In this document: positions 1-35,647 of the stretch, in pieces | Numbering within the stretch: position 1 is the stretch's first letter | Layout of the letters: each line of letters opens with the position of its first letter | IMG/VR virus record: IMGVR_UViG_3300042541_001013 | Span: 1-35,647 of that record | Direction: 5' to 3' (one strand) | DNA length: 35,647 nt | Source of the DNA: a virus | Translations under genes and position numbers: made by a program | Notes under the pieces: model-generated | What the model was told of the DNA's origin: nothing | Databases searched by the model: none | Seen by the model: the letters and a program-made list of their open reading frames with translations, nothing else

Positions 1-2
1 AC

Positions 3-1019
3 AGCACTGGAGATGTCGGGTTTTGGGCTTCAGGATCGGTGTACCATGTCCGGCTGGTGACAGCGACAACTGTGGCCACATACAGCGTTTCAGGGCTGCT
101 GATTGGTGAGTTTTCGATTGAAGTGCAGACTGCTGACGTGAGGAAGTTTGGTGGTACGGCATTGACAGCAGCGGCGGGAATTCCAGAGGTTAAGGTTGCA
201 AGCATCGCAGCCAACGCAGTCAACGCTTCGTCCCTTGCGACGGATGCAGTCACTGAGATCCAAAGCGGGCTTGCGACACAGACCAGTGTTGACACGATCC
301 AGAGCGACACGAACGACATCCAGACACGATTGCCAGCAGCGTTGGAATCAGGACGAATAGCAGCGGCACTGGACTCCGCGACTGGTACGAAGATTGACGA
401 TATCCTGACGGATACGGGAACAACATTGCCTGCTGCGATTTCTGCAATCGAGGGTGGTGGTGGATCAGGTACAGGGGCAAGAACAGTAACGATCACTGTG
501 AACGATGGCACAACCGTCCTGCAGAACGCAACAGTCCGCATGACGGAAGGGGCAAACACATTTACCGCACTGACGAACGTGAGCGGTGTTGCGGTGTTTA
601 ATCTGGACGATGCGACGTATACAGTGAGCGTCACTAAATCAGGCTACAGCTATGCTGGGACAACGCTGGTTGTGAATGGTACTGAGACTGCGACGTACTC
701 AATGACAGTCGTGAGTATCACACCACCAAGCAATCCAAGCCTGTCTGCAATCGTTGTTCTTTGTCTTAATGCAGCGGGGCAGCCAGAAGCCTCTGTTGCT
801 ATTGATATTAGGATTGTCACTGTACCAAGCGGATCACAGAACATCGCATACAAGGGCTCGAAGCAGACAGCAACATCAAACGTTAATGGGATCGCTCAAT
901 TTGAGGTTGTTCAAGGCAGTGTATGCGAGTGGAAGCGTGGCAAGGCTGATGTGTGGTCGAGCGTGACGATCGATAGCGATTCAGTAACCAATGTCACGAG
1001 CGTCATTGGTAGCCCATAG
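3..1019 (+). CDS. Tail/fibre-type protein, 3' part (5' end outside window)
   Basis: The reading frame is open to the left edge, so the first internal GTG (39) is not a convincing start and the gene is treated as 5'-partial. The visible N-terminus ends in a beta-strand pattern (VGFWASGSVYHV, then LIGEFSIEVQ) that resembles the end of a small domain found in phage tail and decoration proteins. A helical, heptad-like stretch follows (about residues 75-145), then a Gly-rich hinge (GGGGSG). Next comes a carboxypeptidase-regulatory/Ig-like beta domain with the pattern TVTITVNDGTTV, ending in VSVTKSGY, and a second beta domain up to the C-terminus. Such domains decorate virion appendages. The position just before the terminase genes fits the end of a tail/lysis module. 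Its exact place in the virion is unknown. Confidence 0.6.
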   Translation, partial: STGDVGFWASGSVYHVRLVTATTVATYSVSGLLIGEFSIEVQTADVRKFGGTALTAAAGIPEVKVASIAANAVNASSLATDAVTEIQSGLATQTSVDTIQSDTNDIQTRLPAALESGRIAAALDSATGTKIDDILTDTGTTLPAAISAIEGGGGSGTGARTVTITVNDGTTVLQNATVRMTEGANTFTALTNVSGVAVFNLDDATYTVSVTKSGYSYAGTTLVVNGTETATYSMTVVSITPPSNPSLSAIVVLCLNAAGQPEASVAIDIRIVTVPSGSQNIAYKGSKQTATSNVNGIAQFEVVQGSVCEWKRGKADVWSSVTIDSDSVTNVTSVIGSP

Positions 1020-1039
1020 CCCCCGGGTTTGGGTCCCTC

Positions 1040-1068
1040 TTGAGAGGCCTGCTAGTCAGTGGTTTAAA
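1040..1068 (+). promoter_or_regulatory. Candidate sigma70-type promoter for the packaging operon
   Basis: TTGAGA (1040-1045, 5 of 6 to the -35 consensus) and TTTAAA (1063-1068, 4 of 6 to the -10 consensus) are 17 bp apart, in the gap between the tail-type gene and the small terminase gene. Only consensus similarity supports it. Confidence 0.35.
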
Positions 1069-1103
1069 ATCGGACCAACTTTTTTACCAACAGTGTGTGA
1101 AAT

Positions 1104-1604
1104 GTGGGAAATCAACAACAGAAGCCGTGGATCGTAGGCAGCCGGAAGGAGGTTGGGGAGTTTTTTCGCGTACCGTCCGGAACGGTGGCCTCTTGGACGA
1201 ACGACGGCATGCCATTTCAGCCACGATCGTATGACCTCGCCGAAATTGCACAGTGGGCTATCAACACGAACCGGAAAATCGGATGGAACATTGGGCGGTC
1301 AAAGCCAGAGCAACCGAAACCCGTCGAAGATGACCCGATGCTAAACGGTGAAGAGTCTGAGGGTCTTGAGCGTTATCGGATGGCAAGGGCTCAACAGGAA
1401 GAAATAAAGCTGGCAGAGAAGCGAGGACAGGTCGTGATGATGGATGGATTCATGGACTGCGCGAGAGCAATCCTTTCGCCATTTAAGAGGCTTGCGGAGA
1501 CGTTCAAGCGACAACAGAACCACGATGCCTTCTCATTGGTTGAGGAAGCAACCGAAGAGGTTGAACGAGGATTGACACAACTTCATGGATCAGATGGCGA
1601 CTGA
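1104..1604 (+). CDS. Terminase small subunit (Nu1-like)
   Basis: This 166-residue protein would recognise phage DNA and hand it to the large terminase. Residues about 13-36 (SRKEVGEFFRVPSGTVASW) form a helix-turn-helix of the Nu1/excisionase-like type seen in GpA-partnered small terminases. The rest is charged and helical, as expected for an oligomerising small subunit. The start is GTG at 1104; the ATG two bases upstream is out of frame. The 3' end overlaps the large terminase gene by 20 bp, which suggests translational coupling. The identification rests on the HTH and on the neighbour, because small terminases diverge fast. Confidence 0.75.
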   Translation: MGNQQQKPWIVGSRKEVGEFFRVPSGTVASWTNDGMPFQPRSYDLAEIAQWAINTNRKIGWNIGRSKPEQPKPVEDDPMLNGEESEGLERYRMARAQQEEIKLAEKRGQVVMMDGFMDCARAILSPFKRLAETFKRQQNHDAFSLVEEATEEVERGLTQLHGSDGD

Positions 1605-3561
1605 TTGGATATCGTTTGCAACTGCCTCAAATGAAGCGTGGGTGGAGGCGTTTCGTCGATATGCCAGAGTTTCGCCACTTCGGACGATTCGGCAGTTCGC
1701 AGAACAGGAAGTTGTTATTCCAGATGGCGATTACAAGGGCCAGTTATTTCGGTGCCATCGCCAGCCGGCACATGGATTGTGGTTCGATGAAATCGATTCT
1801 GGCCGATGGTCCCGGTTTGCATTTGTCGCTTGTCAGCAGTCTGGAAAGACGCTGGCCGGCTACGTCATCCCGATTATGTACCACGCTTTTGAAGTTCAAG
1901 AGACTGTGATCGTCGGACTCCCCACAATGGATATTGCTCGCGACAAATGGGAAGTCGACATCAAGCCAGCCATCGAGTCGAGCAGATTCGCTGATCTGCT
2001 GCCGAAGAATGGGGGCGGATCCAGGGGAGGAACCCCCGAGCTGATCACTCTTCGCAACGGCGTGAACCTGAAGTTCATGTCGGGAGGTGGTGGAGACGAA
2101 AAGCGTTCTGCTTTCACAAGTCGCGTCCTCGTGGTGACAGAAGCGGACAAGCTCGATGAGGTCGGCGGTGCGTCGGATGAAGCGACAAAGCTCCGCCAGA
2201 TGGAAGGGCGAACGCGATTCTTTGGAAATCGAAAGCGGGTGTATCTGGAATGCACAGTCTCAGAAGAAACTGGCCGCATTTGGCAGGAATGGCAGAACGG
2301 ATCATCAGGGCTCGTCCATATTCCTTGCCACAGTTGCGGTGAATACGTCGCACCAGAGCGCGAGCACTTTGTAGGCTGGCAGGAAGCAACGGAAGAAATC
2401 GACGCAGAAGAATCGAGGTTTTCATGTCCTGCCTGTGGAATTCTTTGGTCTGAAGAGATCCGCAAAACTCAATTGAAGAACGCCAAAGTGCTCCACAAGG
2501 GCCAGCGATTCGAAGCCGGTCAGATTGTCGGGGAACTCCCAAAGACTCGCACATGTGGATTCAGGTACTCCGCAGCATCCAACGCATTTGCAGACGTCGC
2601 GATGATTGGCGTGGACGAATGGCGGGCAAAGCGAGCCATTGATGAGGATTTAGCCTCTCGTGAATTGCTTCAGTGGACATGGGCATGGCCGCCAGCTCCG
2701 CGAACCGTCGACGTGGAACCTCTTAGCGTCGAAGCTGTCGAGAATCGCCAGCATGATTTGCCGCGGATGATCGCGCCGGCCGATACAGTGCGAATTGTTG
2801 CCGGGGTCGATGCGAGAAAAGAGCAGCTCGAATGGTTTGTCGTCGCTGAAACGAAATCAGGTCGAGTTGTCTGCATTGACTTTGGATACACAAAAGTTCC
2901 GGAAGGGATCCCAGAAGCTCAGGCACTTCAGCAGGCAGTTCACGAGACACGCGACCGATTCGATTACGGGTACAGCATTGAAGGCCGTCCAGATGTCGAA
3001 AAGCTACACGTCGATTTGACGTTGCTGGACTGTCACTGGAACACTGATGCGCTTTATGAAGCCTGCTGGGGATGCTCGTCATGGATGCCGGCGATGGGCT
3101 TTGGGTACAAGAAGCATAAGGCCACATATAACGCACCAAAGAAACGCGGCGGAACAGTCACGAAGCTTGGTGATAGCTGGTATTTCGTTTCAACGGAACG
3201 AGTATTCGCGGGAAAGATGCGACGTTTTGAGGTGACCCACAACAACGCAGACGCATGGAAACTCAGGCTGCATCGGTCACTAAGCGTGGATCTCGACCAT
3301 CCGCAGGCATTGCTACTACCAAGGCAATCGAAGCCCGGAACTCGACGTGAATTAGCCAAACAGCTGACGGCAGAAAAGCAGGAGTCAGTCTACGAAAAAG
3401 GGAAGGGGCAGGTTCTGAAGTGGGTCACAACGTACCATAAAAACCACTGGCTGGACGCTGCATACATGTCACTGGTGGCGGTGTCTATTCAGCGGCAGAA
3501 ACAGAAAACGCAGGAAACGAAACAGACCCGCACGCTGGCAGAAATGGCGGCTGGCAAATGA
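1585..3561 (+). CDS. Terminase large subunit, GpA family
   Basis: The 658-residue ATPase/nuclease motor packages DNA through the portal. The Walker A-type loop is ACQQSGKT (residues 82-89) and the Walker B-like strand is VLVVTEAD (181-188). Two cysteine pairs, CHSC (248-251) and CPAC (281-284), give the zinc ribbon typical of lambda gpA relatives. The nuclease part begins with GVDARKEQLEW (about 407-417), and a late acidic position lies in NHWLDAAY near the C-terminus. The length is normal for the family. The start could be ATG 1585 or ATG 1594, because both lie in the overlap with the small subunit. The last residues (TLAEMAAGK) are repeated at the start of the next protein. Confidence 0.93.
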   Translation: MDQMATDWISFATASNEAWVEAFRRYARVSPLRTIRQFAEQEVVIPDGDYKGQLFRCHRQPAHGLWFDEIDSGRWSRFAFVACQQSGKTLAGYVIPIMYHAFEVQETVIVGLPTMDIARDKWEVDIKPAIESSRFADLLPKNGGGSRGGTPELITLRNGVNLKFMSGGGGDEKRSAFTSRVLVVTEADKLDEVGGASDEATKLRQMEGRTRFFGNRKRVYLECTVSEETGRIWQEWQNGSSGLVHIPCHSCGEYVAPEREHFVGWQEATEEIDAEESRFSCPACGILWSEEIRKTQLKNAKVLHKGQRFEAGQIVGELPKTRTCGFRYSAASNAFADVAMIGVDEWRAKRAIDEDLASRELLQWTWAWPPAPRTVDVEPLSVEAVENRQHDLPRMIAPADTVRIVAGVDARKEQLEWFVVAETKSGRVVCIDFGYTKVPEGIPEAQALQQAVHETRDRFDYGYSIEGRPDVEKLHVDLTLLDCHWNTDALYEACWGCSSWMPAMGFGYKKHKATYNAPKKRGGTVTKLGDSWYFVSTERVFAGKMRRFEVTHNNADAWKLRLHRSLSVDLDHPQALLLPRQSKPGTRRELAKQLTAEKQESVYEKGKGQVLKWVTTYHKNHWLDAAYMSLVAVSIQRQKQKTQETKQTRTLAEMAAGK

Positions 3562-3812
3562 AAGGGAAACCACAGTTGACACTCGCAGAAATGGCAGCAC
3601 GATCAGTAGGAACTGGGGGCCGGTTGGTTTGTCCAAAGTGCGGATGCGCTGACTTCCGGACATACGGCACTATCCCTGGAGTTGCGTCGACGTTCCGTTA
3701 CAAACAGTGCAGGCACTGCGGAAAAAAACTGTATACGATGCAGCAGCCGGAGCAGATTGTGCGAAGTGTTGATGATGAAACTGAGGAGGAGACTGAAGGG
3801 GATTTGTCGTAA
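3558..3812 (+). CDS. Small zinc-ribbon protein downstream of terminase
   Basis: This 84-residue protein overlaps the large terminase gene by 4 bp (ATGA). Residues about 23-63 form a four-cysteine zinc ribbon with CPKCGC and CRHCGKK, followed by an acidic tail (DDETEEETEGD). Its N-terminal TLAEMAA is also present at the very end of the large terminase, encoded by different synonymous codons. The role is unknown. From position and motif it may touch the terminase-portal machine or DNA, which is inference only. Confidence 0.7.
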   Translation: MKGKPQLTLAEMAARSVGTGGRLVCPKCGCADFRTYGTIPGVASTFRYKQCRHCGKKLYTMQQPEQIVRSVDDETEEETEGDLS

Positions 3813-3838
3813 TGACCTTTCCACCTGTAGAATCAACA

Positions 3839-3886
3839 GCCCGCAACATCCCCCACATTTGATAATCGCCCGCTATCGTTGCGGGC
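3839..3886 (+). promoter_or_regulatory. Alternative-hairpin leader of the portal gene
   Basis: GTTGCGGGC (3878-3886), ending at the base before the portal ATG, can pair perfectly with GCCCGCAAC (3839-3847, 9 bp). Its GCGGGC part can instead pair with the nearer GCCCGC (3868-3873, 6 bp, 7-nt loop). The two structures exclude each other. No Shine-Dalgarno sequence lies before the ATG, so RNA structure may control portal translation. Confidence 0.4.
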
Positions 3887-5464
3887 ATGGTCAAGAACCC
3901 ATTCCCGCCAATCATCCTCGATCAGTACGCCCGGCCGATCAGCCGGCTGCAGTCGCGATCGCGCCGGGATCTTGGGGAAGTCTTTGCCAGCAATCTCAGT
4001 GAGCAGCATCGACGCCGGAAACTCGTCGCCAGTTATGACGCAGCTGGTTCATCGGACGAGTACAAAAACTACTGGGCTCCTGCTGATGCCCTAGACGCTG
4101 ACTCCGCTAATTCGCCGCAAGTTCGTGCGACTTTAGTGAAGCGATCACGCTACGATGTAGCCAACAACGGCTATTCGGACGGCATCGCGATGACCTACGC
4201 CACCGACTTGATCGGCCGCGCTCCTTCACTGCGAATGCAGACCGGATCTGAAGGCTTCAACCGTATGGTTGAACTCGCCTGGTGGAACTGGACCAAAGAG
4301 ATTCAGTTCCGTCGCAAGCTGTGGTGCATTGCACATGCCAAGCATCAGGACGGCGAAGGGTTTGGGGTTCTGCGCCGCAATTCCGGGCTGAAAAGCCGCG
4401 TCAAACTCGATTGGGTGCTGCACGAAACTGAGCAGTGTCAAACGCCCTATCTGCCGTACAATACTAAGGGCTACATCGACGGCATTCAGTTTGACGAATT
4501 TGGAAAACCAACGCTGTATGATTTTCTGGAGCATCATCCGGGATCAAATCTGACCGCTCAGAATCGTTTCATCAATCCTGAAAAGGTTGCGGCGAGGTTT
4601 GTAACACATTGGTTTAAACTCCGTCGCCCTGGGCAACATCGAGGAATCCCCGAATGTGCCTCAACGCTCAATCTCGGTGCGTCTGCCCGTCGATGGCGAG
4701 AAGCCACAGTTGCCGCAGCGGAGAACATTGCCGACTTCTCACTCTTCATCAAAACGCAGTTTGAGCCGGAAGAAATGGATTCCGTTTCTGCGATGTCCAC
4801 TCTGGACATTCAAAAACGGATGATGACCGCGCTGCCTGCTGGCTACGACGCATTTCAGCCGAAAGCGGAACAACCGACAGCAAATCATGCTGAGTTCTCA
4901 AAGTCGCTTGTGAATGAGCAGGCTCGCCCAAAGTCCATGCCGTACAACAAAGCGGCCTGTGATTCATCGTCCTACAACTATGCTTCAGGCCGGCTTGATC
5001 ACCAGACCTACTACGGCCATCTGGACAGCGATCGCCAGGACTGTGAGGACTGTGTTCTGGAGCCGATGTTTGCCGTGTGGTTTGACTATGCGGTGACGGC
5101 TTACAACTGGATTGGCGGAAATCCTGATGCAATCAGCGAAGGCGCAAAGACTCACGTTTGGGACTGGCCAAAGCACCAGGTTGCGGACATCGAAAGCGAA
5201 GCCAACGCAGCTGACAAGAAGCTGAAGAACGGTACTTCGTCAATCGCTTCAGAGCACATTGCCAGCGGCCTTGATCCAGAAGACGAACTGCAGAAGACGG
5301 CAGTATCAAACGGGATCACCGTTGAACAGCAAAGACAGATCAACATGCTGCTGAATCTTCCGCAGCACGTCATCCCGGTTGTGGCTCAGATCCTTGGGAT
5401 CACAAAGCCACCAGAGCCGGCAACGCCACCAACACAGCCGCAGGAGACTCCAGCCAATGGCTAA
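3887..5464 (+). CDS. Portal protein, lambda family
   Basis: The 525-residue protein would form the dodecameric DNA gate at one capsid vertex. The N-terminal half carries portal-type patterns: a run from RSRYDVANNGYSDG into MTYATDLIGR (about residues 84-110), then DGEGFGVLRR, and the later RPGQHRGIPECASTL (about 248-262). These are typical of lambda gpB relatives (Phage_portal_2). The C-terminus is Pro/Thr/Gln-rich (PPEPATPPTQPQ). The ATG at 3887 is the only start before an upstream in-frame stop, yet it has no visible ribosome binding site and follows the base of a hairpin directly. The 3' end overlaps the next gene by 8 bp. Confidence 0.9.
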   Translation: MVKNPFPPIILDQYARPISRLQSRSRRDLGEVFASNLSEQHRRRKLVASYDAAGSSDEYKNYWAPADALDADSANSPQVRATLVKRSRYDVANNGYSDGIAMTYATDLIGRAPSLRMQTGSEGFNRMVELAWWNWTKEIQFRRKLWCIAHAKHQDGEGFGVLRRNSGLKSRVKLDWVLHETEQCQTPYLPYNTKGYIDGIQFDEFGKPTLYDFLEHHPGSNLTAQNRFINPEKVAARFVTHWFKLRRPGQHRGIPECASTLNLGASARRWREATVAAAENIADFSLFIKTQFEPEEMDSVSAMSTLDIQKRMMTALPAGYDAFQPKAEQPTANHAEFSKSLVNEQARPKSMPYNKAACDSSSYNYASGRLDHQTYYGHLDSDRQDCEDCVLEPMFAVWFDYAVTAYNWIGGNPDAISEGAKTHVWDWPKHQVADIESEANAADKKLKNGTSSIASEHIASGLDPEDELQKTAVSNGITVEQQRQINMLLNLPQHVIPVVAQILGITKPPEPATPPTQPQETPANG

Positions 5465-7487
5465 GCACGCAATCGTTGGAATGTCCGCACCTGTCACAAT
5501 CCAAGCCGCAGAGGGCGACGCAGCAACAGGCCCAAAGGCATTCAGCAGCACGTTCTACACGGGCGGGGCGCTCAATATCGCAGGCTGGGACATGCCAGTT
5601 GTTGTTGATCTTGCCGGCCTTAAAGCAGGCAAAGTCCTAGTCGCAAATCTCGATCATGACGCAACGAAACGAGTTGGAAACTTTGATCTGGTCAACGATG
5701 GCAGCCAGCTCGTAGCAAATGGCAAGGCGACAGCCGCAACGGCAGCGCGTGACGAAGTCGTTAACTCGGCCGCCAACGGCTACCAGTGGCAGGCATCACT
5801 CGAAGTTGTGCCGCACAAGGTTGAGGAACTCGCCAAAGGCAAAACAGTGACCGTCAACGGTCAAGAAATCACAGGCCCCGCGTACATCACACGGACAGGC
5901 ACTTTAAAAGGTTTTGGTTTCGTTTCGCACGGTGCGGACGACAACACAACCGCAACGATCGCGGCATCTGCCGCTTCATCCGCAAAGGGAAGTACAATGG
6001 AACCAAAATTCAAAACGTGGGTCGAAGCGATGGGTTTCGACGCTGACAACCTCAACGCAGAACAGATTTCTGGCCTGCAGGCAAACTATGCTGGGCAGTC
6101 TGCGCCGGCAAAGAAAGTTGAAGCTGGGTTGACCGGCTTTGAAGCAAAGAAGGCGGAGCGATCCCGCGTTGATCAGATCACCGAGTACGCATTAAAAGCT
6201 TGCGACTCACAGCCGCACAACATCGACGCAATCAAGCAACTTACAGAGCAGGCTATCGAAGCAAAATGGGCTCTCGATAAGTTCCGCCTGGAGTTGCTTG
6301 AAGCCAGTGCGCCAGAACCATACCGCATCACCGGTCGTGGTGTCGAACGCATGACGAACAAGGTTTTGGAAGCTGCAATCTGCCAAGCTGCGAATGCACC
6401 AAACCTCGACAAGATGTTTGACGATCAGACGCTGCAGATTGCTCACGATCGATTCAAGAGCACAATCGGCCTGAATCAACTGATGCACATTGCCGCTGAA
6501 TCAAACGGGCATCGCGCGGGTGGTGGATCACAGATGAGCGTTGATGTCCAGCGGGCTGCGTTTGGAATGCAGTCGCAGGGAATGATGCGAGCAAGTGGAT
6601 TCTCCACAATCAGCATCAGCACAATCCTAAGCAACATTGCAAACAAGTTCCTGCGGGCTGGTTTTGATTCGGTCGACATGACGCCGATGCGAATTGCTGC
6701 CATCCGTAATGTTCGCGACTTCAAAACGATCACGACTACGTCTTTGATCGCTGACACGGAATTTGAAAAGGTTGGCCCGGACGGCGAGCTGAAGCATGGC
6801 ACGTTGTCAGAACTAACCTACACCAACAAGGCCGAAACCTACGGCCGCATGTTGGCGATCACTCGAACCGATTACATCAACGACGATCTGGGAGCAATCA
6901 CAGCCGTTCCGATGAAGCTTGGTCGTGGTGCCGGATTGAAGCTGAACAACATCTTCTGGACAAAGTTCCTGAACAACTCAGCGTTCTTCACCAGCGGACG
7001 GACCAACGTTAACACAGCAGTCGCTGACATGACCATCGGTGGCCTGCAGGCGACCGAAACAATCTTCATGGATCAGACCGATCCAAACGGAGATCCACTT
7101 GGAATGGAGGCGAGTATCTTGCTTGTGCCAACTCCGCTGAAGGTATCCGCGAACACTCTGATGAAATCTGAAAAGGTTGTCACCGGAGCAAGTTCCACGA
7201 TCGGTGAAGCAAATCCATACGCAGGCCGATTCCGCGTGGAAAGCTCACCATACATGAGCAACGCGAACTACACCGGATATTCAGCGGCAGCGTGGTACAT
7301 GATTGCTGACCCTGCTGTCCTGCCGGTAATCGAAATCGTTGCCTTGAACGGTCGCGTTGAGCCGACTGTTGAATCTGCGGATGCAGAGTTCAATACGCTT
7401 GGTGTCCAGATGCGTGGCTACTGCGACATCGGTGTCGAGCTGCAGGAATACCGCGGCGGCGTTCGAGCTGACGGCGGCGCAAGCTAA
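5457..7487 (+). CDS. Prohead protease/major capsid protein fusion
   Basis: This 676-residue protein has two parts. Residues 1 to about 175 resemble an HK97-type prohead protease, with a candidate catalytic His in NLDHD (H67) and Ser in YQWQASLE (S114). Residues about 180-330 are helical and scaffold-like. The rest has a major capsid pattern (FSTISISTILSNIANKFL, a later RNVRDFKTITTTSL, and a C-terminal QMRGYCDIGVELQ). Such protease-capsid fusions are a known phage arrangement. An in-frame ATG at 5997 with AAAGGGA upstream (5984-5990) may give separate capsid protein. The start ATG at 5457 overlaps the portal gene by 8 bp. Confidence 0.88.
   Translation: MAKHAIVGMSAPVTIQAAEGDAATGPKAFSSTFYTGGALNIAGWDMPVVVDLAGLKAGKVLVANLDHDATKRVGNFDLVNDGSQLVANGKATAATAARDEVVNSAANGYQWQASLEVVPHKVEELAKGKTVTVNGQEITGPAYITRTGTLKGFGFVSHGADDNTTATIAASAASSAKGSTMEPKFKTWVEAMGFDADNLNAEQISGLQANYAGQSAPAKKVEAGLTGFEAKKAERSRVDQITEYALKACDSQPHNIDAIKQLTEQAIEAKWALDKFRLELLEASAPEPYRITGRGVERMTNKVLEAAICQAANAPNLDKMFDDQTLQIAHDRFKSTIGLNQLMHIAAESNGHRAGGGSQMSVDVQRAAFGMQSQGMMRASGFSTISISTILSNIANKFLRAGFDSVDMTPMRIAAIRNVRDFKTITTTSLIADTEFEKVGPDGELKHGTLSELTYTNKAETYGRMLAITRTDYINDDLGAITAVPMKLGRGAGLKLNNIFWTKFLNNSAFFTSGRTNVNTAVADMTIGGLQATETIFMDQTDPNGDPLGMEASILLVPTPLKVSANTLMKSEKVVTGASSTIGEANPYAGRFRVESSPYMSNANYTGYSAAAWYMIADPAVLPVIEIVALNGRVEPTVESADAEFNTLGVQMRGYCDIGVELQEYRGGVRADGGAS
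5984..5999 (+). promoter_or_regulatory. Internal ribosome binding site and start in the capsid fusion
   Basis: AAAGGGA (5984-5990) sits 6 nt before an in-frame ATG (5997). Initiation here would yield a 496-residue scaffold/capsid protein without the protease domain. The site lies at the low-complexity junction (Ala/Ser-rich, SAASSAKGS) between the two domains, which is where a nested start would be expected. Confidence 0.5.
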
Positions 7488-7509
7488 TCAGCGCAGGTTA
7501 ATTGATTCA

Positions 7510-7538
7510 CGGGGCTGAGCACTCAGCCCCGATTTTTT
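7510..7538 (+). terminator. Strong intrinsic terminator after the capsid gene
   Basis: A 9-bp perfect GC-rich stem (CGGGGCTGA / TCAGCCCCG, 7510-7531) with a 4-nt loop is followed by a run of six T (7533-7538). It lies 23 bp after the capsid stop codon and would reduce transcription of the genes downstream relative to the capsid gene. Confidence 0.9.
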
Positions 7539-7560
7539 CTCATTCATTCGGATCACTGAA

Positions 7561-7752
7561 ATGAAAATCCTAATGCTGCGAAACGCAGCCGCATCCTTTG
7601 GGTGCAAGCTGTCAGAAGGGCAAATAGGCGATGTCGATCAGTCGATTGCTCAAATCTTGATTGCTCGTGGAATTGCAGTTCCGGGAGAAATCAAGGCTGT
7701 TCCTGAAAAGACATCTGGCAAGCCATCCACAAAGCCATCGTCAGTAGAGTAA
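7561..7752 (+). CDS. Small protein between capsid and glycosyltransferase genes
   Basis: The 63-residue protein has a compact N-terminal part, with MLRNAAASFGCKLSEG followed by a hydrophobic helix (QSIAQILIARGIAV), and a Lys/Ser/Pro-rich C-terminus. Small proteins of this shape are common next to head genes, but I do not recognise the family. It lies 3 bp before the next gene and was probably transcribed with it after the terminator. Confidence 0.6.
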   Translation: MKILMLRNAAASFGCKLSEGQIGDVDQSIAQILIARGIAVPGEIKAVPEKTSGKPSTKPSSVE

Positions 7753-7755
7753 TCC

Positions 7756-9051
7756 ATGAGCGATTTCACACGACAGGGAAACGTATTTCTTGGAATGCCT
7801 GGCTACGGAAAGCAAACTGCAAGTGCAGGTCGCGGACTGTGGCGAGCGTGCCGTGATATGGATTCTGTTGCTGTGGAGTATCGCCAAGGCTCACTGTTGG
7901 CGGCAAACTTCAATGGCTTGTGGTGCTCGATGTTAAATCGACTACACAACGATGAAAGCATTCAGTATTTCGCAATGCTGCATGATGACATCGGGCCTTC
8001 TGATTTCTGGCTTGACGATTTGATTGAAGAACTCGAAGCGAGGCAGCTGGATGTGCTTGGCGTTGTAGTCCCAATCAAAGACATGAAGGGCATCACATCA
8101 ACGGCAATCGACGGCGGCGAAGCATGGCGGCCGAAGTGTCGATTGACCATGCACGAGGTTCTTGGACTGCCTGAAACATTCACCAGTGAAGATGTCGGTG
8201 GTCCGCTGCTGCTCAATACGGGGTGCTGGGTTGCAAAGATAGATCAGGAGTGGGCTCGCAAGGTACATTTCACGATCAACGACAGGATCGTTTTCAATTC
8301 GGCGACAAATCGATACGAATCACAAGTTGAGCCTGAAGACTGGTACTTTTCTCGATTGCTTCATGAGCAGCAATTGAAGATTGGGGCAACTCGGAAAATC
8401 AAAGTAAGTCACAGGGGTGAGCTGGACTTTTTGAACGACCGACAATGGGGCCAAAAGTTCGACGCACAAGCTGTTGAAGAAAGCCAATTGCCGGTTCCGT
8501 TTCCATCTGAAATTCCCGGCTGGCTTCATCCCGAAGAAGGTCGGGCGCTGGCTGACTTATCGAAAGGAAAGCGGGTTCTTGAAATCGGTAGCTACTGCGG
8601 AAAATCAACGGTCTGCATTGCTCGTGCGGCTTCGTCTGTGACCTGTGTTGATTACTTCGATGGGCGTGCGACACCAGAGCCGCAAAGCACATTTGAAACG
8701 TTTCAGGCGTCGTGCAAAAAGTACGGAGTGACGGACAAAATCACATTGTGCCATCCGGACGAAAGTATTCCGCAGCCCGGTTATGACTTAGTGTTCATTG
8801 ACGGAAATCACGACCGTGAGTTCGTGGAGGCTGATATTCAAAAGAGTCTCGCCGTTCTCAACGAAGGCGGGCTAATTGCGTTCCATGATTACCGACTAAA
8901 GCCAAATGAGTTCGATGCCGGATGGGATGAAGGCGTGACGCAGGCCGTTGATGCGTTCGTTTCAAGTGGTGCTGAAATCATTGCGCGTCACAAAACACTG
9001 GCCGTCGTTAGGCCACCTAGTTTCGTTTCACAACAAGTTCAAGGAGCTTAA
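7756..9051 (+). CDS. Two-domain glycosyltransferase-like/SAM methyltransferase protein
   Basis: Residues 1 to about 235 look like a GT-A glycosyltransferase. There is a strand ending in FAMLHDDIGPSDFW (72-85) with the metal-binding acidic pair, followed by a helix and VVVPIKD. Residues about 250-431 look like a class I SAM-dependent methyltransferase: motif I VLEIGSYCGKS (274-284), an acidic strand end CVDYFD, and DLVFIDGNHDREF, then LNEGGLIAFHDY (Methyltransf_24-like). The gene sits between capsid and decoration genes, not in a metabolic cluster, so a virion or host-surface glycan target is plausible. Donor, acceptor and activity are unknown. A methyltransferase fused to a glycosyltransferase would suit capping or trimming of a methylated sugar. 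Confidence 0.7.
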   Translation: MSDFTRQGNVFLGMPGYGKQTASAGRGLWRACRDMDSVAVEYRQGSLLAANFNGLWCSMLNRLHNDESIQYFAMLHDDIGPSDFWLDDLIEELEARQLDVLGVVVPIKDMKGITSTAIDGGEAWRPKCRLTMHEVLGLPETFTSEDVGGPLLLNTGCWVAKIDQEWARKVHFTINDRIVFNSATNRYESQVEPEDWYFSRLLHEQQLKIGATRKIKVSHRGELDFLNDRQWGQKFDAQAVEESQLPVPFPSEIPGWLHPEEGRALADLSKGKRVLEIGSYCGKSTVCIARAASSVTCVDYFDGRATPEPQSTFETFQASCKKYGVTDKITLCHPDESIPQPGYDLVFIDGNHDREFVEADIQKSLAVLNEGGLIAFHDYRLKPNEFDAGWDEGVTQAVDAFVSSGAEIIARHKTLAVVRPPSFVSQQVQGA

Positions 9052-9054
9052 TCA

Positions 9055-9405
9055 ATGCCACAGACGACATTCCGTAGCGGCGAGCCGCAGATGATTGACT
9101 ACACGCCAAGCGCAAACGTCACTGAAGGCGACGTTCTGCTGCTCGGCAATACAACCGGCCTGACATGCGGTGTCGCACATCATGCAATCACAAACGCTGT
9201 GCAGGGCGCGGTTGCGGCTGGCGGCGGGATCTATGACGTTGTCAATCTCAACAACGCTGCGGACTATGCGAAGGTATGGTGGGACGACTCCGCCAACAAA
9301 GTAACAACCACCAGCACAAATAACGCACTGTTCGGATTCATCGTGAGCGGTGGCGGTGGCGGCGCAAACACGACAGCGCAGGCACTGCACAAACCATATG
9401 TCTGA
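9055..9405 (+). CDS. Capsid decoration protein, DUF2190-type
   Basis: This 116-residue beta-rich protein is recognisable by order: VTEGDVLLLGNTTG near the N-terminus, then IANAV-like (ITNAVQGAVAAGGGIYDV), VWWDDSANKVTTT and a C-terminal Gly-rich LFGFIVSGGGGG. DUF2190 proteins are often found directly beside major capsid proteins and are thought to decorate or cement capsids. The gene follows the glycosyltransferase gene by 3 bp with AAGGAG upstream. A second protein of similar general shape lies at 19168-19575. Confidence 0.75.
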   Translation: MPQTTFRSGEPQMIDYTPSANVTEGDVLLLGNTTGLTCGVAHHAITNAVQGAVAAGGGIYDVVNLNNAADYAKVWWDDSANKVTTTSTNNALFGFIVSGGGGGANTTAQALHKPYV

Positions 9406-9443
9406 TTGTCGCTGATTTCTGACCACATCCCGGAGGCGTTCCA

Positions 9444-9662
9444 ATGGCTTATGAAGAGGAAACAATCGAATCGATTGAGGACGCTATTGAGTCGGTCGCT
9501 AAAGGAATGGTTAGCTCGTCCAGTGAAAATGGCCGGTCGATGTCGACTGTTCCAATCAAAGATCTGATTGAAGCTGATCGATATTTAAAAGGGAAGACAG
9601 CAGCCACTAAGCCGCACATGGGATTGCGATTTACAAAGTGCATCCCGCCAGGCGGTGGCTAA
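9444..9662 (+). CDS. Small head-completion type protein
   Basis: The 72-residue protein is helical (IESIEDAIESVAKGMVSSS) with a conserved-looking centre (PIKDLIEADRYLKGK) and C-terminal LRFTKCIPPGG. This pattern occurs in small proteins between decoration and connector genes of many siphophages; a gpW-like or head-completion role is inferred from that. CGGAGG precedes the ATG by 8 nt, and the stop shares one base with the next start. Confidence 0.5.
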   Translation: MAYEEETIESIEDAIESVAKGMVSSSSENGRSMSTVPIKDLIEADRYLKGKTAATKPHMGLRFTKCIPPGGG

Positions 9663-10051
9663 TGGCTTCTCGATTTGAACAGCGGTTCAATCAGTTTGCA
9701 ATTCCTCGACTGCAAAGAGAGTTTGCAACCGACGTCGATTTCATTCTGGATGATGACAGCGAACTCCGATTTCGGGCGTTTACAGACATTGACCAGATTC
9801 CATCCGGCGGTGAAGCCTTCACTGATGTTGATGGTCGCTTGACAGTGAAAACGGCAGACCTTGCTTCAAGGTCTGCTGAATTCACTGTGCTGACAAAGGC
9901 CAGAATCAGAGATCAGATCTACGACGTTTACGCACAGGCTCCGGATCATGCGGGCCTGACAGTTTTCAACATCCGTCGCAAGTTTAACGAGCAGGATCAG
10001 TCAAACCTGTTTGACCTGCGCGGCGATCAAATTCCATTTGCATCCGAATAA
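9662..10051 (+). CDS. Head-tail joining protein candidate
   Basis: The 129-residue protein starts at ATG 9662, which shares one base with the preceding stop (TAATG). It has an N-terminal helix (RFEQRFNQFAIPRLQREF) and then mostly beta structure, compatible with head-closure or tail-terminator connector proteins. Order in the operon (decoration, small head protein, this gene, tail tube candidate) supports a connector role. No catalytic features are present. Confidence 0.5.
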   Translation: MASRFEQRFNQFAIPRLQREFATDVDFILDDDSELRFRAFTDIDQIPSGGEAFTDVDGRLTVKTADLASRSAEFTVLTKARIRDQIYDVYAQAPDHAGLTVFNIRRKFNEQDQSNLFDLRGDQIPFASE

Positions 10052-10066
10052 CCGAAAGGCCATACA

Positions 10067-10483
10067 ATGCCCGCAGTCTCACACAAGACCCTGCTGACCG
10101 AACTGCAGATGACGATTTCAAACACCCTCACCGAGATTCCATTCCTCGACAACATTGAGCTGGATCCGGGTGAAAACAAGATTCACAACTTGATGGGCGT
10201 AAATCGAGCCTATGAAACTCCGATCGCAACTGGTGTGCGTGGCGTTGGCTCGCTCTCGGCCGACATCATCGCATACGACCCGACTGACGCCGTCCATATC
10301 GCTCTCGGAGTTGCGTTCGACGCACAGACGACTATCACTGGTGCTTACAAGCTGGCCAACTCTGGCGAGACGATCAGCGTGAAATACATCGTCACGAAGA
10401 TGCCAATCAGCACAAAGGGCGCAGCAGTCATCGAAAGCAAGTTTGAGGCTGTGATCACCGAAAAGATTGCAATGCCTACCTGA
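10067..10483 (+). CDS. Major tail (tube) protein candidate
   Basis: This 138-residue protein has alternating strands (GSLSADIIAYDPTDAVHIAL, later TISVKYIVTKMPI) ending in a strand pair (AAVIESKFEAVITEK). Size, beta content and position between connector genes and the tape-measure chaperones fit a tail-tube protein. The sequence is not close to a family I can name, so the call rests largely on gene order. Confidence 0.45.
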   Translation: MPAVSHKTLLTELQMTISNTLTEIPFLDNIELDPGENKIHNLMGVNRAYETPIATGVRGVGSLSADIIAYDPTDAVHIALGVAFDAQTTITGAYKLANSGETISVKYIVTKMPISTKGAAVIESKFEAVITEKIAMPT

Positions 10484-10500
10484 TAGGCTGAGAGGCTCCA

Positions 10501-10944
10501 ATGAAGTGCATTCGAACAGTACCGGGACGGGCCATCAATCCTCTGTTTTCACGCGACGAAAAAAACCGCGTGGAAGCGGCGGGCGATATGTACGACTCGC
10601 TTGAGTTTCTAGACTTACCCGTTGGGCAGGTGGTCGACAATCCAGACGCATGGAAGTTGTGCGTTCTGGGGAAGGCACTGCCGGAAGACGAGGCGTGCAG
10701 AAAACGAGTCATGGCCTACCTCACTGCCCCAAAGCGTGAGGCAATCGTCGCAGACATTAAGCTGCTGCGAGAGGCATCGAAAACGAACTCGCTCGGCGAA
10801 AAGGATAAGCGAATGTTGGCCATGATGGAGCGGGCCTACGCGGTTGATCTGGGTTTGGTGCCTTCACCACTGACCACAACAGTGACGGCACCAATTCAGC
10901 CAGCAGAGCCGAAGATTGCAGACGTCGCTGATGGTGATTTGTGA
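10501..10944 (+). CDS. Unrecognised tail-module protein
   Basis: The 147-residue protein has an ordered N-terminal region (SLEFLDLPVGQVVDNPDAW), a Lys/Arg-rich helical middle (about residues 60-110) and a Pro/Ala-rich end. No family is recognised. It lies between the tail tube candidate and the gp10-like gene and overlaps the latter by 4 bp (GTGA), so co-translation is likely. Confidence 0.6.
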   Translation: MKCIRTVPGRAINPLFSRDEKNRVEAAGDMYDSLEFLDLPVGQVVDNPDAWKLCVLGKALPEDEACRKRVMAYLTAPKREAIVADIKLLREASKTNSLGEKDKRMLAMMERAYAVDLGLVPSPLTTTVTAPIQPAEPKIADVADGDL

Positions 10945-11237
10945 CGCTCACTGAATTCATTAATCGGCTGGAAAAGCGAGTTTCGGAAGCAGTAGCGGAA
11001 GAGGCTCGGCTGATTGCCTCCGAGATTCGCAGCAAGACACCAGCAACACGAAAAAAAACGCGACAAGCCATCAAATCAAGATCACAAGGAACGCGGGCAG
11101 CGGTTGGAATTTATTTTGCCCAACGATACGCCGGAAACGACACCACAACTCACGAAAACTTCAAACGACACTGGCGAGAGATCAGGCCCATCGCAAAGCA
11201 GCGACTGATTGCCAGGCTTCAACAAATCCTGAACTGA
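10941..11237 (+). CDS. Tail-completion protein candidate (HK97 gp10-like)
   Basis: The 98-residue basic protein starts at GTG 10941. It has an N-terminal helix (TEFINRLEKRVSEAVAEEAR) followed by SEIRSKTP, a pattern typical of HK97 gp10-like tail proteins that begin with a helix and then an R-x-x-x-P turn. The C-terminus ends in a helix (KQRLIARLQQIL). Location just before the tail chaperone gene fits. Assignment is by pattern and order only. Confidence 0.45.
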   Translation: MTLTEFINRLEKRVSEAVAEEARLIASEIRSKTPATRKKTRQAIKSRSQGTRAAVGIYFAQRYAGNDTTTHENFKRHWREIRPIAKQRLIARLQQILN

Positions 11238-11247
11238 AAGACCATTG

Positions 11248-11616
11248 ATGTCCTCCGATTTTTTGACGACTGAAAACTGCGAGCAGGAAACAGCCTGCTC
11301 AATTGAGGAATTCCCATTGCCTCACAAGCCGTCAATGCGTGCGAGAGTCAAGCAACTGCCGATTGGTGAACTAAAGCGACTGGCGAAAGCCATTCAGTCG
11401 CCAGTGCAGTTTGACCGCGACAAAGCAGAGATTGAGATGATTCAAAAGTCAATTGTCAACGCTGACGGCACGATCGTTTTCAGTGATGAAAAGCTTGCGT
11501 CCCTGAAGACAGGCAACGCTCCTCTGTACGCATCACTCGTGACAATCATTGGCAAGGCCAACAACAAGAGCCAGGAGCAAGTAGACGCACAGCTGGACGC
11601 AGCGGAAAAAAACTAA
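11248..11616 (+). CDS. Tail assembly chaperone, short form (gpG-like)
   Basis: This 122-residue acidic-basic helical protein lies directly before the tape-measure gene, where lambda gpG-type chaperones sit. It begins MSSDFLTTENCEQ (ATG 11248; a TTG three bases upstream is possible) and contains a helical stretch SMRARVKQLPIGELKRL. Its 3' end carries the heptamer A AAA AAC (11607-11613) just before the TAA, which permits a -1 shift into the frame ending at 11942. The short form would wrap the tape measure during tail assembly. Confidence 0.75.
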   Translation: MSSDFLTTENCEQETACSIEEFPLPHKPSMRARVKQLPIGELKRLAKAIQSPVQFDRDKAEIEMIQKSIVNADGTIVFSDEKLASLKTGNAPLYASLVTIIGKANNKSQEQVDAQLDAAEKN

Positions 11617-11942
11617 AAGCCGATTCCACGCGGCAAATGCTCTTTGAGCTTTGTCTGTGCGGGGTCGGTGGAAACTCATCATCGCATCCGGACCATCTGG
11701 AAAACAGACTGACAAAAACGCAGATTATTGAGTGGGCAGCGTTTTATCGAATCAGGCCATTTGGCAGTAAGCGAGACGACCTGAGGGCAGCGGTGGCAAC
11801 GTACTGGAGTGTTTCGGCGGCGATATCCGAGGCACCTCCGGACCACACACCACAAAAGTACATGCTACGGTTCAACGACGCTCCACCGCTGAACGAAGCG
11901 GAGGAGATCATGCAGCGAATTCGCGAACGAATGTCGAGGTAA
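11248..11942 (+). CDS. Tail assembly chaperone, -1 frameshift long form (gpGT-like)
   Basis: Join of 11248-11613 with 11613-11942. Ribosomes slipping -1 on A AAA AAC (11607-11613) read on as CTA AAA GCC and continue without a stop to the TAG-free frame end at 11942, giving about 231 residues. The extension has a helical pattern (TKTQIIEWAAFYRIRPFG, then DDLRAAVATYW) and its own frame has no good ribosome binding site, so it is best explained as a frameshift product. A small GCCG/CGGC hairpin (11619-11634) begins 5 nt after the heptamer. The arrangement matches lambda G/GT, a well established system. Confidence 0.85.
11607..11634 (+). promoter_or_regulatory. Programmed -1 ribosomal frameshift site
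   Basis: The heptamer A AAA AAC (11607-11613) is in the zero frame of the chaperone gene as GAA AAA AAC, directly followed by TAA. A hairpin GCCG (11619-11622) / CGGC (11631-11634) follows after a 5-nt spacer, the usual distance for a stimulatory structure, although its stem is short. Confidence 0.85.
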
Positions 11943-11945
11943 AAC

Positions 11946-14606
11946 ATGGCCGGCGGTAATCTCGACGATCTGGAATTCAAACTCGATATCGATCTACAGA
12001 AGTCGCTCAGCGGACTTCGGATGACCGTCGTATCTCTTGACGCAGTAAAAACCTCAATCATTGCGGTAGACCCTGCGGCGCGGCGACTGGCCGCAAGCGT
12101 CAGGGACATCGACTTTAAGAATTTAGGGAGCAGCTCAGCAAAACTTTATTCGGTCGCCAGCGCAGCCGAAGGGACCGCCGAAGCATTAGACAAAGTCTCC
12201 ACAGCGGCGCACGCCGTCGAGTCCGGAATTACGTCGATTGCATTTTCGGCAGACACTGCGTCACGAGCATCCAGCAACCTGACGAAAGTATTAAACACGG
12301 TCGCCGGTGAAGCAAGACTGGTAAGCACGGCAGCGACTGGGGCGGGGTCCGTGCTGCGGCAGATGTCCGGCGCAATCATGCACATCGCGCACAACATCCA
12401 TGCTGTGATGATCGTGACTGACCTGTTGACAACAGCCTTCGCGATGCTGATGGTCCCAGTCAGAGCCGTGTGGTCGGTTGCTGTCGCTGCATTTAACGCA
12501 CTGACAATGGTTGTCAGTGCTGTGCTGCTGCCGGTCAAGCTTCTCGTGATGGGTTTCGTCGGGCTCGCAAAGGCAGCATGGTCTATTGTCAGTCCGTTGC
12601 TGTCCCTCTCGCTGTCGGTGGCGAAAGTCTGGTTCGTGTTTCGCGGATGGATTGGGGCCATCAAAGTCATCGGCACATGGCTTGCCATGCTACCACCGCC
12701 GATTCGGCTGGTTGTCGGCGGCCTGCTGGCGTTGGGTGTCGCAGGGAAAGCGGGAGCCGGTGCGCTGAAAGTTTTATCATTCGGGCTGTCGCTGGTTTCG
12801 ACTGCGGTTGGAGTTGCTGCGACTGCGATCAGGGTCTTGACGCTGCCGATTCTAGTGCTGTTAAATCCGGTGCGAGCTGCTTCGATTGCGATTTCACTGA
12901 TGACGAGCGCGTTAATGCTTGCCGGTCGCGTTGCTGTCATGACCGCATCGGCTCTTTACTCGGTTGCCGCAGCTGCTGGGGCGATGGCGGCCAGAGGATT
13001 TGCGGCCGCGGCAAGTTCCGTAACTGGGATGCTTGGTTCACTGGTTCGACTGACAAGCCAGGTCGCGATATATGGGGCGATCGCGGCGGTTGTGTTCGGG
13101 GCCAAGGTTGCCATTGCGGTTGAAAAGAATATCGCAGTGTTCGGCACGATGGTGCATTCAATGGAGCAAGGGGCAGCAATTGTCGCTTCCATCCAGAAGA
13201 CCAAAGCGGCCGGACTGTTCGACAATCAGGAATTGCTGGATTCCTCACGACTGCTGTTCAAGGGTGGCGTGGCCGCTGTTGACCTCGCGGCGAAGACGGA
13301 CCAGTTGGCGAAGATTGCGGCCGGTACGAGCACCGAGCTTGGCGACCTTGCACGCATCTACCAGCAGGGAGCGAATCGCGGATCGTTCGGTCAGGACAAA
13401 ATCAACCAGCTTTCAGAGCGTGGTATTGCGATTTATGAGGGGCTGCAGCACGCAACCGGAAAGAGCGGCGCGGCACTCGACAAGATGATCAGTGACGGAA
13501 AGATCGGCATCACTGAGATGGACGCCGCAATGACGTATTTGACAGAAGGCAACGGTTACTACGCGAACTCGCTGGAAGACATCGGCAACACAACCGGTGG
13601 GATGCTGACGCAGATTAAAAACAACCTAATGCAGACGCTTGGAGCACTGGGCGGAGTTGGCACGGAAGCATTTAAACCGGTCCTCACCAGTATTCTTGCA
13701 ATGAGCGAAGGCATCAAATCCTCGGTTGCCGCCATTGCCCCGATCGTCAATCAGTTGTTTATGGTCATCAAAGGCGCGTTTGGCGGGATGGCTGCGATCG
13801 TCAACACCGCCTACACGAACGTCTTCGCAGCAACCACGGCCACGTTTGGAGGAATGCTTTCCGTTGTTATGGAATGGGTCACGAAGTTCCGGTGGTTCTT
13901 TGAAAATATCGTTCCGATCATCCAGTTTGTTGGGCTGTCGATGGTGTCGATCATGGTGACTGCATTCAACGACATCGCCTATTTCCTCACCGACAAAATG
14001 CCTGCCTACCTGTCATGGTTTGCGGAGAACTGGAAAAACATCTTCACCGACATCTTCAACGGGACAGTCGCCATCTTCACGAATCTCGGGAAGAACATCG
14101 CAATGGCGATGACCCAGATTTGGAACTTCATCACCAGCGGCGGCACGGCTGAACTGGAATTTGCATGGACGCCTTTGCTTGATGGATTCGAAAGCACTGT
14201 CGCAGCCCTACCTGACATACCCGATCGGGCGATGACGGAACTTGAGCAGTCACTCGAACAGCAGACACAAGCCGTGGCAACTCAACTGGCCGACTCCTTT
14301 GATGCACTAAACGTGGAAGCACAGGCCGCACTGACGGTGGCAGCTCCGGAGCTTCCAGCCATCGACCCAACTCTGCAGGCTGGCGGCACTGGAGACGGAA
14401 CCGACACGGGAGCAGGCAAAAATAACCGCACAGACTTTTCCGTCTCAGGCATGGAGCGTGGAAGCGAGGCGGCATTGAAAGCAATCTTCAGCGCTCAGAA
14501 AGATAAGACACCTTCGCAGGCTCTGGCCGAGCATAAGAAAACAAATGCTCATCTTGCCACTATCGCAAACAAGCCGCAGCCAGCAGTATTGGGAGGAGTG
14601 ACTTAA
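11946..14606 (+). CDS. Tape measure protein
   Basis: The 886-residue protein sets tail length and is the longest product here. The N-terminal third is helical and Ala/Ser-rich, followed by a very hydrophobic zone with several membrane-like segments (about residues 140-400), as is common for tape measures. A tape-measure core follows: VFGTMVHSMEQGAAIV, then LFKGGVAAVDL, LGDLARIYQQGANRG, then a long helical tail. The C-terminal part is Ala/Pro/Gly-rich. ATG 11946 lies 3 bp after the frameshift extension stop, and the final TAA shares one base with the next start. Confidence 0.88.
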   Translation: MAGGNLDDLEFKLDIDLQKSLSGLRMTVVSLDAVKTSIIAVDPAARRLAASVRDIDFKNLGSSSAKLYSVASAAEGTAEALDKVSTAAHAVESGITSIAFSADTASRASSNLTKVLNTVAGEARLVSTAATGAGSVLRQMSGAIMHIAHNIHAVMIVTDLLTTAFAMLMVPVRAVWSVAVAAFNALTMVVSAVLLPVKLLVMGFVGLAKAAWSIVSPLLSLSLSVAKVWFVFRGWIGAIKVIGTWLAMLPPPIRLVVGGLLALGVAGKAGAGALKVLSFGLSLVSTAVGVAATAIRVLTLPILVLLNPVRAASIAISLMTSALMLAGRVAVMTASALYSVAAAAGAMAARGFAAAASSVTGMLGSLVRLTSQVAIYGAIAAVVFGAKVAIAVEKNIAVFGTMVHSMEQGAAIVASIQKTKAAGLFDNQELLDSSRLLFKGGVAAVDLAAKTDQLAKIAAGTSTELGDLARIYQQGANRGSFGQDKINQLSERGIAIYEGLQHATGKSGAALDKMISDGKIGITEMDAAMTYLTEGNGYYANSLEDIGNTTGGMLTQIKNNLMQTLGALGGVGTEAFKPVLTSILAMSEGIKSSVAAIAPIVNQLFMVIKGAFGGMAAIVNTAYTNVFAATTATFGGMLSVVMEWVTKFRWFFENIVPIIQFVGLSMVSIMVTAFNDIAYFLTDKMPAYLSWFAENWKNIFTDIFNGTVAIFTNLGKNIAMAMTQIWNFITSGGTAELEFAWTPLLDGFESTVAALPDIPDRAMTELEQSLEQQTQAVATQLADSFDALNVEAQAALTVAAPELPAIDPTLQAGGTGDGTDTGAGKNNRTDFSVSGMERGSEAALKAIFSAQKDKTPSQALAEHKKTNAHLATIANKPQPAVLGGVT

Positions 14607-15589
14607 TGGCAGCAACTGCAATTCGATACGACCTGACAAGGTGGTCTGAAAAGATCGCGAAGGGCGTTTTCAGCGCGACAATGGAATGGACGTTGACGTG
14701 TACGATTTCCGCCAACGTGGCCGACATGGCACCGTCGCAGATCGCTGGCCTGTTTGCGTGGCTTCCAGTCGAGGGCACAGCGTACGGCGATTACAATCCG
14801 CTCTGGCCGTATACCAGTTGCCGAAGTGTTGCGTGCGACCAAATCGAGGGCGGAATTTATAAGTACGTCACGGAGTGGTCAGACGAAAACGCGAAGCAAA
14901 ACGAAGACAGCCAGGACTCAAAAGCCACTGACGAAAACCCGATCAATGATTTGCCGATAATCAAGCCAGTCGGAGGAATGCGAGAGCGGGCAATTACCAA
15001 AGACCGAAACGACGAAGCCATTCTCAACAAGGCTGGCGACCCTGTCATTCAAAGCGTTGAAGACAACACAATTAACATCGCCGTCACCTGCAATGTGGCG
15101 GTCGATTCTGGTGTCGAAGCTCTGGTGGTAGCACTGCGAAACCGCGTTAACATCGCCCCAATCAGATGCGGCCGGTGGTACATCGACACTAACATGGCTC
15201 GCGTGATTTTTGAATCAGGATTCCTCAGCGAAGTGAAGCGCCGAAACGATACGGAGTATCTGGAGTTCAGCTTTTTAATCTCCGTCGATGAACGCGATTA
15301 CCATCGCGGGACATCGCTAAACGCAGGGTTCAGGCAAAAGGTCTGGACGACATCGGGCGGCACTCCAATTGCTCCGGCATCAGATCCAAACCCTCTGTCA
15401 GACATCTACACCGTCACGACAATCCTAAGCGATGATGGCAGTGAACCGTCTGAGCCAGTTCCGCTTGATGACTTCGGCCGCGAGATCGTAAGACCTCAGC
15501 CAGATGAAGTGCTGTACCTCGACACTGACAAATATCAGGAAGGCGACTTCACGCAACTTCCCGGAGTCTTCGCATGGGCGGGGCCATAA
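14606..15589 (+). CDS. Distal tail protein candidate
   Basis: The 327-residue protein is mostly beta strands (FSATMEWTLTCTISANVADM near the N-terminus; ARVIFESGFLSEVKRR, then YLEFSFLISVDERDYH in the middle) and has an acidic-Pro-rich C-terminus. It shares a base with the tape-measure stop, and that position is the usual place of a distal tail or tail-hub protein. I do not recognise the family, so the functional name is from gene order. Confidence 0.5.
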   Translation: MAATAIRYDLTRWSEKIAKGVFSATMEWTLTCTISANVADMAPSQIAGLFAWLPVEGTAYGDYNPLWPYTSCRSVACDQIEGGIYKYVTEWSDENAKQNEDSQDSKATDENPINDLPIIKPVGGMRERAITKDRNDEAILNKAGDPVIQSVEDNTINIAVTCNVAVDSGVEALVVALRNRVNIAPIRCGRWYIDTNMARVIFESGFLSEVKRRNDTEYLEFSFLISVDERDYHRGTSLNAGFRQKVWTTSGGTPIAPASDPNPLSDIYTVTTILSDDGSEPSEPVPLDDFGREIVRPQPDEVLYLDTDKYQEGDFTQLPGVFAWAGP

Positions 15590-15590
15590 C

Positions 15591-15983
15591 ATGAGCGGCG
15601 GAATGATCGGCCCAGAATACGATGGCCAAATCCGGCAGACGATTATTGCCGTTCGCAGCATGGGCCGCACGTCCAGTGAGATGGATCTGACGGCAGAGCA
15701 GCGGTCTGCTAGTCGGTTCGGAAACAAACAGGCAGTCCTGTTGGATGACTTGGTTGCTGCGGTCAACACAAAGCGAGATCCTTCAACCGCAAGAGCCGCC
15801 GTGCTTCGTCGCAAAGCAAACGGAGACTTGACGAAGACGACCCTGATTCTGACAGTGGTGAATCGATTCACGCAAATTTCAGTGGACGCCGGGACATACA
15901 TCAAGATCGAGCACATCGACGGCGAATGGCAACCGTACGCGGCTGATTGTCCGGGCGGCTCAGCATCGTCAGGGGGTGCGTAA
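15591..15983 (+). CDS. Unrecognised tail-module protein
   Basis: A 130-residue protein starting at ATG 15591, two bases from the previous stop. The N-terminus (GPEYDGQIRQTIIAVRS) and a charged middle with a strand pair (KTTLILTVVNRFTQISV) lead to a Gly/Ser-rich end. No motif of known function is present. Tight spacing on both sides (the stop shares one base with the next start) places it in the late tail operon. Confidence 0.6.
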   Translation: MSGGMIGPEYDGQIRQTIIAVRSMGRTSSEMDLTAEQRSASRFGNKQAVLLDDLVAAVNTKRDPSTARAAVLRRKANGDLTKTTLILTVVNRFTQISVDAGTYIKIEHIDGEWQPYAADCPGGSASSGGA

Positions 15984-16666
15984 TGTTGCTTGGATGCTGC
16001 CATTGCGGTCAGACGCCGCCTCCACCGAGTGAGTCAGTGCCGCCGAGTGAGTCAGTGCCAAGCGTCAGTGAGTCAGCACCGAGCATAATGGGAGAGAGAT
16101 GGGATTGCTCAGCCTGCACTATTTTGCCAGTGAGATGGCGCGTCACCGGCATTGAACGATCGAAATACACATTTAGCAGCCCAAGCGGATTTCCTTCACC
16201 GTGGGTTGATTGCCCCAGTATGTTCGGGCCGCTCGATCTGACTTTTGATGTTCAGTTCCCGCAGCCGGGGTCCCCAAATTCAAGCACGCAGTGTCAAACG
16301 TGGGTTTCGGCTGAAAAAATAATCAACTCCACGAGAGATAAATGTTCACCGCCTCCATGTGCAGCATGGGCTCCATCGTGTCAACAAGCACTATTCACAG
16401 GCAGTGTGACGAAGCCGCGAGCAACCCTGACACTATCTAGGGGGAGTTTTTTAGGAAGGCAGCCGATTTGGCGTTTTGTGTGGTCCTACGCATATCAAGA
16501 TGCGGCAGCCAACGCTGTTGAGAGAACACTAATATGGACAGGAACAACCACGGTTGGTGTTGATGGTGATTGCGTTAAGCCACTTGTCCTGGCCGGCGGT
16601 GGTGACAGCTCCTTAAATAATGCCTACTTAGGTGCCGCATACTATATAACATTAACGCCGAGTTGA
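15983..16666 (+). CDS. Cys-rich protein with Pro/Ser/Glu repeat linker
   Basis: The 227-residue protein has ATG 15983 with AGGGGGTG upstream. It begins MLLGCCHCGQTPPPP and then carries an imperfect repeat (PPSESV, PPSESV, PSVSES) encoded by a repeated CCGAGTGAGTCAGTG unit (about 16026-16080). After that comes a beta-type domain with several cysteines (CSACT, CQTW, CSPPPC), likely disulphide or metal bonded. I have seen similar short Cys then Ser/Glu repeat heads in planctomycete phage proteins, but this is memory of a pattern, not a search. It is a likely tail-tip or surface protein; no function can be given. Confidence 0.55.
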   Translation: MLLGCCHCGQTPPPPSESVPPSESVPSVSESAPSIMGERWDCSACTILPVRWRVTGIERSKYTFSSPSGFPSPWVDCPSMFGPLDLTFDVQFPQPGSPNSSTQCQTWVSAEKIINSTRDKCSPPPCAAWAPSCQQALFTGSVTKPRATLTLSRGSFLGRQPIWRFVWSYAYQDAAANAVERTLIWTGTTTVGVDGDCVKPLVLAGGGDSSLNNAYLGAAYYITLTPS

Positions 16667-16669
16667 AAA

Positions 16670-17746
16670 ATGAGAGATTGTATTTACAACACTTTTACCG
16701 ATGGAGTCATTGTCGCGTGCAGCAACGACACTGATTTATTACATACAGGGACCGTACCAGCATCCATATGCCTTAACTGCCGGTACGCTAAGTCTGCGAA
16801 GACTGGTGATTTTTTCGCTCAGACATCGGCCCTGCTAGTAAAGAAACACCGCACAGGCGAACTTCGAGCCAATCCCCAGCCATGCGGCGGATGCGGCGAA
16901 ACGAAGCATCGGGCACCAGATGCTCCAGCGATGCAATTCGTCTGGCCGTATTGGGACGGCGGTGCGCAGGCGGATGAACTTCGATGGTCTATCAGATCAG
17001 TTGAAACGTTCTTTCAAGGCAAGGCAAAAATAACAATCATCGGTGATCGTCCGGACTGGTATCACGGGCATGTGATCATTAAAAAGAGAGTCCCGCACAC
17101 GAAGCCGAATCGAGCGTTTCGCGACATGCTTGGCAAGGTCTTTTATATCGCAACACATGCGGAGATTGATTCTGAGTGCGTGTGGATGATGGACGACATT
17201 TATTTCCTCAAGCCGTTCACACTGGACCACATCAAGACGCCTCGCGCGGAGCCGTGGCGACCTGACGAAAGCAACAGTTGGCAGAAGCGTAAAACGGCGT
17301 CGATGGAAGCACTGGCGGCTCGTGGATTAACTCAACACGACTACGCTACGCATCTTCCGCACTGGCTGGAGAAAGACAAACTGCGGGCGATGTTCGACGA
17401 CTTCAATTTGCACGAGCATACCATGTTGTGGGAGGTATTGTACGGCAATGTTTATCGAGGCACTCCGCAACGCACGCGGCCATTCTTCGCACGGTTTCAG
17501 CATCAGGCAGACAAAGAAACATTCCAGCGACTGACCGCACGCGCGACCGTCATCAATAACACTGAGCCCGCTTGGTGTGACGGGCTGCACGACTTCCTCG
17601 CGGAACTGCTCCCAACTCCTTCCAGCGTAGAGGCGGAACATGAGGCGGCAAAGCCTGTTTATGTGATCACGAAGAAAGGGCCAAGGACCGTAAAGCGGCG
17701 GCCCTTGGAAACGCACAGAGACTTCATCGAGAAGCAAGTCCAATGA
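16670..17746 (+). CDS. Glycosyltransferase-like protein (Stealth CR2-like)
   Basis: The 358-residue protein has four cysteines in two pairs near the N-terminus (CLNC 34-37, CGGC 72-75), which may bind zinc. A GT-A-like region follows: FVWPYWDGGAQADELRWSIR (90-109), ITIIGDRPDW (121-130), the segment RAFRDMLGKVFYI (148-160) and CVWMMDDIYFL (170-180) with the acidic metal-binding pair. The order W...DELRWSIRS...DD resembles the Stealth CR2 region of sugar-phosphate transferases. It is embedded in the tail operon, 4 bp after the preceding stop, and overlaps the next glycosyltransferase gene by 4 bp (ATGA). The acceptor is unknown; a virion protein or the host envelope are both possible. Confidence 0.65.
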   Translation: MRDCIYNTFTDGVIVACSNDTDLLHTGTVPASICLNCRYAKSAKTGDFFAQTSALLVKKHRTGELRANPQPCGGCGETKHRAPDAPAMQFVWPYWDGGAQADELRWSIRSVETFFQGKAKITIIGDRPDWYHGHVIIKKRVPHTKPNRAFRDMLGKVFYIATHAEIDSECVWMMDDIYFLKPFTLDHIKTPRAEPWRPDESNSWQKRKTASMEALAARGLTQHDYATHLPHWLEKDKLRAMFDDFNLHEHTMLWEVLYGNVYRGTPQRTRPFFARFQHQADKETFQRLTARATVINNTEPAWCDGLHDFLAELLPTPSSVEAEHEAAKPVYVITKKGPRTVKRRPLETHRDFIEKQVQ

Positions 17747-19149
17747 TTCCCCACATTATGATCATTCAGTCGGCCTACACCGATCCACGATTGTCAGAGC
17801 GACGCCTGGAGATCTCGCGACACACGTCCATTCCATCGCTGGCATTTCAGACCGTTAAGCCCGTGATTCATATTGCGGTCAATCCTGACGATCCGTTTTT
17901 GAATGAGCGACTTGACGCATTCCGGTCGACGGGTTGCGAAGTGAAAGCACTTCACCGACCGAACTGGAAACTCTACCGCGAGAACTGGGAGCTTCCAGAG
18001 GGGCGGAAGATTGTCAGCCGAATGGACGATGACGACGTGATCTGCAAAGAGTATTGCCAGCGGACACGCGAAGCTGCCCCGGAGTCAGGCGAGTGGAATC
18101 TAATTTGGCCGAACGGGTACGTTTTTTGGCGTGAGACGTGCTACCTACTGCACCATCCAGGAATTCAGTTCGTAACGCTGGTCACAGATCACGACAAAGA
18201 TCCACATCAGGAACAGCACTGGGGATACCACAAGCGATGGCAGACGAAGGTTGTCTCCAACGCGGTCGGCTGGATCTGGGTTCGTCATGGCGACGCAGCA
18301 TCATCAACACTTCCGAGGTATCGCAGAGTCAAGCAAGGTGGCATTGATGCAAAGCGGATTCCGATCAACCTGAGAGCAATCCTGCGAGCAATTGCGGACT
18401 CCGGGACAGCAAGCGGAAACTACACCGAACACCGCAACCCGGCACTGCTCAACCATGTACTACAGCAAAACAAACGGCACGCACCGACATTGCCAGCAGG
18501 TCCGCGTTTTCTTGTGGTCGTCCCAACGCATCGGCTCGCGGTGGCTCAGGCGACAATCGACGAGCTTCAAATGTCCTTCACCTATCCGACAGAGTTCCAC
18601 ATTCTGGACGGCACGCCCTCGAAATGTCACGCCCTTAACAAGGCCCTGGCTGAACTGCTCGATCCCGCGAAGCATGACATCTACGTAACGATCGACGACG
18701 ACATTCTTCTAGGGGAAAACTGGCAGCACTTCATTGCGTGTGCCTTTGATCGCATACCGAAGCTGGGAGCGTGCGGAGTGGACTACAGCGGAACCGAAGA
18801 AGGCCGGACGCTTATGTCAAACGCAATGAATTCACCAGTGCGGCAGGTTCGCGACATCCAGTTTCGCGACGCCACGGGTTTCATGAATCTTGCGGGCGGA
18901 TGTTTCGCAATCAGGCCCGCACTAGCCAAAGAGATCGGCCCATATCCTTTCGCAGACGATGGCAGACAATACCACCTCGACGAGGACGGATGGCGCTCGC
19001 ATCAGGTGACTCGTCGCAAATGGCAGGTCGGTTACGTCACCAATCCCAATGAGCCCGTCAGGATGATCACGCACCAGAACACAGAACAGTATGTAGAGAC
19101 AAAGGCTGCTGATGTCGCAGCATGGCAGGCAAATCCAATCTGGCCCTAA
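17743..19149 (+). CDS. Two-domain glycosyltransferase
   Basis: The 468-residue protein carries two GT-A-like modules. The first has IVSRMDDDDVI (90-100), as in putative rhamnosyltransferases. The second starts with FLVVVPTHRLAVAQATIDEL (256-275) and has YVTIDDDILLGENW (314-327), a GT2 family pattern. Later it carries HLDEDGW and EPVRMITHQNTEQY near the C-terminus, which may be the catalytic end. Two acidic motifs suggest two transfer steps on one chain. It overlaps the gene before it by 4 bp (17743-17746), so both are probably translated together. Confidence 0.75.
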   Translation: MIPHIMIIQSAYTDPRLSERRLEISRHTSIPSLAFQTVKPVIHIAVNPDDPFLNERLDAFRSTGCEVKALHRPNWKLYRENWELPEGRKIVSRMDDDDVICKEYCQRTREAAPESGEWNLIWPNGYVFWRETCYLLHHPGIQFVTLVTDHDKDPHQEQHWGYHKRWQTKVVSNAVGWIWVRHGDAASSTLPRYRRVKQGGIDAKRIPINLRAILRAIADSGTASGNYTEHRNPALLNHVLQQNKRHAPTLPAGPRFLVVVPTHRLAVAQATIDELQMSFTYPTEFHILDGTPSKCHALNKALAELLDPAKHDIYVTIDDDILLGENWQHFIACAFDRIPKLGACGVDYSGTEEGRTLMSNAMNSPVRQVRDIQFRDATGFMNLAGGCFAIRPALAKEIGPYPFADDGRQYHLDEDGWRSHQVTRRKWQVGYVTNPNEPVRMITHQNTEQYVETKAADVAAWQANPIWP

Positions 19150-19167
19150 ACCTAAAGGAACAAACAA

Positions 19168-19575
19168 ATGGCAGTTTTGACAATCACCGCAGCAAGCGTA
19201 GCACCCGGAACGGGATCCAAAACGAAAAGCGGCACCGCAGGCGCAGCAATCACGCAAGGGCAGCCGGTTTATCTTGACGCAACAGCGATAACCATATTCC
19301 CAGCCGATGCTGACGTGCTCGCATCTGCGGCGGTTGTCGGAGTCGCACTCAATGCCGCATCAACGGGGCAGCCCGTCACTTACCAGACCTCCGGGCCAAT
19401 CACGATCGGGGCCACGGTCACTGTCGGAACGGCCTATTACGCCTCGACAACAGCTGGCGGCGTGTGTCTTGAGTCTGACTTAGTCACCGGAGACTTCGCC
19501 ACGTTTCTAGGCTTCGCGACATCAACCACCGTGATCGCTCTTGACATCAAAGCGGCTGGAGTTGCAAAGGCTTAG
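19168..19575 (+). CDS. Virion surface/decoration-like beta protein
   Basis: The 135-residue protein is Thr/Ala/Gly-rich with repeated short strands (GQPVYLDATAITIFPADADV, then VTYQTSGPITIGATVTVG and TTAGGVCLESDLVTG). It looks like a DUF2190-like or similar decoration protein, and its position after the glycosyltransferase genes makes it a candidate acceptor. AAAGGA precedes the ATG. It is the last gene before the convergent terminator. No enzymatic features. Confidence 0.5.
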   Translation: MAVLTITAASVAPGTGSKTKSGTAGAAITQGQPVYLDATAITIFPADADVLASAAVVGVALNAASTGQPVTYQTSGPITIGATVTVGTAYYASTTAGGVCLESDLVTGDFATFLGFATSTTVIALDIKAAGVAKA

Positions 19576-19593
19576 GGAACACTGAAACCACAA

Positions 19594-19676
19594 TGCTGAC
19601 CAGCAGCGGATAAAAAGCGAAGGTCAGCAGCGAAGCAATGGGAGACACCGCGGAGCTACCTCGCGGTGTCGCTTCG
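19594..19676. terminator. Bidirectional hairpin terminator region between convergent operons
   Basis: Two hairpins lie between the ends of the plus-strand tail operon and the minus-strand cassette. Hairpin one is TGCTGACC (19594-19601) / GGTCAGCA (19622-19629). Hairpin two has a 9-bp GACACCGCG / CGCGGTGTC stem ending at 19670, extended by CGAAGC (19631-19636) / GCTTCG (19671-19676). Neither has a long T run, so Rho-independent function is likely but not certain. Confidence 0.55.
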
Positions 19677-19677
19677 T

Positions 19678-19869
19678 TTAACACCTGCTTCCACAGTTCG
19701 GGCACCGCCATCCGCCAATCTTCGCGGAAATCAAAATCCAAACCGGGATCCAGATGCCTGCAGTGATCACACTCAAAAACAAATGCAGCAGATGACTAGT
19801 GCCGGGACGAGTTGCCAGCACCTTCTTCGCGCACATCTTACACTTCCGTTGTTTACGCTGCTCAGCCAT
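19678..19869 (-). CDS. Small membrane zinc-ribbon protein (minus strand)
   Basis: The 63-residue protein starts at ATG 19869 (minus strand), with GAGGTG 7 nt upstream. It has a basic N-terminus with CKMCAKK, a long hydrophobic segment (SHLLHLFLSVITAGIWIPVW) and a second cysteine pair (WRCPNCGSRC). This layout of a split zinc ribbon around a membrane helix recurs in phage and bacterial small membrane proteins of unknown role. It overlaps the upstream gene by one base (TGATG), so the two are coupled. Confidence 0.7.
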   Translation of the reverse strand: MAEQRKQRKCKMCAKKVLATRPGTSHLLHLFLSVITAGIWIPVWILISAKIGGWRCPNCGSRC

Positions 19870-19970
19870 CACAAGCACCTCACGAAAAAGTCCACCACCC
19901 ACAACCCCACAAACCCAATCACCCCCGCCAGCACTTGCCACCAGAATCGTTTTTGGGTCGGGTCGATCAT
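19869..19970 (-). CDS. Short membrane protein (minus strand)
   Basis: This 33-residue protein starts at ATG 19970. It has a charged N-terminus (MIDPTQKRFWWQ) and one hydrophobic helix (VLAGVIGFVGLWVVDFFV), so it is predicted to be a single-pass membrane protein. The stop shares a base with the next start. There is no Shine-Dalgarno sequence before the ATG. Instead TTGACA (minus strand, 20005-20000) and CATTCT (19982-19977) suggest that the transcript may begin at or just before the ATG. Confidence 0.55.
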   Translation of the reverse strand: MIDPTQKRFWWQVLAGVIGFVGLWVVDFFVRCL

Positions 19971-19976
19971 GCAACA

Positions 19977-20005
19977 AGAATGCGCGGAGTTGGGCAGAAT
20001 GTCAA
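19977..20005 (-). promoter_or_regulatory. Candidate minus-strand promoter (possibly leaderless transcript)
   Basis: On the minus strand a perfect TTGACA (20005 to 20000) is followed after 17 bp by CATTCT (19982 to 19977; 3 of 6 to the -10 consensus), 6 nt before the ATG at 19970. The strong -35 and weak -10 suggest an activated or weak promoter; transcription would start near the ATG. Confidence 0.4.
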
Positions 20006-20006
20006 A

Positions 20007-20114
20007 TCACCCAGCCGCGAGCCTCTCCGCAGTCATGCTGATTAGAAGGCCCAATAAAACCACGGGCAAAACAAAATCTTTTCCGCAATCCTGCAAAATG
20101 ATATCACCACCCAT
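20007..20114 (-). CDS. Possible short membrane protein (minus strand)
   Basis: A 35-residue frame begins at ATG 20114 with AGGGGC 5 nt upstream and contains a hydrophobic stretch (FVLPVVLLGLLISM). It precedes the other two minus-strand genes and would be a third small membrane protein. It overlaps the TGATATCA operator, so it could equally be chance. The evidence is weak. Confidence 0.35.
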   Translation of the reverse strand: MGGDIILQDCGKDFVLPVVLLGLLISMTAERLAAG

Positions 20115-20141
20115 TGACGCCCCTGCCGATAGTGATATCAT
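20099..20141 (+). promoter_or_regulatory. Early promoter with paired TGATATCA operators
   Basis: Two copies of the palindrome TGATATCA (20099-20106 and 20133-20140) lie 34 bp apart and extend to a 10-bp inverted repeat, ATGATATCAC / GTGATATCAT. The second copy overlaps the -10 (TATCAT, 20136-20141) of a promoter with TTGACG (20114-20119) and a 16-bp spacer. Both boxes are 5 of 6 to consensus. A dimeric regulator binding both sites could repress or loop this promoter. It would drive the operon starting at 20182. Confidence 0.6.
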
Positions 20142-20181
20142 GCCCGCACCGAGACGCAAAACACTGGTAAGGAAAAGAACA

Positions 20182-20355
20182 ATGACCAAGCAACAGACTG
20201 AATCAATGATCTGCACGATCATCTCAAACGAGTCTGGTGTAGTTATCATCCAGGGCATGTCAGACTCACAGATTGGGTTTTACTTGGAAATGATGGGATT
20301 CGACGCAACTTCCGAAAACATCAAGAAGATCCGAACGATGGACGCAGGCGAGTAA
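20182..20355 (+). CDS. Small early protein
   Basis: The 57-residue protein starts at ATG 20182 with AAGGAAAAG upstream. It is the first gene after the TGATATCA promoter. It has a beta-type N-terminus (MICTIISNESGVVIIQG) and a helix (QIGFYLEMMGFDATSENIKK). No family is recognised. Its place at the head of the early operon and its size are typical of phage early regulators or host-takeover proteins, which is inference from position only. Confidence 0.65.
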   Translation: MTKQQTESMICTIISNESGVVIIQGMSDSQIGFYLEMMGFDATSENIKKIRTMDAGE

Positions 20356-20406
20356 TACAAGCCTTTCTAATGCTTCTTTTAAACAAAAACGCACAAGGTG
20401 AATCAC

Positions 20407-20613
20407 ATGAGCAACGCAATGACAATCGAAAAGCTGGAAGAACTGCAGGCGGAACTTTCAGACCTGAATGCAGACGACATCAACACCGCGATCAGTGATG
20501 GTGGTGGATGTGAAACAGAAACTGATTTTGTGCAGAATCTTGATGATGCGATCGAAGCGGCGAAGTTGCTGCTGTCAGAACTGAAAGCAATCCGCAAACA
20601 AATCAAGGAGTAG
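20407..20613 (+). CDS. Small acidic coiled-coil protein
   Basis: The 68-residue protein starts at ATG 20407, with AAGGTG upstream (the GTG at 20398 is part of that site). Most of the chain is heptad-like (IEKLEELQAELSDLNADDIN, later AAKLLLSELKAIRKQIKE), so a coiled-coil dimer is predicted. No known family. It is separated by 51 bp from the gene before it and by 4 bp from the next. Confidence 0.6.
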   Translation: MSNAMTIEKLEELQAELSDLNADDINTAISDGGGCETETDFVQNLDDAIEAAKLLLSELKAIRKQIKE

Positions 20614-20617
20614 AACG

Positions 20618-20803
20618 ATGATTGAAATTGCTTACACCGCTGTAGACGTGTTTGGTTGCTTTGGGCTAGTTGATGCGGTTGCAACAACATTTGTTTGCCT
20701 AACAGGAGCACAGGTTTGCTGTGCATTGTATCACGCTGAGTGCGGTGATGTGCTCGATGCAATGGATCAGACGATCGTCGATATGTGCCTAGCTGGGTTT
20801 TAG
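20618..20803 (+). CDS. Small Cys-containing protein
   Basis: The 61-residue protein has AAGGAG 6 nt before ATG 20618. It is hydrophobic and has six cysteines, including an adjacent pair (VCCALYHAEC). The N-terminal half might be membrane-associated (AYTAVDVFGCFGLVDAVATT). No family is recognised. Confidence 0.55.
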   Translation: MIEIAYTAVDVFGCFGLVDAVATTFVCLTGAQVCCALYHAECGDVLDAMDQTIVDMCLAGF

Positions 20804-20807
20804 TCAA

Positions 20808-20921
20808 ATGCCAACACTCGCAACAATCCGAAACCTGCAAGCCCGCATCATTTACGCCCAGCGCGACGGCGACCACGCCGAAGTCTTGCGGCTAAAAAAG
20901 GAACTGGAGAACGTGAAGTGA
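20808..20921 (+). CDS. Very small helical protein
   Basis: A 37-residue frame too short for routine gene finders starts at ATG 20808, four bases after the previous stop, and overlaps the next gene by 4 bp (GTGA). The chain is one amphipathic helix (LATIRNLQARIIYAQRDGDH, ending LRLKKELENVK). The tight spacing on both sides is the main support. Confidence 0.5.
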   Translation: MPTLATIRNLQARIIYAQRDGDHAEVLRLKKELENVK

Positions 20922-21073
20922 CAAAGAAAGTTAAAGGCAATCCTCAACTGCTGCTGCGTGTTCCGCCGGAACTGCAAAAGCCACTGGCGGATGAAGCAAC
21001 GAGGACCGGCGAAAGTCGGCAGGGCGTGTTGTGGCGGATTGCGGCAAAGTACTTTAAGGGGCGAAAAGCGTGA
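20918..21073 (+). CDS. Small DNA-binding protein (ribbon-helix-helix type)
   Basis: A 51-residue basic protein starts at GTG 20918 and overlaps both neighbours by 4 bp. The pattern PQLLLRVPPELQKPLADEAT then TGESRQGVLWRIAAKYF fits a ribbon-helix-helix fold (strand with R/V/P, then two helices with a GES turn) like Arc/CopG proteins. It may be a regulator of the early operon, and so a candidate for binding the TGATATCA operator, but no direct evidence links them. Confidence 0.6.
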   Translation: MTKKVKGNPQLLLRVPPELQKPLADEATRTGESRQGVLWRIAAKYFKGRKA

Positions 21074-22554
21074 GAATCGACTTCGATACACGTTCAGCGG
21101 AAGACTACGCACGTTTTCTGGCTGTACGTAAATGCCCGATCTATCAATTTAAGGGATCGGCCGCAATTGTCCCTGACGAATATGCCTCGCTGATTGGCGT
21201 CAAGTCAAAGCGAAAGACCGGCAAGAAATACACGCCGGCTGTCAAGCTGTTTGACTACCAGGCGGACATCGTTCGCATCGCCGTCGAACGTCGCAAGTAT
21301 GCGATATTTGCAGACTGCGGACTCGGCAAAACTCTGATGCTCCTGGAGTACGCTCGCCACTGTGCTGAGCAGACGAGGGGAAAAGTGCTGATTGTTTCCC
21401 CGCTGATGGTCTGCCGCCAGACGGTTGAAGAGGCATTGCGATGGTACGGCGAAGCATTCCCGATCGGTCGAGTGAAAGCCGCCGATTTGCAGTACTGGCT
21501 GAACTCAGATAGTTCGCTCGATTCGCAAATCGGAATCACGAACTACGAAGCGATCCGCGAAGATCTTGCGCCGGGAAAACTGACTGGCCTGATTCTTGAC
21601 GAGTCGTCAATGCTCAAGAGTCATTACGGTGCATGGGGGACGCGGCTTATTGATTTGGGCCGTGGGCTCGATTGGAAACTGTGCTGCACTGGAACGCCAG
21701 CTCCGAACGATCGGATTGAATTCGCGAATCATGCGGTGCTGTTGGACCGTGCGAAGACCGTTAATGAGTTCCTCGCGACATACTTCATTAATCGTGGCGA
21801 GACTCAAAACCGATGGGAATTGAAGCCGCACGCCCTGAAGCCGTTCTATCGGTCGCTGGCTGATTGGTCGATCTTCCTGACGAATCCAGCCACCTACGGA
21901 TGGAAAGACAATGTCGGCGTTACTCCTCCGATCAATATTCACATTGATCACATCGACCTGACTGACGAGCAACGCAAAGCCGCTCAGGCCGTCACTGGAT
22001 CGCTGATCACAAACAACATCGGGGGAATCGGCGACCGCGGCAAGCTGTCTCAGATCGCAAAAGGAAAGGGCGGCATAGCATCGCTGAAGCCTGCATTCAT
22101 TCGAGCACAGGTCGAGAGCTGGCCAGATGAAAGCACAATCATTTGGTGCCACTACAACGACGAACAGGAGCGGATGGAAAATCTGTTCCCTGAAGCCGTC
22201 AGCGTTTCCGGTGACACAAAAGAAGCAGACCGGGAAGCGGCCGTTGATGCGTTTAAAGCCGGCCGCGCAAAGATCCTGATCACTAAGCCTAAGTTGTTAG
22301 GGTTCGGTTTGAATCTACAGGTCTGCACACGGCAGATCTTCAGCGGCATCAAGGACTCTTATGAAGAGTTTTATCAGGCCGTCAAACGATCGAATCGTAT
22401 CGGATCGACGAAGCCTCTCAATGTCCACATTCCAGTGACAGAACTGGAAGTTCCATTTGTCGACAACGTGCTTCGCAAAGCGGGTCGAGTTCAACAGGAC
22501 ACTGAAGAGCAAGAAGCACTTTTTAAGGATATCGGCCATGCATGTTTTCGATGA
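21070..22554 (+). CDS. SNF2-type DNA helicase/translocase
   Basis: The 494-residue protein starts at GTG 21070. Superfamily 2 motifs are visible: FDYQADIV (Q-type), Walker A CGLGKT (83-88), LIVSPLMVCRQT, DEAH-type LDESSMLK (176-183), CTGTPAPNDRIEF (motif III), then the second domain with IIWCHY and a motif VI-like segment with RSNRIG. The late segment reading RSNRIGSTKPLNVHIP is typical of phage SNF2-like helicases. It would use ATP to move along or remodel DNA. It overlaps the methyltransferase gene by 17 bp, and the pair likely acts together. Confidence 0.85.
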   Translation: MRIDFDTRSAEDYARFLAVRKCPIYQFKGSAAIVPDEYASLIGVKSKRKTGKKYTPAVKLFDYQADIVRIAVERRKYAIFADCGLGKTLMLLEYARHCAEQTRGKVLIVSPLMVCRQTVEEALRWYGEAFPIGRVKAADLQYWLNSDSSLDSQIGITNYEAIREDLAPGKLTGLILDESSMLKSHYGAWGTRLIDLGRGLDWKLCCTGTPAPNDRIEFANHAVLLDRAKTVNEFLATYFINRGETQNRWELKPHALKPFYRSLADWSIFLTNPATYGWKDNVGVTPPINIHIDHIDLTDEQRKAAQAVTGSLITNNIGGIGDRGKLSQIAKGKGGIASLKPAFIRAQVESWPDESTIIWCHYNDEQERMENLFPEAVSVSGDTKEADREAAVDAFKAGRAKILITKPKLLGFGLNLQVCTRQIFSGIKDSYEEFYQAVKRSNRIGSTKPLNVHIPVTELEVPFVDNVLRKAGRVQQDTEEQEALFKDIGHACFR

Positions 22555-23473
22555 TTCAGAACAATACCACGTCCATCACGGCGATTGCATTCCGCACATG
22601 CTGGAAGATATGCCGGAAGATAGTGTGGACTTTGCCGTGTTTTCTCCGCCATTCCCGAGCCTGTACGCTTACAGTGATGCAGAAGGTGACATTGGAAACG
22701 TCGATGCAATGGGAATGGAAGCGGCGGTTCACCTGTCGTTCATGTTCAATGGCTTGATGAGAGTTTTGAAACCGGGACGGGCGGCAATCGTACACGTCTG
22801 CCAGATCCCGAGAATGAAGCGATCGGGCGGCGTTGGATTGTGCGACTTTCGCGGGACTAACATTCGACTCGGTGAACGTGCTGGTTTGGTGTACGAATAC
22901 GATTGGAGCGTTCGCAAGAATCCGCAGTCACAAGCGATCCGGACACGAGCACGAGAACTACAGTTTTCCGGACTGGAAAGCGACAGATCGAAGCAACGCG
23001 GAACACTGCAAGATTACCTGATCAAATTTCGCAAGCCCGGAGAGAACGCAGTCCCTATTGACGCCAAAGGACAGGTCAGTCGGAACGATTGGATTGCATG
23101 GGCCGAAGGCTGCTGGGATGACGTGCATGAAACTGACACGCTGAACACAGCAGCGGCAAAATCAGACGACGACACGCGGCACATTTGCCCTCTCCAGCTT
23201 GAGGTGATTCGTCGATGTGTGCTGCTGTACTCAAACCCAGGTGAGATTGTTTTCAGTCCATTTGCTGGCATCGGATCGGAAGGCTTTGTTTCGCTCGGTG
23301 GGACATCACCGAAGACTAAAAGGGCGATCTACGACACGCGGCGTTTTTATGGCTGCGAACTTAAAACGGAATACTACCAGCAGGCTCTGAAGAATCTGCT
23401 GTTGGCAAGCCGGCAACATTCCGCTGTCCATCAGACAAGCCTGTTTGCTGAACTTGAGGAGGTCGCCCCATGA
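22538..23473 (+). CDS. DNA methyltransferase, m4C-type beta class
   Basis: The 311-residue protein has ATG 22538 inside the end of the helicase gene. The catalytic motif FSPPF (35-39) is of the SPP(Y/F) form associated with cytosine-N4 methylation. The SAM-binding motif FSPFAGIGSEG lies near the C-terminus (239-249), the order typical of beta-class amino-methyltransferases. Between them are a target recognition-type middle and HICPLQLEVIRRC. No restriction endonuclease gene is adjacent, so it is an orphan. It may protect phage DNA from host restriction or mark it for replication or packaging. Target sequence unknown. Confidence 0.85.
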   Translation: MHVFDDSEQYHVHHGDCIPHMLEDMPEDSVDFAVFSPPFPSLYAYSDAEGDIGNVDAMGMEAAVHLSFMFNGLMRVLKPGRAAIVHVCQIPRMKRSGGVGLCDFRGTNIRLGERAGLVYEYDWSVRKNPQSQAIRTRARELQFSGLESDRSKQRGTLQDYLIKFRKPGENAVPIDAKGQVSRNDWIAWAEGCWDDVHETDTLNTAAAKSDDDTRHICPLQLEVIRRCVLLYSNPGEIVFSPFAGIGSEGFVSLGGTSPKTKRAIYDTRRFYGCELKTEYYQQALKNLLLASRQHSAVHQTSLFAELEEVAP

Positions 23474-23796
23474 TTCAAAAAACCCTCTTCGACGCCCCCG
23501 CAAAACTCTCCCGCAAATCCGACCCAATCACCAGCCAGAAGTCAGCAGCGGAGATTGAGCCAAAGCTGGGCAAGCTGCAAATAGCCTGCCTAGACATCCT
23601 CGAAATGACACCCACGCCAATGACAGCAAATGAAATTGGATGGGCTGCATCGAGAGTGCATAGCGGTTCCCCTGAGTCGTACCGAAAGCGGATTCACGAA
23701 CTGCTGAACAGTGGCAGTATCGAAGAGTGCGGCGAACGTCGCTGCGAGGTCACTGGCAAGTCAGCACGAACATTCAAAGCGAAGGAGCGAACATGA
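23470..23796 (+). CDS. Winged-helix DNA-binding protein
   Basis: The 108-residue protein overlaps the methyltransferase gene by 4 bp (ATGA). The N-terminus is Lys/Ser-rich (FDAPAKLSRKSDPITSQKS). It is followed by a wHTH pattern: IACLDILEMTPTPMTANEIG then SPESYRKRIHELLNSGSIEE. It resembles phage wHTH proteins that link to DNA metabolism. No specific target can be predicted. Confidence 0.6.
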   Translation: MIQKTLFDAPAKLSRKSDPITSQKSAAEIEPKLGKLQIACLDILEMTPTPMTANEIGWAASRVHSGSPESYRKRIHELLNSGSIEECGERRCEVTGKSARTFKAKERT

Positions 23797-23942
23797 TCGA
23801 ACTCATCCAAATCTTAGCAGTTGTCTTCTCTGGTCTGTTCGCTGCCGAGGCGATCCTGTGCAGCCACGAGACGCGCGACGAACGACGCGGACGAAGACGT
23901 GTTCAGCGGATCGTCAGTGAGAAGTATCCGCCGACTTACTAA
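23793..23942 (+). CDS. Small membrane protein
   Basis: This 49-residue protein has ATG 23793 (GAAGGAG upstream) overlapping the previous stop by 4 bp (ATGA). A single N-terminal hydrophobic helix (IQILAVVFSGLFAAEAIL) is followed by a strongly basic tail (RDERRGRRRVQR). It is probably anchored in the membrane with the basic tail in the cytoplasm. Function unknown. It ends immediately before a terminator. Confidence 0.55.
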   Translation: MIELIQILAVVFSGLFAAEAILCSHETRDERRGRRRVQRIVSEKYPPTY

Positions 23943-23971
23943 CCGGCCAGTCCAAGGGGACGCCGGATTTT
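23943..23971 (+). terminator. Intrinsic terminator after helicase/methyltransferase operon
   Basis: A stem CCGGC (23943-23947) / GCCGG (23962-23966) extends after a 2-nt bulge into GTCC (23950-23953) / GGAC (23958-23961) with an AAGG loop. ATTTT follows (23967-23971). It begins at the base after the TAA. Confidence 0.7.
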
Positions 23972-24008
23972 AAACACTCCCGAAGACGGGTTCATCCGCG
24001 TGGAGTGT

Positions 24009-24096
24009 GCCACCGTCCAGGCGCAGAGAGCATTGAGGCTCTTGGATGATCCGCACAGTGTAGCGGGTTGAGTTGGTTCGATTCCAGCTCGGTGGT
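24009..24096 (+). ncRNA. tRNA-like cloverleaf element (atypical or degenerate tRNA)
   Basis: The segment closes with a 7-pair stem, GCCACCG (24009-24015) / CGGTGGT (24090-24096, one G-U). It contains a T-arm that fits the tRNA consensus exactly (stem GTTGG/CCAGC, loop TTCGATT, 24072-24088), an anticodon-position hairpin (CCGC/GCGG, 24051-24066, 8-nt loop) and an enlarged D-arm-position hairpin (AGAGC/GCTCT, 24027-24042). The anticodon loop has 8 instead of 7 nt and positions 8-9 and the D-arm are unusual, so I do not call an isoacceptor. No CCA is encoded. It could be a tRNA remnant, an integration-site relic or a tRNA-like RNA. Confidence 0.4.
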
Positions 24097-24098
24097 TT

Positions 24099-24166
24099 AC
24101 GCATGGCCGACAACTGAATGATTCAGTACGGCTGGCCCCCGCTTGCCAAGATGGCCGGCCATGCGT
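24099..24166 (+). promoter_or_regulatory. Structured csrA leader (11-bp inverted repeat)
   Basis: ACGCATGGCCG (24099-24109) and CGGCCATGCGT (24156-24166) form a perfect 11-bp inverted repeat around a 46-nt loop that holds a smaller hairpin (ACTGAA/TTCAGT, 24113-24127). It ends 12 nt before the csrA ribosome binding site (AAAGGAG, 24179-24185), so it sits where a leader control structure would be. Confidence 0.5.
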
Positions 24167-24192
24167 CTTACATTTATCAAAGGAGTGAAACA

Positions 24193-24384
24193 GTGCTGGT
24201 ACTTAGTAGGCTCAAGGACGAAGAGATCATCATTGGCGACAATATCAGAGTCATGGTCATTGATATCAGGGGCGACAAGGTTCGCCTCGGGATTACAGCC
24301 CCGAGAGAAATCTCAATCCATCGCAAAGAGATCTATGAGGCGATTAAAGCCGCCGAAACCACAACAGATTCCGACTGCGATTGA
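24193..24384 (+). CDS. csrA: CsrA-family translational regulator
   Basis: The 63-residue protein starts at GTG 24193; a longer in-frame ORF upstream is excluded because AAAGGAG lies 7 nt before the GTG and the protein then begins at the canonical MLVLSR. CsrA binds GGA motifs in mRNA leaders as a homodimer and changes translation or stability. The family residues L4 and R6, the GD at 15-16 and R44 in IHRKEIY are present. The sequence is closest in my recollection to CsrA of Planctomycetes ([21 protein letters not shown]). Its own ribosome binding site contains AGGA, so autoregulation is possible. A phage copy would retune host or phage translation. Confidence 0.93.
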
Positions 24385-24396
24385 AAGGAAACGAAC

Positions 24397-24627
24397 ATGC
24401 CAGCAGTACGAAGGAAACCGCAAATGCTAGTCGGGCAAATCTGGGAAGGCCGATCGAAAATCGGTGGCCCATTTACTCGACGACGAATCACGGCCATCAC
24501 GGACGACCGTGTTGAATGGGAGATTGTTGGAGCGTGTTTCAGGGGTCCGCAGGCTGGATCAATCAGCCTTGCCAGTTGGAAGACATGGGCGCAATTGCAA
24601 CACATGCCACGGAGACATGAGACATGA
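24397..24627 (+). CDS. Small SH3-like protein
   Basis: The 76-residue protein has AAAGGA before ATG 24397. The core MLVGQIWEGRSKIGGPFTRR then ITDDRVEWEIV is a beta-rich pattern like small phage SH3-fold proteins, with SLASWKTW as a late helix. Function unknown. It lies 12 bp after csrA and overlaps the next gene by 4 bp (ATGA), so it belongs to the csrA-led transcript. Confidence 0.6.
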   Translation: MPAVRRKPQMLVGQIWEGRSKIGGPFTRRRITAITDDRVEWEIVGACFRGPQAGSISLASWKTWAQLQHMPRRHET

Positions 24628-25019
24628 GAATGACTATGCAAGCGGCTCTTGAAGTGTTTCAAAAACACGGACCATGCACAGCAATGGAACTGGCTGAGCA
24701 CTTTGGCGCGACAGTCAAAAAGATGCACTCAAGCATTGCTGAATGGCGGAAACGCAAACTGATGACTCGCGACTTCAGCGACCCGCCGAAGTATTCATTC
24801 AAGCCACTCGCAAAGATTGGCCGCGATGAGCTGGGCCGATTATCTCTGCCAAAAACATACGACCCAACTCCTGAGGAAATCCGGGCCGCTTGTTTGGAGA
24901 TTCAGAAAGAATGGTCCCCGCAAGAGGAGTATAGCAGGCGGATGTATAAGACCGAGCCGGTCGATCTGCAAAGGACTGGGTGTCATCACGATAGTCACGG
25001 CGGAATGGATTTTAGCTAA
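24624..25019 (+). CDS. Winged-helix DNA-binding protein
   Basis: A 131-residue protein overlapping the previous gene by 4 bp (ATGA). Residues about 5-55 have the wHTH pattern: ALEVFQKHGPCTAMELAEHF then ATVKKMHSSIAEWRKRKLM, followed by TRDFSDPPKYSF. The C-terminal half is charged and disordered-looking. Similar proteins are found in phage replication regions. Binding target unknown. Confidence 0.65.
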   Translation: MRMTMQAALEVFQKHGPCTAMELAEHFGATVKKMHSSIAEWRKRKLMTRDFSDPPKYSFKPLAKIGRDELGRLSLPKTYDPTPEEIRAACLEIQKEWSPQEEYSRRMYKTEPVDLQRTGCHHDSHGGMDFS

Positions 25020-25030
25020 GGGGTGAAGTG

Positions 25031-25468
25031 ATGAAAGAACTGGTTTACATTGGAATCGATCCAGGGCAGTCAGGATCAATCGCAGTCGTCTTTCCGTCTG
25101 GAAATGCAACGTGGATAAAGCTCGACAGCACCGACCATGACATCGCTGACTGGCTGCGTGACATTCAGGTCAACCATCACGGCATCTGCTGCATCGAGCG
25201 AGTCAATGCAATGCCGAAGCAGGGCGTTTCATCCACGTTCAAGTTTGGTCGCTCATTTGGATTCCTGCAGGGGCTACTGGTCGCGTTTCAAATTCCGTTT
25301 GAACTGGTGACTCCGCAGAAGTGGCAAGGCTTCATGGGATGCAGGACGGGCGGCGACAAGAACGTCTCGAAGGTAGCGGCGCAGAGGCTTCATCCATCGT
25401 TGAAAATAACGCACGCGAATGCTGACGCTCTGTTGATTGCGGAGTATTGCCGGAGGACGGCACCGTGA
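25031..25468 (+). CDS. RuvC-like Holliday junction resolvase
   Basis: The 145-residue protein uses ATG 25031; the GTG three bases earlier is too close to AAGGGG (25019-25024). RNase H-fold motifs are clear: YIGIDPGQSGSIAVV (D10), CCIERVNAMPKQG (E56), GRSFGFLQG, and the C-terminal THANADALLIAEYC (D132) with Asn 130 where many relatives have Asp. It would cut branched DNA from recombination or replication before packaging. The stop overlaps the next start (GTGA). Confidence 0.85.
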   Translation: MKELVYIGIDPGQSGSIAVVFPSGNATWIKLDSTDHDIADWLRDIQVNHHGICCIERVNAMPKQGVSSTFKFGRSFGFLQGLLVAFQIPFELVTPQKWQGFMGCRTGGDKNVSKVAAQRLHPSLKITHANADALLIAEYCRRTAP

Positions 25469-25833
25469 GCGAGTACAGCAGATTCCTCTCATGGGACCGC
25501 CGCTGTAGTGATCGCGGTTCCTTTGGCATGACGGCCGGCGATTCGATGCACTTGGGATTGAGGGATTACAACCAGCCCTATCCATGCCCCAACGGACTAC
25601 CGATCGACATGCGACTTCCAGGCGAATGTGAGCACTGGCGGCGGCGGATCCAAAAGGCAAAGCGATTCATAGGCGAGTGGAATTCAGAACAGCGAGTCCG
25701 CAGCGTAGCGGATTCAATTACAGACGAAGAAATCTTTTTAGATATTGAGGTCATCAGACAATGGCAACACTCACAAAAACAAGCCCCACAACTGACTGGC
25801 TGTCACGCATTGACGCAAGCCGAACTGAGCTGA
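25465..25833 (+). CDS. Unrecognised protein overlapping the recombination gene
   Basis: The 122-residue protein starts at GTG 25465 (4-bp overlap with the resolvase gene). It has Cys/Pro-rich centre PYPCPNGLPIDMRLPGECEH and a basic helix (RRRIQKAKRFIGEWNSEQR). The last 73 bp overlap the next gene in a different frame, so the C-terminal part could be constrained by that gene. No family recognised. The long overlap is odd; the true end may be earlier if a frameshift exists, but the sequence alone does not show one. Confidence 0.5.
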   Translation: MSEYSRFLSWDRRCSDRGSFGMTAGDSMHLGLRDYNQPYPCPNGLPIDMRLPGECEHWRRRIQKAKRFIGEWNSEQRVRSVADSITDEEIFLDIEVIRQWQHSQKQAPQLTGCHALTQAELS

Positions 25834-26744
25834 TCGAAGTCGCGAAGTCAGGCAATCGCGTAGCTTCGGCATTCGCGATGGCAGAGGCTCGGATCAACTT
25901 GATTGAGTCGCTCGATGATGAGCAGATCAAAGCCCGGTTGCTGCGCATGACTGACCCGCGAATCGGGATGGTGGAACTGGCAAACAGCCCCACGGAAGAG
26001 GATCGCATCCGCGTTTGTGCAATCGCAATCCTGAGCGGCTTTTGCCCTGGGGATGATCAGTTTGCGGTGTTCGGCGGGAAGGGCGGCGGCAAGCTTTACA
26101 CGAAAGAGGCAGGGTTCCGAACGCTGTTCGCTCACCTTGGAATCGTTCCGGAAATCTCAACGGGGCATCCTGAATTCGTGCCGCTCGGCACTAGCGGAAA
26201 AAAGGTATGGAGAGTCGGCGGCAAGGCCAGTTGCGACTACCAGGGGAAAAGTTACGCGGTCGAGTTCACTGGTGCGGGGGCACTCGGATTGCCGGGGTAC
26301 GAATCGGACAACGTCGCAGGCATTACAGCGAAGGCACGCAGGCAGATTTTGAAGGCCCTGTGGGCGAAGGTGTCACCGATTTTGAACAGCGATCAGGCCG
26401 ACGACGTTCCGATGGACTTGACGCAGAGTGACGAGAAACCAAAGGCCATCGAGGTGACACCAGCGGCCGTCGCGACAGAACCAACCGACGAACAAGCACT
26501 CGGCAAAGCTGGTTTCGATGGATGGTACAAACGCGCACAAACTCGCATCACGGATGATGAGCAACTGCGAGCGGTCAACGAATATTGGGAAGCCATCAAA
26601 GCCGCGAAGAACAAAAACGAGTTGCGTGTGTTGCATTCGGACCTGAAGAACACGCAGGTCAAGGCATTAGGCAAAAACAACGTCGATGAGCTGTGCAGAT
26701 TCATTGTGTTTACTCAGGAATCTATTCCGGAATCAGAGGGCTAA
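25761..26744 (+). CDS. Putative recombination/ssDNA-annealing type protein
   Basis: The 327-residue protein has ATG 25761 with GAGG 11 nt upstream. The central part (about residues 85-215) with QFAVFGGKGGGKLYTKEAGF, then GKKVWRVGGKASCDYQGK and AGITAKARRQILKALWAKVS, looks like phage proteins seen beside resolvases and replication genes. I take it as a candidate for the RecT/Erf-like annealing class, but without catalytic signatures this is uncertain. The C-terminus is a helical tail (RAVNEYWEAIKAAKNKNEL). Neighbours (RuvC-like, replication organiser) support DNA metabolism. Confidence 0.45.
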   Translation: MATLTKTSPTTDWLSRIDASRTELIEVAKSGNRVASAFAMAEARINLIESLDDEQIKARLLRMTDPRIGMVELANSPTEEDRIRVCAIAILSGFCPGDDQFAVFGGKGGGKLYTKEAGFRTLFAHLGIVPEISTGHPEFVPLGTSGKKVWRVGGKASCDYQGKSYAVEFTGAGALGLPGYESDNVAGITAKARRQILKALWAKVSPILNSDQADDVPMDLTQSDEKPKAIEVTPAAVATEPTDEQALGKAGFDGWYKRAQTRITDDEQLRAVNEYWEAIKAAKNKNELRVLHSDLKNTQVKALGKNNVDELCRFIVFTQESIPESEG

Positions 26745-26747
26745 CCA

Positions 26748-27020
26748 ATGGTCAACAGAACAAACCACTATCGCCGCGATCTAACAGGCGACATCTTTGG
26801 GCGGCTGACAGTCGAGCGGCAATACATCCGCCTGATCGTCTGTGATGAGGGCCGCACTGAATCATTGTGGCTCTGTAAATGCTCATGCGGTGCTGAGCAC
26901 ATTGCACGAATGAAAAATCTTCTGTCCGGCGGCACTCGCTCGTGTGGGTGCCTGGCTGCTGAAGTCAAACGGATGCGACGGGCTGACAAAAAAGGGAAAC
27001 GATTTGAGGTGAGCCGATGA
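26748..27020 (+). CDS. Zinc-finger type DNA-binding protein
   Basis: A 90-residue protein with the pattern DLTGDIFGRLTVERQY, then LWLCKCSCGAEHIARMKNLL and GGTRSCGCL. This arrangement (GxxFGRLTV, CxCxCG, SCGCL) is the N-terminal module of many phage AP2/HNH-associated proteins, where it probably binds DNA. Here it stands alone without a nuclease domain. It overlaps the next gene by 4 bp (ATGA). Confidence 0.65.
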   Translation: MVNRTNHYRRDLTGDIFGRLTVERQYIRLIVCDEGRTESLWLCKCSCGAEHIARMKNLLSGGTRSCGCLAAEVKRMRRADKKGKRFEVSR

Positions 27021-27229
27021 CATCACGAACAATCGGATGTGACGGACTGGACGAACTGCCAGAACGAAGGCCGCACGAGCAGCCAGTGGATTACCTAATG
27101 GTAATGCGAGTGAGCCTGCGAGCGGACCAAGTCGCGGACATCGAAGAAAACGACGAGGCGTTCTGTGAACAGATCCGGGCGAAAATCGGGGCCCCTGTGA
27201 AGTGGCTCAGTCTTGAGGTGGTGAAGTGA
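27017..27229 (+). CDS. Small unrecognised protein
   Basis: The 70-residue protein is coupled at both ends by 4-bp overlaps (ATGA and GTGA). It is mixed alpha-beta, with LMVMRVSLRADQVADIEEND in the middle. No known motif is visible. Only the operon context supports it. Confidence 0.55.
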   Translation: MTSRTIGCDGLDELPERRPHEQPVDYLMVMRVSLRADQVADIEENDEAFCEQIRAKIGAPVKWLSLEVVK

Positions 27230-27519
27230 CGCACACAAACCGCATTGAATGGCTGACATCCCGTGGATTCCTCCCAGAGACACGTTCATGCGTGCTGCCA
27301 GAACTCGGATCATGCCTGTGGGTCGATGGCCACAAAGGTCTTCGGCCGGTGTCGCTTTGGCTGGCCGTGCGCGAAGGCGTGGCGGTCATTCACGGTGCGG
27401 GAAATCAGGTGCTGACTTGGGAGGAGTTGCAGGAGTGGATCGAGCCGACCATGCAGCCGGAGGTGTTGAAAAGGAATCTTTTGGTGGGACAGAAATCTTT
27501 GTTTGGGGATGAGGAATGA
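27226..27519 (+). CDS. Small unrecognised protein
   Basis: A 97-residue protein starting at GTG 27226, overlapping the previous gene by 4 bp and the next by 4 bp (ATGA). It has RIEWLTSRGFLPETRSCVLP, then VSLWLAVREGVAVIHG and an acidic end LFGDEE. No family recognised. Confidence 0.55.
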   Translation: MTHTNRIEWLTSRGFLPETRSCVLPELGSCLWVDGHKGLRPVSLWLAVREGVAVIHGAGNQVLTWEELQEWIEPTMQPEVLKRNLLVGQKSLFGDEE

Positions 27520-27893
27520 GTTGGATCAAAATCGAAAATGCACTCCCAGACAAACCGGAGGTGATGCGGCTATCCGCAATCCTCGGGGTCGACGAGGTCA
27601 CTGTCATCGGGCATCTCGTGCTTTTCTGGGCGTGGGCGGACGGACAAGTGTCCGCAAATTGTCCGGTCATTACTGGGACAAAATCCGGACTCGACCGCCG
27701 CGCGGGTGTTTCTGGCTTCTGTGACGCGATGCTGGAGGTCGGATGGTTGGAGCAGTCCGACAGCACGTTCGTCATCCCAAACTTCTGCTACCACATGGGC
27801 AAAAGTGCAAAAACACGGGCAGAAGAGCAAAAGCGTAAAGCTGTGTCCCGTAATCGACCGGACAAAACCCGGACAAGTGTCCCAGTAAACTAA
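27516..27893 (+). CDS. Replication-organiser type wHTH protein
   Basis: The 125-residue protein has the N-terminal pattern WIKIENALPDKPEVMRLSAI, VDEVTVIGHLVLFWAWADGQ and AMLEVGWLEQSD then FVIPNFCYHMGKSAKTRAEE. This is the family of phage replication proteins whose N-terminal winged helix binds the origin. Its 3' end is built from the iteron-like repeats, so the protein's last residues (RPDKTRTSVP) are a by-product of the origin sequence. It overlaps the previous gene by 4 bp and lies just before a DnaC-type loader operon. Confidence 0.75.
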   Translation: MSWIKIENALPDKPEVMRLSAILGVDEVTVIGHLVLFWAWADGQVSANCPVITGTKSGLDRRAGVSGFCDAMLEVGWLEQSDSTFVIPNFCYHMGKSAKTRAEEQKRKAVSRNRPDKTRTSVPVN

Positions 27894-27963
27894 GGACAAA
27901 TGTCCCACACTTCACCGGACAAAACCCGGACCAGATAAGAGAAGATAAGAGAAGATAAGAGTA
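27642..27963. other. Candidate replication origin: iterons plus A-rich tandem repeat
   Basis: The palindrome GGACARRTGTCC occurs at 27642-27653, 27871-27882 and 27894-27905. The 18-bp direct repeat ACCGGACAAAACCCGGAC occurs twice (27857-27874 and 27914-27931), with a related GGACAAAATCCGGA at 27676-27689. Directly after them the A-rich 10-mer AGATAAGAGA is repeated three times (27933-27962), then an AT-rich run follows. Iterons beside an initiator gene with an AT-rich unwinding element are the usual plan of a phage origin. Confidence 0.65.
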
Positions 27964-27999
27964 AAGACATACTCTTGTGATTTTTTGAAAAGGGATTGA

Positions 28000-28947
28000 A
28001 TGAAAACGCAAATGATTAGCTTCGAAGGAATGGCTCTTGAGACTCTTGCAGAAGCCGCAAACGACGCTGGCGAACAAGTCGAGAAGCACGCAAAGAGTGC
28101 TGTGTCAATCGCCATCACGGCGGGGCGAGCGTTGACGGCCGCAAAGTCGCAGGTGCCACATGGTGAATGGCTCGGATGGCTTGGAAAGAACTGGAACTAC
28201 AGTCAGCAGACAGCAAGCAACTACATTCAGATCGCAAATTACCAGCACGCTGGTAATTTGACTGACGCCAAAAGCATCCGCGAAGCCTTGCGAATGATGA
28301 GCGATGAAAAGCAGGAGGTGGTGGAATCCGCCATAGTCCCACGAGCCGAACGCAAGACCGGTCGCGTGGAAGTGCAGGAGGTTGGACAGACTGTTGTCCA
28401 GGCTGAGGAAGTCAAGCCGACCAAAGACGACGACCCAAACCCGGCACCGAAGACAAACACGAAGCACACGCCGGCAACTGCCAAGGCGAAGGAAGCAGAT
28501 CGGCCGGCACCAATGACAATCACGCCGGTGATCATTGAGGAACCGCCAACAGTCCCAGACGAGCCAACACTAGCAGACTGGTCAGTCGTCGAACTCCTGA
28601 CGTTCCTCAAGTCATCAGCAGACGACCCAAAGAAGCGAGCCCGTGAGCTGCGAAAAGCCGCCGATGAACTCGACCCGCCAACAAAGTTCGTTAAGCCAAC
28701 AGTCGAAGATGTGGCGGAATATTGCCAGCAGCGAAAGAACAACATTGACGCGGAAATGTTCGTCGCGCACTACGCAGCCAACGGGTGGAAGTTAGCCAAC
28801 GGGAACAAACTGAACGACTGGAAATCCGCCGTCATTACTTGGGAGAAGCGAAATGATTCAGGGAGTCAACAGAGTGGTAGAGCAATTGCAGGAACGGGCC
28901 GCATCAAGCCAGGGAAAATCGACGAGTCCCAAATTGAATGGCGGTGA
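28000..28947 (+). CDS. DUF3102-type replication protein
   Basis: The 315-residue protein starts at ATG 28000 (AAAAGGGA upstream). The N-terminal third has SIAITAGRALTAAKSQVPHG then WLGWLGKNWNYSQQTASNYI, a DUF3102-like pattern. A Pro/Thr/Lys-rich linker (about residues 125-195) follows. The C-terminal part, VEDVAEYCQQRKNNIDAEMF then VAHYAANGWKLANGNKLNDW, matches the C-terminal module of phage replication initiators and DnaT-like proteins, which load helicases. It overlaps the loader gene by 95 bp. It may bridge the organiser/origin and the helicase loader. Confidence 0.7.
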   Translation: MKTQMISFEGMALETLAEAANDAGEQVEKHAKSAVSIAITAGRALTAAKSQVPHGEWLGWLGKNWNYSQQTASNYIQIANYQHAGNLTDAKSIREALRMMSDEKQEVVESAIVPRAERKTGRVEVQEVGQTVVQAEEVKPTKDDDPNPAPKTNTKHTPATAKAKEADRPAPMTITPVIIEEPPTVPDEPTLADWSVVELLTFLKSSADDPKKRARELRKAADELDPPTKFVKPTVEDVAEYCQQRKNNIDAEMFVAHYAANGWKLANGNKLNDWKSAVITWEKRNDSGSQQSGRAIAGTGRIKPGKIDESQIEWR

Positions 28948-29497
28948 CGTTCGCAGGATAGCCTACAAGCGACTCGGGCCGGCAGGTTACGAACAGTGCA
29001 ACTGGGAGGGCATGAACAGTCCTGAGCGAGTCGCGGAGGCCATTGCAGAGCAGACGCGGAAAGGAATCACCAGCCCGCGATTCCCGGTCTATGTCTATGG
29101 TCCTGCGGGAACTGGGAAAAGCGGAATCGCTGCGGTGCTGTATCGGATTGCAACGTCAGCCATCTGGCGACGGGCTGACAGTCTGCTTCTTGATTTATCA
29201 ATGGGGCGGAACGATGGAAAGTATGTTCAAGAGATGAGCAAGATCGAAAGCACGCACGTGCTCGTGATGGATGACCTAGGACTTCGGAAACCGTCTGAGG
29301 GAATGTTCCATATGTTGTTCGACATCCTTGAGCGGCGCAAGGCAAAGATGACTGTGATCACGAGCAACCATTCTCCGGAACAGCTTCGCGACGTGTTCGA
29401 GGATGGCCGAATCTACAGCAGGTTGATGGCTGGGACGCCACTGGCTTGCGAGGGGAAAGACAGACGGACAGATGGGCATGTGAGGTACAAGGTCTGA
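28853..29497 (+). CDS. DnaC-like helicase loader ATPase
   Basis: The 214-residue AAA+ protein has Walker A GPAGTGKS (83-90), Walker B VLVMDDLG (136-143), TVITSNHSPEQL (sensor-1 region) and DGRIYSRLMAG (Arg-finger type). It would load the host replicative helicase at the phage origin; no phage helicase of that type is present in the window. GGGAG upstream of ATG 28853 supports the start, although it lies 95 bp inside the previous gene. The stop is inside hairpin one of the following hairpin cluster. Confidence 0.88.
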   Translation: MIQGVNRVVEQLQERAASSQGKSTSPKLNGGDVRRIAYKRLGPAGYEQCNWEGMNSPERVAEAIAEQTRKGITSPRFPVYVYGPAGTGKSGIAAVLYRIATSAIWRRADSLLLDLSMGRNDGKYVQEMSKIESTHVLVMDDLGLRKPSEGMFHMLFDILERRKAKMTVITSNHSPEQLRDVFEDGRIYSRLMAGTPLACEGKDRRTDGHVRYKV

Positions 29498-29567
29498 TTG
29501 CCAGCGTAGGCAATCAGCAGAGCTATTCCGTAGCTCTACCACTGCGACACGTTGCCGGAACGTGTCG
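29494..29567 (+). other. Three tandem perfect hairpins after the helicase loader
   Basis: H1: CTGATTGCC (29494-29502) / GGCAATCAG (29509-29517), 6-nt loop. H2: AGAGCTA (29519-29525) / TAGCTCT (29531-29537), 5-nt loop. H3: CGACACGTT (29545-29553) / AACGTGTCG (29559-29567), 5-nt loop. All stems are perfect, 7-9 bp, packed in 74 nt, and none is followed by a T run, so ordinary terminator function is doubtful. Confidence 0.65.
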
Positions 29568-29602
29568 ACAAAACATCAAACGTGCGACATGTGAGGCGAA
29601 TC

Positions 29603-29794
29603 ATGAGCATCGACGAACAAAAAACGACCCGGCCTGATTCGCGGTGGAAGGCCGAATTGCGGAATCTCTACCGATCCGCAGAGAGCAACCGGAGCGAGAC
29701 GACCGACGAAAACGAGCGGCATTACCAGACCGGGGTGATGACGGCCTGCTGCTCGATCTGGAGTCGCGTGACTGGTGAGCAGTTGGTGAAGTAG
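29603..29794 (+). CDS. Small unrecognised basic/acidic protein
   Basis: The 63-residue protein starts at ATG 29603 with GTGAGGCGA upstream. It has a charged helix (RWKAELRNLYRSAESNRSET) and a C-terminal helix (GVMTACCSIWSRVTGEQLVK). No family recognised. Its TAG is the first bases of hairpin A of the repeated hairpin family. Confidence 0.5.
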   Translation: MSIDEQKTTRPDSRWKAELRNLYRSAESNRSETTDENERHYQTGVMTACCSIWSRVTGEQLVK

Positions 29795-29816
29795 TAGTGG
29801 GTTAGTCTTCCGCTGC
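29794..29816 (+). repeat. Repeated hairpin family, copy A
   Basis: GTAGTGG (29794-29800) and CCGCTGC (29810-29816) pair with two G-U wobbles around a 9-nt loop. It starts at the last base of a stop codon. Copies B (30371-30393) and C (33493-33517) share the stem and the 9-nt loop length. Confidence 0.55.
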
Positions 29817-29853
29817 CTTTCCTAAAAATCTTTTCTAATCTTGTGAATGTGTA

Positions 29854-29881
29854 TTGCACAATCAACCGATGATGGTAATAT
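29854..29881 (+). promoter_or_regulatory. Weak candidate promoter
   Basis: TTGCAC (29854-29859) and TAATAT (29876-29881) are 16 bp apart, upstream of the gene at 29926. The match to consensus is moderate and this is listed only as a candidate. Confidence 0.25.
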
Positions 29882-29925
29882 TCCCTCAGTCAAACGCAAC
29901 GCAAACACGAACAAGGAAAAGAATC

Positions 29926-30114
29926 ATGCGAAACTTTCAAATCATCAAAATCGAAGCTGACACAGTGCGACTGGTCGAAATCTACACGCACAACGGAGTA
30001 TGCAAGGACTTCACTGGAAAGACCTGCATCAGCAATGCACTGCGACACATGAAGCGAATTTGCAGCGGAGAACGAAAGTTCGAAATCTTGACAACAGCAC
30101 AGGCAACGCGATGA
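29926..30114 (+). CDS. Small unrecognised protein
   Basis: The 62-residue protein has AAGGAAAAG upstream of ATG 29926. It is predicted to be alpha-beta (FQIIKIEADTVRLVEIYTHN, then SNALRHMKRICSGERKF). It overlaps the next gene by 4 bp (ATGA). No family recognised. A basic, Cys-containing small protein of this kind could be nucleic-acid binding. Confidence 0.5.
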   Translation: MRNFQIIKIEADTVRLVEIYTHNGVCKDFTGKTCISNALRHMKRICSGERKFEILTTAQATR

Positions 30115-30371
30115 AATGTGAACAATGCCGCCAGCCTCTCGAAGAATGGGAGGCTGGCTTTTGCGAAGGGTGTGGAATGAAATCAAATATCGGTGGTAAA
30201 CGCGAAGGGGCTGGAAGACCAGCCCCGCTAGGTCGAAAGGAAGTCTGCTCAGTTCGGTTAACTCCAGATGTGGCTGAGTTCTGCCGTCAGCATCCGGGCG
30301 GGTTTACGGTGCTTGAAGAGAAGCTCCGGGCGTGCAAAGAATTCCGGGACTGGCTGAAAGCGAATAACTAG
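30111..30371 (+). CDS. Zinc-ribbon protein with Gly/Arg/Pro motif
   Basis: The 86-residue protein begins MKCEQCRQPLEEWE and CEGCG, giving two Cys pairs, then GGKREGAGRPAPLGRKEVCS and a helix pattern (SVRLTPDVAEFCRQ) resembling ribbon-helix-helix strand/helix starts. The GxGRP part is common in phage DNA-binding proteins. A GCCAGCCTC/GAGGCTGGC hairpin (30130-30158) lies inside codons 7-17, followed by TTTT (30159-30162), like an intrinsic terminator inside the gene. Confidence 0.6.
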   Translation: MKCEQCRQPLEEWEAGFCEGCGMKSNIGGKREGAGRPAPLGRKEVCSVRLTPDVAEFCRQHPGGFTVLEEKLRACKEFRDWLKANN

Positions 30372-30393
30372 CAGCGGTCTGGTTTTCCGCTGC
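30371..30393 (+). repeat. Repeated hairpin family, copy B
   Basis: GCAGCGG (30371-30377) / CCGCTGC (30387-30393), perfect 7-bp stem with a 9-nt loop (TCTGGTTTT), beginning at the last base of a stop codon. It lies in the 159-bp gap before the lysis genes. Confidence 0.6.
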
Positions 30394-30420
30394 CCTCACA
30401 CCCTACGGCACTTTTTCGTT

Positions 30421-30452
30421 TTGACCTGGACAGAAAATAAATCTGCGATAAC
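30421..30452 (+). promoter_or_regulatory. Weak candidate promoter for the lysis cassette
   Basis: TTGACC (30421-30426) is followed after 20 bp by GATAAC (30447-30452) in a TGC-GATAAC context (extended -10-like). Spacing is longer than usual, so it is only suggestive. Confidence 0.25.
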
Positions 30453-30472
30453 ATGCAGCGAGCGGTGGAACC

Positions 30473-30529
30473 GCTACACCTCAAAAAATCTCAACTGATT
30501 TGACTGCCGCTTTGCGGTGGAGGTGTAGC
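30473..30529 (+). promoter_or_regulatory. RNA hairpin that sequesters the holin ribosome binding site
   Basis: GCTACACCTC (30473-30482) and GAGGTGTAGC (30520-30529) are a perfect 10-bp inverted repeat; the GGAGG of the holin start (30519-30523) is almost entirely inside its 3' arm. Hairpins AGCGGT/ACCGCT (30461-30475) and CCGC/GCGG (30507-30517) offer competing or additional structure. Confidence 0.6.
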
Positions 30530-30530
30530 C

Positions 30531-30704
30531 GTGGACAAATCGCTGATAATTGGCAGTTTCGCCCGTCATATTTTGACGACTCTCGGCGGAATGGCTGTCG
30601 CAAAAGGCTGGCTGGATAGCTCACAGATTGAGCCTGTCGCCGGTGCGTTGCTTGTGATTGCCGGGGTTGTGTGGTCGCTGGTCCAAAAAAGGACCGCGAA
30701 GTGA
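30531..30704 (+). CDS. Pam3-gp28-like putative holin
   Basis: This 57-residue protein was read from sequence because of its GTG start (30531); GGAGG lies 7 nt upstream. It has RHILTTLGGMAVAKGWLDSS, then VAGALLVIAGVVWSLVQKRT, that is, two hydrophobic helices separated by a polar turn. This matches the Pam3-gp28 family of putative phage holins. It would make the inner-membrane pores that start lysis. Its stop shares a base with the next gene (TGATG), starting the lysis cassette. Confidence 0.75.
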   Translation: MDKSLIIGSFARHILTTLGGMAVAKGWLDSSQIEPVAGALLVIAGVVWSLVQKRTAK

Positions 30705-31174
30705 TGGCCAAGAAAGCCCCCGCAAAAAAGGCACCAGCCAAACGCAAGCCAGCAGCGAAGAAGCCTGTGGTGCCTGCTGTTCCGATCGTCGACCCGACCG
30801 ACTACGGCACGCCGATCGAGTTTCCAGCCTGGCTCGTGATGGGGCTGAAAGCCGTGTCGCTTTTTGTGCTCGGAAGTCTTGGCGGGATCTGGGCGGCTGG
30901 TGGCATCGATGTGTCTCCGGGGCCGGGGCCAACTGTCAATGATTGCCTGAGCCAATCCCATGCTGCGGATCGCGTTTCGCAGGTCCGCATTCTCCGCGAG
31001 TACGCCGGCAAGTCGTTTCCTGATGAGCCGACCGCTCAGTCTTGGCTGAATGCGCAGCGAATTGAAGCCCGCAAAAACGACTGGATCCCGTACACAGACG
31101 AACTCGGCGCGGCGGCTGACAGCGGAGTTGATGCGGTTAAGGCACTGGCGGACAAGTTGGGGGGCAAGCGATGA
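30704..31174 (+). CDS. Membrane protein with Lys/Ala/Pro-rich N-terminus
   Basis: The 156-residue protein begins MAKKAPAKKAPAKRKPAAKK, then has one hydrophobic segment (FPAWLVMGLKAVSLFVLGSL, about residues 44-63), then an acidic-basic C-terminal part. With that topology it is probably anchored in the inner membrane with a periplasmic or cytoplasmic C-terminal domain. Coupled to the holin (shared base) and overlapping the peptidase gene by 4 bp (ATGA), it belongs to the lysis cassette, but its role is unknown. Confidence 0.6.
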   Translation: MAKKAPAKKAPAKRKPAAKKPVVPAVPIVDPTDYGTPIEFPAWLVMGLKAVSLFVLGSLGGIWAAGGIDVSPGPGPTVNDCLSQSHAADRVSQVRILREYAGKSFPDEPTAQSWLNAQRIEARKNDWIPYTDELGAAADSGVDAVKALADKLGGKR

Positions 31175-31998
31175 GCGATCCACGAGTCGGCTACTGGCTG
31201 CATGACGAAGAAGATCAGGAGTTCCTTAATTCACTGCCGGGCGAAGATCCAGTGCTTGCGATGCGTGGCACTTACAACGAAATCGCTTTCGATCCTCGCA
31301 AGGTGATGAAAGTTGAGCAACAGGGGAGCGTCGGCAGTTGTCAGGGGCACGCAATCAGCAGCGTTTGCGAACTGTGCTATTACATCGCGACTGGCGATCT
31401 AACGAAGCAGTTATCAAGAGCTTACGGATACTACGAGACGCAACGAATTGACGGCATCAACGGCGACCGTGGCAGCACAATTTCTGGCGGTATCAAGCTG
31501 GCAATGTCAAAGGGCATCCCTGAGGAATCGCTCTGGAAGTACAGTGGGCGATATGAAAACCAGCGGCCAGCAAACTGGGCGGCCATCGCCGTGAACGCAG
31601 CACAGCACACAATCGGCCAGTCGTACAAGATGAGCACATATGACGGCGTGCGAACATTTCTGGGATCCGGCCAAGGTGGAATCTCGATCGGGATTTCATG
31701 GGGTGGCGAAGTGGATCGCGCCATCGTCAACAGCTTTTCAGGTTCAGGTGGTGGCGGTCATGCGATCAGCCTGCTGTCGCTGTCAACTCGGCTCGATGTG
31801 TCTGGCCGTCCATTCGTCTGGATGATGAATTCATGGGGCGAAAACTGGGGCAACGCCGGATGGTCTGAATGGGCACCTTCCGCAGTCGAGCAAATGCTGC
31901 GGCACCGTTACACGGCCTGTTTCGGATGTTCTGACATGCCAAACATCAAGCCGCGAGAGTTGGACCTGAAGCAATGGCAGGAGGGATTGAGGGTATGA
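31171..31998 (+). CDS. Papain-like (C1) cysteine peptidase
   Basis: The 275-residue protein carries the complete papain set: QQGSVGSCQGHAISS with Gln51 for the oxyanion hole and Cys57 as nucleophile, GGGGHAISLL with His198, and MMNSWGENWGNAGW with Asn221. There is no signal peptide or transmembrane segment, so export would need the holin. It sits between the holin pair and the lipoprotein, in the place of an endolysin, and no other muralytic enzyme is recognisable in the window. It may cut envelope protein during lysis, process another protein, or act in entry. It overlaps both neighbours by 4 bp. Confidence 0.85.
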   Translation: MSDPRVGYWLHDEEDQEFLNSLPGEDPVLAMRGTYNEIAFDPRKVMKVEQQGSVGSCQGHAISSVCELCYYIATGDLTKQLSRAYGYYETQRIDGINGDRGSTISGGIKLAMSKGIPEESLWKYSGRYENQRPANWAAIAVNAAQHTIGQSYKMSTYDGVRTFLGSGQGGISIGISWGGEVDRAIVNSFSGSGGGGHAISLLSLSTRLDVSGRPFVWMMNSWGENWGNAGWSEWAPSAVEQMLRHRYTACFGCSDMPNIKPRELDLKQWQEGLRV

Positions 31999-32615
31999 GA
32001 ACTGCATTTCTGATCGGACTTTGCTTGCTTGTCGGATGTTCGGAAGATCCAACCGCATGGCAGCAGGCCATGCGAATCACGGGCGAGGAAGTCGTCGCGA
32101 AGCAGGACGAGTCAATCGTCATCCTGAAGTCTAACACAAACGCACTGGCCGCGATCAAAAGCCAGGTCGAAAGCCTGTCCGGCTCTGTTCTGGAAACCCG
32201 GCAGGCAGTTGGCACAATGAATGCGTCTCTGGTCAAAACCGAAGCCGTTAACGCTAAGGAGGTGATCAAGTCTGCTGAGCCGCAGGAGACACCACGGGCG
32301 AACCTGTCTCAACCTATCATCCCGGTTGCCCCGTCTCCTGCGGTTCGTTCTTCTGGTCCGCTCAAACTGTCGTGGAACGTCGAAGGCAACTGGAATCCAT
32401 CAATCCTCGAAACAGCCAAACACCTCCGCGAAGATCATGGCATCATTGCTGACGGGATGACTCACCAGCAGATGCACGATGCACACGCGGCTGCTCATGA
32501 GGGGCGAAAAGTTGCGAACAAATCACAGCCGGTGCAGTTCATCAATCGCGGCTCGCAATGTCCAGGGGGTGTTTGTCCAACTCCGCGACGTGGCTTGTTT
32601 GGACGGCGACGATGA
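31995..32615 (+). CDS. Lipoprotein of the lysis cassette (spanin-like)
   Basis: The 206-residue protein starts at ATG 31995, overlapping the peptidase stop by 4 bp. The N-terminus has a signal peptide with lipobox LLVGCS (cleavage before Cys15), so it is predicted to be lipidated. A heptad-like coiled-coil region follows (ILKSNTNALAAIKSQVESL, then a similar stretch), next a Pro-rich linker and a basic C-terminal tail (RRGLFGRRR). Position and lipoprotein/coiled-coil topology suggest a spanin or other envelope-spanning lysis role. It is longer than typical Rz1 proteins. Confidence 0.65.
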   Translation: MRTAFLIGLCLLVGCSEDPTAWQQAMRITGEEVVAKQDESIVILKSNTNALAAIKSQVESLSGSVLETRQAVGTMNASLVKTEAVNAKEVIKSAEPQETPRANLSQPIIPVAPSPAVRSSGPLKLSWNVEGNWNPSILETAKHLREDHGIIADGMTHQQMHDAHAAAHEGRKVANKSQPVQFINRGSQCPGGVCPTPRRGLFGRRR

Positions 32616-32887
32616 GCCTAATCAAGCCCATCGACATGCGAGGCAAGGCCGGTCTTCGCGAAGCTATCGAATCAATCATCACAGGCAAGGCTGATCGAAT
32701 TGAATGGACCGAGACGCTCAATCTGCGGATCACGCGTGACGGCGATTCAGCAGAGATCAAGATCACAGACGGGGTAGCGGAAGTAAATTTGCGAGGTCTG
32801 CCGAATCCGGATTTCATCGGGGCGAAGCTGTTTGCGGACCATGCAATCGTGAGCCTGACTCTGACTAATGTTCGGGTGGATTACTGA
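32612..32887 (+). CDS. Small unrecognised protein
   Basis: The 91-residue protein overlaps the lipoprotein gene by 4 bp (ATGA) and shares one base with the next. It is beta-rich (LNLRITRDGDSAEIKITDGV, then HAIVSLTLTNVRV) with an N-terminal helix. No signal peptide or membrane segment. Role unknown; it probably belongs to the lysis/tail junction transcript. Confidence 0.55.
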   Translation: MSLIKPIDMRGKAGLREAIESIITGKADRIEWTETLNLRITRDGDSAEIKITDGVAEVNLRGLPNPDFIGAKLFADHAIVSLTLTNVRVDY

Positions 32888-33183
32888 TGAGCCGAGAAGA
32901 CACAATCATCACGAGCCTGATCTATGAGCACGCAGCGTTTTGCGGCAAGTGGGCTCAAGAGGTTGCGGATAGTCATGAAGGCGACTCGATCGACTTTTAT
33001 GGTCGACGAATGTTGAAGCTGGAAAGCAAAAAGCGGATCAAATCAACGGACTCCGACGAGAAAATCGCGAAGGCTATTACCCCGTTGATGGCATGGCTGT
33101 TCTGGCAGATCGCTCCGGACTTGCTTTTATGGATCGTGGCGGCGATCAGAAAACGAATTTGGCAACAGGACTCACAACAATGA
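32887..33183 (+). CDS. Small membrane protein
   Basis: The 98-residue protein has a charged N-terminal two-thirds (RRMLKLESKKRIKSTDSDEK) and a C-terminal hydrophobic segment (PLMAWLFWQIAPDLLLWIVA) with a basic end. The pattern is a tail-anchored or single-pass membrane protein. It shares its first base with the previous stop and overlaps the next start by 4 bp. Confidence 0.6.
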   Translation: MSREDTIITSLIYEHAAFCGKWAQEVADSHEGDSIDFYGRRMLKLESKKRIKSTDSDEKIAKAITPLMAWLFWQIAPDLLLWIVAAIRKRIWQQDSQQ

Positions 33184-33401
33184 ATATATCAGCAGAAATA
33201 ATACTCGGCATCATTACTGCACTCGGAGCGGTTTTAAGCGGCGCTGTTGCGAAGATGTGGCTATGGTTTACGATGGAGCTCCGCGAATGCAAGGACGACC
33301 GCAAATCGTTAAACGATCGGGTCGAGACGATGCACCAAAACATCGCAGAGATCAGCACAACAGTAGGACGGCTGGAAGGCCGATTGAGCGACAGCAAATG
33401 A
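33180..33401 (+). CDS. Small membrane/coiled-coil protein (holin- or XhlA-like topology)
   Basis: The 73-residue protein has one hydrophobic N-terminal helix (EIILGIITALGAVLSGAVA) and then a heptad-like charged region (RKSLNDRVETMHQNIAEIST). That topology resembles haemolysin XhlA-type or second holins. Coupled to its neighbours by 4-bp overlaps (ATGA). Confidence 0.55.
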   Translation: MNISAEIILGIITALGAVLSGAVAKMWLWFTMELRECKDDRKSLNDRVETMHQNIAEISTTVGRLEGRLSDSK

Positions 33402-33490
33402 GCCAGATAATCAACGTCGTTGCGTTCTTGCTTTCGCTGATCTGGGACTTGACCGGCGGAATGGTTTACTGGGTTTGGAAACAGTCGTAA
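33398..33490 (+). CDS. Very short membrane protein
   Basis: A 30-residue frame starting at ATG 33398 and overlapping the previous gene by 4 bp. Nearly all of it is one hydrophobic helix (IINVVAFLLSLIWDLTGGMV). Too short for routine prediction; the overlap and hydrophobic content support it. It is followed by hairpin copy C. Confidence 0.5.
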   Translation: MSQIINVVAFLLSLIWDLTGGMVYWVWKQS

Positions 33491-33492
33491 GT

Positions 33493-33517
33493 AGCAGCGG
33501 GCTTCGATTCCGCTGCT
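33493..33517 (+). repeat. Repeated hairpin family, copy C
   Basis: AGCAGCGG (33493-33500) / CCGCTGCT (33510-33517), perfect 8-bp stem, 9-nt loop (GCTTCGATT). It lies 3 bp after the stop of the short membrane gene and 33 bp before the ATG at 33550. Confidence 0.6.
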
Positions 33518-33549
33518 ATGAAAAACATTGGGCTTTTGAGGATTTTGAG

Positions 33550-34080
33550 ATGCTAACAGACCTGATCAAAACACACGCACTCGCTGACGCTCAGGCTGGC
33601 GAATGGGCTGCGGTTGCTGCGATCCTCAACGCTCAAACTGTCGAGGTCCGCAACGCAAAGTCGTGGACGATGGCGGATCTGATTACGCTGCTCGGAGCGG
33701 AATCAGCAGCAGTTGTCGGTGGCACGATTCAGGCTGCTGGTGTGACAAATCCTATCTTTGCGGGAGCGTGGTTGGCGTTGAATATCACAGGGCTGCAACT
33801 GCACACTGACGAGCGTCAGGCAATGATCGCAGGGCTTGCCGATGCTGCGGGATGGCCGAGTGGATTGAAAGCAGCGGCATTGGCTGCGGGGCTGACTTAC
33901 ACATCGTTGTCGGATGCGAAAGCAGCAGAATGCGAAGCGGCTTGGTTGTTGGACCTCAAAAGCCTTGCGCTGGCGACCGTGACTGACACAGCATCCGAAG
34001 CGGCTCGCGAAGAGTATCGCAAAGCTGACTCTACACCTGCGTCAATCATTGCGGCTGCTGTTGCAGTGCTGGGGGTCTGA
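33550..34080 (+). CDS. Tail-end protein of unknown function
   Basis: The 176-residue Ala-rich protein starts at ATG 33550 (GAGG upstream). Its composition and pattern (LAD-type helices, AAVAAILNAQTVEVRNAKSW, then ADLITLLGAES and AMIAGLADAAGW) match a family I have met next to tail-fibre genes of phages from planctomycete-like hosts, but no function is known. It is separated by 3 bp from the LamG gene. Confidence 0.55.
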   Translation: MLTDLIKTHALADAQAGEWAAVAAILNAQTVEVRNAKSWTMADLITLLGAESAAVVGGTIQAAGVTNPIFAGAWLALNITGLQLHTDERQAMIAGLADAAGWPSGLKAAALAAGLTYTSLSDAKAAECEAAWLLDLKSLALATVTDTASEAAREEYRKADSTPASIIAAAVAVLGV

Positions 34081-34083
34081 TTT

Positions 34084-35647
34084 ATGGCCTTGTGGACTCC
34101 ATCACAGATTAGCACTGCTCTGTGGCTCGATGCTGCGGATTCGACTACGTTGTACGACGCGACATCTGGTGGGTCTCTTGTTGCAGCCGATGGAACGGTC
34201 GCACGATGGGAGGACAAAAGCGGCAACGCACGCCACGCAACACAGGCGACCAGCCTCAATCAGCCACTGCGAAAAACGGCCTACGAAGGCGGGCGAGATT
34301 CGATCCTATTCGATGGTTCGAATGATGCTTTGTCGCTAGCGGCTAATTTGTCGATTGGCACACATACGGTGTTCGTCGTCGCAAGGAACACCGCGACTAT
34401 CACAGCAGCGTCATCCGCTCAGTTATTGCTTTCGGGAGGCAGTTACACGGCTCCGTCAATAACGACAAGCGAATGGCTTTTTGGATCTGGGTCGCTGACA
34501 GGAAATTTGACCAATGAGCGACTATGGAATATCGCGTTAGCTGATTGGGTCGGCTTCGGTGAGATCTGGGGATACGGCAAAACAAATGCCGATATTTCAG
34601 CGGCGATTATCGCCGTATCAAGCTACAGCCCCGGCGGAACATTCGTCGGAAAGATGAATGGATCTGCGGATTACACCTCAGTGTCATCGCGTGGAGCATT
34701 TAGTAGCACCAACACGCGACATCCAACATTGTTGCGCGGTATCGCGAATCGCTTCTCAAACACCTCGGCTCACTGGTCCGGGACGATTTCTGAAGTGGTT
34801 GTTGTTACGTCTATACTGTCTTCAGGTGACATCGAAAAAGTCGAAGGCTATTTAGCCCATAAGTGGGGCATGACGGCGAATCTTCCGGGCGGACATCCTT
34901 ATAAATCGGTGGCACCGCGAAGCTACAAGTATCCTTCACTTCGCACGACTCTGCCAGTCGCTGGCTATTATGCTATGCTTGATGCCGGGGCCGCTGCATC
35001 GGATCAGTTTACGGCTGACGGCACGCAAGATGGCACGCTGACCAATGGTGCAACGCGATCAGGATCTCCGCTGGCGTATTCGTTTGATGGAACGAATGAT
35101 TACATAGCGATTACAGATTCCGCTGCGTTGCAAACCCAGTCGGGGGCGTCTGGTGTACTGACATTGTCGGCATGGGTGTATCCTACTTCTTTTTCAATCC
35201 CCCGTACCATCGTCGGAAAATATACCAGTGGTGGAGGTGCCAATAATCGAGAGTTTATTTTCGGTGTAGGTGTCGGAGCAGACGCAGGAAAACTTTGGTT
35301 TCAGGCTTACGCCTCGTCGTCTAGTGATTACGATACTGCTATTACGACCTCAGCTTTGACACTAAATACCTGGTTTCATGTGGCTGTGACGTTTGACAAC
35401 TCTTTATCTGGCATCACGAACAAAGTAAGGCTGTACATAAACGGAGTACTTCAGTCCGTGTCTCGGAGTTTGTTTGGTGGTACGTTTTCCTCTATACCAA
35501 ACAGCACAGGGAATTGGAATATCGGTGCTTACTCCAATGGGACCGAGCCGTGGTCCGGTCTGATCGACGACGTCATTATTTATGGACTTGTGCAGGACGC
35601 TACTAACATAGCTTTCCTCGCCTCGCAGCGTGGGGCTATATATGCAC
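34084..35647 (+). CDS. LamG/concanavalin-like domain tail protein (3' end outside window)
   Basis: An open frame from ATG 34084 runs past the right edge (at least 521 codons). It begins WTPSQISTALWLDAADSTTL and has a first LamG-like beta-sandwich (DSILFDGSNDALSLAAN), then a second with AYSFDGTNDYIAITDS and GVLTLSAWVYPTSFS. The final residues are FLASQRGAIYA, a typical LamG end. Such domains bind sugars or decorate tail fibres, so host recognition is possible. The frame is in phase with the frame open at the left edge. Confidence 0.75.
   Translation, partial: MALWTPSQISTALWLDAADSTTLYDATSGGSLVAADGTVARWEDKSGNARHATQATSLNQPLRKTAYEGGRDSILFDGSNDALSLAANLSIGTHTVFVVARNTATITAASSAQLLLSGGSYTAPSITTSEWLFGSGSLTGNLTNERLWNIALADWVGFGEIWGYGKTNADISAAIIAVSSYSPGGTFVGKMNGSADYTSVSSRGAFSSTNTRHPTLLRGIANRFSNTSAHWSGTISEVVVVTSILSSGDIEKVEGYLAHKWGMTANLPGGHPYKSVAPRSYKYPSLRTTLPVAGYYAMLDAGAAASDQFTADGTQDGTLTNGATRSGSPLAYSFDGTNDYIAITDSAALQTQSGASGVLTLSAWVYPTSFSIPRTIVGKYTSGGGANNREFIFGVGVGADAGKLWFQAYASSSSDYDTAITTSALTLNTWFHVAVTFDNSLSGITNKVRLYINGVLQSVSRSLFGGTFSSIPNSTGNWNIGAYSNGTEPWSGLIDDVIIYGLVQDATNIAFLASQRGAIYA

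Follow-up and report, generated by a model that had tools for sequence, protein, structure and literature searches.

Predicted glycosyltransferase and O-methyltransferase genes in the structural operon of a probable Planctomycetota phage suggest decoration of the virion with methylated sugars

Genes 7756, 16670 and 17743 (named by the position of their first nucleotide) lay within the structural operon of a 35,647-nt viral DNA (IMG/VR record IMGVR_UViG_3300042541_001013; this whole stretch is referred to as the window). On balance, their soluble products probably glycosylate the phage's own particle, placing methyl-capped glycans on cement and tail-end proteins. This reading starts from the domains, gene order, conservation and co-occurrence with particular virion proteins that were found: glycosyltransferase (GT) and methyltransferase genes followed particular surface proteins across viruses, suggesting self-decoration with methylated sugars. 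The host of the virus was probably a member of the Planctomycetota. The features are listed in Table 1.

Table 1. Features of the two putative glycan cassettes and their neighbours
Feature	Position	Strand	Basis or remark
Protease-major capsid protein (MCP) fusion	5457..7487	+	Phage_capsid_4 E 9.8e-33; phrog_4523 major head and protease E 1.7e-57; upstream neighbour of GT
Small conserved gene between MCP and GT	7561..7752	+	ORF and synteny; stop 3 nt before GT start
GT-A glycosyltransferase domain of 7756 (about residues 1-245)	7756..8490	+	AlphaFold, structural matches, invariant residues
Sugar-type O-methyltransferase domain of 7756 (about residues 246-431)	8491..9051	+	Methyltransf_24; MeT1 by profile and structure
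Cement protein 1, likely acceptor of 7756	9055..9405	+	Phage_cement_2 E 1e-11, 45.6 bits (cut-off 24)
Tail-region gene marking second cassette (15504 ORF, likely start near 15591)	15591..15983	+	Conserved C-terminal half in alignment; Ser/Gly-rich C-terminal tail
Variable Cys-rich tail-end protein, MLLGCCHCG start, Ser/Pro-rich linker	15983..16666	+	Constant N-terminus; likely acceptor of 16670/17743
Stealth-like sugar or sugar-phosphate transferase, Cys-rich N-terminal segment	16670..17746	+	GNPTAB sole PDB profile match; Stealth_CR2 in homologues
First GT domain of 17743, Rhamno_transf-like	17743..18477	+	Pfam; alignment
Second GT domain of 17743, GT2-like	18478..19149	+	Glyco_tranf_2_3 above cut-off
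Cement protein 2, adjoins 16670-17743 pair here, not tied to pair	19168..19575	+	Phage_cement_2 E 1.7e-5, 25.6 bits (cut-off 24)

The coordinates and frames of the three ORFs were correct on re-check. The first-pass annotation had placed them among virion genes, and profile matches identified a protease-MCP fusion, cement and tape measure in their surroundings; the proteins of 9055 and 19168 both matched Phage_cement_2. The dN/dS ratios of 7756 and 17743 (~0.03-0.06) reflected strong purifying selection, indicating that these were maintained genes and not chance motifs. A DNA search of phage records gave no match. By tblastn against 50,697 phage records, 17743 had no match and 7756 only a single weak one, in its methyltransferase region, so that no sequence homology to cassettes of the Corndog and Che8 kind was seen.

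A GT-A fold was modelled by AlphaFold for about residues 5-223 of 7756 (mean pLDDT 90.7). In VIA-align comparisons this domain scored Z 16.7 against each of the LH3 GT-like domain and STIV A197, a GT-A likeness at 12-17% identity that says nothing about donor or acceptor, and the Che8 glycosyltransferase Q855A2 was a structural match in BFVD (E 3.2e-9). The GT-A landmarks (DxD, G-loop glycine, xED and C-terminal histidine, as defined in PMC7185993) were present, placed by sequence reading; D78, G156, E194-D195 and H219 were invariant in 30 relatives, and D77 nearly so. A genome scan with the GT alignment recovered no confirmed relative. The SAM methyltransferase called at the C-terminal end was borne out: residues 242-424 matched Methyltransf_24 (PF13578, E 1.4e-16, 61.7 bits, cut-off 26.3), and profile and structural comparisons both ranked MeT1 first (VIA-align Z 21.1 over 179 residues). 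The domain was also near antibiotic-sugar O-methyltransferases (PMC9883506), and it was missing from 11 of 38 relatives. By family and modelled fold it is thus predicted to be a sugar O-methyltransferase of the Methyltransf_24/MeT1 kind, methylating a sugar hydroxyl. Relatives of this domain were also held by Planctomycetota genomes; at one such locus (L398), the relative lay beside a gene that appeared GT-B-like by inspection.

The 7756 gene sat between the MCP and 9055 cement genes, and the order MCP-GT-cement1 was found in 32 loci. When loci were sampled by their MCP or cement gene rather than by the GT, the GT accompanied 37 of 40 close homologues of 9055 but none of 55 distant ones; its presence thus tracked the cement1 subtype and not MCP similarity. 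Residue N47 and an S-T-N loop (S87-T88-N89) occurred in GT-linked cement1 proteins only and were absent from the GT-free ones, a signature that may reflect one evolutionary event (tree support 75/76). These patterns point to the 9055 cement protein as the likely acceptor of 7756. Among GT-bearing loci, GT distances correlated about equally with those of cement1 (partial r 0.66) and MCP (0.59), so this mirror-distance test did not decide the acceptor. Phages with the same MCP mostly carried no glycan enzyme in the MCP-adjacent slot. The idea that such enzymes usually occupy this slot was rejected, since GT or methyltransferase models matched only a few of the 81 other families of cargo. At six loci (L132, L138-L140, L146 and L151), GT or methyltransferase genes unrelated to those of the window adjoined cement or head genes.

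The associations with cement and linker might instead reflect linkage and shared descent only, with other virion proteins, namely the MCP and tail tube at their C-termini, being glycosylated. PMC12619734 reports glycans on the capsid and tail-tube C-termini of Mycobacterium phages, the MCP gene is equally close to the GT gene with correlated distances, and in one locus (L024) the GT lay in the tail-tube region and not in the MCP-cement slot. We consider this alternative possible but doubtful, since MCP similarity did not predict GT presence. The MCP C-terminal tail was rejected as a GT-specific acceptor, since GT-bearing and GT-free relatives share its conserved ADGGAS sequence.

Modification of host surface glycans during infection, serving superinfection exclusion or receptor masking, would fit the resemblance of the GT and O-methyltransferase domains to polysaccharide-modifying enzymes and the methyltransferase-domain relatives in Planctomycetota genomes, including the one beside the GT-B-like gene. 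It is nevertheless unlikely, since no membrane segments were found in 7756, 16670 or 17743, no flippase or Gtr-type partner was seen in the window, and the genes stood in the structural operon, tied to specific virion genes.

The second cassette was sampled without bias through gene 15504, which anchored 37 contigs. The Stealth-like gene (16670) was present in 36 of these and the N half of 17743 in 34, beside the Ser/Pro-linker protein. Over 33 unique homologues, Ser made up 30% and Pro 16% of the linker, compared with 9% and 7% elsewhere in the protein. It was absent from the two pair-free loci, and the linker contrast rests on these two. The Ser/Pro-linker protein is therefore proposed, from such sequence comparisons, as the likely acceptor of the 16670-17743 pair. 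The pair was also found in phages with unrelated capsid genes and was missing from an otherwise similar locus (L005), as would be expected of mobile cargo whose role has nothing to do with the virion; this is very unlikely, however, as the succession of the same tail-region gene and then the pair, beside the linker protein, in 36 of the 37 contigs was tighter than free cargo would be. The neighbouring cement protein 2 (19168) was unsupported as an acceptor, its presence being uncoupled from the pair: it was present in L005 and L024, which lack the pair, and where the pair occurred there was usually no adjoining cement2.

The first-pass annotation counted three GT genes with four GT-like domains, of which the GT-A domain of 7756 (by fold) and two domains in 17743 (by Pfam and relatives) stood. 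The C half of 17743 matched Pfam Glyco_tranf_2_3 at 29.3 bits (cut-off 27); a PDB sequence search with it gave nothing useful. The N half matched Rhamno_transf weakly and below cut-off (E 3.7e-4), and its relatives in L252 and L312 passed that model (45.6 and 25.3 bits, cut-off 23). In some relatives lacking the second GT domain, the N half was fused to a sugar-type O-methyltransferase; such fusions with a GT thus occurred at both sites.

The remaining gene, 16670, had been called GT-A from its motif WMMDD. It had no Pfam match, and AlphaFold gave no usable fold (pLDDT 45). The sole PDB protein that its profile matched was GlcNAc-1-phosphotransferase (E 0.06 and 0.23), and its phage homologues matched Stealth_CR2 (E about 1e-5; 25.7, 25.3 and 16.3 bits, all below the cut-off of 39.4). 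The GT-A call was therefore unsupported as written, and these matches point to a transferase of a related but different kind. Collinear but weak alignment with GNPTAB ran through CR2 and CR3. At the CR1 place 16670 had only QFVWPYW, loosely similar to the Stealth motif IDVVYTF (PMC10668966). In CR2, its M-D-D stood opposite GNPTAB N-D-D, with both Asp, including the metal-binding one (CpsY D324), in all relatives and Met replacing CpsY N322. In CR3, the Arg of GNPTAB HMPHMIDR, which may correspond to CpsY R419, stood opposite Lys or Arg in the 16670 family. The CR4 tetrapeptide CLND/CIND was absent from 16670, which had only an invariant Asn (N296, in VINNTEP). GNPTAB and CpsY are Stealth sugar-1-phosphate transferases, from which 16670 differs at several landmark residues; it is probably a remote relative of this type rather than another GT of the usual kind.

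Glycosylation of modified bases of the phage DNA by these enzymes is hardly credible: some phages do encode GTs acting on DNA, and a DNA methylase is predicted near 22599, but no base hydroxylase or hydroxymethylase was recognised in the window and the genes lay among structural, not replication, genes.

Decoration of the virion itself, by building or methyl-capping a glycan as first proposed, was the best-supported reading, with precedent in Corndog, Che8 and Rita; 19168 as acceptor was dropped from it, and the MCP was not singled out. In this scheme, expression would be late. The 7756 enzyme would use a nucleotide sugar as donor and glycosylate the co-encoded cement protein 9055, either directly or on a sugar that this protein already bears; the C-terminal domain of the enzyme would cap the transferred sugar by O-methylation. 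The products of 16670 and 17743 would assemble another glycan, for which the Ser/Pro-rich linker is the most likely site: 16670 would add a sugar, perhaps a sugar-1-phosphate, and both GT domains of 17743 would extend it. The phage might benefit through shielding or altered adsorption. More speculatively, and as a long shot, the Stealth-like enzyme could put a phosphate-linked sugar on serines of this hypervariable, mucin-like linker, to be extended (in relatives, methylated) by 17743-type proteins into a tail-end phosphoglycan; no description of such a virion modification was found in the literature searched.

If the scheme holds, virion glycosylation would not be peculiar to mycobacteriophages but would recur in phages of another phylum, with the enzyme travelling with its likely acceptor. 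The acceptor question could thus be approached with recombinant cement1 (N47, S-T-N loop) and Ser/Pro linker, although the phage is uncultured, and the GT-methyltransferase fusion, as a compact enzyme that modifies a folded capsid protein, would be a useful tool for glycosylating proteins in the cytoplasm.

Among known systems, MeT1 of Mycolicibacterium hassiacum (PDB 6g7d, 6g80) is a mannoside 1-O-methyltransferase for methylmannose polysaccharides; it is a stand-alone cellular enzyme with about 22% identity to the C domain of 7756, which is a GT fusion. Che8 and Rita are reported, in PMC11256854, citing Freeman et al. 2023, to bear glycans on their major capsid proteins. They resemble the proposed system in having phage glycans on virion proteins, but infect actinobacterial hosts. 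The present virus, an uncultivated contig, has no detectable sequence homology to them. In the related F1 phage Maravista, GT genes lie near the 3' genome end, while here they lie in the capsid and tail operon. Corndog (mycobacteriophage cluster O) encodes an O-methyltransferase (gp35) and three GT-type genes, glycosyltransferases gp36 and gp37 and N-acetylglucosaminyltransferase gp38, between portal and protease, and its authors propose capsid modification (PMC4351075). The present virus likewise has GT and O-methyltransferase genes within its structural operon; in Corndog these are separate genes, whereas in this virus a GT and a methyltransferase are fused in one gene that lies between MCP and cement, and a Stealth-like gene is present in addition at the tail end.

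The virus contig of 35.6 kb contained a head and tail operon encoding a terminase, a portal, a fusion of protease and major capsid protein (MCP), a cement protein, tail proteins and a tape measure. Most relatives of the MCP fusion in sequenced genomes came from Planctomycetota MAGs, where some of the contigs carrying them were 0.1 to 3.6 Mb long, so a planctomycete was probably the host.

Three glycosyltransferase (GT) genes and a methyltransferase had been proposed in the first-pass annotation. The positions of the three glycan-enzyme genes (named by their starts, 7756, 16670 and 17743) were all correct; profile and fold checks recovered the GT-A and methyltransferase domains of 7756 and the two tandem GT domains of 17743, but 16670 was probably Stealth-like instead. 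The GT-A model of the N domain of the two-domain enzyme 7756 was confident. D78, G156, E194-D195 and H219 were invariant in 30 relatives and were taken to be the four landmarks of GT-A enzymes, namely the DxD, the glycine of the G-loop, the xED and the C-terminal histidine (PMC7185993). Its C domain was an O-methyltransferase of Methyltransf_24, nearest to the mannoside 1-O-methyltransferase MeT1 (PMC9883506) and, after that, to antibiotic-sugar O-methyltransferases, e.g. SpnH and MycF. This domain was optional: of the 38 loci in the initial set, 11 had the GT domain alone, and some of these retained the same last residues. Purifying selection on 7756 and 17743 was strong, and no transmembrane-like segments were found in 7756, 16670 or 17743. 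The sole PDB match of the 16670-family profile was GlcNAc-1-phosphotransferase, weak and collinear through CR2 and CR3, and its homologues from the phages Boilgate (Mycobacterium) and BrutonGaster (Gordonia) matched Stealth_CR2 below the cut-off. Since several Stealth landmarks were altered in 16670, its sequence would class it as Stealth-like rather than as a Stealth protein.

The 7756 profile matched 40 of 294 Planctomycetota genomes, every one via the methyltransferase domain, and the GT domain matched none of the 294, suggesting that the GT is specific to phages and that the domain fused to it is shared with hosts. The Stealth-like profile matched one Planctomycetota genome.

The order MCP, GT, cement1 (9055, cement protein 1) occurred in 32 loci found via 7756. 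Because that sample was biased to the GT, further samples were drawn through the MCP and through the cement protein, and GT presence tracked the cement1 subtype in both. Among unique cement sequences, the GT was present in the loci of 37/40 homologues at least 46% identical to 9055 and of 0/55 below 46%. MCP similarity was no predictor: L103 and L104 (MCP 79–80%, cement 34–36% identical) lacked the GT, and L137 and L160 (MCP 39–42%, cement 73–74%) carried it.

GT-linked cement proteins shared a candidate acceptor signature, namely N47 (36/37), an S-T-N loop at 87–89 (35/37) and, in most, an inserted loop containing Thr (T37), all absent from GT-free cement proteins. The informative cases were three close homologues without the GT, L330, L332 and L350, in which position 47 was A, A and L and positions 87–89 read ATA, ATT and SAG, respectively; they clustered with L133 in the cement tree (support 75/76). 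As one gain or loss is enough to explain the whole signature, it counts as a single contrast and not as proof.

At the tail end, 37 distinct contigs with sufficient downstream sequence were sampled through the neighbouring tail-region gene 15504. The Stealth-like gene was present in 36 and the 17743 N domain in 34, 21 of which also had the C domain. Between 15504 and these genes sat a linker protein. In most contigs it opened with a constant Cys-rich segment (MLLGCCHCG or similar) and had a linker rich in Ser and Pro (Ser 30%, vs 9% in the remainder; 33 unique sequences) as well as a variable C-terminal domain. L005 and L024, both without the 16670–17743 pair, had different proteins without such a linker at this site; L024 had a GT4 gene in place of the pair. 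Several contigs lacking the 17743 C domain had the N domain fused to a Methyltransf_24 domain, whose nearest PDB relatives were 3ssm and the demethylmacrocin O-methyltransferase 8ia9; a GT joined to a sugar-type O-methyltransferase thus occurred at both sites.

Cement or early head genes had unrelated GT or methyltransferase genes as neighbours in L132 (where methyltransferase and GT stood in reverse order), L138–L140, L146 and L151; most phages with this MCP had no such gene there.

Further features of the window and of related loci
Position	Feature	Context
Window 15983-16666	linker protein	
Window 16670-16900	six invariant cysteines (C4, C17, C34, C37, C72, C75); possibly a metal-binding module	N-terminal segment of 16670, more variable than remainder
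Window 24118-24384	CsrA-family regulator (PF02599, E 5.3e-22)	phage-encoded
Window 31171-31998	papain-family cysteine protease (Peptidase_C1, E 2.5e-5)	
Window 34084-35647	Laminin_G_3 (concanavalin A-like) domain, E 1.6e-23	large protein cut by contig end
L036:9593-13282	distant 7756 relative between two similar 125-residue proteins, then GT4 gene	behind tape measure gene; unrelated phage
L128:3500-4150	DNA methylase (N6_N4_Mtase)	GT slot, between MCP and close cement1 homologue without N47 and S-T-N
L138:12447-13064	Methyltransf_24	adjoins cement gene; no 7756 GT
L139:8553-10289	Gly_transf_sug/Capsule_synth	adjoins cement gene; no 7756 GT
L146:13647-16250	GT2-like, weak radical-SAM-like and one further gene	insert in head-tail region
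L151:2150-5706	five genes; Pfam: two methyltransferase-like (one clearly, the other weakly) and one with weak likeness to nucleotide-sugar transferases; remainder GT- and sulfotransferase-like by eye only	immediately 3' of cement gene
L167:19641-21209	sulfotransferase domain (E 1.8e-13) and weak Glyco_transf_25 region in one protein	near tail end of prophage-like locus, Planctomycetota

Adjoining genes are often co-inherited without acting on one another, and the acceptors were assigned from co-occurrence; we infer catalysis, donors, acceptors and benefit alike. The virion glycosylation proposed at first pass is retained: some virion protein is probably glycosylated, and cement1 and the linker protein are somewhat favoured as the main targets.

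Such modification would be of a kind already known, because Corndog has, between its portal and protease genes, an O-methyltransferase gene and three of GT type that were proposed to modify the capsid (PMC4351075), capsid glycans of Che8 and Rita are reported in PMC11256854, and PMC12619734 reports mycobacteriophage glycans at the C-termini of capsid and tail-tube subunits. The Che8 glycosyltransferase was among the structural matches of 7756, a likeness that shows a common fold and no more. The novelty here lies in the GT-methyltransferase fusion, in the location next to cement proteins, in the Stealth-like enzyme and in the host group.
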